A stretch of DNA of 47,862 nucleotides from Sedimentitalea xiamensis. Its GTDB lineage: Bacteria; Pseudomonadota; Alphaproteobacteria; Rhodobacterales; Rhodobacteraceae. The position numbers and the translations under genes are program-made. Positions 1-47,862 of this stretch are shown one piece after another. Below the pieces are notes generated by a model. It was not told where the DNA came from, did no database searches, and saw only the letters and a program-made list of their open reading frames with translations. How positions within the stretch are numbered: the stretch's first letter is position 1; each line of letters starts with the position of its first letter. The stretch is from positions 1 through 47,862 of the forward strand of contig NZ_JASNJE010000034.1 in NCBI RefSeq assembly GCF_030164465.1, read 5' to 3'.

Positions 1-2
1 AC

Positions 3-179
3 CCGACCCGCGCAACGCGCTATCCCATCGACTGGAGGCTCTGCAAGGAGCCCCATCTGGTCGAGTGTTTCTTCAATCGGATCAAACGATTCCGCCGTAT
101 CGCACTGCGCTGCGAAAAGACAATCTCGTCCTTTCGGGCATTCGTTGCCCTTGCCTGTGCTATGACATGGATCGGTTAA
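3..179 (+). CDS. IS5-family transposase, C-terminal part (cut by window edge)
   Basis: An open frame runs in from the left edge and ends at TAA 177-179. It encodes 58 residues including IDWRLCKEPHLVECFFNRIK and, further on, RRIALRCEKT, SFRAFVALA and AMTWIG. This is the typical C-terminal end of IS5-group DDE transposases. The E of the 'HLVECFFNRIK' stretch lies where these enzymes carry their last catalytic glutamate. Only the end is visible, so whether the element is intact cannot be judged. It is the first of several transposase pieces in the leftmost 15.8 kb. No clear terminal inverted repeat was found just downstream, and nothing recognisable follows until the recombinase remnant at 364. 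Confidence 0.8.
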   Translation, partial: PTRATRYPIDWRLCKEPHLVECFFNRIKRFRRIALRCEKTISSFRAFVALACAMTWIG

Positions 180-363
180 ATGCAGACGCCGCCTAATGTA
201 CGCGCCGCGAGAAGGCCCGAAGTTGAAGGAAGAGATCGATCCCTCGGTATGGAACCTTTGGGACAACGAACCCTCGTATCGGCCCTCTTCGCTGCAAAGA
301 CTTCGGACCGAGAGGACCTGATCGCCATACGGACCGGATTGAACGGAGCGCACCATTTCTGAT

Positions 364-769
364 CCTTTACGGCACGGTCGCGCGGGATTCCTATCCTGCA
401 ACATGCCCGAGGCCAACGACCTCACCGTCGGCATCATGGCCCTGGTCGCCCAGCAGGAACGCGAGGCGATCTCCCGCCGCACAAGGAAACCCTCGCTACC
501 GCAAGGCGCGCGGCGTGACGCTCGGCAACCCCAACGGCGCGGCAGCTCTGCGACGCGCCGGCAAGGGAGCTGTGGCGCTGCGTGCCGCAGTCACCGCCAA
601 CGCCGACACCTTCGCCGCCGACCTCGCACCGGTTCTCGAAACCATCCGGTCCGAAGGTCACACCACTCTCCGCGCCCTCGCCAGCGAACTGAACAGGCAG
701 GGCATCCAGACTCGTCGCGGCGGCAGTTGGCATGTGTCGACGGTACGGAACCTGATCGCGCGGCTGGGT
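364..769 (+). pseudogene. Serine recombinase (resolvase) remnant, frameshifted
   Basis: The first frame (about 364-485) encodes MPEANDLTVGIMALVAQQER followed by EAISRRT, which is the end of the resolvase catalytic domain. The downstream half is in another frame: from about 503 it reads KARGVTLGNPNG and continues through TTLRALASELNRQGIQTRRG to VRNLIARLG at 769, the recombinase hinge and C-terminal region. The switch happens in 480-510. It is explained by two single-base losses in A/G runs: 'acaagg' where 'acaaagg' is expected, and 'gcaagg' where 'gcaaagg' is expected. The N-terminal half with the catalytic serine is missing. It is a dead site-specific recombinase, probably from a phage, plasmid or integrative element. 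The second frame stays open into the next gene by chance. Confidence 0.75.
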
Positions 770-831
770 TCGCGACACGCCGCTGTCCGAAAAGTTTGGC
801 GGGAGACGCTCGGTGATCTATTTCTGTCCGC

Positions 832-1545
832 ATGTGGAAATGCGCTCTCCTTCTCTGGCTCGCCACAACGTTTCCGTTGTCGGCGCAGGACGTGGATCTC
901 GAACTCGTGCTGCTAGCGGATGCATCCGGTTCGATCACGGGAGAGGAGATCCGGTTCCAGCGGGCGGGATATGCGGAGGCGATCACCGATCCCGATGTGA
1001 TCGGCGCCATTGAAAATACCGCGTATGGTTCAATTGCCGTGACCTATGTCGAATGGGCGACCAATACCGCCGTGGTGGTCGACTGGACACGTATAGATGG
1101 CATGGAAACGGCCCGTGCCTTCGCGGAACGTCTCCTGTTGCCGCCCCGTCAGGCTGTCGGCCGCAATGCGATCGGGGCGGCCTTGCTGGATGCCAAACGC
1201 CTTATCGAGCGGAACAGGTTCGAGGGCTGGCGCAAGGTCATCGACTTCTCGGGGGACAGCCCCAACAGCTTTTCCGGCCCCTCCATATCAGCCGCGCGCG
1301 ACGAGGTCGTGGCCGCCGGCATCACCATCAATGCCCTGCCCATTCTCTGCCGCTTCTGCGATACGGCCGTGCGTTTCCCCGATCTCGCCGAAATCTACGA
1401 GGAGCGCATAATCGGAGGGCGTGGCGCGTTCGTCGTGACCGCCCACAGCGAGGAGGACCTGACTGCCGCCATCGTCCGGAAACTGGTGCTGGAAATATCG
1501 GGCAGGATGCCGGCGCACGAGATTGCCGGCAAGATCGATCGATAA
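832..1545 (+). CDS. DUF1194 domain-containing secreted protein (vWA-like)
   Basis: The 237-residue product starts with a signal peptide (MWKCALLLWLATTFPLSAQ) and exports a von Willebrand A-like fold. The segment ELVLLADASGSITGEEI carries a MIDAS-type DxSGS metal-binding motif near residue 30, and VIDFSGDSPNS near residue 137 is the second conserved acidic strand. This is the DUF1194 family, common in Rhodobacteraceae and of unknown function. Four cysteines are present, one in the signal peptide, and LPILCRFCDTA contains a CxxC pair. The ribosome-binding site before the ATG is weak. The gene sits between a dead recombinase and a phage tail remnant, so it is probably cargo or a survivor of rearrangement. 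Family assignment is confident, role unknown. Confidence 0.85.
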   Translation: MWKCALLLWLATTFPLSAQDVDLELVLLADASGSITGEEIRFQRAGYAEAITDPDVIGAIENTAYGSIAVTYVEWATNTAVVVDWTRIDGMETARAFAERLLLPPRQAVGRNAIGAALLDAKRLIERNRFEGWRKVIDFSGDSPNSFSGPSISAARDEVVAAGITINALPILCRFCDTAVRFPDLAEIYEERIIGGRGAFVVTAHSEEDLTAAIVRKLVLEISGRMPAHEIAGKIDR

Positions 1546-1619
1546 GCCGGACGGCAATGTCGCTGAATTCATCGTGAAATCCCGGACCGGTTTCGCGGCC
1601 TTGGCGCACGTCGGCCTCT

Positions 1620-2132
1620 TCGGCTCGGTCCGCTTTCGCGGTCTCCGCCGACGGCAGCACCTTCTTCGACGGGCTGAGCGTCGACAACGCCACCGGCATC
1701 GTCGATCAGCCCCGGCTGCCGCGGTTCAAGGCGTACACGAACTACGACAACTACATCGGCGTCGGGACCTGGACGAAGATCGGTCTGAACAACACCGACT
1801 ACAACGATCAGGGCGCCTTCGACGCCGCGAACGACCATTTCGTGGCGCCCGTGGACGGCACCTACCTCTTCGGCGCGACGCTCATGTACAAGGTCAACGC
1901 CAGTACCACCGCCCGCATGCGCGGGCGGCTCGTGCTGAACGGCACGACCGAAATCCGCGGCTCCCTCGGCGAAATCTCCGCCACCCACGTCTCGCTCGCC
2001 ACCGCGATCTGGCTTCAGACCCTGGTGCCGCTGACCGCGGGCGATACCGTCGAGCTGCAGGGGTATTTCCGGGTCGCGGACGGCTACTTCGCCGCCGATC
2101 ACACGTCCTTCTGGGGCTGCAAGGTCGACTGA
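1620..2132 (+). pseudogene. Phage tail-fibre C-terminal fragment (C1q-like)
   Basis: The frame is open from 1578 to TGA 2130-2132 but has no plausible start. Recognisable protein begins at about 1640 with VSADGSTFFDGLSVDNATG and continues through DNYIGVGTWTKIGLNNTDY, FVAPVDGTYLFGATLMYK and GDTVELQGYFRVADGYFAAD. The last 100 residues look like the jelly-roll C1q/TNF-like domain that closes tail-fibre or DUF2793-type proteins of Rhodobacterales prophages. The missing N-terminus and the abrupt join to the DUF1194 gene show that this is a broken phage gene. The DUF6127-like gene 20 bases downstream is its usual kind of neighbour in such prophages. Confidence 0.6.
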
Positions 2133-2152
2133 GCGGTGGAAGGAGGATCCCG

Positions 2153-2428
2153 ATGACACCACCACGATCCGAGGGCTTCGTGCGCATGCCCGATGCCGAG
2201 TTCGAAGCGATCCTGGCGCGCGCTACCGAGGAAGGCGCGAAGCGCGCGCTCGCCGATGTCGGGCTCGATAGCGATGAGGCCGCACTCGATCTTCGTGACC
2301 TGCGGCGCGGGCGTGTCGCTGAATGCGATGAATTCCCAATTCAAAGAACGCGCGTGATCACGACCTTGAAGATCAGAACCGGCACAGAAAGTGGCCGAGT
2401 TACCATCATTTTGACTTTGGCACGATAG
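2153..2428 (+). pseudogene. DUF6127-like phage protein, 3' end replaced
   Basis: The ATG at 2153 has a strong Shine-Dalgarno sequence (GGAAGGAGG, 2139-2147). The product begins MTPPRSEGFVRMPDAEFEAI and continues LARATEEGAKRALADVGL, like DUF6127-type prophage proteins, which follow tail-fibre genes. After LDSDEAALDLRDLR (about 2300) the sequence stops resembling the family. The expected C-terminal membrane segment is absent and the frame drifts to a stop at 2428. From 2341 on, this DNA codes on the other strand. I therefore read it as an N-terminal phage gene fragment joined to foreign DNA near 2300. It may still be translated as a 91-residue chimera. The family name is from memory of similar sequences. 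Confidence 0.5.
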
Positions 2429-2673
2429 ACCTCATCGAGGTTGTTGGCGAGCTGCCACGAGACGACCCGGGCGGTGACGCACCGGGTGAGGACGGCGCCG
2501 GCGATGAGCCCGGCCGGGATCAACAGTACCGGGTACACGGCGGCCGGGAGCAGTGTCGCCCCGAGCGCGGCGAGGTAGGCGCGGACAAACTCGCTGACTT
2601 GGTACGGCCGCGGGTGCTGCTTGCCTCGACGGTGGCGCTGGCGCGGCGCCTCGAGCATATGGGAGCTGGCCAT
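2341..2673 (-). CDS. Small hypothetical membrane protein
   Basis: 110 residues. The ATG (2671-2673, complement) follows an AGGAG Shine-Dalgarno sequence at good spacing, which supports a real gene. The N-terminus is basic (residues 1-25). One or two hydrophobic segments follow: ALGATLLPAAVYPVLLIPAG and its extension LIAGAVLTR, then a basic amphipathic stretch and PLSVPVLIFKVVITRVL at the end. The pattern suggests an inner-membrane protein with two membrane-inserted parts. I do not recognise the family. It overlaps the chimeric tail of the DUF6127-like fragment on the opposite strand. A short coding remnant lies about 36 bases upstream on the same strand, so the two may once have been one operon brought in from elsewhere. 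Confidence 0.55.
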   Translation of the reverse strand: MASSHMLEAPRQRHRRGKQHPRPYQVSEFVRAYLAALGATLLPAAVYPVLLIPAGLIAGAVLTRCVTARVVSWQLANNLDEVYRAKVKMMVTRPLSVPVLIFKVVITRVL

Positions 2674-2709
2674 GGGATCTCCTGTTCGGTGGGTGGCGTG
2701 AGCGGCAGC

Positions 2710-2808
2710 TCAGAACCGAGCCCGGCGCCCGGTACTCGCGTCCTGCACCTCGACGACGCGCAGGCTCTTGAGCTTGACCTTGGTCGCGGCCGGGTTGCGG
2801 TATCCGCC
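2710..2808 (-). pseudogene. Short C-terminal coding remnant, unknown family
   Basis: On the complement, the frame ending at TGA 2710-2712 encodes GYRNPAATKVKLKSLRVVEV followed by QDASTGRRARF. This reads like the genuine end of a small soluble protein rather than a chance frame. No start exists: a stop lies upstream in frame, and at about 2808-2811 the sequence changes to an AraC-family C-terminus on the + strand. It precedes the small membrane protein gene (start 2673) on the same strand. I cannot name the family, and a chance frame is not excluded. Confidence 0.3.
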
Positions 2809-2810
2809 TC

Positions 2811-2980
2811 GAGAACGCGCCCGGCGCCCGCTTCACGCCCAGGCAAATGAGACCGTCACATCAATCGCCCTTAATTGCGGACTCACGCATCTCGGTCGGT
2901 TTGCCAGAGCTTACCGGGACAAGTTCGGCGTATTGCCCTCGCAGGCCCTGCAACGCGGAACCGGCCCGTGGCGGATGTGA
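2811..2980 (+). pseudogene. AraC-family regulator, C-terminal HTH fragment
   Basis: The frame reads ERARRPLHAQANETVTSIAL, then NCGLTHLGRFARAYRDKFG and VLPSQALQRG, ending at TGA 2978-2980. This is the second helix-turn-helix of AraC/XylS-type regulators ('VTSIAL.CGLTHLGRFARAYR..FG..PS'). The first HTH and the whole N-terminal sensor domain are gone, and homology begins abruptly at about 2811. It lies just upstream of a small lipoprotein gene. The intact AraC gene at 13296-14261 has the same relation to a paralogous lipoprotein, so this appears to be the decayed regulator of a duplicated regulator-lipoprotein pair. The two C-termini share the pattern HLGR.x.AYR..(F/Y)G.LPS. Confidence 0.75.
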
Positions 2981-3148
2981 TGTTCCCGCGGCCTGCCGGA
3001 CGTTGCGCGACTCGGATCGGTCCCGCGATGTGGCGTGGCAGGCAGGACGTGGCAGCAATCTTGCAGGATGGGGATAAACATCTTCGCAAGTTGAATTGAC
3101 CAGACTCGATATTCGCAGATACTTGACTTCCAATAACATTCGACGAAA

Positions 3149-3168
3149 CTGCACAGTGCAGCCTCGAT
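3149..3168 (+). promoter_or_regulatory. Conserved element upstream of lipoprotein copy 1
   Basis: The sequence CTGCACAGTGCAGCCTCGAT ends 65 bases before the ATG at 3234. Upstream of the paralogous lipoprotein (complement of 13125-13145) there is a counterpart with the same order: CTGGACA, one extra A, then GTGCGGCCTCGAT, ending 68 bases before its ATG. Eighteen of 20 aligned bases are identical. The surrounding intergenic DNA is not similar overall. A binding site for the AraC-type regulator encoded upstream of each copy is the likely meaning, but this is inference. Confidence 0.5.
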
Positions 3169-3233
3169 ATCCCGCGCGCCGAGATCCTCGCCAGCGCGCC
3201 CCGGGCCTGTAATATTCGAGGAAGGAGATGCAT

Positions 3234-3572
3234 ATGAAAACATCATTGCTTGTGCTGCCGATCCTGGCGCTTGCCGCGGGGTGCGTGGAGACGGACGGCA
3301 GTATCGCCTCCGGTTCCAACACCTCCGGCGGATCGGCGACCGCGTCGATCAACCCGCGCAGCGGCGGCGGCTACACGCTGGTTCTCAGCACGCAGGGCAA
3401 CACCTGCACCGCAATTTATGAAAATCCGGCGCCAGGCGGAACTGAACTGCGCCCTCTCAACTGTTCCGGCGACGGCAGTGGAAACGCGACAGTGAGCTAC
3501 GACACCGCCGGCGCGCCAGTCAGAGTGACCTTTGGCGGCGTGGGCATTGGCAGCGGCACGATCAGATTCTGA
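3234..3572 (+). CDS. Small lipoprotein, copy 1
   Basis: 112 residues beginning MKTSLLVLPILALAAGCVET. The lipobox LAAGC predicts cleavage and lipidation at Cys17. I chose the ATG at 3234, not the one at 3228, because the Shine-Dalgarno run AGGAAGGAG ends at 3227 and would touch the earlier codon. The mature part is a Ser/Gly/Thr-rich linker followed by a small beta-rich domain with a cysteine pair (NTCTAIYENP and LRPLNCSGDG), ending GSGTIRF. The product at 12649-13056 is a paralog with the same plan: lipobox then VETGG, TCTGVLDEAP, IVCTDG, ending AGSLRF. The function is unknown. The protein should sit in a membrane facing the periplasm or cell surface. Confidence 0.75.
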   Translation: MKTSLLVLPILALAAGCVETDGSIASGSNTSGGSATASINPRSGGGYTLVLSTQGNTCTAIYENPAPGGTELRPLNCSGDGSGNATVSYDTAGAPVRVTFGGVGIGSGTIRF

Positions 3573-3611
3573 ATCCACCCGTACTGCAGGGGAGGCGGCG
3601 GGCATCCGGGA

Positions 3612-3806
3612 TCAGAGCACGCCCTCGTCGACGAGCGACTCGATGCCGGCCGTCGTGCTGTCGCCATACGCGATGCATTGCCACGGTGCCCGTTCCGGTC
3701 CGAGGCCGACCCGCACCAGCGTTCCGGCTTCGGAGAATCCCGAACCGAGCGGCGTGACATCGGGATTGTTCGTCGTGTCTCGGCAGGGGTCCCTTGCCAT
3801 CTTCAT
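3612..3806 (-). pseudogene. C-terminal fragment of a small conserved secreted protein
   Basis: On the complement the frame encodes MKMARDPCRDTTNNPDVTPL followed by GSGFSEAGTLVRVGLGPERA and PWQCIAYGDSTTAGIESLVD, ending DEGVL. The block FSEAGTLVRVG.GP.RAPWQC with two cysteines looks like the C-terminal half of small secreted or lipoprotein families in Rhodobacteraceae. No signal peptide precedes it, and an in-frame stop (TAA) lies five codons before the only ATG. No clear ribosome-binding site is seen. I read it as a truncated gene. The resemblance is recalled, not computed. Confidence 0.4.
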
Positions 3807-3969
3807 TGCAACGCCTGGTTAACACGCATGTGACGGCATCCGCCGGTGCACGGGAAGTGTACGCAAGTCCCCCCGATTCCGCCCGCTTCGTCCTTGTTAG
3901 CCATGAGTTTCCGTACCGGTTCGGTTGTCCCGCCGCATCGGGCGTTCAGAGCCTGTCAAGGGCGGCATC

Positions 3970-4725
3970 CTAGTGCAGGACGCGGTCGGCCATCCAGACT
4001 GCGCCGAACAGTATGGGCTGATGCAGCAGATAGATCGATAGACTGTTGCGTCCGGGCCAGGACAGGATCCGTCCGACCTTGCCCGGCAATTCGGTCAAGC
4101 CCTGCCATCTGTCCGCAAACAGGCGCGCGAACAGAAGCCCGAACAGACAGACTCCCAGCCAGGGAAAGATCGGCTCGTAATCCAGCATTCGGGGTCTGAT
4201 CCCTCCAAGTCCTGTCCAGAGCCAGACCGGATCATCGAATACCGCCCAGTCGGCCCGGCCCAGCAGCAGCGAGACGATCGCGGCCAGGGCCAGTACGGCA
4301 ACCGGCGCCTGCAGGAACAGCAGGCCCGCAGTCGTGGAAAGGGCGATGGCATGCAGGATGCCAAACCGCACCCAGGCCTGTGGCATTGCCAAGCGGGTCG
4401 CCAGCGAGACGGCGGTCGCAGCCAGCACGAGAATACTGAGCCGGCGCAAAAAAGAGCGCCACCGAATACCGTCAGCATGCGCTAGCCACAGGCATATTCC
4501 GGACAGGAACAGAAAGCTTCCGGCGATAATCCGCGCGAAGACCTTCCACCCTGTCGCCTGCATCGTATCTTGCGAAAGGAAGCCGAACATCGTCAGATCC
4601 CAGGCCAGATGGAAAAGGATCATTGCAACCAGAGCGATCGACCTCGCAATGTCGATTGCCAGTAGGCGCCGCGGTCGCATCGGAACAACCAACTTTACTT
4701 CAGATACGGTCCGTTGAGTGCGCAT
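3970..4725 (-). CDS. DUF1624 (HGSNAT-like) membrane protein
   Basis: 251 residues. The ATG at 4725 is chosen over the TTG immediately upstream; a GGAG lies 8 bases before it. The product has about seven hydrophobic helices. The opening RRLLAIDIARSIALVAMILF followed by HLAWDLTMFG is the signature of DUF1624/YeiB-type proteins, related to heparan-alpha-glucosaminide N-acetyltransferase. The histidine in the first helix corresponds to the catalytic or acyl-accepting one of that family. The closing NSLSIYLLHQPILFG matches the 'NxLxxYLxHxP' end of the fold. Such proteins transfer acyl groups across the inner membrane, but the substrate is unknown. It stands alone, transcribed away from the IS3 remnant, and is likely intact cargo. 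Confidence 0.75.
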   Translation of the reverse strand: MRTQRTVSEVKLVVPMRPRRLLAIDIARSIALVAMILFHLAWDLTMFGFLSQDTMQATGWKVFARIIAGSFLFLSGICLWLAHADGIRWRSFLRRLSILVLAATAVSLATRLAMPQAWVRFGILHAIALSTTAGLLFLQAPVAVLALAAIVSLLLGRADWAVFDDPVWLWTGLGGIRPRMLDYEPIFPWLGVCLFGLLFARLFADRWQGLTELPGKVGRILSWPGRNSLSIYLLHQPILFGAVWMADRVLH

Positions 4726-4865
4726 CAATCCATCTCCAAATCATGAACACCCGGTCAGTTTTCACGGGCTTTTGCCACGTCCCAATCTGTCTTGGGATCA
4801 GGGAGTTCAAAAAAACTAGTGTTCCTCACCTGACAGAAGATTCCCATCAACGATCATATGGGCCG

Positions 4866-4982
4866 GACGTGTCGATGATGAGGCAGATGTGAAGGCGCTG
4901 GAGGACGAGAACCGGCGGCTGAAACGCATGTTCGCGGATCTCAGCATGCAGGCTGATCTTCTGAAGGAGGCTCTGGGAAAAA
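4866..4982 (+). pseudogene. IS3-family OrfA remnant
   Basis: The frame reads GRVDDEADVKALEDENRRLK followed by RMFADLSMQADLLKEALGK. This is the C-terminal leucine-zipper part of IS3-group OrfA (compare 'LKALEDEN.RLK.L.AD..L....LKEAL.KK'). The N-terminal helix-turn-helix is absent, so the 5' part of the element is lost. A run of six A residues (4978-4983) marks the usual OrfA/OrfB frameshift region. OrfB follows directly in another frame. Confidence 0.65.
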
Positions 4983-5240
4983 ATGACCCGGCCAGCTCAA
5001 CGCCGCGAGTTGGCCGAGAAGGCTGTGGCGACAAGAGGGGTAAGCATCGCGCTGGCCTGCTGCTCGTTCGGCGTCAGCGAGACCCGTTTCCGCTACAGTC
5101 CGAAGCGCGACGAAGAGAACGAACTGATCGCCGACCTGCTGGTCGGGCTGACCAGGGCGCACAAGACCTGGCGGTTCAGGCTGTGTTTCCTGCATCTTCG
5201 GAACGTGAAGGGACATGACTGGAACCACAAGCGTCGGCTT
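4983..5240 (+). pseudogene. IS3-family OrfB, N-terminal remnant
   Basis: From ATG 4983 the frame encodes MTRPAQRRELAEKAVATRGV, SIALACCSFGVSETRFRYSP and LTRAHKTWRFRLCFLHLRNV, ending KGHDWNHKR. This is the start of IS3-group OrfB up to the point where the catalytic DDE integrase core should begin. At about 5240 homology stops, and the next bases are the 3' end of the convergent hydrolase gene (stop at 5254-5256). The whole catalytic core and right end are missing, so the element is dead. A deletion joining the IS to the hydrolase region is the simplest explanation. Confidence 0.75.
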
Positions 5241-5253
5241 TCTCCGTATGCTT

Positions 5254-7236
5254 TCAAAGTGGAAGCGGATGCAGGTTCCCGTCCGGCAGCATGACGGGCG
5301 GACGCAGATCTGCGATGCAGGAAGTGTCGATGGTGCCTTCCGGGTTTTCGATGAAGGCCTCGGTGATGTCTCTGGCGCATTGGCTGAAAAGAATCGTGCC
5401 GTGGCCGGATTCCGGAAAGACCAGGTTCTGCGCATTGATCAGTGTTTCGGCGGCTACGGCCCCCCAGGCGCCGGAGGTCTGGGTGTCGATCTCTCCGTTC
5501 ATCACCAGTACGCGCTGGTCGCTCTTGACAGGCTCCAGCCAGTTGTCGCGTGGCACAGGCGTGAATACCTGCTCGCAGACATCGAAAAACGTCGGCACTT
5601 CATTGATCAGGAGCTGCGTCATTAGGGGACCGAAGGGAAGCGACTCTGTCTCGGCCTTCACGCCTTCGAGCGAGTTGAATCCGTCGACAAAGTCTTCCTG
5701 GCACGCGAAGAGGTAGGACTCGAAATCGCCTTCGACGCCGTCTTCAAGGGCCTGATTGTCAAGGCCGATCAATTCAAAGACCCGCGCCACGTCGGCGTCA
5801 TCCATCGACAGCGTCAGCGCGGCCAGCTGCGACGCCGTCGATCCGCTGAAATGTGTTGTGACAAGGTCCAAGAGCGCCGTCTTTTCAGGCTCCGCAAACC
5901 GCAGGTTGAGATAGTCGCGTCCGACGGCAAGGCGGTCGTCACGCGACGGCAGCGCGCGGATCGCCTCATCCATGATGTCGTCGAAGAGTTCGGCCAGCCC
6001 GACATTCGCCCGGTCCGCGGCAATGTCGCTTTCCAGCTGCCGGATTGCCTGTTGCGCCATCGCAGTGTTGGCCTCGATGACTTGCGCGGCGGTAGTCGCC
6101 GCGACGACCAGCGCCTGTTCGTCCCCGCTCAGCCCTGCGGCGCTGGCCTGGGCGACAAGCGAATCCGCGGCCACCTGCGGTGGGATCTGGCCGCTCACCA
6201 TCTGCGTCAGCAGCGTGGTGTCGCCCTCTTCGAGTTGCGCCACCATAAGCGGAAGGTAGGTCGAGATCTTGTTGGGATTCTGGCTGCGCCGGTCGTTGCG
6301 CCCCTTGATGTCCAGAAATAACCTTATGCCCGGATAGGGCTGTCCCATCACCTCGACCGGTTCTTCCATCATGCTGTCGAGCAAAGCATAGAAGCGCGCG
6401 GTGATGCCCGGATAGGCCTCGGCACAGACCGGATCGCGTTCGCATGGCCCGAAGGTGTTGTCGAAGGACTCCGCGTAGGGCGTAATGAGCGAGTCGTAAA
6501 GGTTGACCTGCGGCGGCGCGACCCCGTCGAGCACGATCGAGCGGATGCCGGGAAGCTCCTGCCGCATGACCTCAAGTGTGAGCTTCGTGCCGTAGGACAC
6601 GCCGTAGATGTTGTACGCGGGATAGCCGAGCGCCGACATCACGGCACCGACGTCGCGCGCGTTCTGGGTCGTGTTGATTTTTTTGATATCGACCCCGCGG
6701 CCCACGATTTCCTCGAGGCAGGAGCGCGTGAAGTCGACCGGCAGGTCCGGCAATTCCTCTCCGGCAAAGGATCGGACCGACTCATCGAGATTGTCTGCAA
6801 TCGTTCCAAAACAGTCCATATCGGGCGCGCTGGCGTCCACGCCGCGCTGATCGAAGGAGACGATGTCACGGCGCTGGCGCAGGTGGTCGAAGAACTGGCT
6901 GACCGCGTGCACATTGCGGACCGTACCGCCGCCGGGGCCGCCATGAAGATAGACCACCGGGTCCGGCGCGGGCGACAGGGAATGCGCTTTGTAGACGATC
7001 CAGCTGAGGTTCATCTGGCGGCCCTCAGGCGCGTCGTGGTCCTCGGGCACCGTAACCGTGCCGCAGATCACCGTCTCGCCTTCGATTTCGGCTGGTGCAA
7101 CGGGACGGGCGCAAGGCGTGATCTCTGTGACATAGGCCGGATCGGCGCTCCCGTCGGTCAGGTTAGGAAAATGCGACGGGTCAGGCTCCCCGGCGATCAG
7201 GGAGGCCACAAGAGCGATGATGTCTTCGGCGGTCAT
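5254..7236 (-). CDS. Alpha/beta hydrolase with TAP-like C-terminal domain
   Basis: 660 residues. The oxyanion-hole motif HGGPGGG is at 98-104, FDQRGVDAS follows at 128-136, and the nucleophile elbow GVSYG puts the catalytic Ser at 214. The TAP-like C-terminal part supplies Asp584 (NGEIDTQTS) and His612 (ESGHGT). This is the layout of tripeptidyl aminopeptidases and proline iminopeptidase-like hydrolases, which release N-terminal peptides. A roughly 300-residue insert between the elbow and the C-terminal Asp is the cap. Unlike most relatives it has no clear signal peptide, so it may be cytoplasmic or its true start may be missed. It is the last gene of the same-strand cassette, 86 bases after the CPBP protease gene, and its 3' end abuts the IS3 remnant. 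Confidence 0.85.
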   Translation of the reverse strand: MTAEDIIALVASLIAGEPDPSHFPNLTDGSADPAYVTEITPCARPVAPAEIEGETVICGTVTVPEDHDAPEGRQMNLSWIVYKAHSLSPAPDPVVYLHGGPGGGTVRNVHAVSQFFDHLRQRRDIVSFDQRGVDASAPDMDCFGTIADNLDESVRSFAGEELPDLPVDFTRSCLEEIVGRGVDIKKINTTQNARDVGAVMSALGYPAYNIYGVSYGTKLTLEVMRQELPGIRSIVLDGVAPPQVNLYDSLITPYAESFDNTFGPCERDPVCAEAYPGITARFYALLDSMMEEPVEVMGQPYPGIRLFLDIKGRNDRRSQNPNKISTYLPLMVAQLEEGDTTLLTQMVSGQIPPQVAADSLVAQASAAGLSGDEQALVVAATTAAQVIEANTAMAQQAIRQLESDIAADRANVGLAELFDDIMDEAIRALPSRDDRLAVGRDYLNLRFAEPEKTALLDLVTTHFSGSTASQLAALTLSMDDADVARVFELIGLDNQALEDGVEGDFESYLFACQEDFVDGFNSLEGVKAETESLPFGPLMTQLLINEVPTFFDVCEQVFTPVPRDNWLEPVKSDQRVLVMNGEIDTQTSGAWGAVAAETLINAQNLVFPESGHGTILFSQCARDITEAFIENPEGTIDTSCIADLRPPVMLPDGNLHPLPL

Positions 7237-7322
7237 GTCAGGGGATCCTTTCTATATCGAAGTCAGTGCGAAGCGGATGCGCCGCGTTCTTCGGAGGACT
7301 GGGCGAATTGATCGGGTCTGCT

Positions 7323-8234
7323 TCAAAGGGCTGTACCCCGCGAGGTGTTCTCGGTTGGCCCGGCAGGACGGTTCGAGAAGGCCCACCAGGCAATCATCAG
7401 TGCCACGATAAGAATGACAAGTCCCGGCAGGCTGGCCTCGACGCCGTAGTCTCCGCCCGACAGGATGTCGGAGCTTCCCTCCGCCGGTCCGATACTGAAG
7501 AGCGCGGCCGCACGCGGATGCCCGCTGACCGGCAAACCAAACACGTTGCCCTGACAGAAATTCCACCCGACGTGAATGCCGCTGATCAGCCAGAGCGATC
7601 CTTGCTGCAGGGCGACAAGACAGGCAAAGACCGCGTACACCCCGAGAACCGCCAGGATCAAAGGCTCGAAAGTGACATGGACAATCGCAAAAAGGAATGA
7701 GCTTCCAAGTATGGCGGCCCATCCCGGAAGCTGGCGCGCCCCCATCTGCAGCATGTAACCGCGCACGACCGCTTCTTCCGTCGATCCCTGGATCGCGAAC
7801 ACGGCCAGCAGGGGTACAATAGGCAGGAGCGCCGCTGTCCCGGAGACAGTGTGATAGCTGGCTCCCGCTTCGTAGATCCCGACAATCAACAGGAAGAGGA
7901 CGGGAAGGGCCATCATCGCGCCGCCGATGGCAAGCCCAAGCGCGAATTTCCGGACACCGCCGGCGCCCCGGAAGCCGACTGTCGACAGCGGCCGGCCCTC
8001 TTTGAGCCGCACCCAAAGAAAGAGGGCGAGCAGTGTGAATCCAAAGACGAAGAGTTCGGAGTACTGGTGCAAGGGGCTTTTGACATCGTCCCCGAGGACC
8101 GCCGCGCCGACGATCGTTCCGGCGATGCCTCCGGTGAGGATGATGACGATGGTGACAATCCACGCGGCCCACCACCTGGAGGGCCGTTTCGCCACATCCG
8201 CGAGGCCCACAAGGGGGTTGCGTTTCAAGTCCAT
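7323..8234 (-). CDS. CPBP family intramembrane metalloprotease
   Basis: 303 residues from ATG 8234, which has a GGGAG Shine-Dalgarno sequence 7 bases upstream; an earlier in-frame start at 8276 lacks one. About eight membrane helices. All CPBP (Abi) motifs are present: EE153-154 with R158 in STEEAVVRGYM, F180 and H186 in SFLFAIVHV, and H221/N225 in GIHVGWNF. These are the metal ligands and catalytic residues of Rce1-type proteases. Relatives cleave membrane proteins or prenylated proteins, and some give immunity to peptide bacteriocins. It lies between the aspartyl protease gene (138 bases upstream) and the TAP-type hydrolase gene on the same strand, as part of a protease-rich cassette. The substrate is unknown. 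Confidence 0.88.
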   Translation of the reverse strand: MDLKRNPLVGLADVAKRPSRWWAAWIVTIVIILTGGIAGTIVGAAVLGDDVKSPLHQYSELFVFGFTLLALFLWVRLKEGRPLSTVGFRGAGGVRKFALGLAIGGAMMALPVLFLLIVGIYEAGASYHTVSGTAALLPIVPLLAVFAIQGSTEEAVVRGYMLQMGARQLPGWAAILGSSFLFAIVHVTFEPLILAVLGVYAVFACLVALQQGSLWLISGIHVGWNFCQGNVFGLPVSGHPRAAALFSIGPAEGSSDILSGGDYGVEASLPGLVILIVALMIAWWAFSNRPAGPTENTSRGTAL

Positions 8235-8372
8235 GCCACATCTCCCGCGGTCGATTGAAAATGGCGGGTCACGCAAGGGGCACGATACCGAAGAACAGGG
8301 TAGTTGTCCGATTTCGAATCCACTCTGTCCCGGATGGATGGCCCCCGCCCCCGCGCCACCGATTGTCGTATC

Positions 8373-9659
8373 TCATTTGCCCCCGATGAGAAAACCTTCG
8401 ATCGGGCTGACGTCGTAGGTCTCGCCCGCTTCGGTCGTGATTGTATCGATGCCGGCCGCGCTGAGCGCGCAATAGAGATCGGGGTCATTACCGGACACAT
8501 CCTGGCCGTTGACCGCCACGACCTTTTCGCCAATCGTCAGTCCGGCGACGTCCGCGCGACCGCCGAGTGCCAACGAGGTCACCATCAGCGATCCGTCCGG
8601 TTGCAGACCGATCCCCGCAGCGGGGACGTCCGTCATGCCCGACACGCTGCCGTCCTCGGCCAGCGGATCGAGATGCATCATCTGGGTAGACCAGTCGAAG
8701 GTGACGACGAAATCCTTGAGGAACATGTGCCCCATGTTCCCGGCCACTCCGGGCGCCATGCCGTCACCGACGAATACCGTTGTCGTGATCTCGGTCCCGG
8801 CCAGGCTGACAGGAAGCTGGAGCGATGTCAGCGCAATGTCAAAGGCACCGGCAGCGCCTCCGCCAATGTTGGCCATCCTGGGGGCATTTCCAGGCATCTC
8901 CACTCCGAGCGAGGCGAAGTCGTCAGTGTTGATCGTCAGGGGAATACCGCCGCCGCTGTCGACGACGAATTCCAGCGTTTCTTTGCCAATCTGCAATTGA
9001 ACGTGGGGGGTCGGTGAAGTCGTTCCCGGTTTGATGGTGAATGGCAGGGCGATGGCTCCCTCGATGTGGTCCAGTTGATCGGCACTGGCCGCGACGGTTA
9101 CCTCATTTGCACCATAATCTATCTGCCAGACGCCGTTGCGCATGGCAGGTGCGCCCAAAAGCCCGTGCTGGGTAATGCAGTAAAACGCGCTGCCTGCTTC
9201 CCATCCAGCTCCGGCGGTGAGTTTGGTGATTGGCAGGACGTCCTGAACTGTCGCGGCGGGGATCAGCGTCGTCGGCGTCCAGATCAATGTGTTGCCTCCA
9301 GCCATTCCGGGCGACTCGAAGACAACCTCGCCGCCCCAGGCCTCAATGATTTCGTAGGTGACGATGGTCGGCGCGCCTGTGTCGAGCATGAAGGGCAGCG
9401 CCGTCTCTCCGTCGAATGACACATCAACGACGACATGGGCCATCACGTCCCGAAACGGGAAGGTCACCGGCAGCGCCTCAGCGTCATAGACGTTGACGGT
9501 CGGCAGAAAGCTATCGATGTCCGCCCGAAAAACGTTGTAGGCATCGAGCTTCGCCTGATCTTCCTCCGTCAGCTTTACATCCTCCTGTGCTTGCAACGGG
9601 CAAGCGGCCAGAAGGCATGCGGCAAGGGGTGCGAGTGTGTTACGTGAGGGACGTGTCAT
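8373..9659 (-). CDS. Secreted twin retropepsin-like aspartyl protease with PDZ domain
   Basis: 428 residues. The N-terminus (MTRPSRNTLAPLAACLLAAC) is a signal peptide; the LLAAC motif could instead be a lipobox. Two aspartyl-protease units follow, with DTGA at 93-96 and DSGG at 234-237, a gag-pol/retropepsin-like arrangement with both halves on one chain. About residues 350-420 form a PDZ-like domain (LQPDGSLMVTSLALGGRADV, then AGLTIGEKVVAVNG). This is a periplasmic or surface protease of unknown target. The start overlaps the end of the amidase gene by 4 bases (9656-9659), so the two are translationally coupled. Bacterial secreted proteins with two such units plus PDZ are known but poorly studied. 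Confidence 0.82.
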   Translation of the reverse strand: MTRPSRNTLAPLAACLLAACPLQAQEDVKLTEEDQAKLDAYNVFRADIDSFLPTVNVYDAEALPVTFPFRDVMAHVVVDVSFDGETALPFMLDTGAPTIVTYEIIEAWGGEVVFESPGMAGGNTLIWTPTTLIPAATVQDVLPITKLTAGAGWEAGSAFYCITQHGLLGAPAMRNGVWQIDYGANEVTVAASADQLDHIEGAIALPFTIKPGTTSPTPHVQLQIGKETLEFVVDSGGGIPLTINTDDFASLGVEMPGNAPRMANIGGGAAGAFDIALTSLQLPVSLAGTEITTTVFVGDGMAPGVAGNMGHMFLKDFVVTFDWSTQMMHLDPLAEDGSVSGMTDVPAAGIGLQPDGSLMVTSLALGGRADVAGLTIGEKVVAVNGQDVSGNDPDLYCALSAAGIDTITTEAGETYDVSPIEGFLIGGK

Positions 9660-11251
9660 CGTTCGATCTCCGGAACGAGGCGATAATTGGAAGCTTGTTC
9701 GAAGGCGTATGCATAGCCGAGCAAAGCGGCATCCTCGCCCTGCTTGCCGATCAGGGTGACGCCGACCGGCATTCCGGCACTTTCGCGGCCAAGCGCCGCC
9801 ATTAGCCCACCAGCGGAGCGCGCGCCCAGCGGCACGGTGATCGCCGGATACCCGGCGGTTGCGTAGACCTGAGCATGATCGTTGTCGATGCTGACAAGCG
9901 CCTCGGCTCCGCTGGCGGCAAATGCCGCCTCGAGCAATTGGGTTGCGTTTGCCGTCAGGGTCGGGCCAAGGGACCGAAAATCGTCTTCGGGAAGTTCGGC
10001 GGCTTGGCTCACCTTGCCGGCCAGCAGGTCCGAGCCGAACGGCGCCCGCGTTTCCGGCGCCGTGGCGTAGTATGCCACGAGCGCCTCGGGACCATCTATC
10101 TCAGGCACGACAGTCCCGACGAAGGCTGTCATCTCGTACCGGATACCGCCCGCGAGAAACAGGTCGAACGCGCTGAGCGCGGACTGCCAGCCCGCGAGGC
10201 TCGCGGGCACGACCTCCGCGCCGGTCAGGGTCAGCGTCGCCGCTATCCGCTGTAGCAAGTCGGCGTTGCCCGGCTGGGCAGCGAGCTCGCTTGAGAGAAC
10301 GCCAACGGTAACACCCTTCAGCGCATCGGTCGAAAGGCCAGCTCCGTAATCGACCTCTGCAGTGTCGATGACGCCCAGCAACAACGCGGCGTCGGTGACG
10401 GTCCTCGCGATGGGGCCGGGCGAGTCGTTGTTGGACAACAAGGGGATGACACCCTCGCCGCTGATAAGGTCGCGGCTCGGTTTCATGCCGACGACGCTTT
10501 GCCACGCCGACGGCGCGATCAGTGAGCCGGATGTCTCGCTGCCGACGCTGACAACGGTGAGGTTGGCCGAAACTGCCCCCGCCGATCCGGAGCTGGAGCC
10601 GCCGGTCGCAAAGGGACCATGCGGATTGATGCCCTGACCCGCAACGGCGGTGGAACCGCCGAGGATGAGACCAAGCGAGATCGCCCCGGCGAATTCGGAC
10701 AGGTTGGCCTTGCCGAGTATCACCGCGCCGCCTGCGCGAAGCTGCTGAACGAGAGGCGCATCCGCCTCCGGTGTGTAGTCCAGCAGGATCTCCGCCCCGG
10801 CGGTGGTGTGCATCGGCGCCGCGGTCCCGATGTTGTCCTTCAGACTGACCGGGATGCCATCCAACGGGCCCAGACCGCCGCCTTCTGCGCGGCGGGCGTC
10901 TGCGGCAGCGGCCTCCTCCAGGGCGGCGGGATTGATCTCGATATATGTCCGGTAACGCTCGTCTAGCGCTTCGATCCGTTCCAGATAGTAGCGCGTGAGG
11001 ATCATGGAGGTCAGTTGACCATCTTCCATGAAGCCCTGAAGTTCCGGGATCGTGAGCGTCGGCAATACCTGGTCCAACGTTGCCACGATATCGTCAGGCA
11101 GCGCCGGTGTGCCCTCGGGCAGTGCCGGAAACTCGAGCGGCCTGAGCCGGGGCATCTGGCCATCATCCTGAGCTAGTGTTGCCACCGGACAGAGCGCCAC
11201 GACACACGCGGCGAGGGGAAGAGTGATAAATCTGAGAACCTTGGTCGTCAT
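9656..11251 (-). CDS. Secreted amidase (amidase signature family)
   Basis: 531 residues with a signal peptide ending near LAQDD (about residue 28). The Ser-cisSer-Lys triad is visible: Lys138 in GIPVSLKDN, cis-Ser219 in TGGSSSGSAGAV, and nucleophile Ser243 in GSETSGSLIAP. The family hydrolyses amides, including peptide amides and amidated side groups. Secreted members are often called peptide amidases, but the substrate here is unknown. The start has AAGGAG 8 bases upstream. Its stop overlaps the start of the aspartyl protease gene, and the SH3 protein gene lies 81 bases upstream on the same strand. With those neighbours it suggests a periplasmic or extracellular peptide-processing set. Confidence 0.88.
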   Translation of the reverse strand: MTTKVLRFITLPLAACVVALCPVATLAQDDGQMPRLRPLEFPALPEGTPALPDDIVATLDQVLPTLTIPELQGFMEDGQLTSMILTRYYLERIEALDERYRTYIEINPAALEEAAAADARRAEGGGLGPLDGIPVSLKDNIGTAAPMHTTAGAEILLDYTPEADAPLVQQLRAGGAVILGKANLSEFAGAISLGLILGGSTAVAGQGINPHGPFATGGSSSGSAGAVSANLTVVSVGSETSGSLIAPSAWQSVVGMKPSRDLISGEGVIPLLSNNDSPGPIARTVTDAALLLGVIDTAEVDYGAGLSTDALKGVTVGVLSSELAAQPGNADLLQRIAATLTLTGAEVVPASLAGWQSALSAFDLFLAGGIRYEMTAFVGTVVPEIDGPEALVAYYATAPETRAPFGSDLLAGKVSQAAELPEDDFRSLGPTLTANATQLLEAAFAASGAEALVSIDNDHAQVYATAGYPAITVPLGARSAGGLMAALGRESAGMPVGVTLIGKQGEDAALLGYAYAFEQASNYRLVPEIER

Positions 11252-11332
11252 GTCGTTCGCTCCTTCAACGGTTGCCCGGCGCCGCGAGGGAATTCCGGCA
11301 CCGGGCCATGGCTGGCACCGCTGACCTCACGG

Positions 11333-12532
11333 TCAGTCGAAGCGGGCCACAGCGGCATCCGACAGGGTCAGTTGCGCCGATGAGCAGGAACTGCCGGCCT
11401 GAATGCGCTGATGCGCCGGATTGTAGAGAACCGTGCATCCCCCGGCCCAACCAACTTCTATTTCTCCGGTCGGGCGGAGGTAGAGATCCGGCGAGATGTT
11501 GCTGCCGGATGGAATCTGGATGCCCGGACCCGAGGCCGCCGGTGCTCCGCCTTCGCGCAGGTATCGTCCTGACACCCAGCCGTCGTAACCTCCGTCCGGA
11601 GTTTGCACGTGGCACCAGCGGTCGGACCCGGTGCCGCGGCAGCCGAGGTTGCGCAGGGTCAGGCCGTTCGGTGCGCGCGCGACGATGCTGTAGCGCGTGG
11701 CAGGACCGGTGCGGATGTTCAGGTAATCGCCCGCGGCGACTCCCGTGACCTCCCAAAAATCCGGCCCGCCCGCATCGCCGTCGGCAAAGCTCGAAACGGG
11801 GAGAGACGGCGACGGCGATGCTGGAGCTCCGCTTTCGCGCAGAAAACGCCCGGCCACCCAGCCCGAGATCAGACCATTGCCGGATTCCACATGGCACCAG
11901 CGATCGGGGCCGCTGCCGCGGCAGCCGAGATTACGGAACACCTGGCCGCTATGCACACGGGACACCACCTGATGGGTCGTACCCGGCCTACTGCGTACAT
12001 TGAGAGTGTCCCCTCCGGTCAGCCCCGCCACTTGCCAGTAGTCCGGTCCGCCGGCGGCGCCGTCGGCAAGGTCTGCCGCCGGTACGGAATGGCTCGCGCC
12101 ACCGATATGGATCGAGAGGGTAATGTTGGCGGTTTCGTTTCGGCGCGCTGCGGCCCGGATCAGGTAGACGCGGATCACCCAGTCGCCGCTCGCGGGCAGC
12201 GTACCGTCAAAGTGGTTTCCCGCCGACGACCCCATGTGGATCGCCTGCGGGTCCCCCGATGGCATCAGGTTGAAGTACGCACTCGGGTTGTCGGTGCCGA
12301 GGTCGATTACCATACGCTGACCGACGCCCGCATTCAGCACATAGTCGACGATGTCCTGACCCTCCAGACGAGTCTGGATCACACTTCCGGACGTTCCCGG
12401 TGCAAAGGACACGCGCTCGGCCCTGATCCCCTGGGCATCAGAGGGCGAGGGCACCAAGGATACGACAAGCCCCACCAACAATGCAGATATCGCAACGAAA
12501 ACCCTCAACGGTATTGCTGACTTTCCGAACAA
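11333..12532 (-). CDS. Secreted protein with two SH3-like domains
   Basis: 399 residues from a TTG start (12530-12532) that has AAGGGG about 7 bases upstream. A signal peptide covers residues 1-33 (VFVAISALLVGLVVSLVPSP then SDAQG). About 35-150 is a beta-rich domain like the pre-peptidase (PPC) type. Two near-identical bacterial SH3 repeats follow, around 160-232 and 250-322. Each carries 'D(T/Y)LN(V/I)R(S/T)', then 'RNLGCRG.G.DRWCHV' and 'GWV(A/S)GR(F/Y)LRE'. A C-terminal piece of about 60 residues has a cysteine pair (GGCTVLYNP and SSCSSAQL). SH3b domains commonly bind peptidoglycan or peptides. It lies between the lipoprotein and amidase genes in the same direction. Confidence 0.82.
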   Translation of the reverse strand: MFGKSAIPLRVFVAISALLVGLVVSLVPSPSDAQGIRAERVSFAPGTSGSVIQTRLEGQDIVDYVLNAGVGQRMVIDLGTDNPSAYFNLMPSGDPQAIHMGSSAGNHFDGTLPASGDWVIRVYLIRAAARRNETANITLSIHIGGASHSVPAADLADGAAGGPDYWQVAGLTGGDTLNVRSRPGTTHQVVSRVHSGQVFRNLGCRGSGPDRWCHVESGNGLISGWVAGRFLRESGAPASPSPSLPVSSFADGDAGGPDFWEVTGVAAGDYLNIRTGPATRYSIVARAPNGLTLRNLGCRGTGSDRWCHVQTPDGGYDGWVSGRYLREGGAPAASGPGIQIPSGSNISPDLYLRPTGEIEVGWAGGCTVLYNPAHQRIQAGSSCSSAQLTLSDAAVARFD

Positions 12533-12602
12533 AGCTAGACCCCTTCATTGATTGCGCTGGAGGCCAGTGGCGTACCCATCGCACTGTTGTCGGCACACCA
12601 GG

Positions 12603-12639
12603 CGCAGCGCGGCCGGTCGTTCGGTCAGGCTGCGCTGCG
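12603..12639 (-). terminator. Possible hairpin after lipoprotein copy 2
   Basis: Inverted repeat CGCAGCGC (12603-12610) and GCGCTGCG (12632-12639), loop 21 bases, just 3' of the lipoprotein stop on the complement. There is no T-run after it, so it would be at best a weak or processing hairpin that lowers read-through into the SH3 gene. Confidence 0.3.
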
Positions 12640-12648
12640 TCCCTGAGG

Positions 12649-13056
12649 TCAGAACCGGAGCGACCCAGCGTTCGCGCCCGGACGGGCGAAGACGAATTGC
12701 GAGGGTTGTGCAGAAGCGTTGTAGACCAATGTCGCGGTTCCGTTGACGCCATCCGTGCAAACGATATTCGTCAATTCCGACCTGCCGGCGGAGGGCGCTT
12801 CGTCGAGAACCCCGGTACAGGTGAAATCCAGACCACCCGACAAGGTGACCGTCTGATTTCCGTCGCTGCGCGGACGAAGCGCAACAGACACGGTGTCGCC
12901 GGTGTTGTCCTGCCCCACCGCGGTTGCAGTCGGTGCCGTCAGACTGCCGGATGTTCCGCCGGTCTCGACACAGGCGGATAGCACCAAGACAGCCGGAAGC
13001 GCCAGAACCGCAGATGAGAAATTACGCGTTGGAGCGTGGAAAGAACACAGTTTCAT
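12649..13056 (-). CDS. Small lipoprotein, copy 2
   Basis: 135 residues from ATG 13054-13056 (MKLCSFHAPTRNFSSAVLAL). A lipobox LSAC follows (VLVLSACVETGG), predicting a lipidated mature protein. The mature part has a Ser/Thr/Gly-rich linker and a beta-rich domain with one cysteine pair (FTCTGVLDEAP, TNIVCTDG), ending FVFARPGANAGSLRF. It is paralogous to the product at 3234-3572: the lipobox-VET start, the 'TCT.(I/V).(E/D)' and 'L/IxC(S/T)DG' blocks, the 'NATVSYD/GTATLVYN' block and the G(T/S)(I/L)RF end all match. The sequence CATATGAAA at the start codon is the same in both. The intact AraC gene lies upstream on the same strand. Function unknown. Confidence 0.75.
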   Translation of the reverse strand: MKLCSFHAPTRNFSSAVLALPAVLVLSACVETGGTSGSLTAPTATAVGQDNTGDTVSVALRPRSDGNQTVTLSGGLDFTCTGVLDEAPSAGRSELTNIVCTDGVNGTATLVYNASAQPSQFVFARPGANAGSLRF

Positions 13057-13124
13057 ATGGTTAGGTCCATCGTTGTGGGCGTTGTGCGTGAAGTTTGGAA
13101 CCGCCCGGAACTGTCCGCAATCCA

Positions 13125-13145
13125 ATCGAGGCCGCACTTGTCCAG
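13125..13145 (-). promoter_or_regulatory. Conserved element upstream of lipoprotein copy 2
   Basis: Reading on the complement, CTGGACA-A-GTGCGGCCTCGAT lies 68 bases before the ATG of lipoprotein copy 2. It matches the element at 3149-3168 before copy 1 (18 of 20 aligned positions, one extra A). It probably belongs to the promoter or to the operator of the AraC-type regulator encoded just upstream at 13296-14261. Confidence 0.5.
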
Positions 13146-13295
13146 AATTGGCGATACCTGTCGAATTTCCTGACATCGCCGCGAATGTCGCAGCCCGCGC
13201 GACAAGAGGCATACCACCCGACAGGCCGGGGCGGCGCGGGCGGGTCGTCGAAGCAGAGGAGGAGCGGTTCCGGACTAGGGAGGGTGATCCGCAGT

Positions 13296-14261
13296 CTACG
13301 CCACGTCGTTCTCGCAACCAGAATTCAGATCTCCCGAGGCTCTTGAATGCCTGTCAAAGGTCTCGGACGGCAACTCGCCATACTGCGCGCGATAAGCTGC
13401 ACTTGACCGACCCAGATGGAATAGACCAGCATCAACCGCCGCCCGAGTGACCGTCATTCCGGGTTTCGCCGCGACAAGTGCCGCGTGCATCGCATCGAGA
13501 CGAACTGCAGAAAGAAAACTTCGGACCGACATGCCCTTGCGCGCCCGGAAGCTCTTCTGCATCACCCGCAGCGAGTAGCCAAGCTCTTCGGATATTTGCG
13601 TCATCGTCAGGGCTTCACGGAAATTGTCGTGAATGTAGTCTTCGACCTGCTTTGCGATCTTTTCGGTCCGGTACGCGTAGGTTTGGAGGTTTCTGGTGGG
13701 CTGGACCGAACCGATGGCAGCGATCAATGCATCCTCGACCAATGCCTCATGCAGTGACACGGTCCGGTCGGTCAACAGTTCGGGATTGGAACGGTAGCTG
13801 AAAGAGAACCTCAGCAGCTCCAGAAGTTTCAATCTCTTCGGATCCGTCGCACGGTACAGCGTGTCTTCCGGCATCCCATAGGGCCAGTTCGGGGGACTGA
13901 TGACGGCATAGCTTTCGTATGCCTCGCCGGGGACCTCTGGTCGGAGCCAGCTGTTTCGCTCAGAAGGACCCAGCGCCACCATCTGCCCGGGCCGGGCGGA
14001 GAATGCGCGGGTTCCTACTTGAACGTCTGCCTGTCCCTGTAGCGTCAAGCTGATGGTCGTCCGGTCATTCTCGACGAAACGACCCGAATGTCCGGATGAG
14101 AGGACGTGCACGATCTTGAACCCCTTGGGGCCGGGATTCAGGATGCGATGCGTGTAGTGGCCCTGCGGGTTGTCGAAATGGAAATCAAAGGCCCGATCGA
14201 AGGTGTTCGGAACCGATCTGCCATCCGCGTGAAAGGTTGTGGTTTCGATTAGGGCCTCCAT
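13296..14261 (-). CDS. AraC-family transcriptional regulator
   Basis: 321 residues. The N-terminal 190 form a cupin-like sensor domain (TISLTLQGQADVQVGTRAF, then SARPGQMVALGPSERNSW), as in AraC_binding_2 regulators. The C-terminal roughly 100 hold two helix-turn-helices: ALTMTQISEELGYSLRVMQK and VTRAAVDAGLFHLGRSSAAY followed by RAQYGELPSE. It begins the seven-gene same-strand series and is followed after 239 bases by lipoprotein copy 2, so it most likely controls that gene and perhaps the hydrolases beyond. The effector is unknown. The ribosome-binding site is weak (GTGAAGA just before ATG). The C-terminus resembles the AraC fragment at 2811-2980, which stands in the same position relative to the other lipoprotein. 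Confidence 0.85.
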   Translation of the reverse strand: MEALIETTTFHADGRSVPNTFDRAFDFHFDNPQGHYTHRILNPGPKGFKIVHVLSSGHSGRFVENDRTTISLTLQGQADVQVGTRAFSARPGQMVALGPSERNSWLRPEVPGEAYESYAVISPPNWPYGMPEDTLYRATDPKRLKLLELLRFSFSYRSNPELLTDRTVSLHEALVEDALIAAIGSVQPTRNLQTYAYRTEKIAKQVEDYIHDNFREALTMTQISEELGYSLRVMQKSFRARKGMSVRSFLSAVRLDAMHAALVAAKPGMTVTRAAVDAGLFHLGRSSAAYRAQYGELPSETFDRHSRASGDLNSGCENDVA

Positions 14262-14389
14262 TCTTCACGTGCTGTCACAAGTGGTCACGATTCTCCGGAT
14301 AGCTCAGCGTCTGATCTGAAGTTTATCCGGGTTCGTTGTCATGTCGCCAACGCCTGATCTCAGCCGGACTAGGATGCCTCGCTCGGCTT

Positions 14390-14640
14390 TCGTCGGTCAA
14401 GGGCGGAGTTGAGCCGCTCGGTGTTCTATAAGGCCATCCAGTCACGGCTGACCTGGTACGCCTAGAAACCATCGGCCAGCTCTTCGAGGTAGGCCGCGTC
14501 CTGTTTCAGCAAACGCCAGAAGCGTTCGATGAAGATGCTGTCGCTGTATCGGCCCCGACCATACATCGAGTTCAGCAAGCTCGCCTCAACGGACGCCTCG
14601 TGTTCCGCAAGAAGCTGTCGCGGCCGAAGCTTGCCCTTTT
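14390..14640 (-). pseudogene. Degenerate IS3-type transposase, C-terminal end
   Basis: On the complement the DNA reads LLNSMYGRGRYSDSIFIERF, then WRLLKQDAAYLEELADGF, a stop, then AYQVSRDWMAL, another stop, then NTERLNSALDRRKPSEA. This is the end of an IS3/IS481-type integrase core: 'D.IFIER.WR.LK' carries the last catalytic Glu, and 'YN.ERLNSAL....P' is the usual C-terminal pattern. Two in-frame stops (one where 'LYNTER' would be expected) and the absence of the first two thirds make it a clear pseudogene. It sits 120 bases upstream of the AraC gene start. Confidence 0.65.
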
Positions 14641-14928
14641 CGCCACCGGTCGCTATTGAACCTTATGAGGGCTCGAATCTTGCCTAATACATATAATACC
14701 AATGGCTTAGGTGACAGAGAAGGTTTGATATCAGGCCCGTTCCCTCCGCCACTTACCCCCGCGAAAGCGTTCTCCCGATCCGGCTGCGGCCGGATTTCTC
14801 CGTTCTATTCAAGGGTTATGCGGGAGTGGCTGAGCACCGGCCCGTGGGGAGGAATGCTCAGAAGCGGTCTCTCAGGGGCGATATTCTCCGGACCTCTCGA
14901 CTGCGCTCAATCAGTGTAGAGCCCGTAA
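14641..14928. other. Gap with no supported gene
   Basis: Between the degenerate IS3-type end and the IS66-type fragment I see no recognisable coding sequence. An 87-codon open frame (14656-14919) has no ribosome-binding site and no family resemblance. The stretch is probably leftover insertion-sequence or rearranged DNA. Confidence 0.4.
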
Positions 14929-15204
14929 CTACTTGAAAGTATAAGGACAGTTCATCGCGCCACCTGAACACTTCGATGTCAGTGGCGTTCGAGGAAGAAC
15001 GAGGTCGCCGTCCTTGGCCATCCGCCGCCATGCCGATAAGTGGTTCGGTCGCAGGTCATACCTCCGCGCCACGTCATTCACCGTCGTGCCCGGCACCAGC
15101 GTTTCCGCCACAATCCGCGCTTTCACACAATCCGGCCATCGCCGGTGCCCGCCATCTGAGATTTCGACTCCCAGTCCCTTGAGAAACTCTCTCGTAGTCT
15201 CCAT
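14929..15204 (-). pseudogene. IS66-type TnpA, 3'-truncated
   Basis: From ATG 15204 (AGGAGG 11 bases upstream) the product begins [20 protein letters not shown], then [20 protein letters not shown] and [20 protein letters not shown] followed by [11 protein letters not shown]. This is the helix-turn-helix OrfA (TnpA) of IS66-family elements from alphaproteobacteria. After DGDLVLPR (about 14990) the sequence no longer fits and the frame ends at 14929. The partner genes TnpB and TnpC are absent. It is a left-end remnant of an IS66 element. Confidence 0.75.
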
Positions 15205-15290
15205 TGAGAAACTCACCTCCTGCCATCCGACAGGATTTGAGTCTCAGATCACATCGGTCTCAAGAAGGTGGGGTCCAGACACCGCATACG

Positions 15291-15518
15291 GTCACGAAAT
15301 ACCGTTACGCGGTTCTCCAGGGACCGATGCGCGAGCGTATCCGGCAGATCATCCGGCAGACCTGTGACGAAATGGGCGTTCACATCGTGCGCGGCGTACT
15401 GGCGCGAGACCACGTCCACATGTTCCTGTCGATCCCGCCGAAACTCTCGCTGTCGGATGTCACTCTATACTTGCAGGCAAAATCTTCGACTTTCAAAACA
15501 GGTAGATCAAGCCAGTAA
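15291..15518 (+). pseudogene. IS200/IS605-type transposase fragment
   Basis: The frame reads VTKYRYAVLQGPMRERIRQI, then IRQTCDEMGVHIVRGVLARD and HVHMFLSIPPKLSLSDVTLY, ending LQAKSSTFKTGRSSQ. This is the Y1 transposase of IS200/IS605 elements. The HVH metal-binding pair (HUH motif) is present. The start (normally '..YH.VW.TKYR') is missing, and the protein stops before the catalytic tyrosine helix. It directly follows the IS66 remnant with no spacer, so one element probably inserted in or recombined with the other. Confidence 0.75.
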
Positions 15519-15806
15519 ATCGTATAGCCCTTGAGTTCATGGCTCCCAGACTACAGACCACTTGGGTCGCCTGCGGACGAACTCATCCGGCATTCTGAGT
15601 ACTCCTAAGATTGCGGCTCAGAAATCTTCTCCACCCATGATTCATGGCAGGCAAGACCTTGAAATCTTCCGACCAGTTGAAGGGATGTTACACTCGTCTA
15701 AACACCGTCGGGAGCGCAAAATCTGTGCTTATACTGTGTTCTACACACCATGAATCGTGGCCGAACAGCGGCTATCGGCGCAAGCGTCGGTTTTTATTGG
15801 TAAAAA
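15519..15806. other. Non-coding stretch between IS remnants and tRNA-Thr
   Basis: 288 bases with no supported gene. It holds two near-identical 13-base palindromes (15635-15647, 15748-15760). On the complement, directly after the tRNA gene, there is an AT-rich run (15790-15806, TTTTTACC then AATAAAAACC read on that strand), which may serve as the tRNA terminator. Its position at the tRNA 3' side makes it the place where an integration junction would be expected. Confidence 0.4.
15635..15760. repeat. Pair of 13-base palindromes
   Basis: 15635-15647 is CCATGATTCATGG, a perfect 6+1+6 palindrome. 15748-15760 is CCATGAATCGTGG, which matches it or its complement at 12 of 13 positions. The copies are 113 bases apart, centre to centre, next to the tRNA 3' end. 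They could be operator or recombination-accessory sites. No function is shown. Confidence 0.45.
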
Positions 15807-15882
15807 TGGTGCCCCCACACGGACTCGAACCGCGGACCTACTGATTACAAATCAGTTGCTCTACCAGCTGAGCTATAGGGGC
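15807..15882 (-). tRNA. tRNA-Thr (anticodon TGT)
   Basis: Read on the complement from 15882, the acceptor stem GCCCCTA pairs with TGGGGGC, followed by discriminator A and an encoded CCA (15807-15809). The D arm is AGCTCAGCTGGTAGAGCA. The anticodon arm is ACTGA-TTTGTAA-TCAGT with anticodon TGT (complement of 15847-15849), which reads ACA (Thr). The T arm contains the invariant GGTTCGAACC-type loop. All stems close, so the gene should be functional. It separates the IS-rich left part of the window from ordinary genes on the right. Confidence 0.95.
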
Positions 15883-16297
15883 GAAGCGTTTCGGCTGAGG
15901 CATTTCGATTGCCGACGTCCCGAACGAGTGTTTCGCGGGACATCTCGGCACCCAAGCCTTCCTCACTTGCGCTGCGTTCGTATAGGGGATCGCAGTTCCG
16001 GTTGCAAACCCATTTCTCACCCGACGCAAGAGCCGATCCGGGGTCTTCAAGGTCTGTCGGACCGAAGATCTGGCGGCGGACGAGGCGATCCCGCGACCGG
16101 GTTTCGACCGCCGAAACCAGAAAACGGGGGAACGCGCTTTCACGACGCAGGCGGGACAGACGGACTGGGAGCGTTCGGCGGCGGGAGCGTCTTCATCGTC
16201 GAAGTTTGTTTTCGATCCGCGAAACCTTTTCATGTATTGAACGACTCGTCGGGTCGTCGGCGTGTCAACTTTGGGCAGAATTGCAGGGGAGTTCCTG
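15883..16297. other. Intergenic region, tRNA-Thr upstream side
   Basis: 415 bases between the tRNA (complement) and the glutamate-synthase-like gene (+). It should hold divergent promoters for both. I see no convincing -35/-10 pair, no conserved coding frame and no repeat. Open frames in it are chance frames of GC-rich DNA. Confidence 0.4.
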
Positions 16298-17902
16298 GTG
16301 GCGAGATATACGGTGTTCGTGGGTTCGCTGGTGCTGGCCCTGATGTCCATCCTTGGGCTGGCGTTCAGTTGGTGGTTCGCGGTGCCGGTCCTGATCTTCG
16401 GATTTCTTGGCGGACTCGGCCTCTATGATGTGGTGCAATCAAGCCATTCGATCCTCAGGAACTATCCGGTCATCGGACACATGCGTTTCCTGTTTGAAGG
16501 CATCCGTCCCGAGATCCGGCAATATCTGATCGAAAGCGATCAGGATGAGGAACCGTTTTCCCGTGACAAACGATCGATCATCTACCAGCGCGCGAAAGGT
16601 GTGGAGGACAAGCGCCCCTTCGGCACGCGCGAACGGGTCTATGACTCCGGATATGAATGGCTGACACATTCTGTCGTGCCCACCATCATCACCGATCACG
16701 ATTTCCGCGTCCGCATCGGCGGCGACCGCTGCGCAAATCCCTATGACGCGTCGATCTACAACATTTCCGCGATGAGCTTCGGGGCCTTGTCCGCCAACGC
16801 GATCCAGGCTCTGAACATCGGGGCGAAGAAAGGCGGCTTCGCGCATGACACCGGCGAAGGCGGGATCAGCCGTTATCACCGGCAGGGCGGGGGCGATCTG
16901 ATCTACGAGATCGGGTCGGGGTATTTCGGGTGCCGCACGGCCGAGGGGCGTTTTGACGTCGGGAAATTCCGCGACCAGGCGAGCGATCCGCAGGTGAAGC
17001 TGATCGAACTCAAGCTGAGCCAGGGCGCCAAGCCCGGACATGGCGGCATGCTGCCCGCCTCCAAGATATCGCCCGAGATCGCCGAGGCGCGCGGCATCCC
17101 GATGGGGCGGGATTGCGTGTCTCCCGCCGCGCATCCCGAATTTTCCACGCCCATCGAGATGATGGAGTTCATTCAGAAACTGCGTGACAATGGCGATGGC
17201 AAACCCGTCGGATTCAAGCTCTGCATCGGTCACAGGCGGGAGTTCATGTGCATGATCAGGGCGATGCTGGAAAGCGAGATCGTGCCGGATTTCATCGTCG
17301 TGGATGGCAAGGAGGGCGGCACCGGGGCGGCGCCGCTGGAATTCGCCAACCATATGGGAATGCCATTGGTCGAAGGGCTGACCTTTGCCCACAACGCCTT
17401 GCGCGGGGCAGGGTTGCGGGACCGCCTGAAACTGGGTGCGTCCGGCAGGCTGGTTACGTCCTTTGACATCGCCAAGGCGCTGGCCCTTGGCGCCGATTGG
17501 GCGAATTCCGCCCGCGGGTTCATGTTTTCGATCGGCTGCATTCAGGCCCAGGCCTGCCACACGAACTGCTGCCCGGTCGGTGTCGCGACACAAGACCCGC
17601 TGCGCCAGCGCGCCCTGAACGTCACTGAAAAGTCCGAACGCGTATACCGGTTCCATGCCAACACGATGAAGGCGCTGGCCGAGATGACCGGCGCGGCGGG
17701 GCTCGAGCATCCAGGAAAATTCCTGCCGCACCACCTGCTGATGCGCGAACGGGACCGCGACATGGTGACGGGCGAAGACGTCTATCCCTACCTGCCCGAA
17801 GGCTTCCTGTTGCGCGAGGAGCCGGATGATTTCGGCTATCTGAAACGGTGGAAACGGTCCCGCGCGGCCAGTTTCAAACCGATCGACGGAACCTATGTTT
17901 GA
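16298..17902 (+). CDS. FMN-binding glutamate synthase family protein
   Basis: 534 residues from GTG 16298, which has AGGGGAG 6 bases upstream; a GTG 36 bases earlier lacks a ribosome-binding site. Two N-terminal hydrophobic segments (VFVGSLVLALMSILGLAFSW, then VPVLIFGFLGGLGLYD) anchor it to the inner membrane. The rest is the FMN-binding TIM barrel of glutamate synthase: YNISAMSFGALS, DTGEGGISRYH, LSQGAKPGHGGMLP, FIVVDGKEGGTGAAP. The cluster motif CIQAQACHTNCCPVG keeps the Cx5Cx4C cysteines for a 3Fe-4S centre. There is no glutaminase domain. Such stand-alone proteins are common in proteobacteria and their reaction is unsettled. It is followed after 45 bases by a CMD-family gene, probably co-transcribed. 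Confidence 0.88.
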   Translation: MARYTVFVGSLVLALMSILGLAFSWWFAVPVLIFGFLGGLGLYDVVQSSHSILRNYPVIGHMRFLFEGIRPEIRQYLIESDQDEEPFSRDKRSIIYQRAKGVEDKRPFGTRERVYDSGYEWLTHSVVPTIITDHDFRVRIGGDRCANPYDASIYNISAMSFGALSANAIQALNIGAKKGGFAHDTGEGGISRYHRQGGGDLIYEIGSGYFGCRTAEGRFDVGKFRDQASDPQVKLIELKLSQGAKPGHGGMLPASKISPEIAEARGIPMGRDCVSPAAHPEFSTPIEMMEFIQKLRDNGDGKPVGFKLCIGHRREFMCMIRAMLESEIVPDFIVVDGKEGGTGAAPLEFANHMGMPLVEGLTFAHNALRGAGLRDRLKLGASGRLVTSFDIAKALALGADWANSARGFMFSIGCIQAQACHTNCCPVGVATQDPLRQRALNVTEKSERVYRFHANTMKALAEMTGAAGLEHPGKFLPHHLLMRERDRDMVTGEDVYPYLPEGFLLREEPDDFGYLKRWKRSRAASFKPIDGTYV

Positions 17903-17947
17903 GGAGCGCAAGATGGTGAACGGGAGTGATCAGGACCGGTGGTTCGG

Positions 17948-18505
17948 ATGACGGACGGCACAGGTCTTTCGCCGATTTCCGATGTCGACTGGCCGGAGGA
18001 TATCGCCGATCTGCTGCCGGGGTTTGCCGGCGCGCTGAATGTCTATCGCACCATGGCCCATCATCCGGCCTTGCTGCGGGCCTGGTGCGACCTGCGCGAA
18101 CATGTGGTCAATCAGACCGCACTGGGCCGGCAGAGGGCCGAGATCGTGATCCTGCGCACGGGCGTGCGGTTGGCGTCGGAATATGAATGGTCGCAGCACG
18201 TCCTGCGGGCCCGTTCCTTTGGTCTCGACGATACGCGCATTGCGTCCATAGGCGGTGAAGTGGACGGAATGGCGGCGGAAGACGCCATACTGGCGCAGGC
18301 CGTGGATGACCTTTTCGACGTCAAGCGGCTTTCCAGGCAGAACAGGGACGCCCTGACCGCCCTGGCCGGGGTGCATGGCGTGCTGGATCTCATGGCGACG
18401 GTCGGCTTTTATTCCACCCTGGGTTTCATCCTGAACTCCTTCGCGGTGCCGCTGGACGCCGATGCCGGCCTTGCGCTGGAAAAGGCGCCGTTGAAGAGCC
18501 TCTGA
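17948..18505 (+). CDS. Carboxymuconolactone decarboxylase (CMD) family protein
   Basis: 185 residues from ATG 17948; a GTG at 17939 is a possible alternative. The CMD/AhpD-like helical core is visible: PALLRAWCDLREHVVNQTAL, then RQRAEIVILRTGVRLASEYE and WSQHVLRARSFGL. The EYEW.QH block is typical of the branch without the CxxC redox pair, so a peroxidase role like AhpD is unlikely. The reaction is not predictable. It follows the FMN protein gene by 45 bases on the same strand. The end nearly meets the convergent ABC transporter gene (stop 18527), with only about 20 bases between. Confidence 0.85.
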   Translation: MTDGTGLSPISDVDWPEDIADLLPGFAGALNVYRTMAHHPALLRAWCDLREHVVNQTALGRQRAEIVILRTGVRLASEYEWSQHVLRARSFGLDDTRIASIGGEVDGMAAEDAILAQAVDDLFDVKRLSRQNRDALTALAGVHGVLDLMATVGFYSTLGFILNSFAVPLDADAGLALEKAPLKSL

Positions 18506-18526
18506 CCGACCGGGCGGTCCGCGCCG

Positions 18527-19498
18527 TCACGCCAGCGGGAAGTGGCAGGCCGCCGAATGCGGATTGTCGTCCAGTGCGGGGCGCTCCTGGCGGCACTTGT
18601 CCTCGACCTTCCAGCAGCGCGGCGCGAAGGGGCAGCCCGGCACGTTCATCAGGGGCGAGGGCAATTCGCCGGTCAGCTTGATCCGGTCTTTCGCGGCTCC
18701 GGGTTCGGCGCGCGGCGTCGCTGACAGCAGCGCCTTGGTGTAGGGGTGTTTCGGCGCTGCGAAAACGGCTTCTTTCGGGCCGGTCTCGACCGCCTGTCCA
18801 AGATACATGACGATGATGTCGTCGGCCACGTGCCGCACCACGCTCAGGTCGTGGCTGATGAAGAGATAGGCCAGGCCAAGCCGTTCCTGAAGGTCGACCA
18901 GCAGGTTCAGGATCGCGCTCTGGATCGACACGTCCAGTGCGGATACAGGTTCGTCCAGAACCAGCACTTTCGGGTCCAGCATCAGAGCGCGGGCGATGGC
19001 GATCCGTTGCCGTTGCCCGCCGGAAAACATGTGCGGATACCGGTCGAAATGTTCGGGCCGCAACCCGACGAGCCCCAGGATGTCGCGGGCCTTTGCTTCG
19101 CGGTCCTTCGCCGACAGGTCCGGCCGGTTGATCGCCAGCGGCTCCTGAAGGATGACGCCGATCCGCTGGCGCGGGTTCAACGATCCGTAGGGGTCCTGGA
19201 ACACGATCTGGACGGACGACCGGAGTGCGGGCCAGCCGGCCCGCACCACGGGCTTGCCCTCCAGCAGCAGCGTGCCGCCGGTCGGCTCCTCGATCATCGT
19301 GACCATCCGCGCCAGGGTGGATTTGCCGCAACCGGATTCCCCGACCACGGCGAGCGTCTTGCCGGGGTAAAGATTGAAATCGACCCGCTGGACGGCCCGC
19401 AGAATCTGCGGCTTGGCGAACAGGCCGCCGCCGACCTCGTAGTGGCGGGCCAGTCCGGATGCGGTCATGACCGGCGAAACGGCGGACGAAGCGGTCAT
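18527..19498 (-). CDS. Peptide ABC transporter ATP-binding protein (DppF/OppF type)
   Basis: 323 residues. Walker A GESGCGKST, Q-loop VFQDPYGSLNPRQR, signature SGGQRQR, Walker B VLVLDEP and switch His in FISHDLSVV are all intact. The C-terminal extension with cysteines (GCPFAPRCWKVEDKCRQERP) is the oligopeptide-transporter ATPase domain that holds an iron-sulphur cluster in relatives. It pairs with the DppD-type ATPase encoded just upstream, overlapping it by 4 bases (19495-19498). It is the last gene of the peptide uptake operon, whose substrate should be di- or oligopeptides. Confidence 0.92.
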   Translation of the reverse strand: MTASSAVSPVMTASGLARHYEVGGGLFAKPQILRAVQRVDFNLYPGKTLAVVGESGCGKSTLARMVTMIEEPTGGTLLLEGKPVVRAGWPALRSSVQIVFQDPYGSLNPRQRIGVILQEPLAINRPDLSAKDREAKARDILGLVGLRPEHFDRYPHMFSGGQRQRIAIARALMLDPKVLVLDEPVSALDVSIQSAILNLLVDLQERLGLAYLFISHDLSVVRHVADDIIVMYLGQAVETGPKEAVFAAPKHPYTKALLSATPRAEPGAAKDRIKLTGELPSPLMNVPGCPFAPRCWKVEDKCRQERPALDDNPHSAACHFPLA

Positions 19499-20472
19499 GA
19501 CGCAATCCTTTCGGTGACGTTCAGGGGGTAGTGACAGCGCGCGCTGCCGATACCCGGATCCTGCGGTTTCGGCGGTTCGGACCGGCAGCGGCCATCGGCG
19601 AACTGACAGCGCGGCGAGAAAAGGCAGCCCTTCGGGCGGTCGAACTGGCCGGGCACGACGCCGGGGATCGTGGGCAGGCGTTTTTCCGTCGCGCGTTCGG
19701 GCAGGGCGTTGAGCAGGGCGGCGGTGTAGGGGTGGTGCGGGATGCGGAACAGATCGGCGACGGGCTGCTCCTCGATCTTCTGCCCGGCGTATTGCACGCT
19801 GACCCGTTCCGCCGTTTCGGCGACGACGCCCATGTCGTGGGTGATCAGCACCAGCCCCATCCCGGTCTCGTCGCGCAGGCTGGTTAACAGGTCGAGGATC
19901 TGCGCCTGAATGGTCACGTCCAGCGCCGTCGTCGGTTCGTCCGCGATCAGCAGCTTGGGCCGGCAGGCGATGGCCATGGCGATCATCACGCGCTGGTTCA
20001 TCCCGCCGGACAGCTGATGCGGAAAGGCCGACAGGCGTTTTTCCGGCGCGGGGATGCCGACCTGTTCGAACAGTTCGATGGCGCGCGCATGGCGCGCCGC
20101 GCGGTCCAGCCCTAGGTGATAGCGCAGCGCCTCCTTGATCTGCCAGCCCACGGTGAAACAGGGGTTCAGCGAGGACATCGGCTCCTGAAAGATCATCGCC
20201 AGGTCCTTGCCGACGATCCGCCGTCGTGCGCTGGCCGACAGGGTGGCAAGGTCATGCCCGTCGAACGTCATCTCATCCGACGTGATGGTCGCGGTCCAGG
20301 GCAGCAGTCCCATCAGCGCCAGCATCGACACCGACTTGCCGGATCCGGACTCGCCGACGATGGCCAGGATCTCGCCCCTGTCCACATCGACATCGACGCC
20401 GTCGACCGCCCGAAACGATCCGGCGGAGGTGGCGAATTCGACGCTCAGGTTTCGGATGCGCAGCAGGGTCAT
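19495..20472 (-). CDS. Peptide ABC transporter ATP-binding protein (DppD type)
   Basis: 325 residues. Walker [11 protein letters not shown]-loop [13 protein letters not shown], signature LSGGMNQR, Walker B LLIADEP and switch LITHDMGVV are all present. The C-terminal OppD domain [20 protein letters not shown] is kept. With the DppF-type subunit it would form the energising heterodimer of the transporter at the cytoplasmic face. It starts 3 bases after the DppC-type permease stop, so the operon is tightly coupled. Confidence 0.92.
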
Positions 20473-20475
20473 GGA

Positions 20476-21381
20476 TCAGCTCCGCTTCAGTTTCGGGTCA
20501 AGGGCGTCGCGCAGCCCGTCGCCCATCAGGTTGATCGCCAGCACGGTGACGAGGATGGTCAGGCCGGGAAAGGTCACGACCCACCAGGCGCGCAGGATGA
20601 ATTCGCGCGCTTCGGCCAGCATCGTGCCCCATTCCGGGGTGGGGGGCTGCGCCCCCATGCCCAGGAAGCCGAGAGCGGCCACATCGAGAATGGCGCTGGA
20701 GAACGACAGCGCCCCCTGCACGATGATCGGGGCAAGGCAATTGGGTAGCACGGTGATGAACATCAGCCGCACAAATCCGGCCCCCGCCACGCGGGCCGAG
20801 GTCACATAGTCCTTTTGCAGTTCGGACATCACGCTGGCGCGGGTCAGGCGCACGTAATGCGGCTGTTGCACGATCGCGATGGCGATGAGCGCATTGGTCA
20901 GCGACGGGCCGAGGATCGCCACCAGGACCAGCGCCAGCAGCAGCGACGGAAAGGCGAGGATGATATCCATGACCCGCATGATGACCGTGTCCAGCCATTT
21001 GGGCGCGAAGCCCGCGATCAGTCCGATCAGGATGCCGCCGGTGGCGGCGATGGCGACCACGACGACGCCGATGAAGAACGAGAACCGCGCCCCTTCGATC
21101 AGGCGCGACAGCATGTCCCGGCCCAGCGGGTCGGTGCCCAGCGGAAAGGCCCAACTGCCGCCATCCTGCCAGGCGGGAGGTTGCAGCGCATGTTCGCGGA
21201 ACTGCTGGGTCGGATCATACGGCGCCAGCAGGGGCGCGAAGGCCGCGACCAGCACGAAGGCGACGAAGACATAGAACCCGATCACCGCGCCTCGGTTCTC
21301 GCGAAAATAGAACCAGAATTCGCTCAGCCGGCTCGGGCGGGCGACGGTGGCGTCAGGTGTGGCGGACAGCGTATCGGTCAT
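20476..21381 (-). CDS. Peptide ABC transporter permease (DppC type)
   Basis: 301 residues. The N-terminal OppC domain (SRLSEFWFYFRENRGAVIGF) is followed by TM1 and a periplasmic loop with FPLGTDPLGRDMLSRLIEGA, the family hallmark. About five more helices follow. The EAA-type coupling loop that contacts the ATPase lies in the segment FVRLMFITVLPNCLAPIIVQ. It ends DALDPKLKRS. It starts directly after the stop of the DppB-type gene and precedes the DppD-type gene by 3 bases. Confidence 0.92.
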   Translation of the reverse strand: MTDTLSATPDATVARPSRLSEFWFYFRENRGAVIGFYVFVAFVLVAAFAPLLAPYDPTQQFREHALQPPAWQDGGSWAFPLGTDPLGRDMLSRLIEGARFSFFIGVVVVAIAATGGILIGLIAGFAPKWLDTVIMRVMDIILAFPSLLLALVLVAILGPSLTNALIAIAIVQQPHYVRLTRASVMSELQKDYVTSARVAGAGFVRLMFITVLPNCLAPIIVQGALSFSSAILDVAALGFLGMGAQPPTPEWGTMLAEAREFILRAWWVVTFPGLTILVTVLAINLMGDGLRDALDPKLKRS

Positions 21382-22382
<1,001 letters not shown>

Positions 22383-22389
<7 letters not shown>

Positions 22390-23492
22390 GGCAGAATCGT
22401 CAGCTCCTTCGGGAAAGTGGTCAGCGAGGCGCTGCCGCTGTCGGTCACCAGGACATCGTCTTCGATGCGCACACCGAAATTGCCGATCTCATACAGCCCC
22501 GGTTCATTGGTATAGACCGTGCCGGCGGGCAGGGCCATGTGATTGCCGCGCATGATATAGGGCGCTTCGTGCACGTCCCGCCCCAGCCCGTGGCCGGTCT
22601 TGGTGCGGATGCGGTCCCCGTAGGGGGACGCCTCGAGAACCCAGGTCACGGCGTCGTCGATGTCATGCGCCGTGACGCCGGCGCGGGTGACCTCGTGGCC
22701 CTTGAGATTGGCGCGAAGGACCGTGTCATAGACCTCCTGCGCCTCGTCGCTGGCATGATCCAGAAATACCGTGCGGGTAATGTCGGCGGCGAAACCGTGC
22801 TTGCGCGCGCCAAAATCCAGCAGCAGCGCATCGCCCGCCTTCACACGATAGTCGGGGCGGGCATGGGCGTGCGGACGGGCCGAGTTGTCGCCGGCGGCGA
22901 CGATGGGCGGAAAGGCCAGGTCCTCGGCGCCCTCGGCGAACAGCGACTGGATCAGCACCTGCTCGATCTCGGTTTCGGTCTGCCCGAGGCGCACCGTTTC
23001 GAGCGTCCGTGCCAGCGCGCGCTCCGAGATCGCGATGGCGGCTTTGAGCGCGTCGATATCGGCGGCGGTCTTGATCATCCGCAGGCCCGAGATCGCGGCT
23101 TCGCCGTCGACGATGCGAAGGTCGGGCTGGGCGCGTTTCAGCGCGTGATGCACGAAGACCCGCATCACCTGGCCCTCGACCGCCAGAGAGGAAATCCGCA
23201 GATGCGCCATCAGCGCCGAAAAGGCGGCATCGTGACCGTCCTGGTCGCGCCAGTCGAACACCGCGCCGTCGAAACCGACCAGGTCCCAACTGCGCAGTTC
23301 GAGGCTGGGCACCAGCGCCGCGGCGGGGCGATCGGCGGGAACGACCAGAAGGAACGGGCGCTCGTTGCTCATGAAGGATTGGTTCAGCGCGCGGGTGAAA
23401 TTCGGCCCCGGCACCAGCGCGACGGCATCGACACCCAGGCCGGAGGCGACAGCGGCATATTGGGACAGGCGGTCGGATAGTGTCTGGTTCAC
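22383..23492 (-). CDS. M24 family aminopeptidase (Xaa-Pro type)
   Basis: 369 residues from GTG 23492 (VNQTLSDRLSQYAAVASGLG). The upstream extension to 23552 would run through the hairpin at 23521-23549 and is unlikely to be translated. The N-terminal creatinase-like domain is followed by the pita-bread fold with all five metal ligands: two Asp in LLLDFGARKHGFAADITRTV, His in TGHGLGRDVHEAP, Glu in TNEPGLYEIG and Glu in VRIEDDVLV. Such enzymes remove the residue before proline. Lying inside the peptide-uptake operon, it probably cleaves the imported peptides in the cytoplasm, which hints that the transporter handles proline-containing peptides (inference). Confidence 0.88.
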
Positions 23493-23520
23493 GTGGCTGA
23501 CTTTCGCTGCGTGACGGAAT

Positions 23521-23549
23521 TCGGGGCGGCGCATCCGGCGCCGCCCCGA
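23521..23549 (-). terminator. Intercistronic hairpin after the binding-protein gene
   Basis: Perfect 12-base stem: 23521-23532 (TCGGGGCGGCGC) pairs with 23538-23549 (GCGCCGCCCCGA), loop 5 bases. It lies 8 bases past the stop of the substrate-binding protein gene. No T-run follows on the complement, so it is more likely a partial terminator or an mRNA-protecting hairpin. It would keep binding-protein levels above those of the peptidase and transporter genes. Confidence 0.65.
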
Positions 23550-23556
23550 CAATCGT

Positions 23557-25146
23557 TTACTTCAGGCCGACCTGGTTGAAGATGTGTCCGCCCAGCGGGT
23601 GCACGACATAGCCATCGACCTCGGGACGCATCGGCATGTAGACGACCGAATGCGCGATTGTGGCCCAGGGCGCCTGATCCTTGAAGATGACCTGCGCCTC
23701 TTCATACAGCGGCTGGCGTTCGGCCTGCGTCGGCAGAACCTTGGCCTTCTGGATCAGGTCTTCGAACGGCTGGTGGCACCACTGCGCGCGGTTGGAGTTT
23801 TCGCGCCCGTCGCAGCCCAGCAGAACGGCGAGGAAGTTGTCCGGATCGCCGTTGTCGCCGGTCCAGCCCAGCAGGATCGCGCCGTCGCGGTCCAGTTCGC
23901 GCGAACGGGACAGGTATTCACCCCATTCGTAGGATACGATTTCCACCGTCACGCCGATCTTGGCAAAATCTTCCTGCATCAGTTCGGCCATGCGGCGGGC
24001 GTTGGGGTTGTAGGGGCGCTGAACCGGCATCGCCCAGATCTTCATGTTCAGATCGGTAACGCCCTCGGCTTCCAGCATCGCCTTGGCCGCTTCCGGATCA
24101 TAGGGATCGTCCTCGATCGCGTCGTTGTAGGACCACATGGTCGGCGGGATCGGGTTCTTGGCGATCTGGCCGGAGCCTTGGAACACCACGTCGATGATCG
24201 CCTGCTTGTCGATGGCCATGTTCAGGGCCTTGCGCACATTGGCGTTGTCATAGGGCGCGATGGTCGTGTTGTAGGCCAGGTAGCCGACGTTCAGGCCTTC
24301 CTGCTCCATCACCACGATATCGGCGTTGGATTTCATCTCCGCGATGTCCGCCGGGTTCGGATAGGCCATGACATGGCATTCGCCGGCCTGCACCTTCTGG
24401 TAACGCACGCTGGCATCCGGCGTGATCGCGAAGATCAGCGCCTCGACCTTGGCCGGATCGCCCCAGTAATCGTCGTTGCGCACGTAGCGGATGACGGCGT
24501 CTTTCTGGTAGGCTTGGAACTTGAACGGTCCGGTGCCGATCGGCGCCTGGTTCAGCATCTCGGGCGTTCCAGCGGCCATCATCGCATCGCCGTACTCGGC
24601 CGAAACGATGGACGCGAAATCCATTGCCATGTTGGCGATGAAAGGCGCTTCCGGACGGTTCAGGTTGAACTGGACCGTGTAATCGTCGATCTTTTCAATG
24701 CTCTTGACCAGGTCGGGCATCGACATGCTGCCGTAATATTCCCAGGTGCCGCCCGAAACCTTGTTGTAAGGGTGGTCGGCATTGCCCTGGCGGTCAAAGG
24801 AAAAGATCACGTCGTCGGCGTTGAAGTCCCGCGTCGGCGTGAAGTTCTCGTTGCTGTGGAATTTCACGCCCTCGCGCAGCTTGAACGTGACGGTCATGCC
24901 GTCGTCGGACACTTCCCAGCTTTCGGCCAGTCCGGGGATGACCTCGGTGGTGCCAACCTTGAATTCCGTCAAGTGGTCGTAGATCGGATGGCTGGACGCA
25001 TCAAAGGTGGTGCCGGAGGTATAGAGCGCCGGGTCGAACCCTTCGGGCGAGCCTTCCGAGCAATAGACCAGCGCCTGTGCAGAGGCAGAGCCCGCACAAA
25101 ACGCCAGCGCAGTCGCACCGGCGGCCAGGTAAGATTTCAATCTCAT
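23557..25146 (-). CDS. Peptide ABC transporter substrate-binding protein (DppA type)
   Basis: 529 residues, with a signal peptide MRLKSYLAAGATALAFCAGS ending in ASA, and GGGAG 6 bases before the ATG. The family-5 solute-binding fold is clear: LVYCSEGSPEGFDPALYTSG at the start, LREGVKFHSNENFTPTRDFN, FKFQAYQKDAVIRYVRNDDY, and ILLGWTGDNGDPDNFLAVLL near the end. It binds peptides in the periplasm and delivers them to the DppB/DppC-type permeases. It is the first gene of the operon. An FNR-like box lies in the shared upstream region but is better placed for the divergent RND operon. Confidence 0.93.
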   Translation of the reverse strand: MRLKSYLAAGATALAFCAGSASAQALVYCSEGSPEGFDPALYTSGTTFDASSHPIYDHLTEFKVGTTEVIPGLAESWEVSDDGMTVTFKLREGVKFHSNENFTPTRDFNADDVIFSFDRQGNADHPYNKVSGGTWEYYGSMSMPDLVKSIEKIDDYTVQFNLNRPEAPFIANMAMDFASIVSAEYGDAMMAAGTPEMLNQAPIGTGPFKFQAYQKDAVIRYVRNDDYWGDPAKVEALIFAITPDASVRYQKVQAGECHVMAYPNPADIAEMKSNADIVVMEQEGLNVGYLAYNTTIAPYDNANVRKALNMAIDKQAIIDVVFQGSGQIAKNPIPPTMWSYNDAIEDDPYDPEAAKAMLEAEGVTDLNMKIWAMPVQRPYNPNARRMAELMQEDFAKIGVTVEIVSYEWGEYLSRSRELDRDGAILLGWTGDNGDPDNFLAVLLGCDGRENSNRAQWCHQPFEDLIQKAKVLPTQAERQPLYEEAQVIFKDQAPWATIAHSVVYMPMRPEVDGYVVHPLGGHIFNQVGLK

Positions 25147-25196
25147 GGTATTCTCCCATTCTTACGTCCGTTTTGCTTTTGGACGTTTGATTTCGT

Positions 25197-25225
25197 GCTG
25201 CCCCCGGAACCGCGTTCCGGGCAGC
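25197..25225 (-). promoter_or_regulatory. Hairpin in the leader of the peptide transporter operon
   Basis: GCTGCCC (25197-25203) pairs with GGGCAGC (25219-25225), and the stem continues through GGAAC/GTTCC with a two-base bulge. It lies 50-80 bases before the binding-protein ATG, inside the probable 5' leader. No T-run follows, so it may stabilise the mRNA or modulate translation. A second short stem (ACGTCC/GGACGT, about 25164-25186) lies nearer to the gene. Confidence 0.4.
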
Positions 25226-25389
25226 CGCATGCCTGACACCCTGACACTTTAATCTGGAAGAGAAAAGAGCGGACCTTGCAGGAACGTGAGCCTCGACAGC
25301 CCGGCTGTTTCCGGTGTTCGGTGGCGGGGCAACCACGCCCTGCCGGTTGTCATCTCTGGATGCGGGGGCGATTTGGGGCGTTGTCGGGA

Positions 25390-25431
25390 TTGATCCACGT
25401 CAATGTCGGGACGCTCCGTGCGCCCTACAAC
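25390..25431 (+). promoter_or_regulatory. FNR-like box with -10, promoter of RND operon
   Basis: TTGATCCACGTCAA (25390-25403) matches the FNR/FnrL consensus TTGAT-N4-ATCAA at 9 of 10 fixed bases. TACAAC (25426-25431) is a reasonable -10. A transcript starting about 25438 would put the box at -41.5, the class II activator position. The rest of the 392-base gap (25147-25538) has only the hairpins of the divergent peptide operon and no gene. Oxygen control of the efflux genes is inference. Confidence 0.5.
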
Positions 25432-25538
25432 TGCCAGAAATTGAATGTCTTATGTCCCGTCTGCTAGACTTCAGGAGATTCGGCCAGGACGTGCTGCGGG
25501 ACACCTTTCCCGGCACGGCACAAGAAGGAGCAACAACA

Positions 25539-26508
25539 GTGCGATTTTCCGGCATCGCGGCCCTGCTGGTCGCGTTCCTTCCGTGTCTGGCCTGGGCGCA
25601 GGAACAGCACGTCGTGCAATCGGTCCCGCTGGCCGACTGGAAGGCGGTCTATGGACGGATCGAGGCGCGTCACCGCATTCCCGCGCGCGCGCGGCTTGGC
25701 GGCACGCTTGTTCAACTTGATGTCACGGAGGGCGACGAGGTCGGCGCCGGTCAGAACCTGGCGAGGATCGTCGACGAGAAACTGGATTTTCAGCTGGCCG
25801 CCGTGGACGCCGAATTGCAGGTGGTCGATTCTCAGCTCGGCAATGCCCGCACCGAACTGACGCGGGGCGAAGAACTGCTTGAGCGTGGCGTGACGACGGC
25901 CCAGCGTCTGGACGGGTTGCGCACCCAGGTCGACGTGCTGGCCAACCAGATGGATTCCCTGCGCGCGCGGCGCCACGTGATCGAACAGCAGGCCGCAGAA
26001 GGATCGGTACTGTCGCCGCTGGACGGGCGGGTCCTGGATGTCCCTGTGGCGGTTGGCGCGGTGGTACTTCCCGGCGAAGTCGTCGCGATGATCGGCGGAG
26101 GCGGTTTCTTCCTCCGGCTGGCCGTTCCGGAACGCCACGCCACCGCCTTGGAAAAGGACGCCATGATCCAGATCGAGGAATCCGGCGTGATCCAATTGGG
26201 CAGGCTGGAACGCATCTATCCTGAAATCGAAGGCGGGCGCGTCGTCGCCGACGTCGAAGTATCCGGTCTCAGCGACGTTTTCGTCGGAAAACGGGTTCTG
26301 GTCCGCCTGCCGGTCGGGGAACGATCGGCCATCGTCATTCCTGCCGGCTTTGTCGCGACCCGCGGGGGGCTGGATTTCGTCACTATTCGGACCGACGCCG
26401 GCGAGGAGCATCGCACGGTGCTGCTGGGCCAGCCGCACCGGCTGAACGACATCGACATGGTTGAAGTCGTCTCTGGCCTGTCCGAAGGCGAAACGCTGGT
26501 TGCCACCG

Positions 26509-26516
<8 letters not shown>
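25539..26516 (+). CDS. RND efflux periplasmic adaptor (membrane fusion protein)
   Basis: 325 residues from GTG 25539, with AGAAGGAG 8 bases upstream. A typical signal peptide follows at once (RFSGIAALLVAFLPCLAWAQ). An in-frame ATG at 25452 would bury that signal peptide and is less likely. The product has the HlyD-type layout: a lipoyl half (LGGTLVQLDVTEGDEVGAGQ), a short alpha-helical hairpin (ELLERGVTTAQRLDGLRTQV), the second lipoyl half (GSVLSPLDGRVLDVPVAVGA) and beta-barrel and membrane-proximal domains. It links the RND pump to an outer-membrane channel, which is not encoded here. The end overlaps the pump gene by 8 bases. Confidence 0.88.
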
Positions 26517-29712
<3,196 letters not shown>

Positions 29713-29790
29713 TCCCGGCGGTTGCAATTATCCTGTCGACCCGGTCGAAATCCCTGATAGACACTGTGAAACACACTCAGGGAGGTCCGA

Positions 29791-30750
29791 ATGATCCATT
29801 TTCTGAAACCGCTCGCGGCGGTCGCTTCGGTGGCGGCGCTGCTCGCGACGCCGGTGCTCGCCGAAACGCGCGTCACCTACAAATCCGCGAAAACCGGATC
29901 GTCCTACTATCAGATGGGCGTACAGATCGCCGAGGCGATGAAAGCCGGGACCGGCGGCGACATCATCGTCACGGTCGAGGAAAGCCAGGGCTCGGTGCAG
30001 AACGTGATGGAGGTCAAGGCGCGGGGCGGCGATTATGTCTTTACCACGCCGCCGGCGCTGGTCGGCCTGGCGCAGGGCGGCAAGGCGATGTTCGAAGGCA
30101 AGGGCGACCCGGCCTTTGACGAGATCCGCGCCCTGTTCCCGATCCCTTCGCTGACGATGCATTTCGTGATGTCCAAGGCTTCCGGCGTGACGGATTTCGC
30201 CGGGATGGAAGGCAAGACGATCCTGCTCGGAAAGGGCAGTTTCGGCGCGACCGAGGGCGAGAAATACCTGGGCCTCTTCGGTCTCGAAGGCAAGGTCAAC
30301 ATCGCCGACGTTGAGTTGTCCGGGGCCGTGGCCGCGCTGAAGAACGGGCAGATAGACGGATTCGTGACGGCGGGGTCCTATCCGGCGCCGAACGTGATCG
30401 AGGCGGCGGCCTCCGCCGACGTCACCGTGCTGTCCCTGACGGACGAACAGATCGAAGCCAGCAAGCGCGCGCGGCTGGTCATCCCGGCGGGCACCTATGC
30501 CGGGCAGGACGCGGACATCGTCACCACGTCGCTGCCGGTCGCCGCCTTCACCACCACTAAGATGGATGACGACACGGCCTATGAACTGACCAGAACCTTT
30601 TGGGAAGGCAAGGCCGGACTGGGCCAGGACGCCGCCTGGTGGAATGGCGTGGATCCGGCGCTGCTCGCCACGGTTCCGGTCCGGTTCCATCCCGGCGCGC
30701 AGCGCTATTATGAAGAGGCCGGGATCGCCCTGACCGACGATCAGAAATAG
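29791..30750 (+). CDS. TAXI family TRAP transporter solute-binding protein
   Basis: 319 residues, AGGGAGG about 5 bases before the ATG, and a signal peptide ending VLAET near residue 25. The TAXI core is clear: YKSAKTGSSYYQMGVQIAEA, ITVEESQGSVQNVMEVKARG-type segment, GKTILLGKGSFGATEGEKYL and GFVTAGSYPAPNVIEAAASA. It captures an organic acid or similar solute in the periplasm for the fused permease that follows. The spacing is 71 bases with a hairpin between, a usual device to make more binding protein than permease. The ligand is unknown. Confidence 0.88.
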   Translation: MIHFLKPLAAVASVAALLATPVLAETRVTYKSAKTGSSYYQMGVQIAEAMKAGTGGDIIVTVEESQGSVQNVMEVKARGGDYVFTTPPALVGLAQGGKAMFEGKGDPAFDEIRALFPIPSLTMHFVMSKASGVTDFAGMEGKTILLGKGSFGATEGEKYLGLFGLEGKVNIADVELSGAVAALKNGQIDGFVTAGSYPAPNVIEAAASADVTVLSLTDEQIEASKRARLVIPAGTYAGQDADIVTTSLPVAAFTTTKMDDDTAYELTRTFWEGKAGLGQDAAWWNGVDPALLATVPVRFHPGAQRYYEEAGIALTDDQK

Positions 30751-30775
30751 CCATTGCCGGATTGGCAAACACGGC

Positions 30776-30799
30776 GACCGGGCCTGTCGCGGCCCGGTC
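30776..30799 (+). terminator. Intercistronic hairpin in the TRAP operon
   Basis: GACCGGGCC (30776-30784) pairs perfectly with GGCCCGGTC (30791-30799), loop TGTCGC, followed by CTTTG. It is a partial terminator or mRNA-stabilising stem between the abundant binding protein gene and the permease gene. Confidence 0.6.
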
Positions 30800-30821
30800 C
30801 TTTGCGACCGAAGGGTGACTC

Positions 30822-32606
30822 ATGACCGATGCGTCCGCCGCAAGCCGGTTCCGGCCGGCCTGGCTGCTGCTCGCGGCGGCGCTGGTGATCTATCACATCG
30901 GTCTGGTCTTCTGGGGCCTGGTGCCGAACCTCGTGAGCCGGCCTCTCCACCTGGTTTTCATCCTGCCTTGGGTATTTATTTACGGAGCCAAGACATGGGC
31001 GCGGCTTGTGTCCGGCGCGGTGCTGGCCGGTGCGGGCGTTCTGGCGGCGCTCTGGATCGCGGTCAGCCATGACGCTCTGAGTGATCAGTACGGGTTCCTG
31101 GAGAACCGGTTTCAAATCGGGATCGCCGTGGTGCTGCTGGTCTGCGTGGTCGAGGCGGCCCGGCGCGCGATCGGCTGGCCCTTGCCTTTGGTCGCCGTCG
31201 CAGCGCTGGCCTACGCACTGCTCGGGCAGCACATTCCCGGCGAATTCGGTCATTCCGGCACACCGCTGAAAAGCTTTCTCGGCACCATGACCATTGCCGA
31301 AGGCGGGATCTGGGGCAGTCTCACGGCGGTTTCCGTCGGTGTCGTGTCAATCTTCGTCATCTTCGGCGCGGTCCTCAATGCGGGCGAGGCCGGGCAGGGC
31401 TTCATGAATGCCGCCGCCGCTGCGGCCGGGCATCTCAAGGGGGGCGCGGCCAAGGTGTCGGTCATCTCGTCGGCCCTGTTCGGGTCGATTTCCGGCTCCG
31501 CCTCGGCCAATGTCGCCTCGACCGGGGCGATCACCCTGCCGGCCATGGTCCGGCTCGGCTATCCGAAACGGCTGGCCGGCGCGGTCGAGGCGGTGGCAAG
31601 CTCGGGCGGGCAGATCATGCCGCCGCTGATGGGGGCGGGGGCCTTCGTCATGGTCGAACTGACCGGCGTGCCCTACACCGGGATCATGGCCGCGGCGGTG
31701 CTTCCGGCGGTTCTGTATTTCTTCGCAGTCTGGGTCGGGATCAACGCCTATGCCAGCCGTTTCGACCTGCGCGGGATCGACCGGGACGATCGCCCGCCGG
31801 GGCGGGACGTGCTGATCACCTCGGCCTTTTTCCTGGTGCCCTTCACGGTGCTGCTGTGGGGCATGTTCGGCGGCGGTTTCACGCCGCAATACGCGGCCTG
31901 TCTCGCGATCCTGGCCGGGGCGGTGCTGCTGGTCTTCGGCAGGGGCGGGGTGTGTTCCCCGGAGCGGATCGCGCAACGCCTGTTCTCCGCCCTGCTGAAC
32001 GCCGCGCGGCAGATCGCCATGATCGCGTCGATCATCTTTTGCGCCTCGATCATCATCGGGGTGCTGTCGATCACCGGTCTCGGGGTCAAGATCACCTCTC
32101 TGATCCTGTCCGGATCGGGCGGGATGCTGTGGCCGACGCTGCTGCTGACGGCGATGGCCTGTCTCGTTCTGGGCATGGAGGTCCCGACGACCGCGGCCTA
32201 TGTGATCTGCGTTTCGGTGGCCGGCCCGGCGCTGATCCAGCAGGGGCTGGAACCGTTGCAGGCACATCTCTTCGTGTTCTGGTTCGCGCTTCTGTCCACC
32301 ATCACGCCGCCGGTCTGCGGCGCGGTCTTCATCGCCGCCGGCATGATCGAAGAGAACTGGATCAAGGTCGCGCTCACGGCGATGGCGCTTGGCGTCGGGC
32401 TCTACGTGATCCCGCTCGGCATGATCGCCAATCCGAACGTGCTGCGGATCGCGGAAGATCCGATGATGGCGATTTTCGCCTTCCTGCGGCTGGCCCTGGG
32501 ACTGTGGATGCTGAGCTACGGTCTGATCGCCGTGCGGGCCGTCCTTCCGAAACTGGCGCTTGGGGCCGCCGGGATTGCTGCCGCCATGTCCGGCGTCTGG
32601 CTCTGA
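30822..32606 (+). CDS. TAXI TRAP transporter fused permease
   Basis: 594 residues with some 16-18 hydrophobic helices, the fused small (DctQ-like) and large (DctM-like) subunits of TAXI systems. The first four helices (to about residue 120) are the small part. The large part has FGSISGSASANVASTGAITL, then GYPKRLAGAVEAVASSGGQI followed by MPPLMGAGAFVMVE, and late MACLVLGMEVPTTAAYVICV and TITPPVCGAVFIAAGMIEEN. These are the two substrate/sodium-binding halves of TRAP_fused permeases. Transport is driven by a sodium or proton gradient. It works with the binding protein encoded upstream. Confidence 0.9.
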   Translation: MTDASAASRFRPAWLLLAAALVIYHIGLVFWGLVPNLVSRPLHLVFILPWVFIYGAKTWARLVSGAVLAGAGVLAALWIAVSHDALSDQYGFLENRFQIGIAVVLLVCVVEAARRAIGWPLPLVAVAALAYALLGQHIPGEFGHSGTPLKSFLGTMTIAEGGIWGSLTAVSVGVVSIFVIFGAVLNAGEAGQGFMNAAAAAAGHLKGGAAKVSVISSALFGSISGSASANVASTGAITLPAMVRLGYPKRLAGAVEAVASSGGQIMPPLMGAGAFVMVELTGVPYTGIMAAAVLPAVLYFFAVWVGINAYASRFDLRGIDRDDRPPGRDVLITSAFFLVPFTVLLWGMFGGGFTPQYAACLAILAGAVLLVFGRGGVCSPERIAQRLFSALLNAARQIAMIASIIFCASIIIGVLSITGLGVKITSLILSGSGGMLWPTLLLTAMACLVLGMEVPTTAAYVICVSVAGPALIQQGLEPLQAHLFVFWFALLSTITPPVCGAVFIAAGMIEENWIKVALTAMALGVGLYVIPLGMIANPNVLRIAEDPMMAIFAFLRLALGLWMLSYGLIAVRAVLPKLALGAAGIAAAMSGVWL

Positions 32607-32617
32607 AGGTTTTCGAA

Positions 32618-32636
32618 CGGGCGGTTTCATCGCCCG
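32618..32636 (+). terminator. Hairpin after the TRAP permease gene
   Basis: CGGGCG (32618-32623) pairs with CGCCCG (32631-32636), loop GTTTCAT. There is no T-run, so it is a weak terminator candidate between the permease gene and the lyase-family gene. Confidence 0.35.
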
Positions 32637-32686
32637 CCGATGCGGTCTAGGGTCGATCCGAAAACGCCCTCTGTCGGGAGTCACGG

Positions 32687-33556
32687 ATGACACCACCGCA
32701 AACGCTGCGCGCCCTGCTGGCGCAGGATAAACTTCACGTCATGCCCTGCTGTTTTGACGCCCTCTCGGCCAGGCTGGTCCAGCAGGCGGGGTTCGACATG
32801 ACCTTCATGTCGGGCTTCGCGGCCTCCGCGTCGCGGATCGGCGCGCCGGATCTGGGGTTGATGTCCTACGGCGAAGTTCTGGACAGTGCCCGCAACATCC
32901 GCGACGCGGTGTCCATTCCGCTGCTCGCGGACGGCGACACCGGTTACGGCAACGCGATGAATGTGCGCCGGACGGTGCAGGGGTTCTCGCGCGCCGGATG
33001 CGCCGCCGTGATGATTGAAGATCAACTGGCCCCAAAGCGTTGCGGCCATACGCCGGGCAAGGCCGTTGTCGGGCGCGACGAGGCGTTCGACCGGATCCGG
33101 GCCGCCGTGGACGCGCGGGCCGACGATGACATCCTGATCCTCGCGCGCACCGATGCCCGGCACGACCACGGTCTGGCAGAGGCGATCGACCGCGCCGCCC
33201 GTTTCCACGAACTGGGTGCGGACATCCTGTTCGTGGAGGCCCCGCGGACAGAGGCCGAAATGCGCAGCATCTGTGCCAGTTTGCCCGGCCCGAAGATGGC
33301 GAATGTCCTGGAAGGCGGGCAAACCCCGGTTCTGAGCCACGCGGCGCTGCGCGACATCGGCTTCGCCATCGCCGCCTATCCTCTGACACTGATGGCGGCG
33401 GCGATGCAGGCGATGACCGGAGTCCTGGCCGCCCTGGCTCAGGACAGCCCGCGCGACGAGGTATTGATGGATTTTACCGAACTGCGCCGCCGGATCGGGT
33501 TCGATACCTATTACGCGGACTCCGCCGCTTATGCGTCCACCGGGCGAAACCCGTGA
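32687..33556 (+). CDS. Isocitrate lyase/PEP mutase family protein
   Basis: 289 residues forming a single TIM barrel of the PEP mutase/isocitrate lyase superfamily. Visible motifs: MSGFAASASRIGAPDLGLMS (substrate-binding loop), ADGDTGYGNA with the Mg-binding aspartates, IEDQ, and the active-site loop KRCGH (118-121 plus preceding K117) with its catalytic cysteine. The KRCGH loop is typical of 2-methylisocitrate lyase-like and oxaloacetate decarboxylase-like members, which make or break a C-C bond beside a carboxylate. The exact substrate is not predictable. It follows the TRAP permease by 80 bases on the same strand and may use the acid that the transporter imports (inference). GGGAG precedes the ATG. 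Confidence 0.85.
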   Translation: MTPPQTLRALLAQDKLHVMPCCFDALSARLVQQAGFDMTFMSGFAASASRIGAPDLGLMSYGEVLDSARNIRDAVSIPLLADGDTGYGNAMNVRRTVQGFSRAGCAAVMIEDQLAPKRCGHTPGKAVVGRDEAFDRIRAAVDARADDDILILARTDARHDHGLAEAIDRAARFHELGADILFVEAPRTEAEMRSICASLPGPKMANVLEGGQTPVLSHAALRDIGFAIAAYPLTLMAAAMQAMTGVLAALAQDSPRDEVLMDFTELRRRIGFDTYYADSAAYASTGRNP

Positions 33557-33570
33557 CGCCACGCGGCAAT

Positions 33571-33617
33571 CTAGACTTTGGGCTAGGTGGCTTTCGGGGG
33601 TGGTCGTCGGCACAGTG
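33571..33617 (+). promoter_or_regulatory. Predicted regulator site 1 and -10 of the MoxR operon
   Basis: CTAGACTTTGGGCTAGG (33571-33587) is an imperfect inverted repeat. It agrees at 12 of 17 bases with the repeat at 45849-45865, and in both the sequence ACAGTG begins exactly 41 bases after the first base of the motif (here 33612-33617). Predicted transcript start is about 33620, which puts the repeat centre near -41. The gene starts at TTG 33669. Binding by the LuxR-type regulator encoded at 39744 is inference. Confidence 0.5.
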
Positions 33618-33668
33618 CGTTTGAGACTGTCGTGCGGCGGCGGTCAGGCCGGATTTGGGAGGAACGAT

Positions 33669-34628
33669 TTGGCCCAATTGCATGCCACCCATGCGGCGGC
33701 CAAAGTGGCGGAACTCGGGACAACGCTGTCGCAGGGGCTGATCGGCAGCGATCTTCTGATCGAACGCCTGTTGATCGGCGTGCTGACCGGCGGGCACCTG
33801 TTGATCGAGGGTGCGCCGGGACTGGCCAAGACCCGTGCGGTCAAGCTGCTCAGCGCGGGAATCACCGGGGACTTCTCGCGTATCCAGTGCACGCCCGATC
33901 TTCTGCCCTCCGACCTGACCGGAACCGATGTCTACAATCCCGAAACGGGGCTTTTCGGGTTTTCCAGGGGGCCGGTGTTTCACACGATGGTCCTCGTGGA
34001 TGAAATCAACCGCGCGCCGCCAAAGGTGCAGTCGGCGCTTCTCGAGGCCATGGCCGAACGCCAGGTCACGAGCGGCGGCGTGACCCATCCCTTGCCCGAT
34101 CCGTTTCTCGTCGTCGCCACGCAGAACTCGATCGAACACGAAGGCACCTTTCCGCTGCCCGAGGCCCAGCTTGACCGGTTCCTGCTTCATGTGCAGTTGA
34201 CGCTGCCCGATCTCGCGACGGAGCGCCGTATCCTGGACCTGGTGGAAACCGAACAGCGCGACGGACCGGCATTGTCCGATCCGATCGGCCTGGATGTGAT
34301 CCACGCGGCCAAGGCGCAGGTCGGCTCCATCCACCTGTCGCCGGCGCTGCGGGACTATATCGTCCGGATTGTCATGGCGACGCGGGGGCCGCCGTTTTCG
34401 GATGACATCGAACATGCGGTGTCGCCGCGCGGTTCGCTGTCGCTTGCGGCCGCCGCACGGGCGCGCGCCTATCTGCACGGGCGCGATCACGCGCTGCCCG
34501 AAGATGTCCAGGCGGTCGCCGCCGATGCGCTCGCCCACAGGATGTCGCTGAGCTGGAAAGCGACCTCGCAGGGTCGCACCCCACGCGACGTGATCGCGGG
34601 GATTCTGGCGGCGACAGACCCGCTCTGA
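33669..34628 (+). CDS. moxR: MoxR-type AAA ATPase
   Basis: 319 residues from a TTG start at 33669, with GGGAGGA 5 bases upstream. The frame is open further back, but no start there has a ribosome-binding site. Walker A GAPGLAKT (48-55), Walker B VLVDEINRAP, sensor VVATQN and the arginine-finger region EAQLDRF are all present. MoxR ATPases act with vWA proteins as chaperones that mature metalloenzymes, classically methanol dehydrogenase (mxaR of the mxa cluster). It heads a seven-gene overlapping operon with a DUF58 protein, two vWA proteins, a TPR protein and a BatD-like protein. Placement in a quinoprotein locus makes the methanol-dehydrogenase role the best guess. Its stop overlaps the next ATG by one base. 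Confidence 0.88.
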   Translation: MAQLHATHAAAKVAELGTTLSQGLIGSDLLIERLLIGVLTGGHLLIEGAPGLAKTRAVKLLSAGITGDFSRIQCTPDLLPSDLTGTDVYNPETGLFGFSRGPVFHTMVLVDEINRAPPKVQSALLEAMAERQVTSGGVTHPLPDPFLVVATQNSIEHEGTFPLPEAQLDRFLLHVQLTLPDLATERRILDLVETEQRDGPALSDPIGLDVIHAAKAQVGSIHLSPALRDYIVRIVMATRGPPFSDDIEHAVSPRGSLSLAAAARARAYLHGRDHALPEDVQAVAADALAHRMSLSWKATSQGRTPRDVIAGILAATDPL

Positions 34629-35506
34629 TGTCGGACGCGGCGGCTAGGGATGGCGTGACAGTCACCGCGGAGCGGCTGATCGCCCTGCGCCATCTGCTGA
34701 TCGAGGCGCAACGGGACGTGACCGTCAGCGCCTTGCCCGGCGGTTTTGCCATCGCGCGGCGCGGCAACGGCCAGGTGATCGCCGACAGCCGGCTTTATAT
34801 CCAGGGGGACGACATTCGCCATGTCGACCGCGGCGCCACCGCCAGGACCGGCGAACTGCATGTCCGGACCTTCCACGAAGAACGGGACCGGGTCTGTTTT
34901 CTCGTCGCTGATTTCAGGCCCTGCATGCTGTGGGGCCTGCGGCGCGCGCTGTGGTCGGTGGCGGCGGCGGAGGCGCTGGCGTGGCTCGGCTGGCAGACCG
35001 TCGAAACCGGCGGCCGGGTCGGTCTTCTGGCCGTGACCGGGGGGGATCGGATCCATATCCCGTCGCGCGGTCGGGTGCGCGGCATGCTGGGCGTGATCGG
35101 CGGCCTCGTGCGCGCCCATGACATCGCGATGTCCGAAACCCGGCAGGGAATGCAAAGCCCGCCGCTCGACCGCGCCCTGTCGGGGCTGGATCGTCTGGTG
35201 CCGCGCGGGTCCGAGATGATCCTGGCCAGCGCGCTGGACACCTGCGGGGACGGGTTCGCCGACCTGATCGGCGACCTGTCCCGCCGGCGCAGGACGCGGA
35301 TCATCCGTGTCGGCGACCGCGATCTCGATCGTCTGCCCGCCGGCTCCTACCCGGTCACCGGCCCGGACGGTGTCACGACGCGCATCCGCTATGGCGGGCG
35401 CATGGCCGCCGCGCCGTCGGAGCAAGAAGAGATCGACGGCTGCACCTTTCATGACCTGGATGCGGCAGCCGAACTGCCGCAGGGCTTGCAGGATCGGATT
35501 GCCTGA
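34628..35506 (+). CDS. DUF58 domain-containing protein (MxaS-like)
   Basis: 292 residues, ATG overlapping the MoxR stop (TGATG). The DUF58 block is recognisable as DDIRHVDRGATARTGELHVR, then TFHEERDRVCFLVADFRPCM. This is a vWA-related fold with a degenerate metal site. Position 2 after moxR matches mxaS in mxaRSACKL clusters and the DUF58 gene in bat operons. It probably works as an adaptor for the MoxR ATPase at the inner membrane. No signal peptide or strong membrane segment is seen in this copy. Confidence 0.8.
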   Translation: MSDAAARDGVTVTAERLIALRHLLIEAQRDVTVSALPGGFAIARRGNGQVIADSRLYIQGDDIRHVDRGATARTGELHVRTFHEERDRVCFLVADFRPCMLWGLRRALWSVAAAEALAWLGWQTVETGGRVGLLAVTGGDRIHIPSRGRVRGMLGVIGGLVRAHDIAMSETRQGMQSPPLDRALSGLDRLVPRGSEMILASALDTCGDGFADLIGDLSRRRRTRIIRVGDRDLDRLPAGSYPVTGPDGVTTRIRYGGRMAAAPSEQEEIDGCTFHDLDAAAELPQGLQDRIA

Positions 35507-35507
35507 G

Positions 35508-35882
35508 ATGGTCGACGGTGCCGTTACACATGACGATCTTATTGCTGGCCTGCATGGATTGCGATTGCCGGAAACGGCGGCTGGCGGAACGGTCGCGGAT
35601 GTCGTGGTCGCCGTGGCGCTCGGGCTGATCCTGGCGCTGGTGGTCGCGGCGCTGCTGTCGCCGGTTCTTGCGCGCGAAACCCGCCCGGACCGGGTGCCGG
35701 ACCTGGAAGACAGGCTGCGCGACCTGCGGGATCTGCCGGACGAGGACCGCGCGGTGCGGCTTCTGCACCTTCTGGCGGCGCTTGATCCCGATTCGGCGGC
35801 GGAGCTTCGCGGCAGGATCTACCGTGCCGGGGCCTTCCCAGAGAGCGCCGAACTCGAAGACAGGCTGCGCCGGCATGCCTGA
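35508..35882 (+). CDS. DUF4381-like small membrane protein
   Basis: 124 residues from ATG 35508, one base after the previous stop. A short N-terminal part with the pattern LAGLHGLRLPE precedes one membrane helix (VADVVVAVALGLILALVVAA). A charged, helical cytoplasmic tail follows (PDLEDRLRDLRDLPDEDRAV, then RLLHLLAAL). The plan 'short lead, one helix, cytoplasmic helical tail' is that of DUF4381 proteins, which sit between DUF58 and vWA genes in MoxR operons. Its end overlaps the start of the first vWA gene (35875-35882). Its job in the complex is unknown. Confidence 0.7.
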   Translation: MVDGAVTHDDLIAGLHGLRLPETAAGGTVADVVVAVALGLILALVVAALLSPVLARETRPDRVPDLEDRLRDLRDLPDEDRAVRLLHLLAALDPDSAAELRGRIYRAGAFPESAELEDRLRRHA

Positions 35883-36825
35883 GTTCGCGACCCCCTGGGC
35901 CTTCGTGCTGCTCGCGGTTCCGGTTCTGGTGACACGTCTGGCCTCTGCGCGGCGATCCACCGGCGCGGGGCTGGTGGTGCCCGCCGGCGTGAAACGCAGG
36001 ATGCTTGCCAGCAGGGCCGCGCAAGGCGGGATCGCGATCCCGCGATATGCTCTGCTCTTCGCCATCTGGGCGCTTCTGGTGATCGCCCTGGCCGGGCCGC
36101 GCCAGATCGCGCCGGTTCAGGGGTTGCCTATATCGGGGCGCGACATGATGCTTGCGCTGGATCTGTCCGGCTCGATGGTTCGGGAGGATTTCCAGCTCGG
36201 GGACCGGACCGTGACCCGGCTCGATGCGCTGAAGGAGGTGGCGGCCGGCTTTGTCCGCAATCGGGGCGGGGACCGGGTGGGGCTCGTCGTCTTCGGCTCC
36301 GATGCCTATGTCGCGGCACCGCTCACCTTCGACGTGCAATCGGTGGCGGAAACAGTCGAGACCATGGTGATCGGCATATCCGGGCGGGCCACGAACATCA
36401 GCGAGGCTCTTGGACTGACCCTGAAGCGGCTCCGGGAATCGGATGCCGAAAGCAGGGTGGTGATCCTGCTTTCGGACGGGGCCAGCAATGCGGGGGAGGC
36501 GACACCGCGCGACGTCGCAAAGCTGGCGGCAGCGATGGGGGTTCGCATTCACACGATCGCGATGGGGCCGAAGGATCTGGAAAGCCATCCGGATGAACGC
36601 GGCGTGGTCGATGCGGCCATGCTGAAGGCCGTCGCCGACCTGGGGAGCGGCGAAATGTTCCGGGTGCGCACGACCGAGGACCTGCGCGCGGTCGCCGAGG
36701 CGATCGACCGTCTGGAACCGACCGCGCGTGCGGGCTTGTCGGCGGAGATCTACCGCGACTTCTGGATCTGGCCCGCGATGCTGGCGGGACTCGGCTGCCT
36801 CTGGCTCGGATGGCGGGCCCCATGA
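35875..36825 (+). CDS. vWA domain membrane protein (BatA/MxaC-like)
   Basis: 316 residues. Two N-terminal helices (FVLLAVPVLVTRLASA; YALLFAIWALLVIALAGP), a vWA domain from about 88 with the complete MIDAS motif DLSGS (96-100), a Thr-containing second site (SGRATNIS) and the acidic third site (LLSDGASNAGE), and one C-terminal helix (FWIWPAMLAGLGCLWLGW). The vWA domain binds a divalent metal and faces the periplasm. In MoxR systems it is thought to guide cofactor or metal insertion into partner enzymes. It overlaps both neighbours by 4-8 bases, consistent with fixed stoichiometry. Confidence 0.85.
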   Translation: MPEFATPWAFVLLAVPVLVTRLASARRSTGAGLVVPAGVKRRMLASRAAQGGIAIPRYALLFAIWALLVIALAGPRQIAPVQGLPISGRDMMLALDLSGSMVREDFQLGDRTVTRLDALKEVAAGFVRNRGGDRVGLVVFGSDAYVAAPLTFDVQSVAETVETMVIGISGRATNISEALGLTLKRLRESDAESRVVILLSDGASNAGEATPRDVAKLAAAMGVRIHTIAMGPKDLESHPDERGVVDAAMLKAVADLGSGEMFRVRTTEDLRAVAEAIDRLEPTARAGLSAEIYRDFWIWPAMLAGLGCLWLGWRAP

Positions 36826-37751
36826 TCGTCCTGGCGGACGATATCGCGCTCTTGCGGCCGTTCTGGCTGGCCTCTCTGCCGCTGATCCTGGTGCTGGCCG
36901 TTCTTGTCCGCCGGCGTTACGCGCAGCTTGGAGAATGGAGCCGGCGGATCGATCCGCACCTGATGGCGGCGATGGAACGGCTGGGCCGCGTCGGGCGCGC
37001 GGGTGGCGCGGGTGCGACCCTCGCGCCGTTTCTGGCGGCGGGGCTGATCTGTCTCGGCCTGCTTGGTCCCGCCGTCAAGAGAGGTGACGGTGCGAGCTTC
37101 CGCAATCTGGACGGGGTCATCTACGTGATGGATATCTCCCGGTCGATGACGGAGGACGAAACCTGGCAGGATGTCGTGACTCTCGCGCGGTCCGGTCTGA
37201 ATGTTCTGGGGTCGCGACCGGCGGCTCTGATCGTTTATGGCGGCGACAGCTACGAAGCCGCGGCCCTGACGACGGATCACCTGCAACTGGGGCAGACCAT
37301 GTCGCTGCTGGAGGCCGGCACCATGCCCGACGCGGGCAGCCGCCCGGCGCTGGCCTTGCGGCAGGCCGCCAGTGTGCTCGCCCGTTCGGATATTCTCGCG
37401 GCGGATGTCGTGTTGTTCAGTGACGGTGCGGGCTTCGGGCCGGAAGCGGTCGCCGCGGGGCGGTCCATTGCCGATCGCGGCGCGCGTTTGATCGTGGTGC
37501 AGGTCCCGACAACGGTTTCGGGCGACATACGCCCGGATGCAGGCGCATGGAGCGCCCTTGCCAACGCGGGTCCGGCCACGTTTCTGCGGCTCGAAGACTT
37601 TGAACGGCTGACGGCCCTGCTGGCCGAGGACGCGGGAAAGCGGCTCGACCGGCAGGAGTTCGGTCTCGCCTTCTGGACGGACCATGGCCGCCTCCTGCTG
37701 ATCCCGGCCTTGCTCGCCCTGATCGGTCTCTTCCGCCGGGAGGCCACCTGA
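36822..37751 (+). CDS. vWA domain membrane protein (BatB/MxaL-like)
   Basis: 309 residues from ATG 36822, overlapping the previous gene by 4 bases. Two N-terminal helices (FWLASLPLILVLAVLV; LAPFLAAGLICLGLLGP), a vWA domain with MIDAS DISRS (104-108) in VIYVMDISRSMTEDE, then LIVYGGDSYEAAALT and VVLFSDGAGFGPEA, and one C-terminal helix (LLLIPALLALIGLF). It is related to the preceding vWA protein but has Arg in place of Gly in the MIDAS loop, as in MxaL/BatB types. The two probably form a heteromeric membrane complex driven by the MoxR ATPase. Confidence 0.85.
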   Translation: MIVLADDIALLRPFWLASLPLILVLAVLVRRRYAQLGEWSRRIDPHLMAAMERLGRVGRAGGAGATLAPFLAAGLICLGLLGPAVKRGDGASFRNLDGVIYVMDISRSMTEDETWQDVVTLARSGLNVLGSRPAALIVYGGDSYEAAALTTDHLQLGQTMSLLEAGTMPDAGSRPALALRQAASVLARSDILAADVVLFSDGAGFGPEAVAAGRSIADRGARLIVVQVPTTVSGDIRPDAGAWSALANAGPATFLRLEDFERLTALLAEDAGKRLDRQEFGLAFWTDHGRLLLIPALLALIGLFRREAT

Positions 37752-38437
37752 TGCGCCGGGTCGTCCTGATCCTCGCCCTGGCGCTTGTCGCGGGGTCCGC
37801 GCTGATCTGGGGAGGGGCGCCCTTCGGCCGCCTGGCGCTTGCGCTGGGGCTGCCCCGGATCGCCGTGCACCTGTTCAGCGATCCGGCCTGGCGTGGCGTA
37901 TCCTTCTATCGCGCCGGCGCGTTCGAAGAGGCCGCGGCCGCCTTTGCCGAAGCCGGACCCGCGGCGGCCTACAACCTCGGCAATGCGAAAGCGCAACAGG
38001 CCGCATATGCGGCGGCGCTTGAATCCTACGATCTGGCCATGGCCTATCGCGACGATCCGGCGGCGCAGGCCAATTTCGACCTGGTGCGGTCGTTCTACGC
38101 AGGCACCCGGATCGATCCCGGATCGATCGCTTTCTGGGGTCAGGACCGGATCGGGGAAACGGTAGAGGCGGAAATCGGCCGCGGCGCGGGCCGCGCCGCC
38201 GGAACCGGAGAAGACGTGACCAACACCGGCGCGACAATCGGTCTGACCGCCCTGCAAAGCCGCGAACAGAGCAGGGTACGCAAGGTGTTCGACGACTCCT
38301 TCGTGGTGGCCAGCCCACGCTGGCTGGTGACGCTCGAAGACGTTCCGGGCGCGTTTCTGGCGGCACGGCTGAACCATGAACACAAGCGCCGCAAAAAGGC
38401 GGGGCAGGGACAGCCGGAGGCCGAAGACCCATGGTGA
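37751..38437 (+). CDS. TPR-containing membrane-anchored protein (MxaK/BatC-like)
   Basis: 228 residues, ATG overlapping the previous stop by one base. An N-terminal signal anchor (VVLILALALVAGSALIWGGA) is followed by one or two TPR units around 50-115: WRGVSFYRAGAFEEAAAAFA, then AAYNLGNAKAQQAAYAAALE and SYDLAMAYRDDPAAQAN. The C-terminal half (about 125-228) has no known domain and ends in a very charged tail. TPR proteins of this kind accompany vWA proteins in bat and mxa operons as periplasmic scaffolds. The stop overlaps the next gene by 7 bases. Confidence 0.75.
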   Translation: MRRVVLILALALVAGSALIWGGAPFGRLALALGLPRIAVHLFSDPAWRGVSFYRAGAFEEAAAAFAEAGPAAAYNLGNAKAQQAAYAAALESYDLAMAYRDDPAAQANFDLVRSFYAGTRIDPGSIAFWGQDRIGETVEAEIGRGAGRAAGTGEDVTNTGATIGLTALQSREQSRVRKVFDDSFVVASPRWLVTLEDVPGAFLAARLNHEHKRRKKAGQGQPEAEDPW

Positions 38438-39684
38438 AGGGCCTGATCCTGTTCCTGGTTCTTCTGATGCCGCTCGTCGCGGAGGCGCAGACGCGAACGG
38501 TCGATCCGGGCGATCTGATGCTGAACGTGACCCTGGAGCCGATGGATTACGTCCCATTCCAAGGCGAGATGGTGCTGCTGACGATCCACGGAATCTATCG
38601 CCGCCACATCACCCTGGAAAAGCTGGAACAGCCTGATATGGCCGGGCTGAACTGGATGCAACTCGGCCAGGATCACTGGTTTGAAAGCATGCTGGACGGC
38701 AGGCCCGTCAAGAACATGCGCCGCCGCGTGGCGGTGTTCCCCGACCGGTCCGGTCAGATCGTGATCGGGCCGTTTCTGCACCATCTGACCCTTCTGGATG
38801 AAAACAACCGCTGGTTCGAACATACGATCCAGTCCGAACCCGTGAGCTTCAGGGTGGAACCGGCGCCGGCCACGGACGGGTGGTGGTTCCCGGTGCGCGG
38901 GTTGCGGGTTTCGGACAATTGGTCGAATGCGCCCGATCAGCTCGCGCCGGGCGAAGGCGTGCTGCGGATCGTCAGGGTGTCGGCCCTCGGTGCCAGCCCC
39001 GACATGCTCCCGCCGATGCCGGAACTCACCTCGCCAAGCGCGCTGATTTTCGCGCATCCCGAAAAGCGGCTGGTTGACCTGACCCCGCAAGGTCCGGAAG
39101 CGGTGGCGTTCTGGCGCTGGACGATAAAGCCGCGCAATGACACCTCGGCGATCGTCGAGCCGATCTCATTTTCCTTTTTCGACACGCGGCGGCGGGTGAT
39201 GCAGGAGGTGGTGATTTCCCCGCAGCGCGTCGCCTATGGCTCCGTTGTTCCGGTGGCGGATACGAAGCCCCCCGTGCCGGAACCGTTCGCGTTGCGGCGG
39301 GATCTGATCCTCGTCTCCGCGCTCGCCGCTTTTGCCGTTGCCGCCTTTGGCCTGATCGGTTCCGGCCGGCGATTGTCGCTGAACGCCCTGAAACAGAGGT
39401 GGTCAAGGCTGCGCTTGGTCCGGGCATTGCGCCTTGCAGGCCGGCGCGGGGATCTCGCGGGATTGCGCCGGGCAGGCCACGCGCTGGACCGGCTGTATCC
39501 CGCAGATGCGGACCGGACGGCGCTTCTGATGCAACTGGACACCCGGATATACGGTCCCGCGCCATCCAGCCTTGACGGTCCGGCTTTCGCGCGCGCCCTG
39601 AACCGGACTCTGCGATACCCAACCGCAAACCCGGACCCGCGAAAAACCGCCGGCGCGGCGGCGGAACGAAGGGCGAATTCCTGA
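38431..39684 (+). CDS. BatD-like protein
   Basis: 417 residues with a signal peptide (MVKGLILFLVLLMPLVAEAQ). A large periplasmic beta-rich region begins TRTVDPGDLMLNVTLEPMDY and reads on as VPFQGEMVLLTIHGIYRR. One membrane helix follows near residue 295 (LILVSALAAFAVAAFGLIGS), then a basic cytoplasmic tail of about 105 residues. This is the layout of BatD ('oxygen tolerance') proteins and fits the last position in the MoxR operon; MxaA of methanol clusters may be equivalent. A role in maturation of a periplasmic quinoprotein is inference from context. A gap of 59 bases separates it from the response regulator gene, so one long transcript is possible. Confidence 0.7.
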   Translation: MVKGLILFLVLLMPLVAEAQTRTVDPGDLMLNVTLEPMDYVPFQGEMVLLTIHGIYRRHITLEKLEQPDMAGLNWMQLGQDHWFESMLDGRPVKNMRRRVAVFPDRSGQIVIGPFLHHLTLLDENNRWFEHTIQSEPVSFRVEPAPATDGWWFPVRGLRVSDNWSNAPDQLAPGEGVLRIVRVSALGASPDMLPPMPELTSPSALIFAHPEKRLVDLTPQGPEAVAFWRWTIKPRNDTSAIVEPISFSFFDTRRRVMQEVVISPQRVAYGSVVPVADTKPPVPEPFALRRDLILVSALAAFAVAAFGLIGSGRRLSLNALKQRWSRLRLVRALRLAGRRGDLAGLRRAGHALDRLYPADADRTALLMQLDTRIYGPAPSSLDGPAFARALNRTLRYPTANPDPRKTAGAAAERRANS

Positions 39685-39743
39685 TCACGTTTCTTGCCAT
39701 GCAGGCCGGCTGTTTGTTAGCCTTTCGGCGGGAGGACGAAATC

Positions 39744-40469
39744 ATGGGGATTATGGACAGGAAGGACGAGTCAATCGTCATCCGGACGATGCTTGTCATC
39801 GACGATCACCCGCTTTACTGCGATGCGCTGGTATCGACCTTGTCGGAACGCTGCAATGTGCGCTGTGTTCGCTCCGCCACCACCCTGAGCGACGGACTCG
39901 CGGCGCTTGAGGATGGCGATCTGCCCGACCTGGTGTTGCTGGATCTGAACCTGCCGGATGTCACCGGGCTGAGCGGTTTCTTCCGGCTCAAGGAACGTCT
40001 GCCGGACGTGCCGGTGCTGGCGATTTCGGCGGATTCCTCGGACGAGACCATCCAGATGCTGATGGATGCCGGTGCCGTTGGTTTTGTGCCCAAGGGCGCG
40101 TCCCAGGAGGATTTCAGGATGGCGCTGCAAAAGGTCGAGGAGGGCAGCAAGTTCCTGCCGGACGGGTTTCGCCCGAGATCCAGTCCCGAGTCGGACAAGG
40201 CGGTTCCCCTGCAGGACATCGCGCAACGCATCGCCGATCTGACGCCGCAGCAGAGCCGGATCATGGGGCTGATCTGTGCGGGCAAGCCCAACAAGCAGAT
40301 CGCTTACGAGATGTCCCTGGCCGAAGCGACGGTCAAGGCGCATATCACCGCGCTTTTGCGACGGCTGGGGGTGCGCAACCGCACGCAGGCGGCGGTTCTG
40401 GTGAACAGGGTCGGGTTCGCGGCGGAACAGCGGCTGTCCGAAAAGGACGCCAAGGCCTTGCTGAGCTGA
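39744..40469 (+). CDS. LuxR/NarL-type response regulator (FlhR-like)
   Basis: 241 residues from ATG 39744 (GGGAGGA 7 bases upstream), rather than the longer frame from 39699. The receiver domain has VIDDHPLYCDAL, the phospho-acceptor Asp67 in LLDLNLPD and the conserved Lys in GFVPKGAS. The C-terminal LuxR helix-turn-helix reads LTPQQSRIMGLICAGKPNKQ, then IAYEMSLAEATVKAHITALL. The kinase partner is probably the hybrid kinase at 41643. In Paracoccus the FlhSR pair of this type controls methanol and formaldehyde oxidation genes, and the neighbours here fit. It is the best candidate to bind the inverted repeats at 33571, 43904 and 45849. Confidence 0.88.
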   Translation: MGIMDRKDESIVIRTMLVIDDHPLYCDALVSTLSERCNVRCVRSATTLSDGLAALEDGDLPDLVLLDLNLPDVTGLSGFFRLKERLPDVPVLAISADSSDETIQMLMDAGAVGFVPKGASQEDFRMALQKVEEGSKFLPDGFRPRSSPESDKAVPLQDIAQRIADLTPQQSRIMGLICAGKPNKQIAYEMSLAEATVKAHITALLRRLGVRNRTQAAVLVNRVGFAAEQRLSEKDAKALLS

Positions 40470-40476
40470 GCCGGCC

Positions 40477-41646
40477 ATGAACCTGCATCCGCCGCAGACG
40501 CTTGGAACACCCAAGCTGGTCAATTTCGGAGTGTCCTATGCGGGCGACCCGGACCTTGCGGTGCAGCAGGCGGCCGCGCAACTGGATCGGGAAAGCATCT
40601 GTTTCGTTCTGGCCTTCGTGCCCGACCGGCTGGATCACGACCGGGTCTCGCAGGCGCTGACGCGGACATTGCCCAACGCGCCCGTTTTCGGGTGCACCAC
40701 GGCCGGACAGATCACGCCCGGCGGCTACGAGAACGACACGCTTCTGCTGGTGGCTTTCCCGCGCCGGCATTTCCGCTGCGCGTCCAGCCTGATCCATCCG
40801 CTGAAACAGATGTCGATCGAGGCCACCGCGCTTCAGGCGCGAACCCTGGCCGACCGGTTCCAGAGGACCGCGAACTGGAACCGGTTCGCGGTGATCTTCG
40901 CGGATGGCCTGTCCAAGCAGGAAGATGTGCTGGTGGCCGCGCTGGACGCCGGTCTCGGGGACCTGCCGAGTTTCGGAGGATCTGCGGGGCACGGTCTGGC
41001 CTTTGACGAAACCTATGTTCTGCATGGCGGAAAATGCCATTCCAACGCGGCGCTGCTGCTGCTCGTGGAAACCGACCTGGATTTCACTGGCCTGGAATTC
41101 GACCATTTCATGCCGACCGACCGGCAACTGGTCGTCACCGACGCGCAGCCGGAAGACCGGATCGTGACCGAGATCAACGGCGCTCCGGCGGCATCGGAAT
41201 ACGCCCGCCTCGTCGGTCATGACGTTTCCGAACTGTCGCCGCGCGTCTTTGCCGAAAATCCGGTATTGGTGCGCAACCACGACACCTGGCATGTGCGGGC
41301 GATCCAGCAGGTCGTCGACGGGAACAGTCTCGCCTTCTTGTCGGCCATCGAAAACGGGCTGGTGCTGACACTGGGTCAGGGCAAGGAGATCCTCCAGACG
41401 CTGGAGGCGGAACTGTCGGTTCTGGGGCCGGAGGGGCAACGGCCCGATTTCGTGCTCGGGTTTGACTGTGTGCTGCGCCGGCTGGAGATCGAACAGAACG
41501 AGGTGATTTCCGAAGCGTCGCGGATTCTGTCTTCGCATCGGGTTCTCGGGTTCAACACCTACGGCGAACAGCATCGCGGGGTGCATATGAACCAGACCTT
41601 CGTGGGCATCGCCTTCTTTCCGCCGGGACGGACATTGCGGCCATGA
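40477..41646 (+). CDS. FIST domain sensory protein
   Basis: 389 residues. The N-terminal FIST_N domain is seen in PVFGCTTAGQITPGGYENDT, then LLLVAFPRRHF. A middle segment, FAVIFADGLSKQEDVLVAAL, leads to DLPSFGGSAGHGLAFDETYV. FIST_C follows with VLGFNTYGEQHRGVHMNQTF. FIST proteins are soluble sensors of small ligands (amino acid-like molecules were proposed) that work with kinases or chemoreceptors. It lies 7 bases after the regulator gene and overlaps the kinase gene by 4 bases. The trio regulator-FIST-kinase is probably one signalling unit in which FIST supplies the ligand-sensing part that the kinase lacks. Confidence 0.85.
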   Translation: MNLHPPQTLGTPKLVNFGVSYAGDPDLAVQQAAAQLDRESICFVLAFVPDRLDHDRVSQALTRTLPNAPVFGCTTAGQITPGGYENDTLLLVAFPRRHFRCASSLIHPLKQMSIEATALQARTLADRFQRTANWNRFAVIFADGLSKQEDVLVAALDAGLGDLPSFGGSAGHGLAFDETYVLHGGKCHSNAALLLLVETDLDFTGLEFDHFMPTDRQLVVTDAQPEDRIVTEINGAPAASEYARLVGHDVSELSPRVFAENPVLVRNHDTWHVRAIQQVVDGNSLAFLSAIENGLVLTLGQGKEILQTLEAELSVLGPEGQRPDFVLGFDCVLRRLEIEQNEVISEASRILSSHRVLGFNTYGEQHRGVHMNQTFVGIAFFPPGRTLRP

Positions 41647-43889
41647 TCGATCCGGACGAGCCGCTGGACGTTCAGGTGCGCCGCCAGGCCCGGATCATCG
41701 ACGCGCTGGTGCAACGTGCCAACCAGCAACATGAACTGGGCGGGTCCGCCTATTCCCTGTTCCAATCCGCGATCCGGCTGCAAAGCAAGGTGTCCGAAAA
41801 GACCCGCGATCTCGAAGACGCGCTCACCACGCTCGGCCGCGCGAGCAACCAGCTCGAAACCTCCGAAGAGGAACGGGCGCAGACCCAGCGCACCCTGCAG
41901 GACGCGCTGGACACGATGGAAGGCGGGTTCGCGCTCTTCGCTGAAGGACGGCTGCGGGTCTTCAACGATTTTTTCAAGTTCCTGATCCCCGATATCGAGG
42001 AGTCGGTGCAGGAAGGGCTGGAGTTCTCGGCCTATGTGGAGGCGCTGGCCAAGAGCGGCAGCATCCGCCCGCGCGACGGATTCAACCGGTTCGGATTGCG
42101 CCGCGCGATCCTGAAGCTTGGCGAAGGACCGGCGGCGCCATTCGTCTTTGGCCTGAAGAACGACCGCTGGTTCGTCATCACGTCGCGTCGGACCCGGTCG
42201 GACAACACGGTGATCCTGCAAACGGAGATCACCGCGGTCGTGCGCGGCAACCGGCTCGAAAAGAACCGGCTGATCGACGAGCAGGAACATTTTCTGCAAG
42301 CGGCCTTCGATCACATGCCCCAGGGGGTCGCGACCTTTTCCGCCGAAGGCACGCTGCTGATCAACAACGCCCAGTTCGGGGCGCTGCTGACCCTGCCGAT
42401 CCAGCTGACCGCGGTGGGAACGTCATTCGGGCAGATCATCGAATATCTCAAGGCCCAGGCCTTCGTCGGCGAGCTGCCGCATGACGATTTCGCCAGCCTG
42501 ATCCGGTTCCTGCGCCGCGCGGGCAATCTGCGCCAGCGCGTGCGCCATATCAGCGACCGGATTCTGGACATCGACATGCACCCCTTGCCCGACGGCGGCT
42601 GCATCATCAACGTGATGGACGTGACGGTCGAATTCCAGACCACGGAGATGCTCGAGATGCGGGTGATGGCGCGCACCTCCGAACTGACCGAGGCCAACGT
42701 GCAGCTGCGCCGCCAGTATGACGAACAGGCCAGGGTCGAAGAGGACCTGCGGGTCGCCAAAGCCGAAGTCGAGGCGGCGATGTCGTCCAAGACCCGGTTC
42801 TTTGCCGCCGCAAGCCACGATCTGCTCCAGCCGATCAATGCCGCGAAGCTGCTGATCTCATCGCTCACGGACGGCTGCGGGCAGGGGGAAACACGGGAAA
42901 CCGTGCGCCGGCTGGACAGTTCCTTCCGGTCGATCGAAGACCTGTTGCGCGCATTGCTCGATATCGCGAGGCTGGAGTCCACTGACACCAGCCTGGTGGT
43001 GACGTCGTTTTCCCTGGATGAGGTGCTGCGCGGCGTTGTCGAGGACCTCGGGCAGCTTGCCGTCGAAAAGGGGCTTGATCTGCGGGTGGTCAAGTCCGGG
43101 CTCTGGGTCAGAAGCGACCAGAGATACCTGGCGCGGTCAGTGCAGAATTTCGTCGACAATGCCATTCGCTACACAGAAAAGGGCCGCATCCTGGTCGGGT
43201 GCCGCCGGCATGGTGACACCGTGACGCTCGAAGTCTGGGACACCGGCATCGGCATTTCCCGCAGCGACCAGAAGCGGATATTCAAGGAATTCACTCGTGT
43301 GGGGGCATCGAGCCGGAACAGCCAGGGCATGGGGTTGGGCCTGTCGATCGTGGAACGTGCCTGCCGGCTCCTGGGCCATCCCGTCTCGGTCCGCTCCAAA
43401 CCCGGCGTCGGGTCGGTCTTTTCCCTGACTTTGCCCATCGTTGAACCGAATCCGACCGATGCCGTCACCGTGCGGTCCATTGCTGCGCACGCGGATCAGG
43501 ACATGGACCTGATCATCCTGCTGATCGAGAACGATCCGGGCGTCGCCTATGCGATGACGCAGAAACTGGAAAGCTGGGGCGCGAGCGTTCTGGCGGCGAA
43601 AAGCACGCAGGAGGCGCTGGATCTGGTGCAGGACATCGGCATGGCGCCCGATATCATTCTGGCCGACTTCCATCTGAACGGAGAGGACACCGGCGTGCAG
43701 GCCATCCTGTCGGTGCGCGACGCCCTGAAATCGCCGATCCCGGCGATCATGATCACGGCCAACCATGAAGACCACGTGAAGGATGCAGGACTGGCGAACC
43801 GGTTCTCGGTGCTGACCAAGCCCGTGAACCTGTCGCGCCTGCGGTCCCTGATCGACTGGAAGACCCGCACGGGGAGCCTTTCGGCCTGA
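41643..43889 (+). CDS. Hybrid sensor histidine kinase (FlhS-like)
   Basis: 748 residues and no membrane helices, so cytoplasmic. An N-terminal coiled coil (about 20-90) leads to two PAS-like regions (about 85-200 and 215-325). A second coiled coil comes next, then the dimerisation domain with His392 in FFAAASHDLLQPINAAKLLI, the N box FVDNAIRYTEKG, G1 DTGIGIS and G2 GMGLGLSIVERA. A C-terminal receiver has LLIENDPGVAYAM and Asp675 in ILADFHLNGEDTG. The 'ASHDL.QP' H-box is that of NahK/ErcS-like kinases. It overlaps the FIST gene by 4 bases, so it is probably partnered by FIST and the LuxR-type regulator. By family and neighbourhood it resembles FlhS or RfdS of formaldehyde/methanol control. Confidence 0.88.
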   Translation: MIDPDEPLDVQVRRQARIIDALVQRANQQHELGGSAYSLFQSAIRLQSKVSEKTRDLEDALTTLGRASNQLETSEEERAQTQRTLQDALDTMEGGFALFAEGRLRVFNDFFKFLIPDIEESVQEGLEFSAYVEALAKSGSIRPRDGFNRFGLRRAILKLGEGPAAPFVFGLKNDRWFVITSRRTRSDNTVILQTEITAVVRGNRLEKNRLIDEQEHFLQAAFDHMPQGVATFSAEGTLLINNAQFGALLTLPIQLTAVGTSFGQIIEYLKAQAFVGELPHDDFASLIRFLRRAGNLRQRVRHISDRILDIDMHPLPDGGCIINVMDVTVEFQTTEMLEMRVMARTSELTEANVQLRRQYDEQARVEEDLRVAKAEVEAAMSSKTRFFAAASHDLLQPINAAKLLISSLTDGCGQGETRETVRRLDSSFRSIEDLLRALLDIARLESTDTSLVVTSFSLDEVLRGVVEDLGQLAVEKGLDLRVVKSGLWVRSDQRYLARSVQNFVDNAIRYTEKGRILVGCRRHGDTVTLEVWDTGIGISRSDQKRIFKEFTRVGASSRNSQGMGLGLSIVERACRLLGHPVSVRSKPGVGSVFSLTLPIVEPNPTDAVTVRSIAAHADQDMDLIILLIENDPGVAYAMTQKLESWGASVLAAKSTQEALDLVQDIGMAPDIILADFHLNGEDTGVQAILSVRDALKSPIPAIMITANHEDHVKDAGLANRFSVLTKPVNLSRLRSLIDWKTRTGSLSA

Positions 43890-43903
43890 ACCTTCGGCGC
43901 CTG

Positions 43904-43947
43904 CGCCGACCAAAGTATCCGGTGACGCGGTTCCGGTTTCGGATAGT
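43904..43947 (+). promoter_or_regulatory. Predicted regulator site 2 and -10
   Basis: CGCCGACCAAAGTATCC (43904-43920) carries one good half-site. Read on the complement it is ATACTTTGG, close to ATACTTAGG of 45851-45859. GATAGT (43942-43947) begins 38 bases after the motif start, exactly as GATACA does at the 45849 site. It lies 27-70 bases before the secreted protein gene at 43974. A small hairpin (CGGCGC-CT-GCGCCG, 43896-43909) overlaps it. This is weaker than the other two sites. Confidence 0.35.
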
Positions 43948-43973
43948 CTTTGAACAGACGGGGGAGACTGAAC

Positions 43974-44624
43974 ATGCGAAAGAGTTTGATGGCCATCGGA
44001 CTGGCCCTGTGGCTGGCGCAGCCGGCGGCCGCGGAACCGGCCTATGACCTGATCTTCAAGCAGGGGACATTGTCGGACCTGGGTATGCAGTCGGTTCTGG
44101 TCTATGACCGGCAGGTGGAGATCGCCGCCGATCTGGACCGCGCCCGGCGGAGCACCGGGACGGTGGATATGGCATTTGCGACCGACGACATGGCGCAACT
44201 GACCTTCAGGCAGGATGACAAGCACCAGTCGCTTGGACGGTTTCCCGCCTCCGTCGGAAATCCCATCGTCATGTATTTCGTCGAAACCGTTCTGCGCGAC
44301 GTTGCCCATGAGGCCGGCGGCAGCCCGTTCTATATCCGCACCAAGATCAAGGATTCCCTGGTTCAGCCCGCCGAGATCGAATCCGTGACCCTGCGTTTTG
44401 GCGATCGGGACGTGGCCGGACAGAAGATCACCCTGCATCCGTTTCGCGATGACGAGAACCGCGATCGCATGAAAGGGTATGGCGACCTGTCGCTGAGCTT
44501 CACCGTGTCAGAGGACTATCCCGGCTGGTATGGCGCGCTGGTCGCCGATGTGCCGGGCGAAACGGAGACGCAACCGATCTATTCCAACAGGCTGATCCTG
44601 ACGGGAGAGGAGGTCCGGCAATGA
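43974..44624 (+). CDS. Unknown secreted protein of the quinoprotein locus
   Basis: 216 residues from ATG 43974, with GGGGGAG about 7 bases upstream. Signal peptide MRKSLMAIGLALWLAQPAAA. The mature part is mostly beta-strand by pattern and has no cysteine, no membrane helix and no motif I recognise. Landmarks are FKQGTLSDLGMQSVLVYDRQ, VEIAADLDRARRSTG, YFVETVLRDVAHEAGGSPFY and LHPFRDDENRDRMKGYGD. It overlaps the next gene by 4 bases, so the two act together. Being bracketed by the kinase operon and the SoxYZ-like carrier/relay hydrolase pair, it probably serves the periplasmic quinoprotein dehydrogenase system. Function unknown. Confidence 0.7.
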   Translation: MRKSLMAIGLALWLAQPAAAEPAYDLIFKQGTLSDLGMQSVLVYDRQVEIAADLDRARRSTGTVDMAFATDDMAQLTFRQDDKHQSLGRFPASVGNPIVMYFVETVLRDVAHEAGGSPFYIRTKIKDSLVQPAEIESVTLRFGDRDVAGQKITLHPFRDDENRDRMKGYGDLSLSFTVSEDYPGWYGALVADVPGETETQPIYSNRLILTGEEVRQ

Positions 44625-44971
44625 TCCGCTTCGCCATGGTCCTGGCCGTGGGCCTTACCGCCGGTCAGGCCGGTGCGCAATCCGTACAGGAACGTCTGAA
44701 CGACTACCCCACTGCCGCGCGCGCTGATTATGTGTTCGGGTGCATGGCGGTCAACGGTCAGACGCGCACCGCATTGCTGCAATGTTCCTGTTCCATCGAC
44801 ATGATCGCATCGATCCTACCCTACGAACAATATGTCGAAGCGGAAACCGTGCTGTCGATGCAGCAGGTCGGGGGCGAACGCATGTCGATCTTCCGGACCG
44901 CGGCCATGGCAAAGGCGCTGGTTTCGGACCTGCGCCGGGCACAGGCCGAAGCCGAGATCCGGTGTTTCTGA
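44621..44971 (+). CDS. Unknown small secreted four-cysteine protein
   Basis: 116 residues. ATGA overlap with the previous gene. Signal peptide MIRFAMVLAVGLTAGQAGAQ. The mature protein of about 96 residues has exactly four cysteines (41, 55, 57, 115) in YVFGCMAVNG, LLQCSCSIDMI and the terminal RCF, so two disulphides or a metal site are possible. There is no CxxCH, so it is not a c-type cytochrome. It is mainly helical by pattern (YVEAETVLSMQQVGGERMSI, then FRTAAMAKALVSDLRRAQAE). It ends 9 bases before the convergent SoxYZ-like gene. I do not know the family; the context is quinoprotein-dependent alcohol oxidation. Confidence 0.7.
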   Translation: MIRFAMVLAVGLTAGQAGAQSVQERLNDYPTAARADYVFGCMAVNGQTRTALLQCSCSIDMIASILPYEQYVEAETVLSMQQVGGERMSIFRTAAMAKALVSDLRRAQAEAEIRCF

Positions 44972-44980
44972 AATCCGCCG

Positions 44981-45793
44981 TCAGCTTTCGCCGGTCTTGG
45001 GAAGAACCCGTTCGAACAGGTTTCCTTCGGTGTCATGCGCCCGGACCGTCAGGGCAGGCGCGCCGTTGTCGGTATAGGTGAAGCGGAACACCGGGTTTTC
45101 GCTCACCGAAATGCCGCCTTCCATCGAAAACAGCAGATCGTCGCCCTGGTAGACCTGAAGTTCGTCGATGAAATGCGCGCCGACGAAAAGTTGCGTGATC
45201 TGATCGCGTTGCAGGCCGGAGTAATTCGGATGGCGGATCATGATCTGCGCGTCGCGGCGCTGGCCCGACATGTTTTCGGCCGTGTCGAAATGCTTCAGGC
45301 GCATCTGGCCCATCGTCGCGAGCGCTGCGACCGGATCCTTCGTGGCCGGGGCCGAACAGCCGCCCGAGGCCTTGACATAGCGGCCGCTCATGTAGGTGCC
45401 CGCATCGGTTTCGGCCAGCACGCGGATGTTGGAATACTGGTTCACCCGGACCCGCAGTTCGAAGTTCAGGGGCATCATCAACTCACCGAAGACGAAATCC
45501 GCCGCCATGGGCGCGGGGTTTTCGTCGATGATGACCTGTGCCGTCCTGATCGGAACCGCCGGATCGGACTGGGCGAGGAGCAGCGGAACCGTCGCGGCAT
45601 CGTTCGCGCGGTAGGGCGCGGTCACGTCCAGCACATGAGACCCGTCCTTCAAGATGTTCTCATCGCTGACGAAATCGCCCTTCAATTCCGCCCAGGTGGG
45701 GCCATCCGCCAATGGGTTGTCACGGGGTGGTTCATCGGCCATCGCCCCATGTGCGACAACAGCCAGAGCGGATGCAAGGAAGCGCATTCTCAT
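44981..45793 (-). CDS. Quinoprotein dehydrogenase-associated SoxYZ-like carrier
   Basis: 270 residues from ATG 45793, with GGGAG 7 bases upstream; the open frame continues back but without a ribosome-binding site. Signal peptide ending AMAD near residue 20. The N-terminal SoxY-like half ends in a GGC motif (VKASGGCSAPA, Cys146), equivalent to the sulphur-carrying cysteine of SoxY. The C-terminal SoxZ-like half reads AQIMIRHPNYSGLQRDQITQ, ISVSENPVFRFTYTDNGAPA and LTVRAHDTEGNLFE. The SoxY-SoxZ fusion is the mark of the carrier encoded beside PQQ-dependent dehydrogenases. It is divergent from the relay zinc hydrolase gene, with a shared inverted repeat between. What the cysteine carries is not known. 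Confidence 0.85.
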   Translation of the reverse strand: MRMRFLASALAVVAHGAMADEPPRDNPLADGPTWAELKGDFVSDENILKDGSHVLDVTAPYRANDAATVPLLLAQSDPAVPIRTAQVIIDENPAPMAADFVFGELMMPLNFELRVRVNQYSNIRVLAETDAGTYMSGRYVKASGGCSAPATKDPVAALATMGQMRLKHFDTAENMSGQRRDAQIMIRHPNYSGLQRDQITQLFVGAHFIDELQVYQGDDLLFSMEGGISVSENPVFRFTYTDNGAPALTVRAHDTEGNLFERVLPKTGES

Positions 45794-45821
45794 CTGTGAT
45801 CTCCCGAAACCGTTCCGCAGA

Positions 45822-45895
45822 CTACCATGCCGGGTGGGGGCGGGAAACGTATACTTAGGGGTATGCGCCGATTCGCACGTGGATTTGATACAGTG
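45822..45895. promoter_or_regulatory. Predicted divergent promoter with regulator site 3
   Basis: CGTATACT-TAGG-GGTATGCG (45848-45867) is an imperfect inverted repeat (6 of 8 pairs). On the + strand GATACAGTG begins at 45887, 38 bases after motif base 45849, so the centre would sit near -41.5 of a start at about 45899. On the complement TGGTAG (45827-45822) lies at the mirrored distance, for the SoxYZ-like gene. Both transcription units could be switched on by one LuxR-type regulator dimer. Confidence 0.55.
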
Positions 45896-45920
45896 ATCCC
45901 GGAACCGGACAGGAGCCCCG

Positions 45921-46967
45921 ATGTTCGAACTCATCGTAACCCTTTGCCTTCTGTCGGCGCCGGAAACCTGCCGCGACGTTCTGCTGCCCGGTTTCGAAAG
46001 GGCCTCTGCCGCCGCTTGTGCCGATGCGTTCGCCCGCCGGCCCGTGGATGTCGCGGCGTTGTTTCCGGACAGCCACGTCCAGGGGGAACCGCGCTGCCAG
46101 CCGTCGGGTCCGGCCGCCGAGGTTCAGGACCTTTCCAACGGGGTCTTCGTGTTCAAGGGCGCCATCGACGAGGCCACGCCGCAAAACCTGGGCGGCGTGT
46201 CGAACGCGGGCTTCGTCGTGGGGGGCGACAGCGTCGCCGTGATCGACAGCGGGGGATCGCGGCGGATGGGCGAAGAGTTGTGGCGGTCGGTGCGCGCGAA
46301 GACCGACCTGCCGGTCAGCCATGTGATCCTGACCCATATGCACCCGGATCATGTGCTCGGCACGTCGGTCTTCGCCGAAGCCGGGGCGCGCGTGGTCGGG
46401 CATGAAAAACTGGGTCCGGCGCTGGCGGATCGCCGAGACAGCTATATGGCCGGGTTCGGCCGCCTGATCGGAGACGCGCAGTTCATCGGCACGAAGATCG
46501 TTCTGCCTGATCTGCCGGTGCCCGGCCGGCTGGAAATCGACCTGGGCGGGCGTGTCCTGGATCTTCGGTCTTGGCCGACGGCCCACACCGGCAACGATCT
46601 CACGGTCCTTGATCCGGCCGGCGGAGTCCTGTTCACGGGCGACCTTGTGTTTGACGACCATGCCCCGGCGCTGGACGGATCGGTGCGGGGCTGGATCTCG
46701 GTCCTGTCGGAAATGAAAATGCTGGAGATCGGCCGCATCGTCCCCGGCCATGGCGGACCAGTTCTGAACTGGCCATCGGGCGCGCAGGATCTGGACCGCT
46801 ATCTGGAAGTGCTGGCCGCCGACACCCGTGCCGCCATCGGCCGTGGCGACCCGCTGAGCACGGCGGCCAGCAATATTGCGGCCTCCGAGGCGGAGAACTG
46901 GCAATTGTTCGATCTCTTCAACGCTCGCAACGCGACCGTCGCCTACACGGAACTGGAATGGGAATGA
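45921..46967 (+). CDS. Quinoprotein relay system zinc metallohydrolase 2
   Basis: 348 residues. The N-terminal domain (about 1-65) opens MFELIVTLCLLSAPETCRDV with several cysteines, typical of this branch. The metallo-beta-lactamase fold follows with the zinc motif HMHPDH (139-144) and the later ligands His in TAHTGND, Asp in LFTGDLVFDDH and His in VPGHGGP. It is the SoxH-like hydrolase that accompanies PQQ dehydrogenases and SoxYZ-like carriers and probably acts on the group bound to the carrier cysteine. It is transcribed divergently from the carrier gene and ends 4 bases before the next, convergent gene. Confidence 0.87.
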   Translation: MFELIVTLCLLSAPETCRDVLLPGFERASAAACADAFARRPVDVAALFPDSHVQGEPRCQPSGPAAEVQDLSNGVFVFKGAIDEATPQNLGGVSNAGFVVGGDSVAVIDSGGSRRMGEELWRSVRAKTDLPVSHVILTHMHPDHVLGTSVFAEAGARVVGHEKLGPALADRRDSYMAGFGRLIGDAQFIGTKIVLPDLPVPGRLEIDLGGRVLDLRSWPTAHTGNDLTVLDPAGGVLFTGDLVFDDHAPALDGSVRGWISVLSEMKMLEIGRIVPGHGGPVLNWPSGAQDLDRYLEVLAADTRAAIGRGDPLSTAASNIAASEAENWQLFDLFNARNATVAYTELEWE

Positions 46968-46971
46968 CGTA

Positions 46972-47586
46972 TCATTCCGGGACGTGGCCCAGCAGCATCT
47001 GGGCGATGGCATAGGCGCGTTTTTCCAGCAGAACCGGGGTTTCGCAGACATAGGTCAGAGACTGCGCCCGGTCCCGGAAAATGCGTTCGTCCCAGTCCAG
47101 CTTTTCTTCCAGTTCATCGACCTTGTCGTAGTCGGGGGCGTCCGCCTTCATCAGGTCCGACATGCGGGCCCGGCTGCCGTCGATTTCTTCGGATAGGGCG
47201 ATCTGCTTGAGCGAATAACGTTCGATCCCGGAAATGATCGCCGACCGGTCCGCCTGACCCCCGTCGAACACCGCCCTGAAAATCCTGCCAAGGTCATCGG
47301 CGGTCAGGCCGGGGTGATCCGCCACGAAGGTGTCCACGAGGACGGCGGCCTTCTCCAGCGACACCCGTCGCAGAGCCAGCGTTTCGACCAGGATGTCGGC
47401 GTCACCGGCGATTGCGTCCGGCAGCGCGCCGTCAGGGACCGGGAGCGGCCACATCAGGCCCAGGGACAGGCTTTCCACCTTGCGCTGCACGCAGGGCCAG
47501 GTCGGGTCCGAAAAATCCGCGCTCAACCCGGCTCCCGGTATCGATACCGCGGCCAGGGCCGCGAGCAGGCGCCTTGAAATATGCAT
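46972..47586 (-). CDS. Unknown secreted protein of the quinoprotein locus
   Basis: 204 residues, GGAGG 9 bases before the ATG, and a signal peptide (MHISRRLLAALAAVSIPGAG then LSAD). Two cysteines in the mature part (WPCVQRKVESLSLGLMWPLP; SLTYVCETPVLLEKRAYAIA) may form one disulphide. It is strongly helical: a segment around 145-175 (DYDKVDELEEKLDWDERIF) looks like a coiled coil. No known domain is seen. It is divergent from the formaldehyde dehydrogenase gene and convergent with the relay hydrolase. A periplasmic accessory role in PQQ-dependent oxidation is inference from position only. Confidence 0.7.
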   Translation of the reverse strand: MHISRRLLAALAAVSIPGAGLSADFSDPTWPCVQRKVESLSLGLMWPLPVPDGALPDAIAGDADILVETLALRRVSLEKAAVLVDTFVADHPGLTADDLGRIFRAVFDGGQADRSAIISGIERYSLKQIALSEEIDGSRARMSDLMKADAPDYDKVDELEEKLDWDERIFRDRAQSLTYVCETPVLLEKRAYAIAQMLLGHVPE

Positions 47587-47743
47587 GGTCCGTGTCCTCC
47601 GCCGACTACTCTAATAGTTGAACGGTTCCTGTCCATGTCCGCCAACACACACCTATGTCTTAATTGTGCCGGCAGGCCGCTGGCATGTAGCCTTTTTGCC
47701 AAGGGGCATTGAGACCCAGGTTCAATTTGCGGGGGAGAAGACC

Positions 47744-47862
47744 ATGCGCACACGCGCCGCGGTTGCGATGGAGGCGGGGAAGCCTCTGGAGATCATGGAT
47801 GTGAACCTCGAGGGTCCGCGGGCGGGCGAGGTACTGGTTGAAATCAAGGCGACGGGCCTGTG
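47744..47862 (+). CDS. frmA: S-(hydroxymethyl)glutathione dehydrogenase, N-terminal part (cut by window edge)
   Basis: ATG 47744 with GGGGGAG 8 bases upstream. The visible 39 codons read MRTRAAVAMEAGKPLEIMDV, then NLEGPRAGEVLVEIKATGL, and stop at the edge just before the expected catalytic zinc cysteine (next codon TG.). This is the conserved start of class III alcohol dehydrogenase, which oxidises the glutathione adduct of formaldehyde with NAD (flhA in Paracoccus methylotrophy literature). It fits the locus: methanol oxidation in the periplasm yields formaldehyde, removed by this enzyme in the cytoplasm. The 157-base upstream gap is shared with the divergent unknown gene and has a weak palindrome at 47605-47618. 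Confidence 0.9.
   Translation, partial: MRTRAAVAMEAGKPLEIMDVNLEGPRAGEVLVEIKATGL

Follow-up and report, generated by a model that had tools for sequence, protein, structure and literature searches.

The window analyzed here is the whole 47,862-nucleotide stretch of contig NZ_JASNJE010000034.1 from Sedimentitalea xiamensis. It carries a gene block that recurs in Rhodobacteraceae: a response regulator, a NosP-like protein, a kinase, a secreted-looking pair, divergent soxYZ and soxH genes, and flhA. In some genomes, a moxR operon lies upstream of this block; in the window, moxR (AAA_3 ATPase; 33669–34628, +) is the first gene of a moxR/DUF58/VWA operon. The response regulator, RR1, has a LuxR-type helix-turn-helix (HTH) and is encoded at 39699–40469 (+); position 39744, previously taken as its start, is an internal ATG. 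A FIST-domain, NosP-like protein (40477–41646, +) and a NahK/ErcS'-like hybrid histidine kinase (41643–43889, +) score 376.8 and 410.9 bits, below the cut-offs of the NosP (NF041558; 450) and NahK (NF041831; 1500) models, respectively. The secreted-looking pair, sec1 (43974–44624, +) and sec2 (44621–44971, +), has no family match. Beyond it lie a soxYZ-like carrier gene (44981–45793, −; TIGR04557, 260.9 bits, cut-off 140) and a soxH-like zinc hydrolase gene (45921–46967, +; TIGR04559, 373 bits, cut-off 280). The contig end cuts flhA, which encodes a glutathione-dependent formaldehyde dehydrogenase, after its first 39 codons (47744–47862, +); a full-length relative in L103 scores 620.3 bits with TIGR02818 (cut-off 543.95).

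The original prediction compared two sites, CTAGACTTTGGGCTAGG at 33571 and GTATACTTAGGGGTATG at 45849. On re-reading, they are identical at 12 of 17 bases as claimed, and ACAGTG begins 41 bases past each motif start (33612 and 45890). GATAGT (43942), GATACA (45887), and, on the complement, TGGTAG (from 45827) are also present as described. The exact pattern TANACTTNGGGNTA occurs only at the two original sites in the 4.75 Mb genome, and at 10 places with at most one mismatch; it is too narrow as a motif pattern. Taken alone, the pairwise likeness of the two sites is not significant. We discarded it as evidence, since 12/17 is reached by 167 of 710,976 17-mer pairs drawn from the upstream regions in the window (seven, of 200 bases each); with up to two mismatches, the pattern has three matches in the window versus 1.71 expected. 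The motif is significant because it is conserved in orthologous promoters, not because two sites look alike.

The shared inverted-repeat motif is real. We ran an unseeded de novo motif search separately on each promoter set, with the best of eight shuffles as the control. Scores exceeded the shuffled ones for sec1 (447.6 vs. 111.3; 33 sequences), flhA (423.5 vs. 104.4; 31 sequences), soxH (192.4 vs. 105.3; 37 sequences), and moxR (107.2 vs. 72.7; 9 sequences, including a distant homologue located elsewhere). For sec1, flhA, and moxR, these searches recovered variants of one inverted repeat with the core GAC-N4-GTC and one half often relaxed; the soxH version is weaker. The sec1 consensus is GACaAAaGTc, while one half is relaxed in flhA and moxR. 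Masking the boxes in the same real sequences lowered the scores from 482 to 110 (sec1), 443 to 136 (flhA), and 116 to 76 (moxR), and only from 190 to 180 for soxH. Boxes are present in 24/33 sec1 and 27/31 flhA promoters. Sequences below 15 bits (sec1, flhA) or 10 bits (soxH, moxR) were left out of the box tables, as were other-strand matches for sec1, flhA, and moxR. Protein matches beginning after residue 40 and L103 (same contig as L080) were also removed ahead of counting.

The sec1 and flhA boxes are the strongest and best conserved in the window. With a matrix built from the sec1 and flhA boxes of other genomes, the flhA box (core CAC CTAT GTC, 47650–47659, +), which lies outside the range of the original prediction, ranks first among 47,845 positions, and the sec1 box (core GAC CAAA GTA, 43908–43917, +) ranks second. 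The latter is the site at 43904 that had been called a weaker half-site. The same matrix places the moxR site (core GAC TTTG GGC, 33574–33583, +, inside CTAGACTTTGGGCTAGG; same-genus copy GAGACTTTGGGCTA) 39th and the soxH site 43rd. One genome with an RR1 regulator, L120, lacks a box before its secreted pair. A motif before the regulator gene (127.3 vs. 106.5) is unlike the box, seems derived from the upstream coding sequence, and was rejected. Nor is a box conserved before the PQQ dehydrogenase in the xoxF position, where the sites that pass the random 95% score (9.2) come from 3/25 upstream regions (L089, L114, and L117) and are scattered in position.

The box lies at a fixed distance from the −10. 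Core starts sit 36–38 bases before the −10 in the sec1, flhA, and moxR sets, counting a −10 when at least two of T1/A2/T6 are present. This offset is +36 in 19/24 sec1, +38 in 20/27 flhA, and +37 in 7/8 moxR promoters, as well as in 11/26 soxH promoters and 52% of 29 on the soxYZ side. In the window, the −10-like hexamers are TAGTCT for sec1 (43944–43949, +; 36 past the core start), TAGCCT for flhA (47688–47693, +; 38), CACAGT for moxR (33611–33616, +; 37), and TACAGT for soxH (45889–45894, +; 37). The described spacing to ACAGTG stands, and the frame of the conserved −10 starts one base earlier. The soxYZ<>soxH box (core TAC TTAG GGG, complement CCC CTAA GTA, 45852–45861, no strand assigned) has a −10 at +37 on each side; facing soxYZ, this is TAGTCT (45819–45824, −), with TG at 45827–45826. 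For sec1 and flhA, the core ends four bases ahead of a −35-like hexamer (GTGACG, 43922–43927, +, and TTGTGC, 47664–47669, +, respectively). From these distances, the box would be centered near −44. Such a center fits an activator set against the −35, and the box is a candidate for the proposed class II site. We infer activation rather than repression.

The box tracks the RR1 clade within the block. Every one of the 28 block genomes that have a box before sec1 or flhA carries an RR1-clade regulator, and none was found in the eight block genomes without a box (0/8), a co-occurrence underlain by a single phylogeny. The regulator tree was built after identical or contained sequences were removed (69 to 56). 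An RR1-clade genome that was not in the motif search, G047, also has a flhA box. The idea of one regulon under the local regulator is partly supported: the shared repeat and −10 spacing join moxR, the secreted pair, and soxYZ/soxH. Its target list needs amending, as it missed flhA and did not have the divergent box also facing soxYZ; the moxR box is seen in nine sequences only.

Outside the block, flhA copies mostly lack the box. This set comprised 88/90 regions (L223 and L224, with no start found, were left out), with G133 counted twice and two copies in some genomes. Comparison of regulator-positive with regulator-negative genomes gave p = 0.012 (150 bases) and 0.063 (300 bases) for the sec1 matrix, and p = 0.49 and 0.27, respectively, for the ACTU matrix. 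The two groups were much alike when genomes with a paralogous regulator type, RR2, were scored positive; a split into RR1 and RR2 clades, made after this result was known, would explain the weak contrast. In G041, a genome with no regulator match at 1e-30, a site at −135 of flhA scores high.

The box resembles a known operator, the ACTU motif of CrbS/CrbR (MxtR/ErdR) in Pseudomonas fluorescens. This is an imperfect inverted repeat of ~17 bases with the core GAC-N4-GTC (e.g., CTAGACTTACGTCCAAT), located at −52 to −36 of the acs start and needed for CrbR activation (PMC5715377). The two systems share a LuxR-type response regulator and a core just upstream of the promoter. The GAC-N4-GTC core is found at sec1, with one half relaxed at flhA and moxR and weakly at soxH, and the inferred center near −44 falls within the ACTU position upstream of a sigma-70 type promoter. 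The systems differ in that ACTU targets are acetate genes in Gammaproteobacteria, that CrbS has an SLC5 domain whereas the window kinase carries PAS and receiver domains and is paired with a NosP-like protein, and that one half of the block box is often relaxed, unlike in P. fluorescens. ErdR (NF041830; cut-off 390 bits) is the best-scoring model for both paralogues, which fall below its cut-off, with RR1 (155.3 bits) in effect no higher than RR2 (155.2 bits). A matrix of published ACTU sites ranks the moxR site 4th in the window; the sec1, soxH, and conserved flhA sites are absent from its top 25 matches. Its top match is at 1038. Another match, at 47710, was rejected as the operator of flhA: 17 bases separate its end from the start codon, and the box conserved before flhA lies at 47650. 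With one mismatch, an own-genome pattern, TNNGACCNNGGTCNNA, matches 99 places per strand (82 in the reversed control) and is not specific enough to list sites across the genome.

Gene order and predicted target resemble those of FlhRS-type systems. According to the available part of one source (PMC4776306), FlhRS of Paracoccus denitrificans and AfdRS/RfdRS of Rhodobacter sphaeroides have the order regulator, ORF, kinase and control flhA/adhI; the window has a regulator, a FIST-type ORF, and a kinase in this order, together with a flhA box. Two such systems occur in R. sphaeroides and likewise in the S. xiamensis genome. That part of the source does not describe the ORF as a FIST protein or give an operator sequence, and the Paracoccus regulators in our tree lie outside the RR1 clade. 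In the ped cluster of Pseudomonas putida, SoxYZ-like and SoxH-like genes, NosP-NahK, and ErdR are likewise tied to PQQ alcohol dehydrogenases; its gene order differs, and the part of the source available gives no such box for these genes (PMC12997753).

We consider it likely that RR1, an FlhR-class response regulator, uses the motif as an ACTU-like operator to activate flhA, the secreted pair, soxYZ/soxH, and, in some genomes, moxR. The cluster-encoded regulator is most likely what binds the inverted repeat. The neighboring hybrid kinase would phosphorylate RR1, perhaps tuned by the NosP-like protein. An RR1 dimer would then bind next to the −35 region, centered ~44 bases ahead of the transcript start, and help RNA polymerase to start at flhA (perhaps reading on into fghA) and at the secreted pair. 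One shared operator would serve both soxYZ and soxH, and the moxR operon may also be switched on in some genomes. The signal would be formaldehyde or another product of alcohol oxidation. Since the cassette is ordered like FlhRS/AfdRS/RfdRS, the analogy makes formaldehyde likelier than methanol or lanthanide. An FlhR-class regulator of Roseobacter-type bacteria would thereby gain a defined operator and a list of targets, and the SoxYZ-like carrier and zinc hydrolase, both little understood, would join the unnamed secreted pair and formaldehyde dehydrogenase in a single regulon. It also suggests that the CrbR ACTU box is part of a wider regulator family: a DNA switch described earlier for the use of acetate by Pseudomonas has a look-alike before methanol/formaldehyde-oxidation genes of marine bacteria.

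A chance resemblance between two sequences would fit how common 12/17 pairs are and how near expectation the two-mismatch matches in the window lie. It is nevertheless extremely improbable, given boxes in most sec1 and flhA promoters, far above the shuffled and masked controls and at a fixed −10 spacing. Chance is already contradicted for sec1 and flhA; the case is weaker for the soxH site alone. RR1 could instead be a repressor relieved by the signal, the kind of role proposed for RfdRS at adhI (PMC4776306, same part). We judge this improbable, as the box sits ahead of the −35 and close against it, spaced as in the CrbR-activated acs promoter, and not over the −10 or the start.

A paralogous regulator cassette could also cross-bind the RR1-associated boxes. 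RR2 is encoded beside a PQQ dehydrogenase on contig 22, with its own ACTU boxes; boxes before the PQQ-ABC gene of this cluster score above the best shuffled score in 25/30 regions. The HTH regions of RR1 and RR2 are closely alike, a genome whose placed regulator belongs to the RR2 clade (G097) has a high-scoring flhA site at −113, and adhI of R. sphaeroides is under the control of two systems (PMC4776306, same part). Both paralogues, or chiefly RR2, might therefore bind these boxes, RR1 not being the sole regulator, as with AfdRS/RfdRS at adhI. We regard this as unlikely: within the block, boxes track the RR1 clade, and a genome whose best regulator match is in the RR2 clade (L113) has no box before sec1 or flhA.

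The two cassettes may tentatively be read as parallel, partly insulated alcohol/formaldehyde circuits in one genome, both made up of regulator, NosP, and kinase and each using a distinct form of the ACTU box. On that reading, the unnamed secreted pair would be a so far unrecognized component, regulated together with the rest, that serves either quinoprotein maturation or the SoxYZ relay. RR2 would act through paired, symmetric boxes between the genes for a PedF-type cytochrome c-550 and PQQ-ABC, and RR1 through half-relaxed boxes that stand singly at flhA, the secreted pair, soxYZ/soxH, and moxR.

The block closes its contig, and its gene order recurs across relatives. From 32687 onward, the window carries a PEP-mutase-like gene, the moxR/DUF58/VWA operon, a cassette of response regulator RR1 (39699..40469, forward strand), NosP-like FIST protein and hybrid kinase, the secreted-looking pair sec1 and sec2, a SoxYZ-like carrier (TIGR04557; soxYZ), a zinc hydrolase (TIGR04559; soxH), a 204-residue protein that matches no family, and flhA, cut off by the contig end after 39 codons. 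Genes for fghA (TIGR02821) and a PQQ dehydrogenase (TIGR03075), probably xoxF judging by position, sit at another contig end (L098). TIGR04559 scores above cut-off in 21 of the family's 149 genomes; we compared regions of the 20 others plus 80 named loci out of one scan. Many loci keep the order from regulator to soxH (Yoonia, Roseobacter, Roseivivax and Salipiger among the named ones), and a subset only has the moxR operon upstream.

Promoters of this block share an inverted repeat. Promoters were taken gene by gene, and an unseeded 19-base motif search was run identically on each set, the best score of eight dinucleotide shuffles serving as control. Motifs scored 447.6 against 111.3 shuffled for sec1 (33 sequences), 423.5 against 104.4 for flhA (31), 192.4 against 105.3 for soxH (37), 107.2 against 72.7 for moxR (9, including L113, a distant homologue matching at a different place) and 127.3 against 106.5 for the regulator gene (24). 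The first four motifs can each be read as a variant of a single core, GAC-N4-GTC or its complement: sec1 has GAC AAAA GTC, flhA CAC CAAG GTC, moxR GAC CTTG GGC and soxH a looser version. In the window, cores begin at 33574 (moxR), 43908 (sec1), 45852 (between soxYZ and soxH) and 47650 (flhA).

Because shuffles ignore relatedness, the same real sequences were re-searched with the box masked. Scores fell from 482 to 110 (sec1), 443 to 136 (flhA) and 116 to 76 (moxR), and at soxH just from 190 to 180; the motif left there, AttaTGcCA, reads as the complement of TGGYAT at the soxYZ -10. At sec1 and flhA, box and -35 columns hold 1.1-1.5 bits and spacer and upstream flank 0.1-0.25 bits, a contrast partly produced by aligning on the box.

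The box lies at a near-constant distance from a candidate -10. If the first base of the core is numbered 0, a hexamer having at least two of T1, A2 and T6 stands at +36 in 19 of 24 sec1 promoters (all three letters in 19), at +38 in 20 of 27 for flhA (7), and at +37 in 7 of 8 for moxR (4) and 11 of 26 for soxH (3). Facing soxYZ, on the opposite strand of the region between soxYZ and soxH, the hexamer likewise stands at +37 (52% of 29), often as TGGYA, resembling an extended -10. The window's hexamers are CACAGT (moxR), TAGTCT (sec1 and soxYZ), TACAGT (soxH) and TAGCCT (flhA). Transcripts would start near +49, which therefore places the box centre near -44.

The original prediction started from two similar 17-mers (33571 and 45849), each with ACAGTG 41 bases after its start. 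Letters and offsets are correct; their likeness alone says little, as 167 of 710,976 17-mer pairs from seven window upstream regions agree at 12 or more places. The site at 43904, which it called weaker, is the sec1 box, from the highest-scoring de novo set and among the top two of the window: a sec1+flhA matrix that excluded the window and its congeneric relative ranked flhA 1, sec1 2, moxR 39 and soxH 43 among 47,845 positions (sec1 1, flhA 2, moxR 9 and soxH 18 with a matrix from all four sets).

RR1-type regulators accompany the box. In a 56-regulator tree the RR1 clade (29 rows) splits from the rest with support 100/98. A box precedes sec1 or flhA in 28 of 36 block genomes examined, and every one of these 28 encodes a regulator of the RR1 clade; in five (L086, L107, L108, L111, L117) it lies beyond the fetched stretch and came from a search of the genome. 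Among the eight others, the regulators of four fall elsewhere in the tree, three lack a match at 1e-30, and L082 (G083) has a 46% match that the tree does not include. G047, of the RR1 clade and outside the motif search, also has an flhA box; L120 has RR1, yet no box before sec1. This pairing shows that box and regulator occur together along a single phylogeny; it does not show binding. The original prediction put its sites in one regulon, controlled by the LuxR-type regulator it placed at 39744 (RR1); the promoter sets and this pairing partly support that, less securely at the low-ranking moxR and soxH sites. No conserved box lies upstream of the xoxF-position gene, and most flhA copies away from the block have none; exceptions with high-scoring sites include G041, in which no regulator matched at 1e-30, and G097, with a placed regulator of RR2 type.

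The paralogue RR2 has an HTH region closely similar to that of RR1. Its cassette (RR2-NosP2-kinase2) directly follows a PQQ alcohol dehydrogenase on contig 22 of the same genome (L097, 4314-14698, including divergent PedF cytochrome c-550 and PQQ-ABC genes). Two near-perfect sites (5050 and 5090) for the published ACTU motif, the CrbR operator of Pseudomonas (Sepulveda and Lupas, PMC5715377; examples CTAGACTTACGTCCAAT and TACGACTAAAGTCTAAA), lie between the PedF-type cytochrome c-550 and PQQ-ABC binding-protein genes. Of 30 orthologous regions upstream of the PQQ-ABC gene, drawn from 43 genomes with a match, 25 beat the best shuffled score of 10.6. The block's boxes agree with ACTU in core, length and place, and the best NCBIfam model for both RR1 and RR2 is ErdR, the same regulator type as that of ACTU, at scores far under its cut-off. 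A matrix of published ACTU sites ranks the window's moxR site 4th and leaves the other boxes outside its top 25; the match therefore holds for the motif family rather than for the exact sequence.

By analogy with the FlhRS, AfdRS and RfdRS systems, the window's cassette probably responds to formaldehyde or a related product. FlhRS (Paracoccus) and the two Rhodobacter systems, AfdRS and RfdRS, comprise a regulator and a kinase with an ORF between and control flhA/adhI (PMC4776306), and FlhRS is activated by formaldehyde (PMC8879981). Paracoccus regulators in our comparison fall outside the RR1 clade, although two Paracoccus loci (L127 and L162) have GACCAAAGGCC upstream of sec1 at the box's place. 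Among the open-licence papers that our searches listed, no title or opening abstract describes this box at the Rhodobacteraceae promoters of flhA, soxYZ/soxH or moxR; an operator may stand in the original FlhR, AfdR or adhI-promoter papers.

The window (flhA, 47744-47862) and nine relatives (L073, L085, L102, L104, L105, L106, L110, L111, L113) have contigs ending inside or just past flhA. Full-length flhA is absent at 1e-150 from the window's own assembly and two of those relatives' (G106, G111); one possible cause is a second near-identical copy disrupting assembly. The secreted-looking 204-residue protein (46972-47586, reverse strand), divergent from flhA, is present in most block loci at about 41-69% identity, and the flhA box may serve it too. 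The secreted-looking sec1/sec2 pair (43974-44971) has no family match, and sec2 adjoins soxYZ/soxH far outside Rhodobacteraceae too, as in Mesorhizobium and Azospirillum loci.
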